DNA from: Dysosmobacter sp.
Lineage (GTDB): Bacteria; Bacillota; Clostridia; Oscillospirales; Oscillospiraceae
NCBI GenBank assembly: GCA_022778785.1
Contig: JALFSO010000014.1
Coordinates: 1 to 45,356, forward strand
Reading direction: 5' to 3'
DNA length: 45,356 bases
The position numbers were made by a program, and so were the translations under genes. The notes beneath the pieces are model-generated. The model had not been told where the DNA came from. It did not search any database and saw only the letters and a list, made by a program, of their open reading frames with translations. Positions 1-45,356 of this stretch are shown here, piece after piece (the stretch's first letter is position 1; each line of letters opens with the position of its first letter).

Positions 1-3000
1 GAACAACCTGACTTACACGAGGAACGGCGATTACCTGATTCCCGACCTGAGCCTGAGCGAACAGCCGGAGAAGCCCCTGGGCAAGTACGGCAGGATGCGG
101 AAAGCGTACCTGAAGGAACACCGGCCCCTGATCTACAACCAGCTGCTGCTGACCGAGAAGCTGTACTCGCACCTGCTGGAGATCGACGAGACGGCGAACA
201 GCCGTCTGGAGCAGATGATGCCCCGACTGGCGGAGTCGGCGGGCGCGACGGAGGAGCTGAAAGCCCGCGATCCGATGCGCTGGGTGGGCCTGATGGACAC
301 CTGCAAGGCGCAGGCCGAGGAGATTCTGATGACGGAGCTTATCAACAGCTGACCTTAAACCTGTTCCTCTCCGAAGCGGAACAAATCCAAAGAATAGATG
401 AAGCAGAGAATGTGAAAACATCCTCTGCTTTTTCTTTTGCTCAGACCGACATCGACCATGTGCTGCGGATGGGCGGCAACACCTATCGCCAGAGAGAGTG
501 CATTATCGCAGCCTTTGAGGAACAGAAATCTATTTCCGAGATTGCGGCCTATCTGCAAAACCTCTATACCGGCGGCAACGGGATCGGCAGCATTACTGCA
601 TGGTATGCCGAGGACGGTATCCACCTGTCTCATGGAAAGTCTGCCCGTTACGACGAGTCCGCCCAGGTCATTTCCTGGGAGCGTACTGCCGAGCGTATCG
701 GACAGCTTTTGAAGGACGGCCAATTTGCCACCAATGTGGAGCTGGCCGAGGCCGAGGGCTATGAACGCTTCCGTTTGGCTGAAAAAATCTGGCATCTGTA
801 CCACGATTTCAGCGATGAGGCCAAAGAATCCGGGTATCTGCCCAGCCTTGCCAACAATCCGGGGCGCGGTTTCCCGGAAGAATCCGCATGGCTTACCGAG
901 CAGCTGCAAAGCCCGGAGTTCCGCCAGACCCTTGCAGAAGAATATGCAGCATTCTGGACAGTCTATCAGCAAGACCGGGGTTTGCTGCGGTTCCACTATC
1001 ACAAGCCCAGAGAGATTTGGGAAAACCTGAAAGACCTATCCCTGCCCCGTACCGCCTTTTCCTCCCAGCTGACAGAAGTACCTGCGGTCAAGCAGTTTAT
1101 CACTGAGGACGAGATTGACGCCGCTATGACCAGAGGCAGCGGTGTCTCTGCTGGGAAAGGCCGCATTTTTGCTTTTTTCCGGGAAACTCACACCGATAAG
1201 GAAAAGGTGGCTTTTCTCCGGCATGAGTACGGCATCGGTGGGCGCTCCCATGCCCTGTCTGGCGCAATGGGCAGTCATGAAGATCACGATGGAAAAGGAC
1301 TGCACTATAAAAAAGATGGCTGCCCGGATGTGCATTTTACTTGGGATAAAGTTTCCAAGCGGATTACCGGACTGATTCAGAAAGGCCGCTATCTCACAGA
1401 ACAGGAACAGGCGGAGTACGATAAAATCCAGGCGGAAAAGACCCTGGCCGAGGCGGATGCCGTGAAAACTCAGCAGCCGGGCCCGGCCGTGTGGGAATAC
1501 AACGGCGTCAAGGAGCGCCACCCGGATGATATGGTCCTGTATCAGATGGGCGATTTCTTCGAGCTGTACGGCGAGGACGCCAAAGAAGCCGCGCCGGAGC
1601 TGGGGCTGCAACTGGTCTCCCGTGCTATCCCTGGCGGTGGCCGTGTGGAGATGTGCGGGTTCCCGGCAAACCAGCTGGAGCAGTACCTGGAACAGCTCCG
1701 GGCCAAGCATGATGTGACGGTTTCCGCCACCCTGGAGAGCCGCGCCCAGCGCCGGGAGTATTCTGTCCTCTCCATCGACCACGAAGCAGAACAGGACATC
1801 AGCGCCCATGAAGCGGAGTATGGCGCTGACGGGTTCCGGGCGTTCCGGGACGAAGAAGCCATCCAAGCCGCCACCCTCCGGGAGCTGCATGAGCAATACA
1901 AGCCCATCGTGCTGGAGGCTGTTACCCAGGACACCAGATACCGCAACGCCTGCGGTCACAGTGACAACGAGAACGCCGTGATTGAGGGCAACGCCGCCAT
2001 CCGCCGTGCTGTTCTGGGGTCCGGCAACATGGGGCTGCTCCGCCTCTATTCCGACACACCGGAGTTCCGGCAGCACCTTCATCGGGAAGTCATCGACGAG
2101 ACCTATCCCAAGCTTCATGAGCTGCTGCGCCCACTTTCGGACAATGACATTGACCGGGCCATCCAGGACTGGAACGGCAAGATCGAGAGTAAACACGTCG
2201 TTGTCCGTTACATGAAAGACCATGCACGGGAGAAAGACACCGCCGCATGGCTGGCCCGTGAGTTTGACGGCAGCGACGGAAAAACCCCGTTTGCGGTCCG
2301 CCCGAAAAGCCCCGAAGGAACGGTGCTGCCCTGGCCGAAGGTGCAACGCCGGATTGTCCAGCTCATTAAGGAGGACCGTTTCTACACCCAGGTCGAACAG
2401 GACAATCTGGACGATGTGGACCCCATCGCCATCCGGGAGGCCCTTGCCCAGCGCGGCATTGTGGACGGTCATGTGGTGGACCCGGAAAAGCTGGACAACA
2501 ACCCCTTTGTTCAGCAGGTTATGCGGGATGTGGAGGCCATATCCAGAGAGACCGCCCAAGCAGACCAGCCGGAACAGCCTTCCCCCGGCAATTCGCGTGT
2601 TCCTGTATCAGACAAGGAATATGCTACGGCCCGTGGCACGGTCCGGGAACGGACTTCTTATGATCCAACAGTCCCTCCCTACCATGTGGGAGATGTTGTC
2701 TATCTGGATGACCTCGCCCACCGGATCACGGAGCTGCGGGATGACACGGTGCAGCTGCTGCCCACCGGCATGAGCTACCCCATCTACCGGGCCGAGAGCC
2801 GGGAACGGTTTGAGCAGCTTCTACGGAAAGATAACAGCAACGACTTCTATACCGAGTTCCTGCCTGCAAATCTGGATATGGTGGACCAGGACCTGCGGGA
2901 TGTGCTGGCGCATGGCCTGATGGCCGCGTCGGACAAGGCGGAGCTTTCCCAGCTGCTACACACCGGCAAGAGCAACCGGGAGGTGGCCTTGTGGTTGAGC

Positions 3001-6000
3001 CGCGCTTATCCCAACATTGTGGAAACGATGGAGCTGGAGACCGGCGACACCGCTGACTACCGCACTACTCCTGAAGGTATCGAGCTGGAAGTGCTGGATG
3101 CAGACGAAAAGCGTTTGGCCATGCTGTTTTTCCGTTGGGACGAGGCTGCACCTTTGCTTCGCGGACTGTACTCCCGTCAGCTGGATGGTTTTGGACAGGC
3201 ACACCCCGAACCGGCTGCCGAGACCCCGGCTTACCACGCCGAGACCGTGGCTGTCTATCCGGGCGACAAAAACCATCTGCCCTATGATGTGGTGGTTCAG
3301 ACCCTGCGGATCAATGAGCCGGAGCCGCCAGCGCCTGCCGCCGAGCCGGAGAAAACCCTGGATGAAGTGCTGGACGAACACCCTGTATCCGTTCAGGTCA
3401 ATGGCGAGTGGCAGACCTTCCCCAATGTCAAAGCTGCCGAGGAAGCCTCTTATGAGGAATACAAGGCCAACCTGCGCCGCACCGCCGAGAATTTCCGTAT
3501 CACCGACGATCACCTGGGCGAAGGCGGCCCCAAAGCCAAGTTCCAGGCCAATATCGAGGCAATCAAGCTGCTGAAATACCTGGAGGAAACCACCGGGCAG
3601 GCAACGCCGGAGCAGCAGGAAGTTCTCTCCCGGTATGTGGGCTGGGGCGGCCTTGCCGATGCCTTTGACCCTGACAAGGAAAGCTGGAGCAAGGAATATG
3701 CCCAGCTGAAGGAACTGCTGATCCCGGAGGAATACGCCGCCGCCAGAGGGTCCACACTCAATGCCCACTACATCAGCCCTACGGTGATCCGTGCCATCTA
3801 TGAGGCCGTGGGCCGTATGGGATTTGAGACCGGAAACATCCTGGAGCCGTCCTGCGGCGTGGGCAATTTCTTCGGTATGCTGCCGGAGGAAATGCGAAAC
3901 AGCCGTCTGTATGGCGTGGAGCTGGATTCCATCAGCGGGCGGATTGCCCAGCAGCTCTACCCCAAGGCCGACATCACCGTGGCTGGATTTGAGACCACCG
4001 ACAGGCGGGACTTCTATGACCTTGCCATCGGCAATGTACCTTTCGGCCAGTATCAAGTTCGGGACAAAGCCTACGACAAGCTGAATTTCAACATTCACAA
4101 TTACTTTTTCGCCAAGGCGCTGGATCAGGTGCGTCCCGGTGGCGTGGTGGCCTTTGTCACCAGCCGCTACACGATGGACGCCAAGGACTCCACCGTGCGC
4201 CGGTATCTGGCCCAGCGCGCCGAGCTGTTGGGGGCCATTCGTCTGCCCAACAATGCGTTTAAGGCCAACGCCGGGACTGAGGTTGTATCGGACATCATCT
4301 TCCTGCAAAAGCGGGACCGTCCGCTGGACATTGTGCCGGAATGGACGCAGACCGGTCAGACCGAGGACGGTTTTGCCATCAATCGTTCTTTCCTGGACCA
4401 CCCGGAAATGGTGTTGGGCCGACAGGAACCGGAAAGCACCGCTCACGGCATGGACTACACCGTGAACCCCATCGAGGGCCTGGAGCTGGCCGATCAGCTG
4501 TACGATGCCGTGAAGTACATTCGCGGCACCTACCAGGAGGTCGAGCTGCCGGAGCTGGGCGAGGGCGAAGCCATCGACACATCCATCCCCGCCGACCCCA
4601 ATGTGAAGAACTATTCCTACACCGTGGTGGACGGCGCTGTGTATTTCCGGGAGAACAGCCGCATGGTGCGGCCTGACCTCAACGCCACCGCCGAAGCCCG
4701 TGTCAAAGGCATGGTGGGGCTGCGGGATTGCGTCCAGGAGCTGATCGACCTGCAAATGGATACCGCCACATCGGACAGCGAAATCCGTGACAAGCAGGCG
4801 GAGCTGAACCGGCTCTATGACGATTTTTCCGCCAAGTATGGTCTTATCAATGACCGGGCAAACCGGCTGGCCTTTGCCGATGATTCCAGCTATTATCTGC
4901 TCTGCGCGCTGGAGATCGTGGACGAGGACGGCAGGTTGGAGCGCAAGGCGGATATGTTCACCAAGCGGACCATCAAGCCCCATGAGGCGGTGACTTCCGT
5001 GGACACCGCCAGCGAAGCCCTGGCCGTATCCATCGCAGAAAAGGCCCGTGTAGACATGGAGTACATGGAACAGCTCACCGGCAAGACCAGCGACGAGCTG
5101 GCCGCCGAGCTGCAAGGCGTGATCTTCCGTCTGCCTGGGCCGGTGCCGGAGGGAGAACGCCCCATCTATGTGACCGCCGACGAATACCTGTCCGGCAATG
5201 TGCGGCGCAAGCTCCGTCAGGCACAGCGGGCGCTGGAGGTCAGCGAGATTTTCCGCCCCAATGTGGAGGCGCTGAAAAAGGCTCAGCCCAAAGACCTGGA
5301 TGCTTCGGAGATCGAGGTGCGCCTGGGCGCTACATGGATCGACAAAGAGTACATCCAGCAGTTCATGTATGAGACCTTCAACACCCCGTACTACCTCCAG
5401 CGCGCTATCCAGGTCAATTACGCCTCCTATACCGCCGAATGGCAGGTCACGGGCAAAAACTCTGTCTCCGAAAACGATGTGGCGGCCTACACCACCTACG
5501 GAACCAGCCGTGCCAATGCCTACAAGATTCTGGAGGACAGTTTGAACCTTCGGGATGTCCGCATTTACGACACCGTGGAGGACGCGGACGGTAAAGAGCG
5601 CCGGGTGCTGAACGCCAAGGAGACCACCTTGGCAGCCCAAAAGCAGCAGGCTATCCGGGACGCTTTCCGCGATTGGATTTGGCGGGACCCGGAGCGCCGC
5701 CAGACCCTGGTGCGCCAGTACAACGAGGAAATGAACTCCACCCGGCCCCGTGAATACGACGGGTCCCACATCACTTTCGGCGGCATGAATCCGGCCATTA
5801 CCTTGCGGGATCACCAGCTGGGGGCTATCGCCCATATCCTCTATGGCGGCAATACGCTGCTGGCACACGAGGTAGGCGCGGGCAAGACCTTTGAAATGGT
5901 CGCCGCCGCGATGGAGGCAAAGCGACTGGGCTTATGCCAGAAGTCCCTCTTTGTGGTGCCGAACCACCTGACCGAACAATGGGCGTCGGAGTTTCTACGG

Positions 6001-6382
6001 CTCTATCCCTCCGCAAAAATTCTGGTCACGACCAAGAAAGACTTTGAGACCCACAACCGAAAGAAATTCTGCGCCAGGATCGCCACCGGCGACTACGACG
6101 CCGTTATCATCGGCCACTCGCAGTTTGAGCGTATTCCCATCAGCCGGGAGCGTCAGGAGCGGCTCCTTCAGGAGCAGATCGACGAGATCACCGAGGGCAT
6201 TGCCGAGGTGAAGTACAGCGGCGGTGAGCGTTTCACAGTCAAACAGCTGGAACGCACCAAGAAATCCCTGGAAGCCAGACTGGAAAAGCTCCAGGCCGAA
6301 GGCCGTAAGGACGATGTGGTGACTTTTGAGCAGCTGGGCGTGGATCGGCTGTTTGTGGACGAGGCGCACAACTACAAGAACC
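1..6382 (+). CDS. Giant SNF2 helicase / N6-methylase-like protein, 5' exon (partial at left)
   Basis: This is the first part of a giant protein typical of Clostridia conjugative elements; its frame is open from base 1 with no stop, so the real start is upstream. In order I see repeated conserved blocks around 412-820, 1120-1430 and 1980-2420, and a block resembling the MutS N-terminal mismatch-recognition domain near 1490-1790 (YQMGDFFELYGEDA). A methylase-like domain follows, with motif I LEPSCGVGNFFG near 3841 and a motif IV variant NVPFG at 4033. The SNF2-type helicase then starts, with Walker A GAGKT at 5875-5889 and DEAH at 6358-6369. The coding frame stops soon after base 6382 because a group II intron interrupts codon AAC-C|TG. 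With the 3' exon, 2799 residues are visible. Its likely role is DNA processing or protection during transfer, by inference only. NVPFG instead of NPPF/Y leaves methylase activity uncertain. Confidence 0.85.
2..352 (+). CDS. tnpV: TnpV-like transposon protein, 5' end outside window
   Basis: The frame is open from base 2 to the stop at 350-352, giving 116 visible residues; the start lies before the window. The order of motifs matches the small TnpV proteins of Clostridia mobile elements as I remember them: a GDYLIPDL segment, then KYGRMRKAYLKEHRP, a LTEKLYSHL helix, and a C-terminal EEILMTELI tail. No biochemical function is established for this family as far as I know. The same strand in the neighbouring frame is open through the whole region and runs directly into the giant helicase gene, so the two genes appear to overlap in different frames. 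The stop of this protein overlaps codons of the helicase. Family assignment is fairly secure; the role is unknown. Confidence 0.7.
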   Translation, partial: NNLTYTRNGDYLIPDLSLSEQPEKPLGKYGRMRKAYLKEHRPLIYNQLLLTEKLYSHLLEIDETANSRLEQMMPRLAESAGATEELKARDPMRWVGLMDTCKAQAEEILMTELINS

Positions 6383-7118
6383 GTGCGAAACGTTGCGCAT
6401 AAGCCCTTGTTGACAGCAAGGACGAACAGCGCCATGTGATTGCACTTAACAATAAGAAAATATCACAGAGAACTTGAATCTCGAAATCAGGGGTGAAATT
6501 CCCCTGCCGTACAGAACCAATGCCGGAAAGGAGCAATCCCATAGCGGTCTGTCAAACCGCAGGCAGTACGAGAGCTAATACTCCACTGTGCGTTGCACAT
6601 CTGTAAATGTGCAGGGTACAAAGCGTGGTGAAGTCGTAACCTGAAAACCTAAACCCCTGCAAAGGGGCATGGAGAATAATGGTGCGGGCTTCCGAAACCT
6701 ATGGCTATCCGTTAGTGAAAGCTATGCAGCATCGTAAGAGTAGACGGCATCTGAAAGGGTGAAAATTGGAAAAAGCGTGTGCGGTTGGTTTTTCCGTACA
6801 TGCCCTGTGGAATGAAATGTCCACACGGAATCATGCAGAAACTGTGGTTCAAAGCATGGTTAGGTTTTCCCGGTGTAAGGTAGCGGCCTAAGGGTTTCAA
6901 TGGTCAGCAATGACCGCAAGGATAGAGATTCAGGAACGTTTGAGAGCCTATTGCCGGAGCTTTACAGAGCAATGAAAGCAATAGGAAGTCAGCCGTACCA
7001 TAGTAGTCTGCGGCTGGGTAACGCCAGCTACACGGGGCTGAAATGCCCCATGGCGAAGGGTACGAGTCAAACTGATTTACAAATTTCACAAAACGAAAAT
7101 CCAATAACTCCCTGAAAG
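6383..7118 (+). ncRNA. Group II intron ribozyme domains I-IV (5' part)
   Basis: This roughly 736-base stretch lies between the GTGCG intron start and the intron-encoded protein. It is rich in short complementary segments, such as the AAACCCCTG/CAGGGG-type helices near 6650, and carries no convincing gene. The short open frame at 6900-7115 has no protein-like features and is best explained as ribozyme sequence. The stretch should fold as domains I to III and part of IV, including the exon-binding sites. I did not derive a full secondary structure. Confidence 0.75.
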
Positions 7119-9044
7119 ATGGGTGACGAACTGCGAGGTGAAAGCCTTGTGCATTTGAACGTCAGATTTTCAACGGAAATGGAACTGAAAGCCATGCAGG
7201 ATATGCTCTATGAGAAATCCGGGCAAGGCGTTTCGTTCACCGGACTGGTGGAAGCAATGGCGCACGAAGTCACCATTGTGACTGCCATCCATAACATCAA
7301 GTCCAACAAGGGCAGTAAAACCGCCGGAGTGGACAAGGTAAAAATGGACAACTATCTGCAAATGCCAAAAGATGAACTGATTTTATTGATTCAATCGTGT
7401 TTTCGCAAATACCAGCCCAAACCAGCCCGCCGTGAATATATTCCAAAAAACAACGGAAAAATGCGGCCGCTGGGAATCCCTACGGTATTGGACAGAATCA
7501 TACAGGAATGTGTGCGGCTAATCATAGAGCCGATATGCGAGGCGAGATTTTATCCGCACAGCTACGGCTTTCGCCCTTACCGGGCGCAAAAGCACGCAAT
7601 CCGGGATATTGTCAATGTAATCAACGCCGGGTGTAAATCCCCCGACCAGGCTGTGTGGGCAGTGGAAGGTGACATTCAAGGGTGTTTTGACAACATCAGC
7701 CATCGGATACTGCTTCAAAAAGTATGGCGAATGGGCATCCATGATAAACGGGTGCTGAAAATCATCAGCCAAATGCTGAAAGCCGGGTATATTGAACGGG
7801 ATTTGTACTATCAAACGGCAACAGGCACACCGCAGGGCGGAATCCTTTCCCCTCTGCTGTCGAACATCTATCTGAATGATTTTGACTGGTATGTGGGACG
7901 GACTTATATGGAGCCGCATCGCAAATGCAAGCACAAATGCAACGATACACGCAGGCTGAAATGGGCAGGAACTACCCCAAAGTATAACTTCCGTTATGCC
8001 GATGACTGGGTGGTGCTGACTTCTACGGAAAAGGAAGCGTTCCGTATGAAGCGCGAGCTGACAAAATACTTTAGGCAAAAACTGAAACTGGAACTGTCGC
8101 AGGAAAAGACCTATGTAACCGATTTGCGGAAAGGAGGGATACATTTTCTCGGTTACATCGTCAAGGCGGAACGAAAGCGCAAAACACCGAACCCTGCAAC
8201 GTGGACGGAACATCTGGTGGGAAAACCATTACCGGATATGAAACGGCTGTCCAAGAAGATTGGCAGTCTGCTGGAACAGGTACACCGTATTGAGCTATAT
8301 TCCAAACCAAATACACAGGCCGCCCAGATACAGTATGTGAACTCCATCATTCTGGGACTGGCGCAGTATTACCAGCCGTCCATCTGTTCACACGCTTACC
8401 ATGCAATCGACCGCAGGGTAAACAATGCGGCGCTGGCCGTTTGGAAAAAGCTGTTTCCGAAACAGTATAACCAGATGCAGGTTCCGCTGAAAACCCTCTG
8501 CAATCTTCCGCACAGGCACGAAGGATATGAAAGCAAAACCTTTGCAATTCCCATCGAGGGAAAATGGTTTGGAATCACCTTTGCGTTTATCACGCACAGC
8601 CGGTATGAGAGCAAACCGTTTGACCAAAAGATAACCCCTTACACGGCGGAAGGCCGCAGGCGGTACATCAACTACCGAAACAAGCACAAACCACTGCCCT
8701 GTGACCGACCATCCATCAATACCCCGGAAGATATTGCCCTTGCCTGCTATGCAGACGGAAAGGGCTGGAAGGCAAACTTTGAATACTTCATGAACCGAGA
8801 ATACGCCTATAACCGGGATAAGGGAAAGTGCAAATGTTGCGGGAAACCATTTTCCATAACAGTTCCAAAACACTGTCACCATATCAACAACCAGCTTCCA
8901 ATCGAAAGAATCAATAAAGTTCCTAATCTGGCATGGCTGTGCGAATTGTGCCACCGCATGGTTCATAACAGCCCAATACCGCCTGAGCTGAACGCAAAGG
9001 CAGTACGCAAAATTATGAAATACCGAGAAAAACTCAAATCGTGA
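7119..9044 (+). CDS. ltrA: Group II intron reverse transcriptase/maturase with HNH endonuclease
   Basis: This 641-residue protein has the full set of intron-encoded protein domains. The reverse transcriptase shows GKMRPLGIPTVLDRIIQE, a QGCFDNISH block, PQGGILSPLLSNIYLNDFD and the catalytic YADD box at residues 293-296. A maturase (domain X) region follows. The C-terminal HNH/zinc-finger endonuclease (about residues 571-613) has CKCC, CHHINNQLPIE and CELCHRMVHN. The protein assists splicing of its own intron and supports retrohoming into DNA by target-primed reverse transcription. All key residues appear intact and there is no frameshift, so the intron looks active or only recently inactive. 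The ATG at 7119 is taken as the start; a start further inside is possible because no strong ribosome binding site is visible. Confidence 0.95.
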   Translation: MGDELRGESLVHLNVRFSTEMELKAMQDMLYEKSGQGVSFTGLVEAMAHEVTIVTAIHNIKSNKGSKTAGVDKVKMDNYLQMPKDELILLIQSCFRKYQPKPARREYIPKNNGKMRPLGIPTVLDRIIQECVRLIIEPICEARFYPHSYGFRPYRAQKHAIRDIVNVINAGCKSPDQAVWAVEGDIQGCFDNISHRILLQKVWRMGIHDKRVLKIISQMLKAGYIERDLYYQTATGTPQGGILSPLLSNIYLNDFDWYVGRTYMEPHRKCKHKCNDTRRLKWAGTTPKYNFRYADDWVVLTSTEKEAFRMKRELTKYFRQKLKLELSQEKTYVTDLRKGGIHFLGYIVKAERKRKTPNPATWTEHLVGKPLPDMKRLSKKIGSLLEQVHRIELYSKPNTQAAQIQYVNSIILGLAQYYQPSICSHAYHAIDRRVNNAALAVWKKLFPKQYNQMQVPLKTLCNLPHRHEGYESKTFAIPIEGKWFGITFAFITHSRYESKPFDQKITPYTAEGRRRYINYRNKHKPLPCDRPSINTPEDIALACYADGKGWKANFEYFMNREYAYNRDKGKCKCCGKPFSITVPKHCHHINNQLPIERINKVPNLAWLCELCHRMVHNSPIPPELNAKAVRKIMKYREKLKS

Positions 9045-9121
9045 AATTTGTGAGTACGCTGTACCCGTGAGGGTGCAGTGATATTGAAATCTGAAGGAAG
9101 AAAGTAAATCAGTTTGATGGT

Positions 9122-9204
9122 AGGCCGGGTGCGCTGAAAGGTGCACGCCCGGCGTGAGGTGGGGGAAAATCCGGAGATTACTTCAAAAGATTACCTATCA
9201 CCAT
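9122..9204 (+). ncRNA. Group II intron domains V and VI with 3' splice site
   Basis: Bases 9122-9155 form a domain V hairpin. GGCCGGGTGC pairs with GCACGCCCGGC around a CTGAAAGG-type loop, and there is a two-base bulge on the 3' side, as in known group II introns. Domain VI follows and pairs GGTG near 9157 with CACC at 9199-9202. The A at 9197 lies seven bases before the final intron base, which is the usual position of the lariat branch point. The intron ends AT at 9203-9204. Confidence 0.8.
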
Positions 9205-11222
9205 TGTTTCTTTACACCAAAATGCGGAATGTGGCGGGCCTCTCTACCAGCGATGCCCAAAAATCCAGCGATATGTTCGCCAAGTGCCGCTATATGGACG
9301 AGATCACCGGAAACCGTGGCGTGATTTTTGCCACCGGCACCCCCGTCAGCAACTCCATGACCGAACTTTACACCATGCAGCGGTATCTTCAGTATGACCG
9401 CTTGCAGGAATTGAGCATGACCCATTTCGACTGCTGGGCGTCGCGCTTTGGCGAAACGACAACGGCCCTGGAGCTGGCACCGGAAGGCACCGGCTACCGA
9501 GCGCGTACCCGTTTCTCCAAGTTCTTTAATCTCCCGGAGCTGATGAACCTGTTCAAAGAGGTGGCGGACATCAAAACCGCCGATCAGCTCCATCTGCCTA
9601 CGCCGGAGGTGGAATACCACAACATTGTGGCCCAGCCCACCGAACAGCAGCAGGAAATGGTGAAGGAGCTATCCGAGCGTGCCTCCCTGGTACACAGCGG
9701 CACAGTGGACCCCTCCCAAGACAATATGCTCAAGATCACCAGCGATGGCCGCAAGCTGGGCCTGGACCAGCGCATTATCAATCAGGCGCTGCCGGATGAA
9801 CCCGGCACCAAGGTCAATCAATGTGTCGCAAACACCATGCAGATTTGGCGGGATGGCGAGGCCGACAAGCTGACCCAGCTGGTGTTTTGCGATATTTCCA
9901 CACCCCAGGTGGCCCCCTCCAAAAAGGCGGCCAAGTCGCTGGACAACCCCACGCTTCACGCTCTGGAACAGGCCGTACCGCTGGACGAACCGGAGCCGGT
10001 CTTTACCGTCTATGAGGACATCCGGCAAAAGCTCATCGCCCAGGGGATGCCCGCCGATCAGATTGCCTTTATCCATGAGGCTAATACCGAGGTGCGGAAA
10101 AAGGAGCTGTTCGCCAAGGTTCGCACCGGCCAGGTGCGCGTCCTGCTGGGTAGCACCGCCAAGATGGGAGCCGGAACCAATGTGCAGGACCGCCTTGTGG
10201 CGCTCCATGACCTGGATTGCCCGTGGCGGCCGGGAGACCTTGCCCAGCGCAAGGGCCGTATCGAGCGCCAGGGCAACCAAAACCCCCTAGTTCATGTGTA
10301 CCGCTATGTAACGGAGGGTACTTTTGACGCTTATCTCTGGCAGACGGTGGAGAACAAACAGAAGTTCATTTCGCAAATTATGACCAGCAAAAGCCCGGTG
10401 CGCTCCTGTGATGATGTGGACGAAACGGCGCTGTCCTTTGCCGAGATCAAGGCTCTGTGCGCCGGAGACCCCCGTATCAAGGAGCGCATGGACCTGGATG
10501 TGGAGGTATCCAAGCTGAAGCTGATGAAGGCCGACCACCAAAGTAAGCAGTATCGTCTGGAGGATCAGCTGCTGAAATACTTCCCAGAGGAAATCGAAAA
10601 GTACAAAGGCTTCATCCAGGGCTTTGAAGCAGACCTGGAGACCCTGGCTGCCCACCCTCACCCGGAGGACGGCTTTGCCGGTATGGAAATCCGGGGCGAT
10701 ACCCTGACGGACAAGGAGAACGCCGGTGCAGCCCTGCTGGATGCCTGCAAGGAGGTCAAAAACTCCGAGCCTGTGCAGATCGGCGGCTACCGGGGCTTTG
10801 CTATGTCGGTGCTGTTTGACGCATGGCGGCAGGAATATACGCTCCTGCTGAAAGGCCAAATGACCCACCGGGCAAGCCTCGGCACAGACCTACGCGGCAA
10901 CCTGACCCGTATCGACAATGCTCTTTCTCAAATGCCCCAGCGCCTGGAGGCGACCAAGGCCCAGCTGGACAATTTGTATCAGCAGCAGGCCGCTGCCAAG
11001 GAGGAAGTGGGCAAGCCCTTCCCCTATGAGGATGATCTGCGGGTCAAGTCCGCCCGTCTGGTGGAGCTGGACACGATTCTGAACCTGGACGGCAGGGGCC
11101 GATCCCAGCCGGAGTCGGTGATCGCCAAGAGCGCACGGCCCTCGGTGCTGGACAGCCTGAAACGCCCGGTGCCGCCCCGCAACCCCGAAAAGAAACCAAA
11201 ACAGCATGAGGAGGTGCGATAA
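9205..11222 (+). CDS. Giant SNF2 helicase / methylase-like protein, 3' exon
   Basis: After intron removal this segment continues the helicase from Leu of the DEAHNYKN-L junction and adds 671 residues after the split codon. It carries helicase motif III-like GVIFATGTPVSNSMTELY and the C-terminal helicase lobe, with GSTAKMGAGTNVQDRL and the motif VI arginines in DLAQRKGRIERQGN. A long charged C-terminal region follows that is probably helical and basic. An open frame begins at 9141 inside the intron, but those first 21 codons are intron sequence. The gene ends one base before the next start, and its last codons (GAGGAGGTGCG) double as the ribosome binding site of the following gene, so the two are translationally coupled. 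Confidence 0.88.
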
Positions 11223-11223
11223 C

Positions 11224-12288
11224 ATGAATAACAACGAACTGAATACGGCCCTCTATGAGAAGATGGCCGCCGAGCAGAATAAGTACCGGGACTGGCTGAA
11301 AAGCCAGCCCCCGGCAGAGGTCCTGAACCACGCCTATGAGTACACTGTCCGGGAGGACATCGTGATGGCGATGGAGGAACTGGGGCTGACCGATGTCCAG
11401 GCCCAGGCGCTGCTGGATTCGCCCACGCCCCTGGCAGATGTGTACCACTACTTTGAGAAGGTGGAGACCGACCACATGAATGTGGTTCGGGACTGTATCG
11501 AAATCAGGGCCGATGACGCTTGCAAGGCCCAGGAGGAGCTGCGGAAGGCTGCCGTCTATCCTCACTCTGCTTCCTATGCGAAAGAGCATGGGGAGCTGGA
11601 GCAGTACCGGGCCTCCAACCGGGCCAATCTCCAATGCAAGGAGGCCATTGAAGCGGCGGTGCGGGATCACTTCGACGGGATGTATCTCAGTCACGATGCC
11701 GCCAAGGGCGTGATCGAGACCTACGGCATGGACCGGGTCATGCTGGTCCTGGCCAACACTGTCCAGCTCCAGGACTGGGATGGGCGCTATTCGCCCCGCA
11801 ATAAGGAATGGGCCAAGACCATTCCCAACTATAACTCCGATACCGTCCGGGCTGGCTATGCTGTAAACAGTCATCCCGCTGTCCTGAATGGGTTTATTGA
11901 TTTGGTGCGCGAGGAACATCTGCGCCGCCAGCCCTTGGCGGCAGAGGACATCCAGGCAGAGGCGGAACGGATTTTGCGGGAGCTGCGCGCGCCGGATGTG
12001 CCGAACAGCCCCCACGGGACCCATTACATGGCCCGCATTTCCCCGGAGTTTCTGAATCGTGCCGGGAGCAAAGACCATGACCGGCTGATGAATCTTTTGC
12101 CGTTTCGCAGTCTGGCGTTTACCGGCATGAAAGGGCTGCCCGGAACCTATGCCACCATCCTGGCCAGCGAGGACCGGACGAAAGAGCTGCGCCAGCCCCG
12201 GCCCTCTGTCCGGGAGCATTTGAAGCAGGAACCGAAACAGGCAGCCCCGAAAGCTCCGGCTCATAAGAAACGGGAGCCGGAGCGGTGA
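11224..12288 (+). CDS. DUF3849/DUF3848-type conjugative element protein
   Basis: This 354-residue soluble protein belongs to a family found directly downstream of the SNF2/methylase giant in Clostridia conjugative elements. The N-terminal block reads NELNTALYEKMAAEQNKYRDWL and is followed by HAYEYTVREDIVMAMEELGL. A second block contains VLANTVQLQDWDGRYSPRNKEWAKT and DSHP/NSHP-like sequence, which I recognise as the DUF3849 pattern. The biochemical role is unknown. I chose ATG 11224, which has GGAGG seven to eleven bases upstream, over the ATG at 11206 that overlaps the preceding gene's end. The 3' end overlaps the mobC start by four bases (GTGA). Confidence 0.75.
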   Translation: MNNNELNTALYEKMAAEQNKYRDWLKSQPPAEVLNHAYEYTVREDIVMAMEELGLTDVQAQALLDSPTPLADVYHYFEKVETDHMNVVRDCIEIRADDACKAQEELRKAAVYPHSASYAKEHGELEQYRASNRANLQCKEAIEAAVRDHFDGMYLSHDAAKGVIETYGMDRVMLVLANTVQLQDWDGRYSPRNKEWAKTIPNYNSDTVRAGYAVNSHPAVLNGFIDLVREEHLRRQPLAAEDIQAEAERILRELRAPDVPNSPHGTHYMARISPEFLNRAGSKDHDRLMNLLPFRSLAFTGMKGLPGTYATILASEDRTKELRQPRPSVREHLKQEPKQAAPKAPAHKKREPER

Positions 12289-12629
12289 GCGCCCCGAAGC
12301 GCAAGCGGGAGGTCCAGGTGAATTTCCGGGTCTCCCCGGAGGAGCTGGCGCTGATCGAGCAGAAAATGTCCCAACTTGGGACCAATAATCGGGAAGCCTA
12401 TCTGCGGAAGATGGCCCTGGACGGTTATGTGGTGCAGCTGGACTTGCCGGAGCTGAAGGAGCTGGTGTCCCTGCTGCGCCGGAGCAGCAACAACCTGAAC
12501 CAGCTCACCCGCCGGGTGCATGAGACTGGGCGTGTCTACGACGCTGACCTGGAGGATATAGCCCAGCGGCAGGAACAGCTATGGGAGGGCGTGAAGGAAA
12601 TCCTGACCCAGCTTTCCAGGCTTTCGTAA
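12285..12629 (+). CDS. mobC: MobC-like relaxosome accessory protein
   Basis: This 114-residue basic protein starts at GTG 12285 within the stop of the previous gene. It has a ribbon-helix-helix-like N-terminus (VQVNFRVSPEELALIEQKMSQLG) followed by NNREAYLRKMALDGYVV and LLRRSSNNLNQLTRRVHETG, the signature of MobC mobilization proteins. Family members bind near oriT, help melt it, and recruit the relaxase. The matching relaxase gene lies 2.7 kb downstream at 15290, separated by the AbiE module. An oriT is expected nearby, but I could not point to a nick site. Confidence 0.87.
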   Translation: MSAPKRKREVQVNFRVSPEELALIEQKMSQLGTNNREAYLRKMALDGYVVQLDLPELKELVSLLRRSSNNLNQLTRRVHETGRVYDADLEDIAQRQEQLWEGVKEILTQLSRLS

Positions 12630-12649
12630 CAGGGATATATGCCCCAATT

Positions 12650-12702
12650 GCGGAGGGAGGAACGGCGTTCTTTTCGCCGCGCCTTCCTCCGCTTTTTCTT
12701 TT
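12650..12702 (+). terminator. Rho-independent terminator after mobC
   Basis: GCGGAGGGAGGAACGGCG at 12650-12667 pairs imperfectly with CGCCGCGCCTTCCTCCGC at 12675-12692 and is followed by a T-rich run (12693-12702). It should end the helicase-DUF3849-mobC transcript. Confidence 0.85.
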
Positions 12703-12781
12703 TTCCCATATCCTTGCGGTTTGAGGGTGCTTGCAGGATAATTAGCTCAGAAGAAGAACGGCGCAAAGGAGTTGAGGATAT

Positions 12782-13087
12782 ATGAAAACCTTTGAAAAGG
12801 TGTTGGAGATTTTCCGGGATTACCTGGAGCGTGATTTGGAGGAGGAAGTGCTGCTGTGCAGACGAGGGTATCTCCGTGTGACTTGGAATGGAGATTCGCC
12901 CTTTTGCGTGGATGGGGTCCTCTGCCGGACGCCGGAGGAACTGTTTGAACTGCTCCTTTCCGACTGTCAGAGTGCTGAAGAACTTCGGCTGACAAAGGGA
13001 TGCCGGGAAGTGACTAAGGAGGACGAACAGGAAGCACAGGCCCGGTGCCAGAAGTACCGGGAACAATGGAAGGAGGAAGTGGAATGA
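12782..13087 (+). CDS. Small hypothetical protein of the mobile element
   Basis: The 101-residue protein is acidic at its start and charged at its end (KEDEQEAQARCQKYREQWKEEVE, probably a helix). The middle is compact, with CRRGYLRVTWNGDSPFCVDGVLCRTPEELFELLL. I do not recognise the family. An A-rich, weakly GGAG-containing leader precedes the ATG, and the stop overlaps the start of the next membrane protein by four bases (ATGA), so the two are translated together. It follows the terminator behind mobC and thus likely begins a new transcript. Confidence 0.6.
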   Translation: MKTFEKVLEIFRDYLERDLEEEVLLCRRGYLRVTWNGDSPFCVDGVLCRTPEELFELLLSDCQSAEELRLTKGCREVTKEDEQEAQARCQKYREQWKEEVE

Positions 13088-13395
13088 AGGCATTGATATG
13101 TTTGTTGAAGCTGTTGCTTAAAATCGCATTGGCCCCGGTGATCCTGGCGCTTACCCTGTTCATCTGGGTATGCGTGGGCCTTGTGTATGTCTCCGGCCTG
13201 GTGCTGGGGCTGGTCAGCCTGGCGCTTGTGCTGTTGGGCGTGGCGGTGCTGATTACTTACTCCCCGCAGAATGGGCTTATCCTGCTTTTGCTGGCGTTCC
13301 TGGTAAGCCCCTACGGATTGCCGCTGGCGGCCATCTGGCTGCTGGGCAAGGTGCAGGATTTGAAATACTTAATCCAGGACCGGGTTTATGGATAA
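13084..13395 (+). CDS. Small hydrophobic membrane protein (CD1845-like)
   Basis: The ATG at 13084 overlaps the preceding stop. The 103-residue product is almost entirely hydrophobic, with two to three predicted membrane spans (roughly residues 5-30, 32-55 and 60-85) and a short charged C-terminus (KVQDLKYLIQDRVYG). It resembles small membrane proteins annotated as CD1845 family in Clostridia conjugative elements, but I rate that only moderately likely. A longer open frame starting at 13045 would overlap the previous gene extensively and is less plausible. Function unknown. Confidence 0.6.
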   Translation: MKALICLLKLLLKIALAPVILALTLFIWVCVGLVYVSGLVLGLVSLALVLLGVAVLITYSPQNGLILLLLAFLVSPYGLPLAAIWLLGKVQDLKYLIQDRVYG

Positions 13396-13463
13396 AACAA
13401 TGTTATGAACTTTACTTTTGCGCTAATATCGGATATAATGTTAGTACGAAAGGAAGTGAGACC

Positions 13464-14057
13464 ATGACCCAATATGAACAGCTGGACCGGATGCTGGATA
13501 ACCAGGATGGGATGCTGCGAACTGCTCAGGCGGTATCTGTCGGGATTAGCAAGCCGGTTTTTTATGATTATGTGCAGGCACGGGAGTTGCAGCGGGTCGC
13601 CCCAGGGATTTATCTTTCCAGAGATTCCTGGGTGGACACCATGTATCTGCTCCATCTTCGCTTTGAACAGGTCGTCTTTTCCCACGAAACAGCCCTGTTC
13701 TTTCATGACCTGACGGATCGTGAGCCTACGGAGTATGCGGTCACGGTCAAGACCGGATACAATCCAACCAAACTGAAAGCGGAGGGTGTGCGAGTTTTCA
13801 CCATTAAGGCCCAGCTCCATGATGTGGGTCTGACCACCGCCAGGACGCCCTTTGGACATACCGTTCCGGTCTATGATATGGAGCGGACCATCTGCGATGT
13901 GCTGCGAAGCCGAAGCAGCATGGAGGTGCAGACCTTTCAAGGGGCTCTGAAAGCGTACGCCCGGAGAAAGGATAAAAACCTGCGGACATTGATGCACTAT
14001 GCCGGAATGTTCCGGGTAGAAAAACTGCTTCGGCAGTATTTGGAGGTGTTGCTATGA
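13464..14057 (+). CDS. abiEi: AbiEi-type antitoxin/transcription regulator
   Basis: This 197-residue protein begins at ATG 13464 behind AAGGAAGTGAG. The N-terminus (QLDRMLDNQDGMLRTAQAV, GISKPVFYDYVQARELQRVAPGIYL) is the winged-helix domain of AbiEi family antitoxins. The middle, with FSHETALFFHDLTDREP and YDMERTICDVLR, is the typical AbiEi C-terminal core. In AbiE type IV systems this protein represses its own promoter and counters the toxin indirectly. A longer upstream open frame from 13170 overlaps the membrane protein and is rejected as the start. The gene is coupled to the toxin by an ATGA overlap. Confidence 0.88.
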   Translation: MTQYEQLDRMLDNQDGMLRTAQAVSVGISKPVFYDYVQARELQRVAPGIYLSRDSWVDTMYLLHLRFEQVVFSHETALFFHDLTDREPTEYAVTVKTGYNPTKLKAEGVRVFTIKAQLHDVGLTTARTPFGHTVPVYDMERTICDVLRSRSSMEVQTFQGALKAYARRKDKNLRTLMHYAGMFRVEKLLRQYLEVLL

Positions 14058-14905
14058 TAAAGACAGCCAGACAGCTGAAGGACCTGATTCGGAACCTGGC
14101 AAAGAAAAATGCCGCAGACGCCCAGGTCCTTCTGCGGAACTATATGATGGAGCGGTTTCTGGAGCGGATCTCCCTGTCAGAATACCGGGACAAATTCATT
14201 CTGAAAGGCGGTATGCTGGTGGCGGCCATGGTGGGGCTGGACGCCCGTTCTACCATGGACCTGGATGCGACCGTCAGAGGAACGAATGTCAATGTGGAAG
14301 ACATTGAGAATCTGATTGCGGCCATTGTCACAGTCCCCTTGGATGATGGCGTGACATTCCAGCTGAAAAGCATTTCGGAAATCATGGATGAAGCGGAGTA
14401 TCCGGGAATCCGGGTCAGCATGACCGCAACCTTTGACGGAGTCGTAACCCCGCTGAAGATCGACATTTCCACCGGAGATGCCATTACTCCGAAGGAAGTG
14501 CGGTACAGTTTTAAGCTGATGCTGGAGGATCGCTCTATTGAAATTTGGGCCTACAATCTGGAAACCGTTCTGGCGGAGAAGCTGGAGACCATCATCACAC
14601 GGGCCACCACCAATACCCGCATGAGGGATTTCTATGATATTTATGTTCTGGTCCAGCTTCACGGCTGCACCCTGAATCCCCAGGTCCTCCATGACGCTCT
14701 GCTGGCTACCTCCCGCAAGCGCGGCACAGAGAGCCATCTTGCGGAAGCCGGAGAAGTGTTCGATGAAGTGGGGAGCAGTGCGGTCATGCAGAAACTTTGG
14801 GAGGCATACCGAAAGAAATTCTCCTATGCGTCCGATGTGGAATGGCCCATGGTCATGGAAGCGGTTCGCGGACTGTTCCGGCTTTGTGAGGAAGGCGGAG
14901 CATGA
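14054..14905 (+). CDS. abiEii: AbiEii/AbiGii nucleotidyltransferase toxin
   Basis: The 283-residue protein has the nucleotidyltransferase core of AbiEii toxins: FILKGGMLVAAMVG (the GG loop) followed by DARSTMDLDATVRG with the acidic metal-binding pair (DLD). The next acidic strand is LKIDISTGD, and ETVLAEKLETIITRA with RMRDFYDIYVL is the family's conserved C-terminal part. Family toxins transfer nucleotides to RNA acceptors such as tRNA and arrest growth, giving phage abortive infection or element stabilization. Length and motifs look intact. It overlaps abiEi by four bases at its start and the next small gene by four bases at its end. Confidence 0.92.
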   Translation: MIKTARQLKDLIRNLAKKNAADAQVLLRNYMMERFLERISLSEYRDKFILKGGMLVAAMVGLDARSTMDLDATVRGTNVNVEDIENLIAAIVTVPLDDGVTFQLKSISEIMDEAEYPGIRVSMTATFDGVVTPLKIDISTGDAITPKEVRYSFKLMLEDRSIEIWAYNLETVLAEKLETIITRATTNTRMRDFYDIYVLVQLHGCTLNPQVLHDALLATSRKRGTESHLAEAGEVFDEVGSSAVMQKLWEAYRKKFSYASDVEWPMVMEAVRGLFRLCEEGGA

Positions 14906-15237
14906 AAAAGAGAGGACACTACTGCAAAGTTTGCGGCGAGTACAAAGCCAACGAAAAGTTTACCGGGAAAGGCCATGCGGCACACATCTGTAAAGCCTGT
15001 GCTTCCCTTCCACCGGAGAAAAAGGCAGAGCAGATGACGATCAACCTGCTGATGAATCTGCCCTGGCGGCTGTCAAAAGAGCAGCTTTCCTGGCTGAAAA
15101 ACCGCATGAAGGATAAGCGCCCGGAAGTGTGTGCGCTGGCGAAGGAACAGTATGAGATGAGATTCCCACCACGGGATTTACAGGAAGCCGAGGACGATTT
15201 GGATTTCCTGGTTGATGAAAAATTTGATATAGAGTGA
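14902..15237 (+). CDS. Zinc-ribbon protein coupled to AbiEii
   Basis: The 111-residue protein starts with CKVCGEYKANEKFTGKGHAAHICKACASLPPEKK, a four-cysteine ribbon with a basic middle that could bind zinc and nucleic acid. The rest is helical (RLSKEQLSWLKNRM, LAKEQYEMRF) and ends in an acidic tail (EAEDDLDFLVDE). Its ATG overlaps the toxin stop by four bases, so it is co-translated with the AbiE pair and is followed by a terminator. I do not know a named family. It may be an accessory part of the toxin-antitoxin system or an element gene captured into the same operon. Confidence 0.72.
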   Translation: MKKRGHYCKVCGEYKANEKFTGKGHAAHICKACASLPPEKKAEQMTINLLMNLPWRLSKEQLSWLKNRMKDKRPEVCALAKEQYEMRFPPRDLQEAEDDLDFLVDEKFDIE

Positions 15238-15240
15238 TAG

Positions 15241-15272
15241 AAACGGTCTGCACCACGCAGGCCGTTTTTTTT
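15241..15272 (+). terminator. Rho-independent terminator after the AbiE operon
   Basis: AACGGTCTGC pairs with GCAGGCCGTT around a short ACCAC loop and is followed by eight T. It closes the AbiEi-AbiEii-zinc-ribbon transcript and precedes the relaxase ribosome binding site AAGGGAGGG. Confidence 0.85.
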
Positions 15273-15289
15273 GAAGGGAGGGAAACATT

Positions 15290-16699
15290 ATGGCAACCAC
15301 ACGCATTATGCCGCTGCATATCGGCAAGGGACGGACCGAGAGCCGTGCCATTAGCGAGATTATCGACTATGTGGCCAATCCGCAAAAGACCGATCACGGC
15401 AGGCTTATCACCGGCTATGAGTGTGATAGCCGTGTAGCCGACGCCGAGTTTATGCTGGCAAAGCGTCAGTATATCGCCGCCACCGGACGGGTTCGGGGCG
15501 CCGATGATGTGATCGCCTACCATGTCCGCCAATCTTTCTGCCCTGGTGAGATCACGCCGGAGGAAGCGAACCGGCTGGGCGTGGAGTTTGCCAAGCGGTT
15601 CACCAAGGGCAAACACGCCTTTATCGTTTGTACCCACATTGACAAGGCCCATGTCCATAATCATATCATTTGGAGTTCGGTCAACCTGGACTGTGACCGG
15701 AAGTTCCGTAATTTTTGGGGCAGCACAAAAGCTGTCCGGCATCTGAGCGACACCATCTGCATTGAGAACGGACTGTCCATTGTCGAAAACCCAAGACCCC
15801 ACGGCAAAAGTTACGACCAATGGCTGGGCGATCAGGCGAAGCCCTCCCATCGGGAGTTGCTCCGTGCTGCTATTGATAACGCCCTGGCACAAAAGCCTGC
15901 TGACCTGGACGAGCTGTTGAAGCTGCTCCGGGAATCCGGCTGCGAAGTATCCAAGCGCGGCAAATCCTACCGTTTGAAGCTCCCCGGCTGGGGCAAAGTG
16001 TCCCGCCTAGATAGCCTGGGCGATAGCTACACCCTGGAGGACCTACTGGCTGTCCTCGCCGGTCAAAAGGAGCATACACCCCGTCAGAAGCCGGTCAAGC
16101 AAGCAGATCCGCCGAAGGTCAATCTGCTGGTTGACATTCAGGCAAAGCTCCAGGCCGGAAAAGGTGCCGGGTATGTACGGTGGGCCAAGGTCTTTAATCT
16201 GAAACAGATGGCACAGACCGTGAATTATCTCACGGAGCATAACCTGCTGGAGTATGCGGTGCTGGAAGAAAAGGCTGCGGCGGCCACGGCCCACCATAAT
16301 GAGCTATCCGCAAAAATCAAGGCAGCGGAGAAACGCATGGCGGAGATCGCCGTCCTGCGAACCCATATTATCAACTATGCCAAGACCCGCGAGACCTATG
16401 TGGCCTATCGGCAGGCTGGTTACTCCAAGAAATTTCGCCAGGAACACGAGGAAGAAATCCTGCTCCATCAGGCGGCAAAAAATGCCTTTGATGATATGGG
16501 TGTCAAGAAGCTGCCCAAAGTTAGGGAACTGCAAGCTGAATATGCTCAGCTGCTGGAGGAAAAGAAAAAAACCTATGCCGAGTACCGCCGCTCCCGTGAG
16601 GAAATGCGGGAGCTGCTGGCAGCAAAGGCCAATGTGGATCGGCTCATGAGCATGGAGGAAGAAAAACAGGAAGATAAAGACCACGAGCATGGCCGATAA
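15290..16699 (+). CDS. MobP-type relaxase (mobilization nuclease)
   Basis: This 469-residue protein carries the relaxase domain in its first half. Near the N-terminus it has AISEIIDYVANPQKT, which contains the candidate catalytic tyrosine. The metal-binding three-histidine motif sits in HIDKAHVHNHIIWSS. The second half (about residues 310-460) is a long charged coiled coil (EEKAAAATAHHNELSAKIKAAEKRM, YAQLLEEKKKTYAEYRRSREEM). Such relaxases nick oriT, stay covalently bound to the 5' end, and lead the strand through a type IV secretion channel, helped by MobC. It starts at ATG 15290 behind GAAGGGAGGGAAAC. No secretion genes are in this window, so they lie to the left or are supplied in trans. 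Confidence 0.92.
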   Translation: MATTRIMPLHIGKGRTESRAISEIIDYVANPQKTDHGRLITGYECDSRVADAEFMLAKRQYIAATGRVRGADDVIAYHVRQSFCPGEITPEEANRLGVEFAKRFTKGKHAFIVCTHIDKAHVHNHIIWSSVNLDCDRKFRNFWGSTKAVRHLSDTICIENGLSIVENPRPHGKSYDQWLGDQAKPSHRELLRAAIDNALAQKPADLDELLKLLRESGCEVSKRGKSYRLKLPGWGKVSRLDSLGDSYTLEDLLAVLAGQKEHTPRQKPVKQADPPKVNLLVDIQAKLQAGKGAGYVRWAKVFNLKQMAQTVNYLTEHNLLEYAVLEEKAAAATAHHNELSAKIKAAEKRMAEIAVLRTHIINYAKTRETYVAYRQAGYSKKFRQEHEEEILLHQAAKNAFDDMGVKKLPKVRELQAEYAQLLEEKKKTYAEYRRSREEMRELLAAKANVDRLMSMEEEKQEDKDHEHGR

Positions 16700-16756
16700 G
16701 ACCTTATAAGTGATTAAAAATTTGAAACGAGGTCGTTTCATTTCATGTATGTATAA

Positions 16757-16803
16757 TGCCGGGCGTAGGGGTTGTATGCCTTTACGTCCGGCACTCTTTT
16801 TTC
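16757..16803 (+). terminator. Rho-independent terminator after the relaxase
   Basis: TGCCGGGCGTA at 16757-16767 pairs with TACGTCCGGCA at 16783-16793, followed by CTC and six T. A smaller perfect inverted repeat, TGAAACGA and TCGTTTCA, lies just before it at 16723-16740. The 240 bases between the relaxase and the next gene otherwise hold only the promoter and operator described separately. Confidence 0.75.
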
Positions 16804-16866
16804 TTATGTCTGTTCCGTCGAGAAATATGGCAGTTCTTCCCGCAACCTCAAAAAACTCTTGCTATC

Positions 16867-16910
16867 TTGACAGCCGTATTTGTATGTATTATACTGTACT
16901 TGTAACAGTA
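16867..16910 (+). promoter_or_regulatory. Promoter and palindromic operator of the GntR/ABC operon
   Basis: TTGACA at 16867-16872 and TATACT at 16890-16895 are separated by 17 bases, a near-ideal housekeeping promoter. Overlapping and just after the -10 is TACTGT-7 bases-ACAGTA (16892-16910), itself flanked by GTAT and ATAC. This is the expected form of a binding site for the dimeric GntR/YtrA repressor encoded immediately downstream, suggesting autoregulation. Confidence 0.75.
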
Positions 16911-16941
16911 ATACGGTTAGATTGGAAACGAAGGTGAGAAT

Positions 16942-17319
16942 TTGGAGATAGTCGTAAGCAATAAAGCAAGCCGACCTCTATACGAGCAGATTTCTTCACA
17001 GATCAAGGCGGCTATTATGAGTGGCGAACTGAAAGCCGGGGAAGCCATTCCCTCTGTGCGTTCTCTGGCAAAATCATTGCACATCAGTATTCTTACAGTC
17101 CAAAAGGCGTATGCCACCCTACAAGAAGATGGCTTCATCGAAACAACGGCTGGAAAAGGCTGCTATGTATCAGCACAAAACCAAGACTTCTATCTTGAAG
17201 AACAACAGAAGAAGATAGAAGAAAAATTTGCGGAGGCAATCGAGATCGCCCGCACAAGCGGTATATCTCTCGATAAGTTGACCGGCTTACTAACACTCAT
17301 GTATCAGGAGGACACATAA
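16942..17319 (+). CDS. GntR-family regulator, YtrA type
   Basis: The 125-residue protein has only the winged-helix domain (SRPLYEQISSQIKAAIMSGELKAGEAIPSVRSLAKSLHIS, then TVQKAYATLQEDGFIETTAGKGCYV) plus a short helical tail, which is the layout of the YtrA subfamily. Members repress the ABC transporter operon they belong to and are released by cell-envelope stress or small molecules. The start is TTG at 16942, a few bases behind GAAGGTGAG. The stop overlaps the first base of the ATPase start. The strong upstream palindrome overlapping the promoter is the likely operator. Confidence 0.88.
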   Translation: MEIVVSNKASRPLYEQISSQIKAAIMSGELKAGEAIPSVRSLAKSLHISILTVQKAYATLQEDGFIETTAGKGCYVSAQNQDFYLEEQQKKIEEKFAEAIEIARTSGISLDKLTGLLTLMYQEDT

Positions 17320-18182
17320 TGAGCGAAAACATTTTGGAAATAAAAGACTTAACAAAAGACTATGGGGATTTTGTCCTCGACAAAGTGAGCTTTGCCCTTC
17401 CTCGCGGTGTCATTATGGGACTGATCGGTGAAAACGGCGCTGGAAAAAGCACCACGATTAACTGTATTCTGAACGAAACACGGAAAACCAGCGGCCAAAT
17501 TCTCATTTTCGGCAAAGATCACATTTCGGATGAAATTGAAATCAAAGATAAACTCGGCGTGGTCTTTGATGAAAACCATTTCCCTGATATTTTTACGGCA
17601 GAGGAAATCGGTAAATTTATGTCTGGAATTTACACCGGCTGGGACTGGCCGCTTTACCGCCAGTATCTTGATAAGTTTGAATTGCCCAAGGATAAGAGGA
17701 TCAAGGATTTCTCCAAAGGCATGAAAGTGAAACTGGCTTTTGCGGTAGCGTTATCTCACAATGCGGAACTGTTGATTTTGGATGAAGCCACCAGCGGGCT
17801 TGACCCCATCATTCGTGATGATGTCTTGGATATGCTGATTGACTTTGTTCAGGACGAAAGCCACTCTGTTTTGGTGTCATCCCATATCACAAGCGATCTG
17901 GAAAAAGTAGCTGACTATATCACTTTTATTCATAAAGGCAATTTGATTTTCACGCACGAAAAAGATAATCTGATTGACAACTACGGCATTTTGAATTGCG
18001 GCGCTGCCGTATTTGACACTCTGGATAAAACCGAAGTTGTTGCTTATCGCAAAGAAGATTACCAATTCAAAGTTCTGGTGAAAGACCGCAACAAAGCGGC
18101 AAAACAATATGCAAATGCTATTGTTGGCCCTGCCACGATTGAAGAAATCATGTTGTTCTATGTAAAGGGGGAAATGCAATGA
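17319..18182 (+). CDS. ABC transporter ATP-binding protein (YtrB/bacitracin-export-like)
   Basis: The 287-residue ATPase has Walker A GENGAGKST (about residue 39), Q-loop region GVVFDENHFP, signature FSKGMKVKLAFA, Walker B LLILDEATSGLD and the switch His in SSHITSDLE. The ABC signature is FSKGM instead of LSGGQ, as in other YtrB/EcsA-like exporters. The C-terminal 80 residues are a family-specific extension. It should power the membrane protein encoded next, whose start it overlaps by four bases. The substrate is unknown; homologous operons respond to cell-wall antibiotics, so a self-protection role is plausible. Confidence 0.93.
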   Translation: MSENILEIKDLTKDYGDFVLDKVSFALPRGVIMGLIGENGAGKSTTINCILNETRKTSGQILIFGKDHISDEIEIKDKLGVVFDENHFPDIFTAEEIGKFMSGIYTGWDWPLYRQYLDKFELPKDKRIKDFSKGMKVKLAFAVALSHNAELLILDEATSGLDPIIRDDVLDMLIDFVQDESHSVLVSSHITSDLEKVADYITFIHKGNLIFTHEKDNLIDNYGILNCGAAVFDTLDKTEVVAYRKEDYQFKVLVKDRNKAAKQYANAIVGPATIEEIMLFYVKGEMQ

Positions 18183-18823
18183 AAGGGTTACTGACAAAAG
18201 ACTTTCTGACAGTAAAGAAAAAATACGGGATTACCCGCCTTATCATGGATTTGGCTATTATCGCTGCTTTGATGATTATATTGGAGGGAGCCGGTTCTAT
18301 CTACATTAGCTTTCTGCTCGTTCCGTTGGAAGTCGCCTCTATGCTGATTACCCTTGCAAACTCTGATGAACAGTGGAAATGGGGCAAATATGCAGTCGCA
18401 TTACCAATCTCCAAAAGACAGATCGTTAGCAGCCGTTATGCCTTTGGAGGAATCGCGGCAATCATAGGTTTGTGTGTGGCTCTCGTTGTAAACACGATTT
18501 CCTATTTTTGCTTCCCTGCATATCAGTTTGGATTCTATCTTTTCCTTTCAATCGCTTCTTTCTGCATGGTTCTGTTGTTCCTTGCTTTTATCTTACCGTC
18601 CAATTATTGGCTTGGTGTAAACGCCGGATTCGCAGTTATGTTCATTTTAATCATTCTGCTGGTGGTATTAGGCATCTGGTCAAGGATGACAAACAATGCG
18701 ATCATGGGATTCGTTGTAGATAATTTTGATTTGAGCATGGCTATTGGCTTTGTCAGCACCATTGTTATTTTTGCCCTGTCCTATATTCTATCGGTTGGCC
18801 TATTCAAAAGGAAATATAGTTAA
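18179..18823 (+). CDS. ABC-2 type membrane permease
   Basis: The 214-residue protein has about six hydrophobic segments (around residues 20-40, 42-60, 85-110, 115-135, 145-165 and 180-205). It opens with MKGLLTKDFLTVKKKYG, a start typical of small ABC-2 permeases paired with YtrB-type ATPases. The sequence NSDEQWKWGKYAVALPISKRQIVSSRY is the conserved cytoplasmic loop of this group. It forms the channel for the preceding ATPase, and the two are translationally coupled. The region is clearly more AT-rich than the surrounding element, suggesting a separate origin for this cargo. Confidence 0.88.
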   Translation: MKGLLTKDFLTVKKKYGITRLIMDLAIIAALMIILEGAGSIYISFLLVPLEVASMLITLANSDEQWKWGKYAVALPISKRQIVSSRYAFGGIAAIIGLCVALVVNTISYFCFPAYQFGFYLFLSIASFCMVLLFLAFILPSNYWLGVNAGFAVMFILIILLVVLGIWSRMTNNAIMGFVVDNFDLSMAIGFVSTIVIFALSYILSVGLFKRKYS

Positions 18824-18910
18824 TTATTCATCTGGTAATTGAAAAGTGTAACATATTGAAATCCCTGCGCTGTTCCAAAACGAACGATATATCCGTGGAG
18901 GGAGATCAGT

Positions 18911-19117
18911 TTGAGAAATAAAGTCCGAAAACTTCGCATGGAAAATGGGCTAACACAAACGGAGCTGGGGCAAATGGTCAGTGTTTCTCGCCAGACGATC
19001 TGTGCAGTAGAATTAGAGTGCTGTGACCCTTCCATTTGGTTGGCTTTCGATATTGCACAGTTATTTGATATGAAAATTGAAGATGTATTCGATTTTACGG
19101 ACAGAAAAATCAAATAA
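18911..19117 (+). CDS. Small XRE-family transcription regulator
   Basis: This 68-residue protein is a single Cro/C1-type helix-turn-helix: MRNKVRKLRMENGLTQTELGQMVSVSRQTICAVE, then DPSIWLAFDIAQLFDMKIEDVF. It starts at TTG 18911, about ten bases behind GGAGGGAGATC. It resembles the short YgzD/YozG-like regulators often attached to ABC transporter or resistance modules. Its target is unknown; the operon upstream is the natural candidate. One unusual feature is VELECCDP where most relatives have IENGKYNPS, with two adjacent cysteines near the recognition region. Confidence 0.85.
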   Translation: MRNKVRKLRMENGLTQTELGQMVSVSRQTICAVELECCDPSIWLAFDIAQLFDMKIEDVFDFTDRKIK

Positions 19118-19236
19118 CTATTTACAACATCTGGCCAGACATAGACGAGGGCATAGCGACGCTCGCTTCGTATTTAACGATTCTTTTATATGGCTACAAT
19201 GTTGGAGAAAAATTGGAATAGACAAGAGGATGAACA

Positions 19237-19494
19237 ATGCAAGAGGTAAATTGGATTCTTTGCCCCATCTGTGGAAATAAAACACGCGACAAAATACGAG
19301 AAGATACCATTCTAAAAAATTTTCCCCTCTTTTGTCCGAAATGCAAAAGCGAGTGCCTAATTGACGTTGAACAATTTCATATAACTGTTATCAAAGCGCC
19401 AGACGCACAGCCGCAGAGCCGATATCCGTTTTCTTTTCGGGCTTGCCCAGCTCGGGGGGCTGCTTGGCCTTCCAGTCATCCAGCAGGGCCATGA
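19237..19494 (+). CDS. Cysteine-rich KTR protein with run-on C-terminus
   Basis: The protein begins MQEVNWILCPICGNKTRDKIREDTILKNFPLFCPKCKSECLIDV, a four-cysteine zinc-knuckle with the KTR motif, a small family I associate with resistance cargo in Firmicutes mobile elements. Relatives as I remember them end shortly after the DAxxQSR stretch, about 58 residues in. Here the frame continues to 85 residues through sequence that is antisense to the ParB gene (RYPFSFRACPARG). The last quarter is therefore probably a junction artefact where cargo and backbone were joined. Function of the family is unknown; RNA or DNA binding is a guess. Confidence 0.65.
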   Translation: MQEVNWILCPICGNKTRDKIREDTILKNFPLFCPKCKSECLIDVEQFHITVIKAPDAQPQSRYPFSFRACPARGAAWPSSHPAGP

Positions 19495-20833
19495 TCTGAT
19501 CCTTCATCTGACGGGGAGACTTGTCCTTGCCGAAATACTTTTCCAGTTCCGCGCTATTGATAATCACCTTATCAACCTCCTTCTTTTCTTCCATCAAAAT
19601 GCCGTCGATCACATCGCCGTTCAGCTTGCCCTCTTGATCCATTTTTCGGAGCCGCTGGGCTTGGGACAGGGACGGAGAGGACTGCTGGCCCTCAATGGAC
19701 ACGGCGATATACTTCTGATGCTTGGGCCGGATAAAGGAAATCTCCACGGCGGGTGTAAATGCCAGCTTTTTCTCGTCCAGCATTTTCTGCAAATCCGGCA
19801 CCAGCTCGGTCAAGCGGATATACCGCTGCACCTGTTTGTAGTTCATGCCGTTTCGATCACCTACGATCTGCGTGGAGCGTTTACCCGCCTCCTGTGCGTC
19901 CTCACCGGGACGAGCGCCTTGGTGCTTGATGGCCTCTACCTGCATTTTCAAAGACTGTGCCTTTTCCGTGGGCAAAATCTTTTCGCGGTGGCGCAGGTTG
20001 TCATCCGTCATAGCGAGGATGGCCTCGTCATCGGTCATGTTACGGACGATACAGGGCATATTCACAAATCCGGCCAGTTCACTTGCCCTCTGGCGGCGGT
20101 GGCCCGCGATGATCTCATACCCGCCGTCCTCAGTGGGACGCACCAACGCGGGCTGGTTTACACCGCTTGCTCGGACAGACTCCACAAGGCCCTGCATCTC
20201 GGCATCGTCACGGACACCAAAGGGATGATTTTTGAACGGGCGCAGCTCGGACAGATTGAGGTAGACAATTTCCTCTTTTTCTGCGCGGGTAGCGTCACGG
20301 GGCGCGGCGGGCTGTTCCGGCGCGGCAGGGGTGGGAGCCTCCTGCAGATTGGGCGCGGCATTTTCCGGGGCGGCCTTACTTTGGGACATTTTGTCTCGCG
20401 TGGGCGACTTGGCCTTGTCGGGGGCCGCCTTGTCAGCCTTTGCCGGGCGGCCCTTGCTGGCCTTGGCCGCTGCTTTGTCCTTCGGCTCCGTGGTTTTCTG
20501 TTTGGGAGTTTTCTGTTTCGGGGCCTTGTCCTTTTCGGCCTCCTCACGGGCGGCGGCAAAATCCACCACCTTGCCAGAGGGAGCCGGGGCGGGATCGCCC
20601 TTGTCCGGGGTATCCGTCTGCTTGACCTCCTTGTCGGGCTTGGGCGGCTCGGGAGCCGCAGGGCCGGGAGCCTCCGGGGTGGTAGGCTCGGCCTTTTCCG
20701 TGGGAGCCGCCTTTTCAGCCGGGGTGGGATCGGCCACAACAGGCTCGACCTTTTCGGGAGCAGGCTGTTCCGGCGCGGGGGCCGTTTCAGTCTTTTCTAC
20801 CTCGGGGCCGATATTCTTTTTATCGTCTGCCAA
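19391..20833 (-). CDS. ParB/Spo0J-like partition protein with long low-complexity N-terminus
   Basis: The 480-residue protein has about 175 residues of Pro/Ala/Glu/Lys-rich repeats, then a ParB nuclease-fold domain: IVYLNLSELRPFKNHPFGVRDD, GVNQPALVRPTEDGGYEIIAGHRRQRASELAG (the GHRR arginine patch) and ILAMTDDNLRHREKILPTEKA. A KorB/helix-turn-helix-like region follows (GMNYKQVQRYIRLTELVPDLQKMLDEKKLAFTPAVEISF). Such proteins bind element DNA and aid maintenance or regulation. I chose TTG 20833, seven bases behind GGAGG, over TTG 20839, which is only one base behind it. It is transcribed towards the cargo module and its 3' end overlaps the KTR frame. The low-complexity region is compatible with a disordered tether. 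Confidence 0.85.
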   Translation of the reverse strand: MADDKKNIGPEVEKTETAPAPEQPAPEKVEPVVADPTPAEKAAPTEKAEPTTPEAPGPAAPEPPKPDKEVKQTDTPDKGDPAPAPSGKVVDFAAAREEAEKDKAPKQKTPKQKTTEPKDKAAAKASKGRPAKADKAAPDKAKSPTRDKMSQSKAAPENAAPNLQEAPTPAAPEQPAAPRDATRAEKEEIVYLNLSELRPFKNHPFGVRDDAEMQGLVESVRASGVNQPALVRPTEDGGYEIIAGHRRQRASELAGFVNMPCIVRNMTDDEAILAMTDDNLRHREKILPTEKAQSLKMQVEAIKHQGARPGEDAQEAGKRSTQIVGDRNGMNYKQVQRYIRLTELVPDLQKMLDEKKLAFTPAVEISFIRPKHQKYIAVSIEGQQSSPSLSQAQRLRKMDQEGKLNGDVIDGILMEEKKEVDKVIINSAELEKYFGKDKSPRQMKDQIMALLDDWKAKQPPELGKPEKKTDIGSAAVRLAL

Positions 20834-20859
20834 TGTCAAACCTCCTTTGTCTTGAAATG

Positions 20860-20883
20860 AAAAAAGCCAGCCCGATGGCTGGC
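20860..20883 (-). terminator. Leader hairpin/terminator just upstream of parB
   Basis: Read on the minus strand, GCCAGCC-ATCG-GGCTGGC is followed by six T, ending about 27 bases before the parB start. It is either the terminator of the small upstream gene or an attenuator of parB. A second GC-rich hairpin (CGCCGCCC and GGGCGGCG, 20928-20955) lies further upstream. Confidence 0.7.
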
Positions 20884-21019
20884 AGCAGATAAGGGACTCC
20901 TCCTTTCAAGTTGTGGTGTATGAAAACGCCGCCCATAGTCTCACTCGGGCGGCGTAATGCTCAATATGAAATTGTTTTAGAATAAATACCTTGCTTGACA
21001 ACTCGGATTTAATTTTAGA

Positions 21020-21196
21020 TTAGATTTTTTCGCGGTGGCCTTCGTTCCACATTTTTTCATCGACATCGGCCATCATCAGCTTTAACAGGATGTCCGACAT
21101 ACTTTCACCGTTTTTATCATAACGGGGCTCCACGATAAAAACGCGATTGCCGATCTCATATCTTTGCGGCTCACCAGCTATATATTCTTTCTCCAT
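21020..21196 (-). CDS. Small TnpW-like element protein
   Basis: This 58-residue protein starts at ATG 21196, eight bases behind GGGGG. Its pattern YEIGNRVFIVEPRYDKNGESMSDILLKLMMAD resembles the short TnpW-type proteins of Clostridia transposons, in which a beta hairpin is followed by a helix with an ET-DKI/DIL-L motif. The match is from memory and only moderate. It is the last gene before the element end and is transcribed toward parB. Function unknown. Confidence 0.5.
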   Translation of the reverse strand: MEKEYIAGEPQRYEIGNRVFIVEPRYDKNGESMSDILLKLMMADVDEKMWNEGHREKI

Positions 21197-21416
21197 ACTC
21201 AACACCCCCTTTCGCTATGGAACAAGGAAATTATACCATGCGAAAAGGGAATTGCGGTATCGAGCTTGTTTTCAAATTTAGTATTGATATGCGGTCTGGC
21301 CCCAGCTATAATGAATTTCAAGAAAAACGCCGATGGTTTTGCGGCTTTTGGTGGGGTGTCCCGCGTATTGAACGCTCTATTGGCCCGATTTAGAGGGGTA
21401 TGTAACCGATCTAACC

Positions 21417-21475
21417 GGGAGAGCGCTTGACTGGCAGTCAAGAGGTCAGCGGTTCGATCCCGCTTATCTCCACCA
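21417..21475 (+). other. 3' fragment of tRNA-Ala(GGC): attachment site at element end
   Basis: The sequence runs from the D-loop side (GGGAGAGC) through a five-base anticodon stem CTTGA/TCAAG with loop CTGGCAG (anticodon GGC) and a T-arm AGCGG-TTCGATC-CCGCT to the acceptor strand TATCTCC-A-CCA. U70 and A73 fit alanine identity (G3-U70). A matching 5' half (a GGGGATA acceptor strand and GCTC D-stem) is not present upstream. This is the signature of integration into a tRNA gene, where one junction keeps only the 3' part. The intact copy should lie at the other end of the element. Confidence 0.75.
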
Positions 21476-21476
21476 A

Positions 21477-21510
21477 AAAGTCCTGAAATCGAAAGATTTC
21501 AGGACTTTTT
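21477..21510 (+). terminator. Terminator of the tRNA-Ala gene
   Basis: AAAGTCCTGAAATC and GATTTCAGGACTTT form a perfect 14-base stem with a GAAA tetraloop and run straight into five T. It directly follows the tRNA CCA end, confirming that chromosomal tRNA flank begins here. Confidence 0.9.
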
Positions 21511-21533
21511 CTTTGCTTTCGTATCAATTTTGA

Positions 21534-21558
21534 ACGGGGACGGCTTTGCCGTCCCCGT
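21534..21558 (-). terminator. Hairpin after the MgtC pair
   Basis: ACGGGGACGGC and GCCGTCCCCGT form a perfect 11-base stem with a three-base loop. On the minus strand a weakly T-rich TTCAAAATT follows. It lies about 36 bases beyond the end of the last MgtC gene and likely terminates that transcript. Confidence 0.65.
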
Positions 21559-21594
21559 CTGATGGTAATGCGTATGGACTGGGAAACCGATCTC

Positions 21595-22287
21595 TCACAG
21601 CTCCTGCACCAGGACTACGCCAGGAATGGCATGGAGGGCATTAAGAAGCCAGTTGGCGGTACACTTCCGGTTCAGCCGCAGAGTGAAGATGGCGCAGGAG
21701 GTGATTTTCTCGCCATCGGAGCTCCGGGTAATCTCCACGTCCAGCAGCTTCAGCTCATGCTCCCGGTAGAAGCGCAGGACGCAGTCCAGCGTCTGCTTGC
21801 CGTTGTATTCCATGTAGAGATTGATCTCCTGGGCGTGCTCCAGCATATGGTACTCCAGCTTGGAGAACAGCAGCTCCGCCAGAAGGATCAGGATCGTGGC
21901 CAGGATGCCGCCCTCGTAGAAGCCGGCGCCCAGCGTCAGACCAATGATGGCCGCCGCCCACAGTCCGGCGGCGGTGGTGAGGCCCTTGACCCGCTGGCGG
22001 CGGGTGACGATGATGGTGCCCGCGCCGATGAAGCCCACGCCGGCAACCACCTGGGCGCCCAGACGGGCCATATCGGTGTAATAGTGCAGCACCAGATACA
22101 GATACTGACTGGTCAGCGTGGTCATGGCCGCGCCGAGACAGATGAGAATGTGGGTGCGGAAGCCCGCCGGACGGCGTTTGTACTCCCGCTCCATGCCGAT
22201 GATGCCGCCGCAGACTGCCGACAGCAGCATCCGCACGGCCACGGACAGGACCGTGATATCCCGCAGCGGGTCGAAAATGGATAACAT
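21595..22287 (-). CDS. MgtC/SapB-family membrane protein (second of tandem pair)
   Basis: The 230-residue protein has the MgtC signature near its start (CGGIIGMEREYKRRPAGFRTHILICLGAA) and GVGFIGAGTIIVTRRQRVKGLTTAAGLWAAAIIGLTLGAGFYEGG. This corresponds to four or five membrane helices in the first 150 residues. A soluble ACT-like domain follows (ELKLLDVEITRSSDGEKI). MgtC proteins are inner-membrane proteins tied to magnesium limitation and, in some bacteria, ATP synthase control; the role in Clostridia is not settled. It follows its paralogue with an 11-base gap, so the two are one operon. Confidence 0.92.
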   Translation of the reverse strand: MLSIFDPLRDITVLSVAVRMLLSAVCGGIIGMEREYKRRPAGFRTHILICLGAAMTTLTSQYLYLVLHYYTDMARLGAQVVAGVGFIGAGTIIVTRRQRVKGLTTAAGLWAAAIIGLTLGAGFYEGGILATILILLAELLFSKLEYHMLEHAQEINLYMEYNGKQTLDCVLRFYREHELKLLDVEITRSSDGEKITSCAIFTLRLNRKCTANWLLNALHAIPGVVLVQEL

Positions 22288-22298
22288 GACGCCGCCTC

Positions 22299-23024
22299 CT
22301 ATACTTCGTCGATCATGGTGATGGTCTCCAGTTCTGCAATGGCCGTCAGCACCTGCTCATGGGCCCGGCGGTGGTTCAGCCGGATGGAGAATACGGCGCT
22401 GGGCTGCTGGGCGAGGCTCTCTTTGCCGCGGGTGATGTCCACCTCATAGATCTGGGCGTTCTGGGCCTTGATCTGGCCGATGATCCTGCCTACATCGTCC
22501 ATGGAGGTGAATTCTACGTAGATGTTCATGTTCCGGGCCCGCTCCACGACGGCGGTCTCCAGATAGGGGAGGAACCGGATGCACAGGAAGATCAGCAGGA
22601 AGGCCAGGAAAACGCACTCGTAGAACCCAGCGCCGATGGCCAGGCCCATGCAGGCGGAGGCCCACAGTCCGGCGGCGGTGGTGAGGCCCTTGACCTCCTG
22701 TTTGCCCGTCACGATGATGGTGCCGGCGCCCAGAAAGCCGATGCCGTTGATGACCTGGGCGCCGAACCGGGAGACGTCGGTGCGGATACCGATCTCTCCG
22801 GCGATGTCGTTCCAGGCGCCGTTGAGCATCAGATATTCATACTGGCTCAGCAGCATGGTCAGCGCGGCGCCCATGCATACGAACATGTACGTCCGGAAGC
22901 CCGCTGCCCGGCCTTTCCGGCCCCGCTCGATGCCCAGCATCCCACCGAACAGCATGGAGAGGATCAGACGGAGGGCGACAGACGGCAGCGTACACTCGCG
23001 CAGAAATGCAAATGATTCGATCAA
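22299..23024 (-). CDS. MgtC/SapB-family membrane protein (first of tandem pair)
   Basis: This 241-residue paralogue of the next gene has the same signatures: FGGMLGIERGRKGRAAGFRTYMFVCMGAA, and GIGFLGAGTIIVTGKQEVKGLTTAAGLWASACMGLAIGAGFYE, with a C-terminal soluble domain ending METITMIDEV-like. It carries an extra insert (GAWNDIAGEIGIRTDVSRF) between helices compared with its neighbour. The start is TTG 23024 behind AAAGGGGG. The pair may assemble as a hetero-oligomer; this is inference from tandem arrangement. No magnesium riboswitch is recognisable in the 106 bases upstream. Confidence 0.92.
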   Translation of the reverse strand: MIESFAFLRECTLPSVALRLILSMLFGGMLGIERGRKGRAAGFRTYMFVCMGAALTMLLSQYEYLMLNGAWNDIAGEIGIRTDVSRFGAQVINGIGFLGAGTIIVTGKQEVKGLTTAAGLWASACMGLAIGAGFYECVFLAFLLIFLCIRFLPYLETAVVERARNMNIYVEFTSMDDVGRIIGQIKAQNAQIYEVDITRGKESLAQQPSAVFSIRLNHRRAHEQVLTAIAELETITMIDEV

Positions 23025-23130
23025 AGAGAATGCCCCCTTTCTGCCGCCCCGGCGGACAGCATCCCGTCGGGATCCGGCACATCAGGTATTCTATGAAAAG
23101 GGACGCCGGTCCGTGTCTGAGGACGTGTCC

Positions 23131-23706
23131 TCACAGCTGACGGGAATGGCCGTCCCGGTCCCGCAGCTTCCGCATCAGCCAGGACAGAGGGGTGCTGCGG
23201 GACTGAAATTTCTGGCCGCAGCGTCCCTCCAGGAAGGTCCGGAAGGCCCGGGACTGATCTCCCAGGGCCGCCTTGGGGATCATGTAGCCCCCGTACTGGT
23301 CCCGGAAGATGTAGTAATACTGGAGATCCTCCCCCAGACGGTACACCTCGCTGTAGGGCAGCAGGGTCTCCCGCTCCTTTCCCTCCGGCAGGGGCACCAC
23401 TTCCATGGCGTTTTTCCGGAAGCGGTACCGGGAGGCGGGGAAGGGCATGCCGGACTGCCGGACCTGGTCCGCCAGCTTGTGGGCCGTGTGATTGGCGGAG
23501 CTGTACGTGCTGGTGGTGAGATAGCAGCCGTAGGCCATGATGAGGATGCCCCACCAGCTGGAGAAGTTTACGATGCCCACCAGCACCAGGGCCAGGCTGA
23601 TGAAGGACCGGGCCGCCCGATTTTTCCCACAGAACAGGTTGTACTGCATGTGGGCCAGAGCCTCAAAGCTCTCCTCGCTGTGGTGCATTTCGACTTCATA
23701 CTGCAT
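23131..23706 (-). CDS. YcxB-like membrane protein
   Basis: The 191-residue protein starts at ATG 23706 behind GGAGGG. It has a short N-terminal soluble part, two adjacent membrane helices (about residues 33-65: SFISLALVLVGIVNFSSWWGILIMAYGC split by a turn), and a C-terminal soluble domain with LLPYSEVYRLGEDLQYYYIFRDQYGGYMIPKAAL. That last pattern is typical of YcxB-family C-terminal domains. Function of the family is unknown. It precedes the MgtC pair by 106 bases on the same strand and may share its transcript. Confidence 0.75.
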   Translation of the reverse strand: MQYEVEMHHSEESFEALAHMQYNLFCGKNRAARSFISLALVLVGIVNFSSWWGILIMAYGCYLTTSTYSSANHTAHKLADQVRQSGMPFPASRYRFRKNAMEVVPLPEGKERETLLPYSEVYRLGEDLQYYYIFRDQYGGYMIPKAALGDQSRAFRTFLEGRCGQKFQSRSTPLSWLMRKLRDRDGHSRQL

Positions 23707-23747
23707 GAGAACCCTCCGGAAAACGTGTTGACACGGGGCATTGGGGT

Positions 23748-23778
23748 AAAAAATCTGAGAGGCCCCGCAGCCTCTCAG
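23748..23778 (-). terminator. Terminator after the TRAP operon
   Basis: On the minus strand CTGAGAGGC-TGCGGGG-CCTCTCAG is followed by ATTTTTT. A second strong hairpin (GGCTGCCGCAA and TTGCGGCAGCC, 23785-23821) lies between it and the dctM stop. Together they form a double terminator. Confidence 0.85.
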
Positions 23779-23880
23779 ATTCCCGGCTGCCGCAAAAGCC
23801 CACTGGACTCTTGCGGCAGCCTGAAAAATGCCGTTATTTCTGCGCCGTGCGGCGCGAAAATTCTTTTCAATGAACAGGGA

Positions 23881-25194
23881 TCAGCCGGCGGCTCCGTACA
23901 GCAGATCCGGCACGATGGTGATCAGCACCGGGCAGAAGGTCAGGAGCAGCAGCACCAGCAGCAGGCACACGATAAATGGCCAGACCTCTTTCAGGAACTC
24001 GCTGATGGGACACCCTGTGATGCCGCAGGTGGTGAACATCATGGAGCCGAAGGGAGGCGTGATGCCGCCGATCATGATGTTGACGATGGCCACCAGACCG
24101 AAGTGGTACACGTCCACGCCCAGAGTCCGGGCCACGGGCAGCAGCAGCGGCGTGATGATCATCAGCGCGGCGCCGCCTTCCAGGAACATGCCCATGATCA
24201 GGAAGACCACGTTGCACAGGATCAGGAAGACCCACTTGTTCTCCGTGATGCCCAGAATGGCGGAGGCCACGATCTTGGGCAGGTTGATCCAGGTCATGTA
24301 CTGGCCGAAGACGTTGGCGGAAACCATGATCAGCACCACGCTGGAGGTACCGGAGATGGTGTCCAGCAGAATGGGGATCAGGTGCTTGCGGAAGCTCAGC
24401 TTCTTGTAGACCAGACGGCCGATGACGAAGCTGTACAGCACGGCCACGGCGCCGCCCTCAGAGGGAGTGAACAGACCGAAGCGCATGCCCAGGATGATGC
24501 CGAAGGGGAAGAACAGACCCCAGAAGGACACCAGTGCCTGCTTCAGGATGACGGAAATGGGCGGGAACTTGTCCCGGGTGGTGGGATAGTTCCGCTTGTG
24601 GGAGATGATGGCCACGGTGATCATCATGGAGATAGCCATCAGGATGCCGGGTACGTAGCCTGCGGCGAAGGTCCGGCCCAGAGACGCCTGAGCGATCAGG
24701 GTGAAGATGATCAGGTTGACACCGGGGGGGATGACGGGAGTGGCCGCCGAGGAGGCGGCGGTGATGGCCGCGGAGAAGGCCTTGGAGTAGCCACGCTTCT
24801 CCATCTCGGGCACCAGCATCTTGGACTGCATGGCGCAGTCGGCGTTGGCGGAGCCGGAGCAGCCGCCCATCAGCATGGACAGCAGCACGTTCACCTGTGC
24901 CAGACCGCCCTTCATGTGGCCGGTGACGCACTCACAGAAGTCCATCAGCCTGTCGCTGATGCCGCCGAAGTTCATCACCGAGCCGGCCATGATGAAGAAC
25001 GGGATGGCCAGCATGGAGAAGGACTGGGTGGAGTTCATCACCTTCTGAAGGATCAGCCAGGGCAGGGAGGTGGTGTCGATGAACAGGAAGTAGAAGAAGG
25101 TGGAGCCGAACAGGGCATACACGATGGGCAGGCCCAGGAAGTAGAGAATGAAGACCATGAAGACGGGGATCAGATCGACCAGTGTCAGCGTCAT
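23881..25194 (-). CDS. dctM: TRAP transporter large permease
   Basis: The 437-residue protein is hydrophobic throughout, with about twelve membrane segments. Family motifs include ILYFLGLPIVYALFG, LAIPFFIMAGSVMNFGGISDRLMDF, SAAITAASSAATPVIPPGVNLIIF, the PSEGGAVAVLYSF block, and GMFLEGGAALMIITPLLLPVARTLGVDVYHFGLVAIVNIMIGGITPPFG. DctM forms the sodium-coupled transport channel, taking substrate from the DctP binding protein with DctQ as partner. It overlaps dctQ by four bases and is followed by a double terminator. Substrate cannot be read from this protein. Confidence 0.96.
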   Translation of the reverse strand: MTLTLVDLIPVFMVFILYFLGLPIVYALFGSTFFYFLFIDTTSLPWLILQKVMNSTQSFSMLAIPFFIMAGSVMNFGGISDRLMDFCECVTGHMKGGLAQVNVLLSMLMGGCSGSANADCAMQSKMLVPEMEKRGYSKAFSAAITAASSAATPVIPPGVNLIIFTLIAQASLGRTFAAGYVPGILMAISMMITVAIISHKRNYPTTRDKFPPISVILKQALVSFWGLFFPFGIILGMRFGLFTPSEGGAVAVLYSFVIGRLVYKKLSFRKHLIPILLDTISGTSSVVLIMVSANVFGQYMTWINLPKIVASAILGITENKWVFLILCNVVFLIMGMFLEGGAALMIITPLLLPVARTLGVDVYHFGLVAIVNIMIGGITPPFGSMMFTTCGITGCPISEFLKEVWPFIVCLLLVLLLLTFCPVLITIVPDLLYGAAG

Positions 25195-25745
25195 GCCTCA
25201 TGCCCTCCTTCCTCTGCGGCTTCTGCGGCGGGCTGCTTCTTCTTGATGATGTGGAAGCGGTCCGTCAGCAGGAAATAAACGGAATAAATGGTGGAAAGAC
25301 CGAAGCCGATGGGCACGGCGATCCCGGTGTAGACCTTGGGAACACGCAGCATGTCGGTGAGGGCGATCTTCAGAACGCCCTTGGAGAAGACCAGGTTATA
25401 GGCATACTGAGCGCTGATGACCGTCAGCATGATCAGGATCAGCAGTTCCACGATGGACATGATGTCCCGTACCACAGCCTGCATTTTGGAGGGCATGGCA
25501 TTCACCAGAATGTCGATGCCCAGATGGGAGTGCTTGCGGTAGGCATAGGCGCTCCCGATGAAAACCGTCCACACGAACAGGCTGGTGACCACTTCCTCGC
25601 TCCACTGGATGGGGCTGTTGAGGAAGTAGCGGCAGATGACGTTCAGATTGACCAGAATCGTACACAGTGACAGCGTCACCGCGGTGATCACGGCATCCAG
25701 GTTCGTTATGACCGTTTTCAACGTAATTTTCTTTTTACGTTCCAT
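25191..25745 (-). CDS. dctQ: TRAP transporter small permease
   Basis: The protein (184 residues from ATG 25745) has four membrane helices and the DctQ signature FLNSPIQWSEEVVTSLFVWTVFIGSAYAYRKHSHLGIDILVN. It pairs with DctM in the membrane. I chose ATG 25745 because GAAGGGA is six bases upstream; starts at 25751 or TTG 25760 are too close to it. A 158-base gap with a strong hairpin separates it from dctP. The C-terminus is charged (KKKQPAAEAAEEGGHEA). Confidence 0.92.
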   Translation of the reverse strand: MERKKKITLKTVITNLDAVITAVTLSLCTILVNLNVICRYFLNSPIQWSEEVVTSLFVWTVFIGSAYAYRKHSHLGIDILVNAMPSKMQAVVRDIMSIVELLILIMLTVISAQYAYNLVFSKGVLKIALTDMLRVPKVYTGIAVPIGFGLSTIYSVYFLLTDRFHIIKKKQPAAEAAEEGGHEA

Positions 25746-25825
25746 ACTCATTCCCTTCAAAAGTCGGTTGAGACAGCACGATTCTGGTCAGGGCGTGACG
25801 GCGTCACCCACCCGGGGACCGTCAT

Positions 25826-25869
25826 ATCCGGTACGGGCCGTCCGCCAACGCGGACGGCCCGTACCGGAT
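25826..25869 (-). other. 19-base perfect stem-loop between dctP and dctQ
   Basis: ATCCGGTACGGGCCGTCCG (25826-25844) and its exact complement (25851-25869) enclose six bases. No T-run follows on the minus strand, so it is more likely a 3' stabiliser for the binding-protein mRNA, or a partial terminator that makes dctP more abundant than dctQM, than a full stop. Confidence 0.7.
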
Positions 25870-25903
25870 GGAAATTCCATTACCGGCTGTAGGCGGAAAG
25901 GGA

Positions 25904-26986
25904 TCAGGAGTGGCTGGCGCGGTACTCAGTGACCAGATCCAGCAGCTTGCCCTGCAGTTCGGGATCAGCACCGTACTCTTCCACGATCCAGTCATAGACG
26001 GGGGCGCAGGCCTCGGTAAAGGCGTCCAGGTCGACCTCGTTCCAGGTCACGCCGTTCTCGGCCAGCATCTTCTTCTGGGTCTCCTCGTCTTCGGCGCAGG
26101 ATTCCTGCTCCCACTTGCCGCACTCAACAGCGCACTCGTCGATGATGTTCCGCCACTTCTCAGGGATGGACTGATACAGATCCTCAGGCATGAACAGCCA
26201 GCGGGTGGCGATCAGGTGGTTGGTCAGAGCGACCTTCTTCACCAGCTCATAGGGAGCGCCGGCACCGGCCAGGGTGGAGGTGGAACCCTCGAAGCCCTCA
26301 ACAACGCCGGAGGAGATGGCGGACAGGCACTCGGTGAAGCTCATGGGAGTGGGGGTGGCGCCCAGGCACTCCACGGTCTTGGTGAACATGGCGGAGGAGG
26401 TGGAGCGCAGCTTGACGCCCTTCAGATCAGCGGGGGTGTGGATGTCACGGTTGGTGACCACGCTGCGGAAACCGAAGGAATAGTGGGTGTCCAGAATGTG
26501 GATGTTCTCAGCGGCCAGACGGTCGATGACGTCCTGAACAACGTCGGACTCCATGACGTAGTTGTACTCGTCGTTGGTGTTGTACAGCATGGGGCCGATG
26601 AGCATGGCGGCGTCGCCCACGTAGTCGGCGAACAGGGAGGGCTCTTCCAGACCCATCCAGTTGGCGCCGTTGACAGCCTGGGTGACGGAGTCACCGTAGC
26701 AGTCCAGCTCGTTCTGGCCATAGTAAGTAACGGAGATGTGGCCCTCGGTGCGCTCGGTGATCATCTCAGCCAGCTTCTCGGAGGCCTTATAGTTCCACTC
26801 GGTGGGCTGGAACACGTTGGAGAACTTGATCTCCAGATAGTAGTCGTCAGCGGGATCGGCGGCGGTGGAGGCGGCTGCACTTCCGGAGGAGCCGGTGGAG
26901 GCCGCGGGAGCGGCTTCCTGTCCGCCGCAGGCACACAGAGAGAGCGCCATAGCCAGTGCAAGAAGCAGTGCGATTGTCTTTTTCAT
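25904..26986 (-). CDS. dctP: TRAP transporter substrate-binding lipoprotein
   Basis: The 360-residue protein has a lipoprotein signal (KKTIALLLALAMALSLCAC, anchoring cysteine at about residue 20) and a Ser/Ala/Gly-rich linker. The DctP fold includes KFSNVFQPTEWNYKASEKLAEMITERTEGHISVTYY, the conserved GVKLRSTSSAMFTKTVECLGATPTPMSFTECLSAISSGVVEGFEGS, and PEKWRNIIDECAVE. The arginine of KLRSTSS is the usual carboxylate-binding residue, so the ligand is probably an organic acid. It captures substrate outside the membrane for DctQM. It has its own TTGACA/TACAAT promoter and lies downstream of malate-metabolising genes. Confidence 0.95.
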   Translation of the reverse strand: MKKTIALLLALAMALSLCACGGQEAAPAASTGSSGSAAASTAADPADDYYLEIKFSNVFQPTEWNYKASEKLAEMITERTEGHISVTYYGQNELDCYGDSVTQAVNGANWMGLEEPSLFADYVGDAAMLIGPMLYNTNDEYNYVMESDVVQDVIDRLAAENIHILDTHYSFGFRSVVTNRDIHTPADLKGVKLRSTSSAMFTKTVECLGATPTPMSFTECLSAISSGVVEGFEGSTSTLAGAGAPYELVKKVALTNHLIATRWLFMPEDLYQSIPEKWRNIIDECAVECGKWEQESCAEDEETQKKMLAENGVTWNEVDLDAFTEACAPVYDWIVEEYGADPELQGKLLDLVTEYRASHS

Positions 26987-27088
26987 CTGAATTGTCCCCT
27001 TCTCTTTTATTTACTGCCGGAGCTCCGGAAAGACCTGCATGGATTTTCGGAAATGTTGCATAAATCTCGCGGAACTCCAACAATATTT

Positions 27089-27117
27089 ATTGTAGAACGA
27101 TTTACGGGAAATGTCAA
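27089..27117 (-). promoter_or_regulatory. Promoter of dctPQM
   Basis: On the minus strand TTGACA (27117-27112) and TACAAT (27094-27089) are 17 bases apart. The transcript would have a leader of about 95 bases containing the perfect palindrome CCGGAGCTCCGG (27017-27028). The 238 bases between the HAD gene and dctP hold no other feature I can support. Confidence 0.8.
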
Positions 27118-27224
27118 TAAAAACATAAAAGACCGGAATTCTGCAAGCTGTTTCTGTACAGAATGCACAAAAATGTTTTTGCATTTGGATATAACCGACA
27201 AAACCTACGGGAAAACTGTGGGCA

Positions 27225-28016
27225 TTATGCCATATGCTCAAGGATCTCCCGGATATCGCGGTAAGTACCAGCGGGATGGATGCCGAATTTCTCGATATCC
27301 TCCGGCACGCCCTCGCCGGAGAGGACGAAGGCGGTGTCGATGCCGGCGTTGACGCCGCAGGCGATGTCGGTGTAGATGCGGTCGCCGATGAGGACGGTCT
27401 CCTCCGGGGAGAAGCCCCAGCGCTCCATGGACAGCAGGGCCATCTCCGGCTCCGGCTTGCCGATGAACTTGGGACGGCGGCCGGTGGCCCGGAACAGCAT
27501 CTCGCAGACGGAGCCGCAGTCCGGCACGGAGCCGTAGGAGGTGGGGCAGACCCAGTCGGGGTTGGTGGCCACGAAGTCCACGCCCCGGCCCAGCAGGATG
27601 CAGGCGTCTTCCAATTTCTGGAAGGTCAGCTCCGTGTCGAAGCCGCACACCAGCAGGGAGATGCCGTCCTCCAGCTTGTCCGTCACATGGAAGCCCGCCT
27701 CGCTGAGCTGCTGGCGGAAGGTGCGGGTGCCGAAGGCGTACATCAGGGCGCCATCATACTTGCCCCGCATGTACCAGATCAGGGCGTCCACGGAGGTGAG
27801 GAAGTCATCCGCCGTGGCATCGATGCCCATGCCCCGCAGCCGGTCCACGTAGGCGGTGACGCTGCGGGAGGAGTTGTTGGTGACGAACAGGTACTTGCCG
27901 CCCCGCTCCCGGACGGCGCGAAGGAAGTCCTTCGTGCCGTCAAAGAGGGTGTCGCCCAGGTAGATGGTGCCGTCCATGTCCAGCAGGAACAGCTTTTTCT
28001 GTTTGAGATCGATCAT
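27225..28016 (-). CDS. HAD-superfamily IIA phosphatase (NagD-like)
   Basis: The 263-residue protein has all HAD motifs: LLDMDGTIYLGDTL (nucleophile Asp and acid Asp), FVTNNSSRSV (motif II Ser/Thr region), GKPEPEMA (Lys of motif III) and LIGDRIYTDIACGVNAG (motif IV). The large cap domain between motifs II and III marks class IIA, which includes NagD, 4-nitrophenyl phosphatases and phosphoglycolate phosphatases. The substrate is unknown, probably a small phosphorylated metabolite. It lies 24 bases after the malic enzyme gene on the same transcript, so a metabolite repair or phosphoglycolate role in this pathway is possible. Confidence 0.92.
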   Translation of the reverse strand: MIDLKQKKLFLLDMDGTIYLGDTLFDGTKDFLRAVRERGGKYLFVTNNSSRSVTAYVDRLRGMGIDATADDFLTSVDALIWYMRGKYDGALMYAFGTRTFRQQLSEAGFHVTDKLEDGISLLVCGFDTELTFQKLEDACILLGRGVDFVATNPDWVCPTSYGSVPDCGSVCEMLFRATGRRPKFIGKPEPEMALLSMERWGFSPEETVLIGDRIYTDIACGVNAGIDTAFVLSGEGVPEDIEKFGIHPAGTYRDIREILEHMA

Positions 28017-28040
28017 GGGCCGTTCTCCGTGGGCGGCGGG

Positions 28041-29213
28041 TCAGATGCGGGCCACGCCGGACTTCCGGGCGGCCTCGGCCACAGCCGCGGCCACGGTGGG
28101 ACCCACGCGGGGATCGAAGGCCTTGGGGATGATGTAGTCCTCGTTCAGTTCCTCGTCGGAGATGAGACCGGCCAGCGCCTGGGCAGCGGCCATCTTCATC
28201 TCCTCGTTGATGTCGCTGGCGCGGACGTCGAAGGTGCCCCGGAACACGCCGGGGAAGGCCAGCACGTTGTTGATCTGGTTGGGATAGTCGCTGCGGCCGG
28301 TGGAGATGACCCGGGCACCGCCGGCCTTGGCGTCGTCGGGGAAGATCTCGGGAGTGGGGTTGGCGCAGGCGAAGACGATGGCGTCCTTGTTCATGGTCTT
28401 CACCATCTCGGTGGTGACAGTGCCGGGGGCGGACACGCCGATGAACACGTCGGCACCCACCAGCATGTCGGCCAGGGAACCGGCCTTGTGCTCCAGGTTG
28501 GTGACCTCGGCCATCTCGGTCTTGATCCAGTTCAGGCCCTCACGGCCAGCGTAGATGGCGCCCTTGCGGTCGCACATGGTGACGTTTTTGAAGCCCGCGG
28601 ACAGCAGCAGCTTCACGATGGAGATGGCGGCGGCGCCGGCGCCGGAGGTGACCACCTTCACGTCCTCCTTCTTCTTCCCCACCACCTTCAGGGCGTTGGT
28701 CAGGCCCGCCAGGGTGATGATGGCGGTGCCGTGCTGGTCATCGTGGAAGATGGGGATGTCGCACTTCTCCTTCAGCTTCCGCTCAATCTCGAAGCAGCGG
28801 GGAGCGGCAATGTCCTCCAGGTTGATGCCGCCGAAGGAGCCGGAGATGTTGTACACGGTCTCCACGAACTCGTCCACGTCCTTGGTCTTGACGCACAGAG
28901 GGAAGGCGTCCACGCCGCCAAAGGCCTTGAACAGCACGCACTTGCCCTCCATGACGGGCATACCGGCCTCGGGGCCGATGTCGCCCAGGCCCAGGACGGC
29001 GGAGCCATCGGTGATGACGGCGCACAGGTTGTGGCGGCGGGTCAGCTCATAGCTCTTGGAGATGTCCTTCTGGATCTCCAGGCAGGGCTGGGCCACGCCG
29101 GGGGTGTAGGCCAGGGACAGGTCGTCCTTGGTGGCCACGGGCACGGTGGCCACGACTTCGATCTTGCCCTTCCACTCGCCGTGCAGGCGCAGGGATTCCT
29201 TCGCGTAATCCAT
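28041..29213 (-). CDS. Malic enzyme (malate to pyruvate + CO2)
   Basis: The 390-residue protein is the short bacterial malic enzyme. Its motifs are LAYTPGVAQPCLEI, the catalytic/metal block SAVLGLGDIGPEAGMPVMEGK, DIPIFHDDQHGTAIITLAGL, the nucleotide-binding VVTSGAGAAAISIVKLLLSAG followed by CDRKGAI, and ACANPTPEI with ISTGRSDYPNQINNVLAFPG. It oxidatively decarboxylates malate using NAD(P). There is no C-terminal phosphotransacetylase-like domain, so it is the single-domain type. It starts at ATG 29213 behind GGAGGAC and follows the dehydrogenase gene by 35 bases. With the neighbouring dehydrogenase and TRAP importer it suggests dicarboxylate or hydroxyacid use. Confidence 0.96.
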   Translation of the reverse strand: MDYAKESLRLHGEWKGKIEVVATVPVATKDDLSLAYTPGVAQPCLEIQKDISKSYELTRRHNLCAVITDGSAVLGLGDIGPEAGMPVMEGKCVLFKAFGGVDAFPLCVKTKDVDEFVETVYNISGSFGGINLEDIAAPRCFEIERKLKEKCDIPIFHDDQHGTAIITLAGLTNALKVVGKKKEDVKVVTSGAGAAAISIVKLLLSAGFKNVTMCDRKGAIYAGREGLNWIKTEMAEVTNLEHKAGSLADMLVGADVFIGVSAPGTVTTEMVKTMNKDAIVFACANPTPEIFPDDAKAGGARVISTGRSDYPNQINNVLAFPGVFRGTFDVRASDINEEMKMAAAQALAGLISDEELNEDYIIPKAFDPRVGPTVAAAVAEAARKSGVARI

Positions 29214-29248
29214 AGATGTTGTCCTCCAGTTTGTTATTTGTGATCCAA

Positions 29249-30358
29249 TTATTTCTCAAAGGGGAAGCGATAGTCCAGCTTCAGTTCGTCCCGCAGGCCG
29301 ATGAGCTCCTTCTGGATGGCGTCGCCCACGGGCACGCCCTTGTCCTTGCGATCCTGCCAGGCCAGATACTCCTTCTCACCGGCGGTGTAGATCCGCTCGG
29401 CGCCGGGGGCCTTCTCAGAGGCGCGGAGGCCGCGGCAGATGTCGCCGGCGGTCTTCTTGAAGGTGTCCAGACCCATGAAGAACTCGGGGTTGATGACGAA
29501 GAAGAAGTGGCCCAGACGGTACATCTTGTTGCTGCCGTCCGGATTCTTGCCGCTGAGCTCCTTCATGAAGGGACCACCGGCCAGAGCGGCGGACAGGATC
29601 TCCACGATGGTGGTGAAGCCGTAGCCCTTGTAGCCGCCGGTCTCCTCGCCCAGGCCGCCGATGGACAGCAGGGCGCACTTGCCGGCCCGCATGTCCTTCA
29701 GGATCTGGCCGGAGTCGGTCATGGTGCCGCCGTCCTTGGTGACCACCAGGCCCGCGGGAGTGGGCTTGCCCATGCGCTCATAGAACTCGATCTTTCCGTT
29801 CTGGACGATGGAGGTGGCGCAGTCGAAGTTGAAGGGGAATGCCTCGTCGGTGGGCATGGTGAAGGTCATGGGGTTGGTGCCCATCATGGGCTCCACGCCG
29901 AAGGTGGGGGCCACGGAGGGACGGGCATTGGTGCCGCTGATGCCGATCATGCCGGCCTTCTCGGCCATGGTGGTCCAGTAACCGGCGATGCCGTAGTGGG
30001 TGGAATTGTAGATGGCGCCGCCGGCCATGCCGTACTGCTTGGCCTTCTCGATAAGCATTTCCATCATGTGGTAGCTGGCCACCATGCCCATGCCGTTGTT
30101 GGCGTCCATCACCACGGTGGTGGGGGTGTCCTTCACGATGTCCATTTTGGTGACGGGCAGCAGGGTGCCGTTCTTGATGCGGTCCAGATAGATGGGCTTG
30201 AAGCGGTTGCAGCCGTGGCTCTCAATGCCCCGCCGGTCAGACTCCAGCAGAACGTCGGCACAGATTTTGGCGTCCTCCTCGGGCACACCGTAGGCCTTGA
30301 AGACGTCGATCATAAAGCTGTTCATGAGTTCCCAGGGTACATAGGGTCTGGTTTCCAT
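29249..30358 (-). CDS. Ldh2-family malate/lactate (hydroxyacid) dehydrogenase
   Basis: The 369-residue protein belongs to the Ldh2/MDH2 oxidoreductases, which are unrelated in fold to classical malate dehydrogenase. Recognisable blocks are SDRRGIESHGCNRFKPIYLDRIKNG, DANNGMGMVASYHMMEMLIEKAK, STHYGIAGYWTTMAEKAGMIGISGTNARPSVAPTFG (active-site His), TNPMTF and GGYKGYGFTTIVEILSAALAGGPF. Members oxidise malate, lactate, ureidoglycolate or sulfolactate with NAD(P); which one cannot be decided here. It is first in the operon behind a 17-base-spaced promoter and a strong leader terminator, so expression is probably controlled by antitermination. Confidence 0.94.
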   Translation of the reverse strand: METRPYVPWELMNSFMIDVFKAYGVPEEDAKICADVLLESDRRGIESHGCNRFKPIYLDRIKNGTLLPVTKMDIVKDTPTTVVMDANNGMGMVASYHMMEMLIEKAKQYGMAGGAIYNSTHYGIAGYWTTMAEKAGMIGISGTNARPSVAPTFGVEPMMGTNPMTFTMPTDEAFPFNFDCATSIVQNGKIEFYERMGKPTPAGLVVTKDGGTMTDSGQILKDMRAGKCALLSIGGLGEETGGYKGYGFTTIVEILSAALAGGPFMKELSGKNPDGSNKMYRLGHFFFVINPEFFMGLDTFKKTAGDICRGLRASEKAPGAERIYTAGEKEYLAWQDRKDKGVPVGDAIQKELIGLRDELKLDYRFPFEK

Positions 30359-30399
30359 GTTCTCGCTCTCCTTTTATGATTTTGAACCGTGAAAAGGGC

Positions 30400-30446
30400 A
30401 AAAAAAGAGCGCAACAACACCAGCCGGACTGGTCGTTGTCACACTC
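30400..30446 (-). terminator. Leader terminator (attenuator) of the dehydrogenase/malic enzyme operon
   Basis: On the minus strand the transcript forms GAGTGTGACAACGACCAG-TCCGG-CTGGTGTTGTTGCGCTC, an imperfect stem of about 17 base pairs, followed by seven T. It lies between the operon promoter and the first gene, about 42 bases before the start codon, so transcription must pass it to reach the genes. Confidence 0.85.
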
Positions 30447-30475
30447 ATCTCTCACAACTCTTTCAGCTAGGGCTG

Positions 30476-30504
30476 ATTATAACAGGGTATTGTTGAAAAT
30501 GCAA
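30476..30504 (-). promoter_or_regulatory. Promoter of the dehydrogenase/malic enzyme operon
   Basis: On the minus strand TTGCAT (30504-30499) and TATAAT (30481-30476) are separated by exactly 17 bases, with transcription starting around 30470. The leader terminator begins about 25 bases later. Confidence 0.78.
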
Positions 30505-30570
30505 GATTTTTTTGGAAATTCTCCGAAACTTTTGTCAGGTTATTAAAAAGCGAACAGCGGCACTCCCAGT

Positions 30571-31050
30571 ATCTCCGTCCCCGACGTTCCTGCGTAGCGG
30601 GAACAAGGCACCGCCGCCCGCAGGCGGCGGAATCCGTCCAGGGAGGGACCAGGGAACCGTAGGTTCCCGTCCCCCGCATCTCCGTCCCCGATGTTCCCGC
30701 CGCAGCGGGAACGAGGTTCCAGGGGAGTCCTGAGGGGGAAACAGCCGAAGCGCCGCCAGCGGCGAAAAAAGCGAGGCTGTTTCGAGGAAGCGGCGCGATT
30801 GGCGGGTGCGAAGCACCCGGAAATCGCAATGCTGCGACGGTGTTCTGGAAGCCCCCTCAGGTTTCGCCGGCCGGAGCCGGCGAAATGGCCGGAATCATTT
30901 TTTCCGGCGGCGTGTACGGCGGAAAAAATACCTCTCAGGGAACCGGAGTGTGCAAGCGAAGCGAGTGCGCGCAGGTTCCCGGCAGTCCCCTTCGGCAAAG
31001 TGCCTGCACTTTGCCGAAGGTTTTCTCGTCCGAATGCTTGCATTCGGACG
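30571..31050. repeat. Dense palindrome array between glpP and the malate operon
   Basis: This 480-base gene-free stretch consists largely of perfect hairpins. They are CCGCCGCC/GGCGGCGG (30611-30630), GGGAACC/GGTTCCC (30652-30668), GTTCCCGC/GCGGGAAC (30693-30712), CGCCGC/GCGGCG (30751-30764), GGGTGC/GCACCC (30804-30818), TTTCGCCGGC/GCCGGCGAAA (30862-30885), a 15-base stem with a two-base loop (30989-31020) and an 11-base stem with a two-base loop (31027-31050). Several sit inside longer outer stems. A unit starting ATCTCCGTCCCCGA and ending AGCGGGAAC occurs twice, 107 bases apart (30571, 30678). Open frames across it lack protein character. Confidence 0.75.
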
Positions 31051-31055
31051 AAGCA

Positions 31056-31622
31056 TTAAAGGTCCCCCCACAGCGCCTCGCAGGTGGTGGAGATGCACTG
31101 CGCCCCGGCGGACAGGGCGTTGATGACATCCTCCTTGTCGGAGAGGAGTCCGCCGGTGATGACGGGAATGCTGGTGGCGGCGCACACCCGGCGGATCATC
31201 TTGGGCATGACGCCGGGCATGATCTCCACCAGATCGGCGCCACAGGCGTCGATCTGCTTTTCCAGATTGGTGAAGGACAGAGAGTCCACCAAAAAGATCC
31301 GCAGCACCGTCAGCAGGCCGATGGCCTTGGCCCGGCGCAGCAGCGGAGGGCGGGTGCTGATGACGCCGTCGGCCCGGGTGTACTCCCGGATGAAGTCGGC
31401 GGCGATCTCCTTGCCGCCCAGCCCCTGGGTCAGGTCCAGGTGGACGAAGGCCAGCTTGCCCCGGGTCTTGGCCCGGTCCACCAGCTCCCGGATGTTGCAG
31501 ATGCTGCCGAACAGGAAGAACAGGATGTCACAGTCGGAGGCCAGAGCGTGCTCCAGCTGTTCCTCGTCCTTGACGGCGGCAATGATGGGATTTGACTCAA
31601 ACAGCTGCAGTTCAGATCTCAT
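31056..31622 (-). CDS. glpP: GlpP-family transcription antiterminator
   Basis: The 188-residue protein matches GlpP: NPIIAAVKDEEQLEHALASDCDILFFLFGSI, then AFVHLDLTQGLGGKEIAADFIREYTRADGVISTRPPLLRRAKAIGLLTVLRIFLVDSLSFTNLEKQI, and DLVEIMPGVMPKMIRRVC with TGGLLSDKEDVINALSAGA. In Bacillus this protein binds glycerol-3-phosphate and leader RNA and prevents termination upstream of glp genes. The fold is a barrel with a phosphate site near the C-terminal GGLL. It starts at ATG 31622 behind GGAGGAG. No glpF/K/D genes are in the window; the nearest terminator-led operon on its strand is the malate one. Confidence 0.92.
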   Translation of the reverse strand: MRSELQLFESNPIIAAVKDEEQLEHALASDCDILFFLFGSICNIRELVDRAKTRGKLAFVHLDLTQGLGGKEIAADFIREYTRADGVISTRPPLLRRAKAIGLLTVLRIFLVDSLSFTNLEKQIDACGADLVEIMPGVMPKMIRRVCAATSIPVITGGLLSDKEDVINALSAGAQCISTTCEALWGDL

Positions 31623-31729
31623 GGAAAACTCCTCCGATCCTCTGGATGGCGCGTCCGCGGTAAATGGAAACGGCCTGGACCCTGCGGCGGTGGAAAAGCG
31701 CAGGCTACCTGACCGTCTTGTACGCTTTC

Positions 31730-31758
31730 ACTATACTACAATCCGGCGGAATCGGCAA
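31730..31758 (-). promoter_or_regulatory. Promoter of glpP
   Basis: On the minus strand TTGCCG (31758-31753) and TATAGT (31735-31730) are 17 bases apart, giving a leader of about 100 bases. It points away from the cobalamin-riboswitch promoter, whose -35 box begins 55 bases to the right. Confidence 0.68.
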
Positions 31759-31812
31759 GCGAAAGATGGGAGAAAGCCGGGAACGGCAGCGGAGAACGGC
31801 GAAAACTGGCGG

Positions 31813-31841
31813 TTGACAGCACCCTTGGAACGGTGTATCCT
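31813..31841 (+). promoter_or_regulatory. Promoter of the cobalamin-riboswitch locus
   Basis: TTGACA (31813-31818) and TATCCT (31836-31841) are 17 bases apart. The start site near 31848 lies about 40 bases before the riboswitch. The transcript would cover the riboswitch, three hairpins and then the SLH/ECF genes. Confidence 0.75.
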
Positions 31842-31884
31842 ACAAAAAAGGAAGGAAATCCCTTCCGGACAATCGAATCATGCT

Positions 31885-32140
31885 CCGGCTTTTGTGGCAG
31901 ATGCGCGACCCCGTCCCGGCGGCGGGACACGCATTCTTGTTCGGCTGAACAAGGGAACCAGGTCAGAACCCTGGACACGGCGGGGACCAGCTGCGGACAG
32001 CCATCCCGCTGTGCTGTAATCATGGAGCGTGCCCTTTTTCCGCGAAAGCGGGTCACTGGCTGCGGCAGCGGCTGGGAAGGCGAGGGGCAGGCGCTGGCGC
32101 GTGTGCGCCTGAACATGTGAGTCAGAAGACCTACAAAGAG
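31885..32140 (+). ncRNA. Cobalamin (vitamin B12) riboswitch
   Basis: The core elements occur in order: AAGGGAACCAGGT-CAGAA-CCCTGGAC (31950-31975), a CCCGCTGTGCTGTAAT block (32004-32020, in place of CCCGCCACTGTAA), GGTCACTGG (32051-32059), CTGGGAAGGCGAGGGG (32072-32087), and the closing GAGTCAGAAGACCTAC (32119-32134), a near-exact B12 box. CTTTTGTGG near 31888 can pair with CCTACAAAG to close P1. The CGGGGA...TCCCG segment holds an extra hairpin (CAGCTGC region). Boundaries are approximate. B12 binding normally turns such genes off. Confidence 0.88.
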
Positions 32141-32143
32141 AGA

Positions 32144-32174
32144 GGGACCTCACCGGGAGTGGGGTGTCCTTTTT
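32144..32174 (+). terminator. Riboswitch expression-platform terminator
   Basis: Directly after the B12 box, GGGACCTCAC pairs with GTGGGGTGTCC around CGGGA and runs into five T. Its 5' side is adjacent to the riboswitch P1 strand, the expected position for ligand-controlled termination. Confidence 0.75.
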
Positions 32175-32190
32175 GCGCCAGTTTTACGAA

Positions 32191-32263
32191 AGCGGCGGTA
32201 TTTTGAATACTGCCGCTGATTTTGTCATGGACAAAAGCGGATGCGGAAGCGTCCGCTTTTTTA
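32191..32263 (+). terminator. Two further terminator-like hairpins before the SLH gene
   Basis: AGCGGCGGTATT-TTGA-ATACTGCCGCT (32191-32217) is followed by GATTTTG. AAAAGCGGA-10 bases-TCCGCTTTT (32233-32260) is followed by more T. Either could stop transcription; with the preceding hairpin they give three barriers between riboswitch and start codon. Confidence 0.65.
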
Positions 32264-32323
32264 TTTGGAGGACAGAAGACACCGTAATTTCTGTTCCGGA
32301 TGATTCGGCAAGGGGGAACACTG

Positions 32324-35300
32324 ATGAAAAAACGAATCGCATCGCTGCTGCTGGCCTGTGTCCTGACGCTGGGCCTGCTGCCTATGGAGGTCCTGGCCCG
32401 TGAGACGGACACCGCCGTGGTGTACCTGACGGTCAGCGTCCGGGGCGTCCTAGCGTCGGACAGGGACGGCCAGGCCATGGCCCGCCGCCCGGTGACCGTC
32501 ACCGATCTGGACGGCGACGGCAAGCTGACCTATGACGAGGCCCTGACGGCGGCCCACGCCGCGTACTGCGCCGCCGGGACGGAGGGTTACAGCGCCCCCG
32601 GCGGTTACGTCAGCCGTCTCTGGGGAGAGGACAGCTACAACACGCTGTTCTTCCTGAATGACACCGGCCTGACAGGCGGCGTCACGGATGCTACCGTCCG
32701 GGACGGCGACGCGCTGACGGCCTCCGTCAACCTGGACGACACCTACTACGCCGACTGGTACGCCTTCTTTGACCGGGGGACGGCGGAGGTCTCCGTGGGG
32801 ACGGCCCTCACCCTGACCCTGAAGGGCCATCTGGGCATGGCCTGGAGCGAGGAGGACCTGAAGGACGTGCCTCTCAGCGGCGTCGCGGCGGGCGTCTGGG
32901 AGGACGGGGCCTTCGTCCCGCTGGACGGCGCGGTCACCGGTGAGGACGGCCGGGTGACGCTATCCTTTGACCGGCCGGGCACCTATTATGTCACCGCCTC
33001 CGGCACCGTCCCTGACGAGGTTGTGGTGGACTGGTCCACCTATGAGACGGCCACCGTCCCGTGCCCCATCATCGCCCCGGTCTGCGTGGTGATGGTGACG
33101 GAGGAGCAGAGCGGCGGCATGAGCGACAGCGAGGCCGTGGCCGCCATCTACGGGGAGTTCTCCGACAGCACCAAAAACTACGGCAATGCCGCCAAAACGC
33201 CCCTGGTGTTCCCCCTGACCTACAACGGCGAGACGTACACCAACGTCATCGACTATCTGAAGGCCTGGGCGAAGGACGAGACCGGCCGGGAGGTGACGGT
33301 GAATTACACCCCCAGCCTGTCTGAGACCACCTATACGGAGTGGAACAGCGGCAGCCCCGTGACCCGGTCCTACACCGGCATGGACGAGGCGGGGAACATC
33401 ATCCAGGACTACTTCAAGGACAACAATCCTAAGCTGCTGAACTGCCTGAAAAACGTGACCTTCACCGTGGGAGGCGAGACGTCTTCCACCATTGCCAGCC
33501 TCTACATCCGGGTGACGTCCCTCCAGCGGACGCCCCGGGAGATCGTGGATTATGTGGCGGAGAACCTGTGCTTCGCCCGCATCCGGAACGGCAGCGCGTC
33601 TCCGGACGCTGTCACCCGGCCGTTGGGCGCAGTCTCCGGCAGCACCATGTCCCTGCCCACCTCCAGTGAGCTGTACGGCACCGCCAGCGCCTCCGTGGCC
33701 TGGACGCTGAAGCACGTCAGCGGCAAGTCGGACGCCCTGACCCTCAGCGGCAGCAAGACTGCCGTCTCCCGGCCCAACGTGGGTGAGAAGGACGCGGTGT
33801 TTGACCTCATCGCAACTGTCACCGCCAAGGCGGACAGCGGGGTGCCCCGCACCGTCACCCACCGGCTGACGGTCCCCGCCTTTGCGGGCGTCCCGGTGAC
33901 CGTCCGGGTGCCGGAGGGGGCCTCCCTGTCTCTCACCGACGGGTACTACGGAAACGCGGCGGTAGACGGACAGTACATCATCCAGACGGACGGCGCCCCG
34001 GCGGGATGGCAGGACTATATCTGCACCCTCCACACCAATGCCGATGGCGGTGCCCAGTCCTTCGGATACACGGTGAGCAAGCCGGGATTCCTGACGAAGA
34101 CCGGCACCTTCACCGTCACGGGAGCGGAGACGGAGCCGGTGGTCATCGACCTGACGGCCTCCTCCGACAGCGACACCAGGCTGGCGTCTCTGGAGATCCT
34201 GACCCCCGCCGTCACCGGCTTCGACTTTGACCCGGAGGTGACGGAGTATACCGTGGAGGTCAGCGGCGCCCAGTTCGTGAAGCTGACGGCCGCGGCGGCC
34301 ACGGAGGGGGCGTCCGTGAAGCTGACTTCCTATTATAAAAGCGTTGCCAACGCCAACAGCGGCGTTCTGACCACCACTGGAGCCATCCTCTCCGCCTCCA
34401 GCACCGCCTGCTATCTCCCGGATGGGGCAGACACCGTGTCCCACATCGCCGTTACCGTCACGGCCCCCGCGGGCAGCATCCAGGTGGAGCCGGCCCGGAC
34501 GTACACCATCCACGTGAAAAAGACGGCCTCCACCGGCCCGCTGACGGGCCTGACCCTGACGGCCTCGTCCTCCGGCACCGGTACGAAGAACACCATCAGC
34601 GCCGGGGACCCGGTGCCCGCCGAGGAGACCCTGACGCCCGCCTTCGCGGCAGGCGACCGGACGGGGAGCTACACCTACACCGTGAACTACTGGCGGGACC
34701 GGCTCACCGTGAAGCCCACCGCCGCAGGCTGCGCCATCACCGTCAACGGCGGGACTGTGGACAGCGGCAAGACCTCCGGGGAGATCCCTCTGGAGGTGGG
34801 AGACAACACCGTGGCCATCCGGGTCACGAAGGACGGCGAGACGGTGGACTATACCGTCACCGTCCATCGGAAGGCGGAGCTGCGTCTGACGGACGTGACG
34901 CTGGACGAGGGCACCCTGAACGCCGCCCTGCCGGAGAACGGCAGCGGCTGGACCGGCTCCTGCGGCTTTGCTTACAGCGCGGACACCGTCCATGTGACGT
35001 TCCATACCAATCTGACCGATGAGGAGGAAGAAGCGGTCACCGTTCTGGCGGTGCTGAACGGCGTGACCTGTGAGGGCCGGGCCGGGGAGCCCATGGCCCT
35101 GCCGGTGGGAGACGCGGAAAAGGCCATGGTGACGGTGTGGCTGTGCCGTACCGCGGCCGACGGCACGGCGGAGGGCCAGAAGTACGTCATCGGCCTGTAC
35201 CGCAGGGCTTCCGATTCCCCCAGCGCCGTGGAATCCTACCTCCCGGCGCCGGGCCAGTTCGTGAACCTGCCGTCCTGGCAGGAGGCGGGGAAGACCCTCA

Positions 35301-37819
35301 CCGGCTCCGCCGCCGTGACGCTGGGCACCTTCGGCGGCAGCGTGGTCTACCGGTATGACGAGCCCATCCGCAACGACCCCGCCAATCCCTACGGCGTGGA
35401 CTTCATCGTGGTGGGCAACTGCTTCACCGACAGCGACGGCGAGACCTCCGCCAGCGCGGCGGAGCCCGCCGCGGTCATGGTGTCCCGGGACGGCGAGACC
35501 TGGTATGAGCTGGCGGGCAGCCGGTACTACGAGGCGTCCACCGTCCACGGCGTCACCGTCACCTACACCAACGGGGACACCGCTTTCACAGCGGCGGCGG
35601 ACATCCCTTGGACGGACAGCCTGGGCAATTCCGGCGTCCTGCCCAAAAACAGCTTCCACACCCAGCCCTACTATCCCGACCCGGCGTACTACGGTGCGTA
35701 CCAGACCGGCGCGGGAGCCAACGTCACCTACACGGCGAAGTCGGTGTCCTTCACCGGCAGCCGTCTGGCCTCCGGCGGGTTCTGCGCCTTCGGCTACGCC
35801 GACTGCCACAGCGCCGGGGCCGACGGCGGCAGCGGAGCCGCCAATCCCTACGCCGCGGACCACCAGTGGACCTACAACGGCGACGGCTTCGATCTGGCCT
35901 GGGCGGTGGACGAACACGGCGACCCGGTGACGCTGGACGAAGTCTCCTACATCAAGATCTACAACCCCGTTCTCAGCTACGGCACCACCAGCGGCGAGAT
36001 CTCCCCGGAGATCACCGCCGTGCTGCGGGCGCAGCCCGCCGCCGGAGCCGTGGGCGTCAGCGGCGGCCTGACGGCCCTGTCCGTCAACGGGACGCCGGTG
36101 GAGCTGACGGAGGGCGTCACAGCGTACACCGTGGACGGACAGGGGGCGTCCGTCCTCACCGTCACCCCCACCGCCGCAAACCCGGACGCCAACATCTACG
36201 TGTCCGCCCAGCGGGTGGCCTCCGGCATGGACAGCGCCCCCGTGACGGCGGTGGGCAAGCTGCGGATCATCGTCCAGGAGGAGGACCGGGAGCCGGTCAT
36301 CTACATCCTGAACGTCGCCAACACGGCGACCCCGGAGGACGACGCGGACCTGACGGGTCTGACCCTGACTCCCGGCGGTGTCACCGCTGTCCCCGACGCG
36401 TCGGACACGGTGGAGTTCTCCGTGGACAGCGCCGTCTCCGCCGTGCGGCTGACGCCTGCGGCCAGCGACGGCGCGGCGATGACCCTCACCGGCGGCGCTC
36501 TGGAGACCGCCGTGACCCTGACCTCCGGCACGGCCAGCGAGCCTCTGGCGCTGTCCGCCGGGAAGAACCACTTCCTGCTGATCGTCACCTCCGCCAGCGG
36601 CGAGCGGACGAAGACCTACAGTGTCGTCATCCGTCGGGCGGCGTCCGGCGGCTCCTCCGGCGGCACGGAGGACGGCACCATCCGTGTCACCTTCTCCCTC
36701 ACCGGCGACACCGTCCACTATGACCCGGACACCGGGGAGTACACCGGAAAGCACACCGATCCCACCTGGATCGCCCGCACCACCGTCCAGGTGCCGGAGG
36801 ATTCCACGGTGCAGTACGTCACCGAGCTGATGCTGAACAACGCCGGACTGGACTACACCGCCAACACCACCTACGTCTCGGAGATCAACGGTCTGGCGGA
36901 GCTGGACAACGGACCCAACTCCGGCTGGATGTACCGCCACAACGGCACCATCGCCGATGAGGGCTGGGACAGCCGGACGCTGCGCAGCGGCGACACCGTC
37001 CAGTGGTTCTACACCGATGACTACACGAAGGAGACGGGCTATCAGGGCAGCTGGGACGCGGTCAACAGCGGCTCCGTCCCGGCCGGAACGGCCGCTGTCA
37101 GCGACGTCATGGATCTGATCCGGGCCATCGGCACGGTGAATGCGGACAGCGGCCCCGCCATTCAGACCGCCCGTGCGGCCTATGACCGGCTCACCGACGC
37201 ACAAAAGCAGCAGGTCACCAACTACAGCGTCCTCACCGGCGCCGAGGCGGCTTGGGCGGCCCTCACCGGCGGCCTGCCCTTCACGGATGTGGAGGGCCAC
37301 TGGGCGCTGGACGCCATCCGCACCGTGTACGGGGCGGGCCTGATGAAGGGCACCGCCGCCGATACCTTCTCCCCGGAGGGCGCGGTCAGCCGGGGAATGA
37401 TCGTCACCATCCTGTGGCGGCTGGAGGGAAGTCCCGCGCCGGAGAGCGCCGCACCCTTTACCGATGTGGCAGCGGAGTCCTACTGCGCGGACGCCGCGGC
37501 CTGGGCCTCCGCCAGCGGCATCGCCGCCGGTTACGGCGACGGCGCCTTCCGCCCCAACGCCCCCGTCACCCGGGAGGAGCTGGCGGCGCTGCTGTACCGC
37601 TACGCCGGCTGGAAGCAGGCCGACGTCACCGCCCGGGGCGACCTCAGCATCTTCGCGGATGAGGCCAGCGTGGGGGCCTGGTCCCGTGACGCCATGGCCT
37701 GGGCCTGCGGCACGGGTCTCCTCACCGGCACGGAGCGGAACACCCTGGAGCCGAAAAGCGGCGCCACCCGGGCCCAGACGGCGGTGATCCTGACCCGCTG
37801 GCTGGTGGCCGCCGGATAA
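32324..37819 (+). CDS. Giant SLH surface protein with EF-hand loop and DUF4430 domain
   Basis: The 1831-residue secreted protein starts at ATG 32324 behind AAGGGGGA. Its signal peptide is KKRIASLLLACVLTLGLLP, cut near residue 29. A canonical EF-hand loop lies at residues 61-72 (D61-x-D63-x-D65-G-K-L-T-Y-D-E72). Next come several beta-sandwich/cadherin-like repeats (LTGLTLTASSSG, LTDVTLDEGTL, LTGLTLTPGGV blocks). A DUF4430 domain at about 1453-1578 has a YVTELMLNNAGLDY segment, GPNSGWMYRHNGTIADEGWDSRTL and GDTVQWFYTDDY. Three SLH repeats (1651-1831) anchor it to the wall polymer. DUF4430 is related to the C-terminal domain of transcobalamin/intrinsic factor. Under a B12 riboswitch, a role in surface corrinoid capture is the best inference. 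Confidence 0.88.
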   Translation: MKKRIASLLLACVLTLGLLPMEVLARETDTAVVYLTVSVRGVLASDRDGQAMARRPVTVTDLDGDGKLTYDEALTAAHAAYCAAGTEGYSAPGGYVSRLWGEDSYNTLFFLNDTGLTGGVTDATVRDGDALTASVNLDDTYYADWYAFFDRGTAEVSVGTALTLTLKGHLGMAWSEEDLKDVPLSGVAAGVWEDGAFVPLDGAVTGEDGRVTLSFDRPGTYYVTASGTVPDEVVVDWSTYETATVPCPIIAPVCVVMVTEEQSGGMSDSEAVAAIYGEFSDSTKNYGNAAKTPLVFPLTYNGETYTNVIDYLKAWAKDETGREVTVNYTPSLSETTYTEWNSGSPVTRSYTGMDEAGNIIQDYFKDNNPKLLNCLKNVTFTVGGETSSTIASLYIRVTSLQRTPREIVDYVAENLCFARIRNGSASPDAVTRPLGAVSGSTMSLPTSSELYGTASASVAWTLKHVSGKSDALTLSGSKTAVSRPNVGEKDAVFDLIATVTAKADSGVPRTVTHRLTVPAFAGVPVTVRVPEGASLSLTDGYYGNAAVDGQYIIQTDGAPAGWQDYICTLHTNADGGAQSFGYTVSKPGFLTKTGTFTVTGAETEPVVIDLTASSDSDTRLASLEILTPAVTGFDFDPEVTEYTVEVSGAQFVKLTAAAATEGASVKLTSYYKSVANANSGVLTTTGAILSASSTACYLPDGADTVSHIAVTVTAPAGSIQVEPARTYTIHVKKTASTGPLTGLTLTASSSGTGTKNTISAGDPVPAEETLTPAFAAGDRTGSYTYTVNYWRDRLTVKPTAAGCAITVNGGTVDSGKTSGEIPLEVGDNTVAIRVTKDGETVDYTVTVHRKAELRLTDVTLDEGTLNAALPENGSGWTGSCGFAYSADTVHVTFHTNLTDEEEEAVTVLAVLNGVTCEGRAGEPMALPVGDAEKAMVTVWLCRTAADGTAEGQKYVIGLYRRASDSPSAVESYLPAPGQFVNLPSWQEAGKTLTGSAAVTLGTFGGSVVYRYDEPIRNDPANPYGVDFIVVGNCFTDSDGETSASAAEPAAVMVSRDGETWYELAGSRYYEASTVHGVTVTYTNGDTAFTAAADIPWTDSLGNSGVLPKNSFHTQPYYPDPAYYGAYQTGAGANVTYTAKSVSFTGSRLASGGFCAFGYADCHSAGADGGSGAANPYAADHQWTYNGDGFDLAWAVDEHGDPVTLDEVSYIKIYNPVLSYGTTSGEISPEITAVLRAQPAAGAVGVSGGLTALSVNGTPVELTEGVTAYTVDGQGASVLTVTPTAANPDANIYVSAQRVASGMDSAPVTAVGKLRIIVQEEDREPVIYILNVANTATPEDDADLTGLTLTPGGVTAVPDASDTVEFSVDSAVSAVRLTPAASDGAAMTLTGGALETAVTLTSGTASEPLALSAGKNHFLLIVTSASGERTKTYSVVIRRAASGGSSGGTEDGTIRVTFSLTGDTVHYDPDTGEYTGKHTDPTWIARTTVQVPEDSTVQYVTELMLNNAGLDYTANTTYVSEINGLAELDNGPNSGWMYRHNGTIADEGWDSRTLRSGDTVQWFYTDDYTKETGYQGSWDAVNSGSVPAGTAAVSDVMDLIRAIGTVNADSGPAIQTARAAYDRLTDAQKQQVTNYSVLTGAEAAWAALTGGLPFTDVEGHWALDAIRTVYGAGLMKGTAADTFSPEGAVSRGMIVTILWRLEGSPAPESAAPFTDVAAESYCADAAAWASASGIAAGYGDGAFRPNAPVTREELAALLYRYAGWKQADVTARGDLSIFADEASVGAWSRDAMAWACGTGLLTGTERNTLEPKSGATRAQTAVILTRWLVAAG

Positions 37820-37863
37820 CGGCGGAACTATGAACGATACCCGATGAAACGGGGGAGACAGTG

Positions 37864-39498
37864 ATGAACACCATGAGACAACGGGTTGTGGGCCTGCTGC
37901 TGGCACTGACGGTGCTGGCCGGCCTGTGGGTGCCCGCGTCGGCGGCGTCGGAAAGCGCGCTGAATGACGCCGCGGAGCGGGCGGCGGCCTATATGCTGCG
38001 GACCGTGGAGCAGCCCCGGGTGGGCAGCGTGGGCGGCGAGTGGGCCGTCCTGGGCCTGGCCCGCGGCGGCTTCGAGGTGCCCCAGACCTTCTGGGACAGC
38101 TATTACGCGGCGGTGGAGGCGGAGACGGAGGCCTGCAAGGGTGTCCTCCACGAGAAGAAGTACACGGAGTACGCCCGGGTGGCCATCGCCCTGACGGCCA
38201 TCGGCGCAGACCCCACGGATGTGGCGGGCTATGATCTGCTGACGCCCCTGGGGGACTTCGACAAGACCGTCTGGCAGGGCATCAACGGCCCCGTCTGGGC
38301 GCTGCTGGCCCTGGACGCCGGAGACTATGAAATGCCGGTGAATGCCGACGCCAAGACCCGGGCCACTCGGCAGATGTACGTGGAGGAGATCCTGTCCCGT
38401 CAGCTGGACTGCGGCGGCTGGGACCTGACCCATCGGGGCGGCGGCTCTGACGCCGACGCCGACGTCACCGGCATGGCCCTCCAGGCCCTGGCGAAATATC
38501 AGGACCAGACGGCGGTGGGGGACGCGGCGGAGCGGGCGCTGTCCTGGCTCAGCGATGTCCAGGACGATGACGGCGGCTGGTCCAGCGGCGGGACGTCCAA
38601 CGCGGAGAGCACGGCCCAGGTGCTGGTGGCCCTGTGCGAGCTGGGCATCCCCCTGGACGATCCCCGGTTTGTGAAGAACGGCCATTCCGCCCTGGACGGT
38701 CTGCTGGGCTATCAGCAGCCCGACGGCAGCTTCCTCCACACCGGCGGCGGCTCCGGCTCCGGCCAGATGGCCTCGGAGCAGGGCCTGTACGCCCTGGTGG
38801 CCGCACAGCGGGCCCTCCGGGGGGAGAACAGCCTCTACCGCATGGGCGACGCCGCGGTCCGGATCGCGTCCGCCGCCGGAACGGGCCTGCCGGGGAAGCA
38901 CCCGGACGTGCAGGCCCCGGCGGTGACGACCCCCGGCATGACCTTCCCGGACATCGCCGAAGACGGCTGCCGCTCCGCTGCGGAGACGTTGGCGGCGCGG
39001 GGCGTCCTGACGGGCTTTGCCGACGGCACCTTCCGTCCGGAGAGCCACCTGACCCGTGCCCAGTTCGCGGCGGTGACGGTCCGGGCGCTGGGCCTGCCCC
39101 AGCAGACCGCCGGTGGGTTCGCCGACGTGGCCTCCGGCAGCTGGTGCGCCGGTTACGTGGGCGCCGCCCACGCCTACGGCGTCGTCAACGGCAGGACCGA
39201 GACCGTGTTTGATCCCGACGGCACCATCACCCGCCAGGAGGCGGCGGTGATGCTGGCCCGGGCTGCCCGGCTCTGCGGTCTGGACACTGCCCTGACGGAC
39301 GGAGAGGTCCTGAACGCCCTGGCTCCCTTCGGCGACTACCGGACGGTGGGGGACTGGGCGAAGGCCAGCGTGGCCTTCTGCTGCCGGACAGGCCTCTTTG
39401 ACGCGGACGCCCTGAATCTGGAGCCGCACCGGCCCATCACCCGGGGTGAGGCTGCCCAAGCGGTGACGGCCCTGCTGGACGCCGCAAAGCTGCTGTAA
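37864..39498 (+). CDS. Alpha/alpha-toroid (prenyltransferase-repeat-like) SLH protein, intrinsic-factor-like
   Basis: The 544-residue protein starts at ATG 37864 behind GGGGGAGAC. Its signal peptide is RQRVVGLLLALTVLAGLWVPASA. Residues 35-330 are helical-pair repeats with glycine-tryptophan turns: GGEWAVLGLARGGF, LDCGGWDLTH (C183), VQDDDGGWSS (about 232-241) and YQQPDGSFLH (283-292). This is the pattern of terpenoid-synthase/squalene-cyclase-type alpha-alpha barrels. The catalytic DxDD or DCTAE motifs of cyclases are not evident. Intrinsic factor and transcobalamin use the same barrel to bind B12. Three SLH repeats follow (361-544). With the DUF4430 genes on either side, this looks like the barrel half of a split B12-binding module. 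Confidence 0.88.
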   Translation: MNTMRQRVVGLLLALTVLAGLWVPASAASESALNDAAERAAAYMLRTVEQPRVGSVGGEWAVLGLARGGFEVPQTFWDSYYAAVEAETEACKGVLHEKKYTEYARVAIALTAIGADPTDVAGYDLLTPLGDFDKTVWQGINGPVWALLALDAGDYEMPVNADAKTRATRQMYVEEILSRQLDCGGWDLTHRGGGSDADADVTGMALQALAKYQDQTAVGDAAERALSWLSDVQDDDGGWSSGGTSNAESTAQVLVALCELGIPLDDPRFVKNGHSALDGLLGYQQPDGSFLHTGGGSGSGQMASEQGLYALVAAQRALRGENSLYRMGDAAVRIASAAGTGLPGKHPDVQAPAVTTPGMTFPDIAEDGCRSAAETLAARGVLTGFADGTFRPESHLTRAQFAAVTVRALGLPQQTAGGFADVASGSWCAGYVGAAHAYGVVNGRTETVFDPDGTITRQEAAVMLARAARLCGLDTALTDGEVLNALAPFGDYRTVGDWAKASVAFCCRTGLFDADALNLEPHRPITRGEAAQAVTALLDAAKLL

Positions 39499-39516
39499 TG
39501 TAAAGGAGAGAACGCC

Positions 39517-40275
39517 ATGAGACAAAAGCACGGCCTGTGGAAGCTCCTGCTTCCCCTGGGCGTCCTGCTCCTGCTGATCGCCGCCTTCTGCCTGGACGGC
39601 GGCGCTGGCAGACAGGTCCCGGACGCTTCTGCGTCCTCCTCTGCGGTGTCGTCTCCGGCGGAGCCTGCCGCCGCGGAACCGGCGGAGGCGGACCCGGAGC
39701 AGGACCTGACGGAACTTCCGGAGATCCCGGAGGAGCCGGACACGCCGGAATCCCCGGAGGAAGTTCCCGAGACGCCGGAGGATCCCGCTGCCGCCCCGGC
39801 GGCGTCTCCGGCGGCGTCAGCGACCGCCGCACTGTCCGGCGGAACGGCGGACGGCACGTACACCTGCACCATCTCCGTCAGCTGCGCCGCCCTGCTGGAC
39901 AACATGGACCTGTGCGACCCGGAGAAGACGGAGCTGGTGCCCTCCGATGGCTGGCTCCTGCCGCCCACGGAGGTGACGTTCTATGAGGGGGAGAGCGTGT
40001 TCAACGTCCTCCAGCGCACCTGCAAACAGCGGAAGCTCCATATGGAGTACGAGAACACGCCCCTCTACGGCAGCGCCTACATCGAGGGCATCGGGAACCT
40101 GTACGAATTCGACGCCGGAGAGCTGTCCGGCTGGATGTACGCCGTCAACGGCTGGTATCCCAACTACGGGTGCAGCCAGTATCTCCTGGAGGACGGCGAC
40201 GAGATCTGCTGGCGCTACACCTGCGACCTGGGGGCGGACATCGGCGGCGCCGCCGCGGACCAGCGGGGCGCGTAA
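39517..40275 (+). CDS. Membrane-anchored DUF4430 (transcobalamin-like) protein
   Basis: The 252-residue protein starts at ATG 39517 behind AAAGGAGAG. One hydrophobic segment (KLLLPLGVLLLLIAAFC, residues 9-25) acts as signal anchor; AAFC is not a good lipobox. An acidic Pro/Glu/Ala linker (about 27-110) could span the wall. The DUF4430 domain (about 115-245) shows FYEGESVFNVLQRTCKQRKL, YGSAYIEGIGNLYEFDAGELSGWMYAVNGWYPNYG and LEDGDEICWRYTCDLG. It has four cysteines in the domain, unlike the giant protein's version. Position right before the ECF genes suggests it hands substrate to the importer. The family relation to the animal B12-carrier beta domain is established; B12 binding here is inference. 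Confidence 0.88.
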   Translation: MRQKHGLWKLLLPLGVLLLLIAAFCLDGGAGRQVPDASASSSAVSSPAEPAAAEPAEADPEQDLTELPEIPEEPDTPESPEEVPETPEDPAAAPAASPAASATAALSGGTADGTYTCTISVSCAALLDNMDLCDPEKTELVPSDGWLLPPTEVTFYEGESVFNVLQRTCKQRKLHMEYENTPLYGSAYIEGIGNLYEFDAGELSGWMYAVNGWYPNYGCSQYLLEDGDEICWRYTCDLGADIGGAAADQRGA

Positions 40276-40299
40276 GCATACGACGAGAGGAGGGACGTC

Positions 40300-41196
40300 A
40301 TGGAGCGCCGGAACGCCTTTTCCGACTGCCATCCCCTGGTGAATTTCCTGTACTTCGCCCTAGTGCTGCTGTTTACCATGTTTTTTCTCCATCCGGTGTG
40401 TCTGGCGGTGTCCCTGACGTCGGCCCTGCTCTGCGCGGCGGACCTGTACGGCTGGCGGAGAGTGGGACGCCAGCTGCGGTACCTGCTGCCCATGGCCCTG
40501 CTGGCGGCGGTGCTGAATCCGGCCTTCAACCATGAGGGGGCCACCATCCTGACCTATCTGCCCTCCGGGAACCCCCTGACCCTGGAGAGCATCCTGTACG
40601 GACTGGCGGCGTCGGCCATGCTGGCGGCGGCTGTGGCCTGGTTCACCTGCGCGTCGGCGGTGCTGACGTCGGACAAGATGGTGTGGCTCTTCGGGCGGCT
40701 GCTGCCCGCCCTGTCCCTGCTGCTGTCCATGACCCTGCGGTCCGTGCCACGGTTCCAGGCCCGGTTCCGGACGGTGCGGGAGGCCCGGCGGTGCGTGGGA
40801 CGGGACGGCTCCGGCGGGAGCTGGCTCCGGCGGCTGAAAAACACCGCCGCCCAGGTGTCCATTCTGGTGACGTGGTCTCTGGAGAGCGCCGTGGAGACGG
40901 CGGACAGTATGCGCGGCCGGGGCTGGGGCCTGCCGGGCCGCACGTCCTTCTCCATCTACCGGCTGGAGGGCCGGGACCGGACGCTGCTGGTCTGGCTGGC
41001 TTTCTGCGGTGTCTTCATCGCCGCCGGATGGGCGGCGGGTGGCCTGGACTGGCGGTACTATCCCACGGTCCGGGGGACTCTGACCGGCGTGCTGCCCGTT
41101 GGCTTTCAGCTGGTGTATCTGGCCCTTTGCCTGACGCCGGTGATTTTCAATAGGAGGGAGGCCCGCCAATGGACACGTTCACGCTCCGCCACCTGA
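40300..41196 (+). CDS. ECF transporter T component
   Basis: The 298-residue protein has the CbiQ/EcfT fold: an opening DCHPLVNFLYFALVLLFTMFF, several membrane helices, and the two cytoplasmic coupling motifs, seen as FRTVREARRCVGRD and ESADSMRGRGWG-like (VETADSMRGRGWGLPGRTSF). It is the scaffold linking the two ATPases to the substrate-specific S component. It starts behind GAGAGGAGGGACGTC. Its end overlaps the following gene by 28 bases, so the two are co-translated. The last helices after residue 220 are an extension typical of this subgroup. Confidence 0.92.
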   Translation: MERRNAFSDCHPLVNFLYFALVLLFTMFFLHPVCLAVSLTSALLCAADLYGWRRVGRQLRYLLPMALLAAVLNPAFNHEGATILTYLPSGNPLTLESILYGLAASAMLAAAVAWFTCASAVLTSDKMVWLFGRLLPALSLLLSMTLRSVPRFQARFRTVREARRCVGRDGSGGSWLRRLKNTAAQVSILVTWSLESAVETADSMRGRGWGLPGRTSFSIYRLEGRDRTLLVWLAFCGVFIAAGWAAGGLDWRYYPTVRGTLTGVLPVGFQLVYLALCLTPVIFNRREARQWTRSRSAT

Positions 41197-43784
41197 GCTT
41201 CACCTATCCGGGACAGACCCGCCCCGCCCTGTCGGACGTGTCCCTGACCGTGGAGCAGGGGGCCTTTCTGGTGGTGTGCGGCGCCTCCGGCTGCGGTAAG
41301 ACCACCCTTTTGCGGCAGCTGAAGCCGGCCCTGTCCCCCCACGGGCGGCGGGATGGGGAGATCCTGTTCGAGGGCCTTCCCCTGGAGGAACTGGACCGCC
41401 GGGCCGCCGCCGGACGCATCGGCTTCGTCCAACAGTCCCCGGACAGCCAGATCGTCACCGACCGGGTGTGGCATGAGCTGGCCTTCGGACTGGAGAGCCT
41501 GGGGTGGGACACCCCGTTCATCCGCCGCCGGGTGGCGGAGATGGCGGCCTTCTTCGGCATTGAGGACTGGTTCTACCGGGACACGGCGTCATTGTCCGGC
41601 GGTCAGAAGCAACTGCTGAATCTGGCGGCGGTGATGGTGACCCAGCCCGCCGCCCTGATCCTGGACGAGCCCACCGCCCAGCTGGACCCCATCGCGGCGT
41701 CGGACTTCCTGGCCATGCTGGGCAGGATCCACCGGGAGCTGGGCACCACCGTGATCCTGACGGAACATCGTCTGGAGGAGGTGTTTCCCCTGGCCACGGA
41801 GGCGGCGGTGCTGGACCGGGGGCGGCTGATCTGTACCGGCACACCCAGGGAAGCGGGCATGGCCCTGCGGGACCGGGGCCACGCCATGTTTCTGGCCATG
41901 CCCGCCGCCATGCGGGTCTGGGCGGCGGCGGACACGGACGCCCCCTGTCCTGTCACCGTCCGGGAGGGCCGGGACTGGCTGAAGGAGTTCCAATCGGCCC
42001 ATCCCCTGCATCCCGTGCCGGAGACGCCGGAGCCTCCCGCCGGGGAGACGGTGCTGTCCGCCGGGAAGCTGTGGTTCCGGTATGAACAGAACGGCGCGGA
42101 CGTGGTGAAGGGCCTGTCCCTGACGGTGGGGCGGGGCGAACTGCTGGCCCTGCTGGGGGGCAACGGCGCGGGAAAGACCACCGCCCTGAAGCTGCTGAGC
42201 GGCCTGCTAACGCCCCAGCGGGGAGAGGTATGCCGCCATGGGACGATTGCCCTGCTGCCCCAGGACCCCCAGGCGCTGTTCGTGAAGAACACCGTCCGGG
42301 AGGAACTGGCGGAGACGCTGGAGGAGCTGCCACTGACGGACACGGAGCGGGGCGGACGGACGGCCCGCATGGTGCGGCTGTGCCGTCTGGAGGGTTTGCT
42401 GGACCGCCATCCCTACGACCTCTCCGGTGGTGAGCAGCAGCGGACGGCCCTGGCCAAGGTGCTGCTGACGGAGCCGGACCTGCTGCTGCTGGACGAGCCC
42501 ACCAAGGGCCTGGACGCCGCCTTCAAACAGGCGCTGGGGGAGATCTTCCAATCCCTCCGGCGGCAGGGGACGGCTATCCTCATGGTGAGCCATGACGTGG
42601 AGTTCTGCGCCCGGTACGCCGGACGGTGCGCCCTGTTCTTCGACGGCGGCGTCGTGACGGAGGGCCCACCCCGGGACTTCTTCTCCGGCAACAGCTTCTA
42701 CACCACCGCCGCCAATCGCATGGCCCGGCCCCTGCTGCCCCGGGCCGTGACGCCCGAGGACCTGATCCTGGCCTGCGGCGGCGTCCTGCCGCCCACACCG
42801 GACTGTCCGCCGGAAACAGACAGCGCCGAGCCTGCCGCGGCCCCGGAGACGGTGAAGCGTCCGGCGGAAGGACTGCGCCCATGGCGGAAATATCTGGCGG
42901 CGGTCTCCGGACTGGCGGCGCTGGCGGTGCTGCTGCGCACCGCCGCCTCCGGCGGGCTGACGCCGGAGAACGGCCCGTCTGTGGGACAGTACGCCGCCTT
43001 CCTGCTGCCCCTGCTGGTGCTGGCGCTGTGCGTCCGGCGGCCCGCCGCCCCCATGCCGCGGCCGCCTGAAAGAGCGGGGGAACGGCGTCCCTCCCGGCGG
43101 TCCGTTCTGGCGGCGGGCGGGGTCCTGCTGCTGATCCCCCTGACGCTGCTGGCGGGACAAGTCTTATATAATGGCAGAAAATATTACTTTATTGCACTAT
43201 TGATCCTGCTGGAGGCCATGCTGCCATTCTTTCTCCTGTTTGAGGGACGGCGGCCCCGGGCCAGGGAGCTGGCGGTGATGGCGGTGCTGTGCGCCATCGG
43301 CGCGGCGGGCCGGGCGGCGTTTTTCATGCTGCCCCAGTGCAAGCCGGTGATGGCGCTGACCATTCTGACGGGGACGTCCCTAGGCGCCCAGACGGGCTTC
43401 CTGGTGGGAGCCGTCACCATGCTGACCTCCAACATCTTGTTCGGGCAGGGACCCTGGACGCCGTGGCAGATGTTCGCCATGGGCTTCACCGGCTTTCTGG
43501 CGGGGGTGCTGTTCCACCGGGGGCCGCTGCCCCGGAGCCGGGGGGTGCTGTCCGTCTTCGGCGCACTGTCCGCCGTGGTGATCTACGGCGGCATCATGAA
43601 TCCGGCGGCGGCCCTCATGTGGGCCGGGACGCTGGACGGGAAGCTGCTGCTGGCCTACTGTCTCTCCGGCCTGCCCATGGACTGCGTCCAGGCGGCGGCC
43701 ACGGCCCTGTTCCTGTGGTTCGCCGCGGAGCCCATGCTGGAGAAGCTGGACCGGGTGAAGACCAAATACGGCCTGCTGGAATAG
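41169..43784 (+). CDS. ECF ATPase-ATPase-S component fusion, CbrT-like (cobalamin)
   Basis: This 871-residue protein joins three ECF parts. The first ATPase has Walker A GASGCGKTT (K44), signature LSGGQKQ (about 140) and Walker B LILDEPTAQLD (163-173). The second has Walker A GGNGAGKTT (K336), signature LSGGEQQ and LLLLDEPTKGLD. The C-terminal 300 residues are membranous: one or two extra helices, then an S component with AVLCAIGAAGRAAFFMLPQCKPVMALTIL, GFLVGAVTMLTSNILFGQGPWTPWQMFAMGFTGFLAGVLF and SGLPMDCVQAAATALF. This matches CbrT-type S components, which import cobalamin in lactobacilli. S-components are usually separate proteins, so fusion to both ATPases is unusual. It starts at ATG 41169 behind AGGAGGGAGG. 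Confidence 0.9.
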   Translation: MDTFTLRHLSFTYPGQTRPALSDVSLTVEQGAFLVVCGASGCGKTTLLRQLKPALSPHGRRDGEILFEGLPLEELDRRAAAGRIGFVQQSPDSQIVTDRVWHELAFGLESLGWDTPFIRRRVAEMAAFFGIEDWFYRDTASLSGGQKQLLNLAAVMVTQPAALILDEPTAQLDPIAASDFLAMLGRIHRELGTTVILTEHRLEEVFPLATEAAVLDRGRLICTGTPREAGMALRDRGHAMFLAMPAAMRVWAAADTDAPCPVTVREGRDWLKEFQSAHPLHPVPETPEPPAGETVLSAGKLWFRYEQNGADVVKGLSLTVGRGELLALLGGNGAGKTTALKLLSGLLTPQRGEVCRHGTIALLPQDPQALFVKNTVREELAETLEELPLTDTERGGRTARMVRLCRLEGLLDRHPYDLSGGEQQRTALAKVLLTEPDLLLLDEPTKGLDAAFKQALGEIFQSLRRQGTAILMVSHDVEFCARYAGRCALFFDGGVVTEGPPRDFFSGNSFYTTAANRMARPLLPRAVTPEDLILACGGVLPPTPDCPPETDSAEPAAAPETVKRPAEGLRPWRKYLAAVSGLAALAVLLRTAASGGLTPENGPSVGQYAAFLLPLLVLALCVRRPAAPMPRPPERAGERRPSRRSVLAAGGVLLLIPLTLLAGQVLYNGRKYYFIALLILLEAMLPFFLLFEGRRPRARELAVMAVLCAIGAAGRAAFFMLPQCKPVMALTILTGTSLGAQTGFLVGAVTMLTSNILFGQGPWTPWQMFAMGFTGFLAGVLFHRGPLPRSRGVLSVFGALSAVVIYGGIMNPAAALMWAGTLDGKLLLAYCLSGLPMDCVQAAATALFLWFAAEPMLEKLDRVKTKYGLLE

Positions 43785-43805
43785 GCGGGCGCTTCCGCAA
43801 ACAAA

Positions 43806-43836
43806 CTCCGGAGCCGGGGACGGCTCCGGAGCTTTT
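43806..43836 (+). terminator. Terminator of the cobalamin locus
   Basis: CTCCGGAGCCG and CGGCTCCGGAG form a perfect 11-base stem with a GGGA loop, followed by C and four T. It separates the ECF gene from the zinc operon. Confidence 0.88.
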
Positions 43837-43856
43837 CCGCCCACCGGAGATTTTGC

Positions 43857-43904
43857 TTGACTATTCCGCCGGGGCGGCTATAATATGAAAATGATTTTCA
43901 TATT
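43857..43904 (+). promoter_or_regulatory. Promoter with Fur/Zur-type operator
   Basis: TTGACT (43857-43862) and TATAAT (43879-43884) are 16 bases apart. Overlapping the -10 end is a perfect palindrome, AATATGAAAA-TGA-TTTTCATATT (43882-43904). It resembles the TGAAAATNATTTTCA class of Fur-family boxes and sits where a repressor would block transcription of the downstream regulator and zinc-transporter genes. Confidence 0.88.
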
Positions 43905-43922
43905 CAAATTCAGGAGGCATCC

Positions 43923-44348
43923 ATGGCATATTCCACGAAACAGCAGCAGGCGGTGCTGGACTGCCTGTCCCGACGGCGGGAGGGGCCGGTCAGCGCCATC
44001 GAACTGGCGGAGGCTCTGCGCCAGTCCGGCCATCCGGTGGGCCTGGCCACCATTTACCGCCAGCTGGAGAAGCTGGAGCAGACGGGACTGGTCCACAAGG
44101 TCAACACCGGGGAGGGGGCGCTGTACCAGTACTGCGACCACGCCGGAGAGGGGCGGGAGTGTCTGCTGCTCCAGTGCCGGGGCTGCGGCCGCATCCTGCA
44201 TCTGGACTGCACCCATTTAAAGCCCCTGTACGATCATCTGGCGGAGCGGCACCATTTTCACATCGATCCCCGGACCACGGTGTTCACGGGGCTGTGCGAC
44301 GTCTGCGCGAAACAGAGAGAGGAGGGACACGGACATGGAGAACAATGA
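43923..44348 (+). CDS. zur: Fur-family regulator, probably Zur (zinc uptake repressor)
   Basis: The 141-residue protein has the Fur winged helix (STKQQQAVLDCL, ALRQSGHPVGLATIYRQLEKLEQTGLVHKV) and the structural zinc site, with CRGC in LLQCRGCGRILHLDC and CDVC near the C-terminus. The His-rich HHFHIDP gives the metal-sensing region, and a GHGHGEQ tail adds histidines. It is most likely Zur rather than Fur because it overlaps the znuC gene by 14 bases and sits behind its own operator. It would repress zinc import when zinc is sufficient. It starts at ATG 43923 behind CAGGAGG. Fur or PerR identity cannot be fully excluded. Confidence 0.88.
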   Translation: MAYSTKQQQAVLDCLSRRREGPVSAIELAEALRQSGHPVGLATIYRQLEKLEQTGLVHKVNTGEGALYQYCDHAGEGRECLLLQCRGCGRILHLDCTHLKPLYDHLAERHHFHIDPRTTVFTGLCDVCAKQREEGHGHGEQ

Positions 44349-45048
44349 ACTGATCGTCTGCCGGGACGTGTCCCTGGGCTACGAGGGAAAGCCCCTGCTC
44401 CAGCACCTGGACCTGACGGTGCGGGAGGGGGACTACCTCTGCGTGGTGGGAGAGAACGGCTCCGGCAAGTCCACCCTGATGAAGGGCCTGCTGGGATTGC
44501 TGTCCCCCCTGTCCGGCGAGATCGTCCGGGCACCGGAGCTGCGGGACGGGGCCATCGGCTATCTGCCCCAGCAGACCCGGGCACAGAAGGATTTCCCCGC
44601 CACCGTCAGCGAGGTGGTGCTGTCGGGCTTCCTAAGCGCCCGGGGCTGGAAATTTTTCTACACACCGGCTCAGAAATCCCAAGCATTGCAGCACATGGGC
44701 AAGCTGGGCATTCTGGAGCTGAAGGACCGGTGCTACCGGGAGCTGTCCGGCGGCCAGCAGCAGCGGGTGCTGCTGGCCCGGGCTCTGTGTGCGGCAGGGG
44801 ATCTGCTGGTGCTGGATGAACCGGTGACGGGACTGGACCCCGCTGCCGCCGACGACCTGTACCGCACCCTGCGGTATCTCAACCGCACCGAGGGCATGGC
44901 CGTGGTGATGGTGACCCACGACATCCGCAGCGCCCTGCGGGACGCCACCGCCATCCTGCACGCCGGACGGAACCAGTGGTTCCTGGGCACGCCCCGGGAA
45001 TATCTGGCCTCGCCCTACGGAAAACGCTTCGGAGGTGACCTGTCATGA
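44335..45048 (+). CDS. znuC: Zinc ABC transporter ATPase
   Basis: The 237-residue ATPase has Walker A GENGSGKST, Q-loop IGYLPQQT, signature LSGGQQQRVLLARAL, Walker B LLVLDEPVTGLD and switch His in VTHDIRS, the layout of metal-type (Mn/Zn) ABC ATPases. YLPQQTRAQKDFPATVSEVVLSG is characteristic of this cluster. It powers the ZnuB permease, whose start it overlaps by four bases (ATGA). Its start lies inside zur. Manganese specificity is the main alternative; the zur linkage favours zinc. A matching binding protein (ZnuA) is not in the window. Confidence 0.92.
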   Translation: MENNELIVCRDVSLGYEGKPLLQHLDLTVREGDYLCVVGENGSGKSTLMKGLLGLLSPLSGEIVRAPELRDGAIGYLPQQTRAQKDFPATVSEVVLSGFLSARGWKFFYTPAQKSQALQHMGKLGILELKDRCYRELSGGQQQRVLLARALCAAGDLLVLDEPVTGLDPAAADDLYRTLRYLNRTEGMAVVMVTHDIRSALRDATAILHAGRNQWFLGTPREYLASPYGKRFGGDLS

Positions 45049-45356
45049 GCCTGCTGCTGGAAATGTTTACCTATCCCTTCATCGTCCGGGCCTTCGTGGT
45101 GGGCATTCTGGTGTCCCTGTGCGCGGCGCTGCTGGGGGTGCCCCTGGTGCTCAAGCGGTATTCCATGATCGGCGACGGCCTGAGCCATGTGTCCTTCGGG
45201 GCCCTGTCCATCGCCGTGGCCTGCGGCTGGGCCCCGCTGCCGGTGTCCATCCCGGTGGTGATCTTAGCGGCCCTGGGCCTGCTGCGGCTGACGGAAAACA
45301 GCCGCATGGGGGCCGATGCCGCCATTGCCGTGGTGTCCGCCTCGTCCCTGGCCGCC
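45045..45356 (+). CDS. znuB: Zinc ABC transporter permease, 3' end outside window
   Basis: The frame is open from ATG 45045 to the window edge (104 residues). It shows MFTYPFIVRAFVVGILVSLCAALLGVPLVLKRYSMIGDGLSHVSFGALSIAVACG, the conserved start of ZnuB/ZurM-type permeases with the KRYSMIGDGLSH motif facing the cytoplasm. The remaining membrane helices lie beyond the window. It is the third gene of the zur-znuC-znuB unit. Confidence 0.92.
   Translation, partial: MSLLLEMFTYPFIVRAFVVGILVSLCAALLGVPLVLKRYSMIGDGLSHVSFGALSIAVACGWAPLPVSIPVVILAALGLLRLTENSRMGADAAIAVVSASSLAA

Follow-up and report, generated by a model that had tools for sequence, protein, structure and literature searches.

Capture of vitamin B12 at the cell surface has been described in detail for Bacteroides, in which BtuG and BtuH reside on the outer membrane. 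The animal B12 carriers are soluble and are taken up by endocytosis. PMC13398666 describes two-domain encapsulation of B12 as the mode of the eukaryotic carriers, from which the ligand is not passed on; the passages of PMC13385337 group the bacterial DUF4430 structure 3u7z with the carrier beta domains. The passages of PMC5997447 describe ECF-CbrT (PDB 6FNP) as the ECF transporter by which Lactobacillus delbrueckii takes up B12, with CbrT carrying cobinamide too. For Lacticaseibacillus rhamnosus an "additional lipoprotein component of putative cobalamin ECF transporter" appears in the passages of PMC9963975, in which a DUF4430 protein is mentioned as well.

In the window (the whole analysed stretch of 45,356 nucleotides from a Dysosmobacter sp. 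genome) five same-strand genes, P0001–P0005, lie downstream of a complete RF00174 cobalamin riboswitch in the order SLH giant with DUF4430, toroid-SLH protein, membrane-anchored DUF4430 protein, ECF-T component and ATPase-ATPase-S fusion. The original prediction had named the riboswitch and this gene set as an operon for B12 capture and import; domain and covariance-model matches place all the parts on the + strand. The riboswitch, the CbrT-like S component, the cassette order, the co-occurrence of the parts and their fusions all support such a reading, and the operon probably uses carrier-like parts to capture corrinoids for import by the ECF complex. The features are as follows:

31813..31841, + strand: sigma-70-type promoter-like site (TTGACA, 17, TATCCT), 10/12 consensus match
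31921..32152, + strand: cobalamin riboswitch aptamer RF00174, 45.4 bits (gathering threshold 31.5), model positions 1–189
32147..32260, + strand: terminator-like hairpins (32147–32165, 32191–32217, 32233–32260), likely expression platform
32324..37819, + strand: P0001, a secreted protein with SLH domains, Cadherin-like stretches, a BtuH-type domain and DUF4430 (the open frame extends back to 32300)
35225..36022, + strand: BtuH-type domain of P0001, residues 976–1241 (8blw_B 2.6e-21, 7biz_A 6.7e-10)
36800..37015, + strand: DUF4430 of P0001 (Pfam match)
37271..37792, + strand: SLH region of P0001, residues 1658–1831 (domain match)
37861..39498, + strand: P0002, secreted toroid-SLH protein (domain matches)
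37981..38853, + strand: alpha/alpha toroid of P0002, residues 41–331
39517..40275, + strand: P0003, with N-terminal membrane anchor, acidic and proline-rich linker and DUF4430 (39868–40227)
40300..41196, + strand: P0004, putative ECF-T component, identified by a weak CbiQ match and by its conserved position next to the S component
41169..43784, + strand: P0005, two ECF ATPases fused to a CbrT-like S component (S at 43095–43778)

The riboswitch, as predicted, clears the gathering threshold over the whole covariance model, and it is the only RF00174 match found in the source genome. The terminator-like hairpins that follow are consistent with corrinoid-dependent control of the downstream genes; sites of this kind number 12 in the window against 4.5 expected, and promoter-like sites of the above type 7 against 0.9. 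The leader folded alone gives z of -4.39, which was not taken as evidence. In the source genome a search found a B12 enzyme of the MetH type and no CbiD, and this combination was counted for corrinoid import.

Translation of P0001 more likely begins at 32324 than at 32300, since AAGGGGGA stands before the former ATG. The protein carries three SLH domains, three Cadherin-like stretches and a DUF4430 domain above the Pfam cut-off (residues 1501–1572), while its N-terminal stretch gave no result against Pfam. The BtuH-type domain, which in Bacteroides surface proteins is the module that binds B12, was absent from the original description. Three of the six B12-contact residues of BtuH2 named in the passages of PMC8941943 are kept in P0001 and three are not; across 12 aligned rows the contact Asn is found in 12, the Gln in 11 and the His in 5. 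P0003 has a single hydrophobic segment, at its N-terminus, and its DUF4430 domain (residues 158–235) is also above the Pfam cut-off. The window's P0003 has no classical lipobox, and a loose pattern finds one in 12 of 109 relatives; phmmer of P0003 against the PDB gave no result.

The importer genes are of uneven clarity. The CbiQ/ECF-T match of P0004 (27.8 bits) is far under the cut-off of 111.8. The S domain of P0005 matches the ECF-S family PF07155 slightly above the cut-off (30.4 against 26.7 bits) and PF12822 below it, and S domains give weak NCBIfam matches to folate and riboflavin S components. A profile of the S domain (alignment A5: every second S stretch, 22 in all, plus the window) searched against solved structures returns 6fnp_A, i.e. 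ECF-CbrT, at 2.6e-14 and the next match at 0.16. Judged by this search, the only significant solved relative of the domain is the B12 transporter CbrT, in line with the predicted CbrT-like identity.

The cassette is conserved among relatives. DUF4430 comes directly after the toroid in the gene order or chain, or follows it nearby, in 34/36 family loci and 69/74 named loci, and the two share one chain in 8/36 and 20/80, respectively; the two sets overlap because eight of the 80 named loci (L077, L086, L093, L103, L121, L130, L134 and L152) appear to be family-locus contigs, so that three fused chains enter the counts twice; L102 and L105 also resemble each other. One chain of 737 residues is a natural S-toroid-SLH fusion. 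Among 199 genomes of the phylum the toroid occurs in 26, all of which also have the S component, within 10 kb of it in 23. Chance co-location was rejected (hypergeometric 1.3e-17, with related genomes treated as independent). RF00174 is present in 19 of 37 family loci, each time with a same-strand gene of the cassette type at most 2.0 kb downstream, and was not found in the other 18. Chance proximity of the riboswitch was likewise rejected: with related genomes again treated as independent, fewer than 2% of 20-kb stretches would be expected to hold one, an expectation from ~1.8 riboswitches per genome that is approximate because 117 entries were counted against a tally of 114 genomes. Gene order, toroid/S co-occurrence and the toroid-DUF4430 and S-toroid-SLH fusions thus bear out the predicted tie between the parts. 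Some parts were not found in every locus: the T component was missing nearby in 15/64 eligible named loci, the S component in 12/52, and the toroid, by our own profile, in 4/40 family loci.

The 40 family loci were hand-picked from strong DUF4430 places, one per genome, with some near contig ends skipped and weaker places left out, and are therefore enriched for the cassette. The Rfam locus scan was run without L070–L072 and without 73 of the 80 named loci; RF00174 occurs somewhere in 37 of 39 genomes scanned, which cover 40 of the 80 named loci, and in the named locus L133 it lies 0.9 kb upstream of the toroid. The distance limits for the neighbour counts (toroid, DUF4430, T and S) were set by us. 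The other alignments comprised 43 of 45 toroid stretches plus the window (A1), 16 rows plus the window (A2), 14 of 15 fused pieces with 10 toroids (A3) and 66 of 80 orthologues plus the window (A4).

The match to the fold of the B12 carriers, which had also been predicted, holds strongly for a natural fused relative and weakly for the window. For the predicted fold of a fused toroid-DUF4430 chain the first 14 PDB matches in Foldseek are intrinsic factor, transcobalamin and haptocorrin. Both domains of this model align to the carriers and their packing does not (~15 Å rmsd, pTM 0.69), the domain packing of the model being unreliable. The window toroid alone finds terpene cyclases (from 2.7e-5) ahead of transcobalamin (from 3.4e-4, TM 0.55), and in Pfam P0002 matches SQHop_cyclase_C (8.4e-10) in addition to three SLH domains. 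The alpha-domain family of the carriers, PF01122, has no match in P0002 or elsewhere in the window. It weakly matches 1/44 toroids (7.3e-4), 2/24 rows of A3 (best 0.0021) and 1/150 genomes (18.4 bits against a cut-off of 25), and these weak matches were not counted as proof. The sole genome match and a DUF4430 place share one frame of 1397 residues (G103:C305).

The mechanism may be envisaged as follows. B12 most likely represses the operon, and when corrinoid is scarce the riboswitch would let transcription through. P0001 and P0002 would be secreted and held on the wall by their SLH domains, the former supplying the BtuH-type site and a DUF4430 domain, the latter a toroid as the putative counterpart of the alpha domain in intrinsic factor and transcobalamin. 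At the membrane, P0003 would keep its DUF4430, the beta-domain equivalent, on the long linker. We infer that the toroid and DUF4430 probably bind corrinoid by clasping it jointly, as one chain in a number of relatives and as two chains here, and that the membrane half would then pass it on to P0005, at the CbrT-like S domain, for import by the P0004–P0005 ECF machine.

It is rather unlikely, in our estimate, that the toroid of a corrinoid uptake operon is just a scaffold or docking domain and that capture is left to the BtuH-type and DUF4430 domains. Such a role would agree with a toroid that alone is not diagnostic of B12 carriers and with the missing PF01122 match, but the toroid alignment has 47 invariant positions in 67 rows, i.e. 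strongly conserved motifs, and the one-chain relatives join the toroid to DUF4430 with both domains aligned to the carriers. An extracellular enzyme of terpene-cyclase or glycosidase type merely travelling with the operon is very improbable, even though cyclases and GH105-like toroids are the best Pfam and Foldseek matches of the window toroid. Class II terpene cyclases have a D-x-D-D acid motif. At its position P0002 reads D-A-D-V-T and the consensus D-P-D-I-T, and the class II cyclase identity was rejected because the motif is incomplete in both; moreover, the CbrT-like S component accompanies the toroid in every toroid genome and is fused to it once.

The ligand itself might also differ. 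It is improbable that, instead of B12, the operon takes in some other tetrapyrrole or corrinoid precursor, be it cobinamide, further cobamides or a cofactor of another kind. This alternative is favoured by the weak folate and riboflavin matches of the S domains and by the cobinamide transport of CbrT mentioned in the passages of PMC5997447, and opposed by CbrT as the only solved-structure match, by the cobalamin riboswitch here and in the relatives, and by the BtuH-type domain of P0001. Cobinamide is still a corrinoid and would thus fit the capture and import reading.

Within the preferred reading of corrinoid capture and import, a bolder version is conceivable, though we hold it for less than probable. 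The system may represent a split intrinsic factor with the alpha half on the wall and the beta half on the membrane, in which opening of the clasp would feed corrinoid straight into CbrT; the animal carriers would then have prokaryotic relatives, and perhaps their origin, in the toroid-DUF4430 chains, which would serve for transfer instead of being endocytosed as cargo. The cassette is a candidate prokaryotic relative of these carriers. One operon appears to join animal-carrier-like and Bacteroides-like B12 surface proteins to a B12 importer in a Gram-positive-type bacterium, which suggests how thick-walled bacteria may obtain scarce external B12. As a set of carrier-like halves, BtuH-type domain and CbrT-type importer that occurs across Bacillota, the cassette offers a directly testable B12 route across a thick wall.

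Compared with intrinsic factor, transcobalamin and haptocorrin, P0001 and P0003 share the DUF4430-type beta domain, and the order of toroid and then DUF4430 in one chain recurs in bacterial relatives. In contrast to the animal carriers, in which alpha and beta domains form one chain, the window encodes them in separate genes, as two or three proteins with wall or membrane anchors, and the PF01122 family is not found there. The Bacteroides BtuH and the H domain of BtuG1 (passages of PMC8941943 and PMC10404256) are homologous to residues 976–1241 of P0001 and share with it the surface location and a cobalamin riboswitch. Unlike BtuH as described there, P0001 is predicted to be held on the wall by SLH domains and not as an outer-membrane lipoprotein, is joined to DUF4430, and is served by an ECF importer and not by BtuB and BtuFCD. 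The L. rhamnosus lipoprotein is likewise tied to a cobalamin ECF transporter, by annotation only; the passages of PMC9963975 do not state its identity with the DUF4430 entry and contain no toroid, SLH or BtuH-type parts. With ECF-CbrT the window shares the related S component, two ATPases and a T component, the ATPases by clear matches and the T component by a weak match and its position. In contrast to ECF-CbrT, both ATPases and the S component form one chain with the T component encoded alongside, and the operon adds surface proteins that carry the DUF4430, toroid, BtuH-type and SLH domains.

The region 31813-43784 carries five genes on the + strand behind a promoter-like site, a riboswitch and hairpins. 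The elements of the leader are the following:

5' end of region 31813-43784, + strand, promoter-like site upstream of the riboswitch
31921-32152, + strand, complete cobalamin riboswitch RF00174 (45.4 bits against a gathering score of 31.5)
32147-32165, + strand, terminator-like hairpin
32191-32217, + strand, terminator-like hairpin
32233-32260, + strand, terminator-like hairpin

The cobalamin riboswitch of the original prediction is confirmed by a covariance-model score above gathering and by the completeness of the aptamer, whose conserved stretches AAGGGAACC, GUCACUGG, GGGAAGG and GAGUCAGAAGACCU are found in it. The genome of the window has no second RF00174 match, and in G082, a genome of the same genus, neither DUF4430 nor RF00174 (searched with stricter filters) gave a match.

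The first gene product, P0001, has a signal-peptide-like start, Cadherin-like stretches, DUF4430 and three SLH domains; P0002 combines a signal-peptide-like start with an alpha/alpha toroid and three SLH domains. In P0003 an acidic linker rich in proline joins a single hydrophobic segment to DUF4430. A weak match, together with position and hydrophobic profile, suggests that P0004 is the ECF-T component, and P0005 unites an S domain with two ATPases. Further downstream (43923-45048), a Fur-family regulator gene is followed by an ABC ATPase whose nearest families are those of zinc/manganese uptake; the two probably form a separate metal uptake unit.

The G+C content is 0.65-0.71 across the operon (32000-44000) versus 0.45-0.62 in the first 28 kb of the window. 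Mobile-element genes occupy 412-16699. One frame of 1996 residues shows MutS_I and SNF2-type matches; DUF3848/DUF3849 and a relaxase of the MobA/VirD2 type are also encoded, and a reverse transcriptase (7119-9044) sits between matches to group II intron RNA at 6468-6698 and 9120-9204.

Two sets of relatives sharing eight loci were annotated with profiles made for this analysis: 40 family loci and 80 named-record loci, the latter drawn from at least 518 toroid relatives and including Flavonifractor, Sporobacter, Paenibacillus, Fusibacter and Pelotomaculum. The cassette usually runs from the surface protein through toroid, DUF4430 and T component to the ATPases and the S component. Among loci having a toroid (4 of the 40 family loci lack one by our toroid profile) and sufficient contig room, DUF4430 follows the toroid in 34/36 family and 69/74 named loci, with T close by in 33/36 and 49/64 and S in 32/35 and 40/52, respectively. 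Toroid and then DUF4430 form a single chain in 8/36 family and 20/80 named loci. Among 199 genomes of the phylum, 26 have the toroid (E <= 1e-20) and 55 the S component; all 26 toroid genomes also possess the S component, and in 23 the two lie no more than 10 kb apart on the same contig.

RF00174 was detected in 19/37 family loci (12/21, 3/8 and 4/8 in three scans) and in 5/7 named loci scanned; some of the 18 family loci where it was not seen are cut by contig ends. All 19 are followed on the same strand by a toroid, DUF4430 or SLH gene within 2.0 kb, 16 of them within 600 bases; the nearest such gene in L053, L054 and L055 carries SLH only. In L142 one additional riboswitch is not followed by any cassette gene inside the locus. 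Apart from tRNA and tmRNA, RF00174 alone exceeded the threshold in the Rfam scan of these loci. At L040 (7393-10410) a 1006-residue toroid-DUF4430-DUF4430-SLH protein lies directly 3' of a 119-bit cobalamin riboswitch; no ECF-T or S component was found within the 20 kb examined, and the protein is a candidate stand-alone surface carrier.

The 23-row S-domain profile matched PDB chain 6fnp_A, the ECF-CbrT entry (PMC5997447), at 2.6e-14, with the next PDB match at 0.16. NCBIfam models returned weak folate and riboflavin S matches and nothing stronger. In G303 (a single-contig, 3.7-Mb genome) a 737-residue frame (L155, 3616-5826) joins S component, toroid and SLH; Pfam assigns it to the ECF-S, toroid and SLH families, and it matches 6fnp_A at 1.8e-11.

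CbiD, the one family of the anaerobic corrin pathway that was searched, was not found in the genome of the window (95% complete), and the sole PF02310 match there is a short MetH-type enzyme. We infer that the encoded proteins bind and transfer corrinoids, most likely in the following way. When corrinoid is scarce the riboswitch would open; SLH-anchored P0001 and P0002 would gather corrinoid at the wall, and membrane-tethered P0003 would join the clasp and then deliver to the CbrT-like S domain, ATP powering the import. An N-terminal hydrophobic segment is present in 108/109 P0003-like proteins and a lipobox (loose pattern) in 12/109, so the conserved point is membrane tethering, by helix or lipid. 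No description of this combination was found in the titles, abstract openings and passages returned by searches of open-licence PubMed Central papers other than preprints; it may have been noticed earlier.

P0001 also contains a BtuH-type domain (residues 976-1241), absent from the original prediction and recognised by none of the Pfam models. Its PDB matches are the H domain of BtuG1 (8blw_B, 2.6e-21) and BtuH2 (7biz_A, 6.7e-10). PMC10404256 describes the two as homologous, and PMC8941943 reports that BtuH2 binds B12 via the corresponding domain. Of the six BtuH2 contacts named there, Gln, Asn and His are kept and Tyr510, Trp511 and Trp577 are not; the numbering offset was deduced from the agreement of all six letters, and alignment is poor in the Tyr-Trp loop. 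Eleven of the 120 relative loci encode this domain (L034 and L086 being one stretch), and in 6 genes it is combined with DUF4430 and SLH; a riboswitch precedes such a gene by 55 bases in L047 and 676 bases in L142, and a BtuH-only gene by 241 bases in L117.

The predicted likeness to animal B12 carriers is borne out strongly by a fused relative and weakly by the toroid of the window on its own. For the natural toroid-DUF4430 piece of L124 (476 residues, 24-row alignment, pLDDT 87.5, pTM 0.69) the top PDB match is intrinsic factor (3kq4_A, 2.3e-10), and the first 14 chains are all intrinsic factor, transcobalamin or haptocorrin; drimenyl diphosphate synthases come next, from 1.6e-4, and 3u7z, a bacterial DUF4430 structure, is matched at 2.2e-2. 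The match covers both domains at ~15 angstrom rmsd and the linker is of low confidence, so the model supports how each domain folds but not how the two pack together. The model of the window toroid (pLDDT 93.3, pTM 0.90) lies closer to terpene-cyclase toroids (from 2.7e-5) than to transcobalamin (from 3.4e-4, TM 0.55), thus the toroid alone is not diagnostic. Diagnostic is DUF4430 and its company with the toroid. PMC13385337 places 3u7z in one group with the transcobalamin and intrinsic factor beta domains, and PMC4350170 identifies the C-terminal part of TCN proteins as DUF4430.
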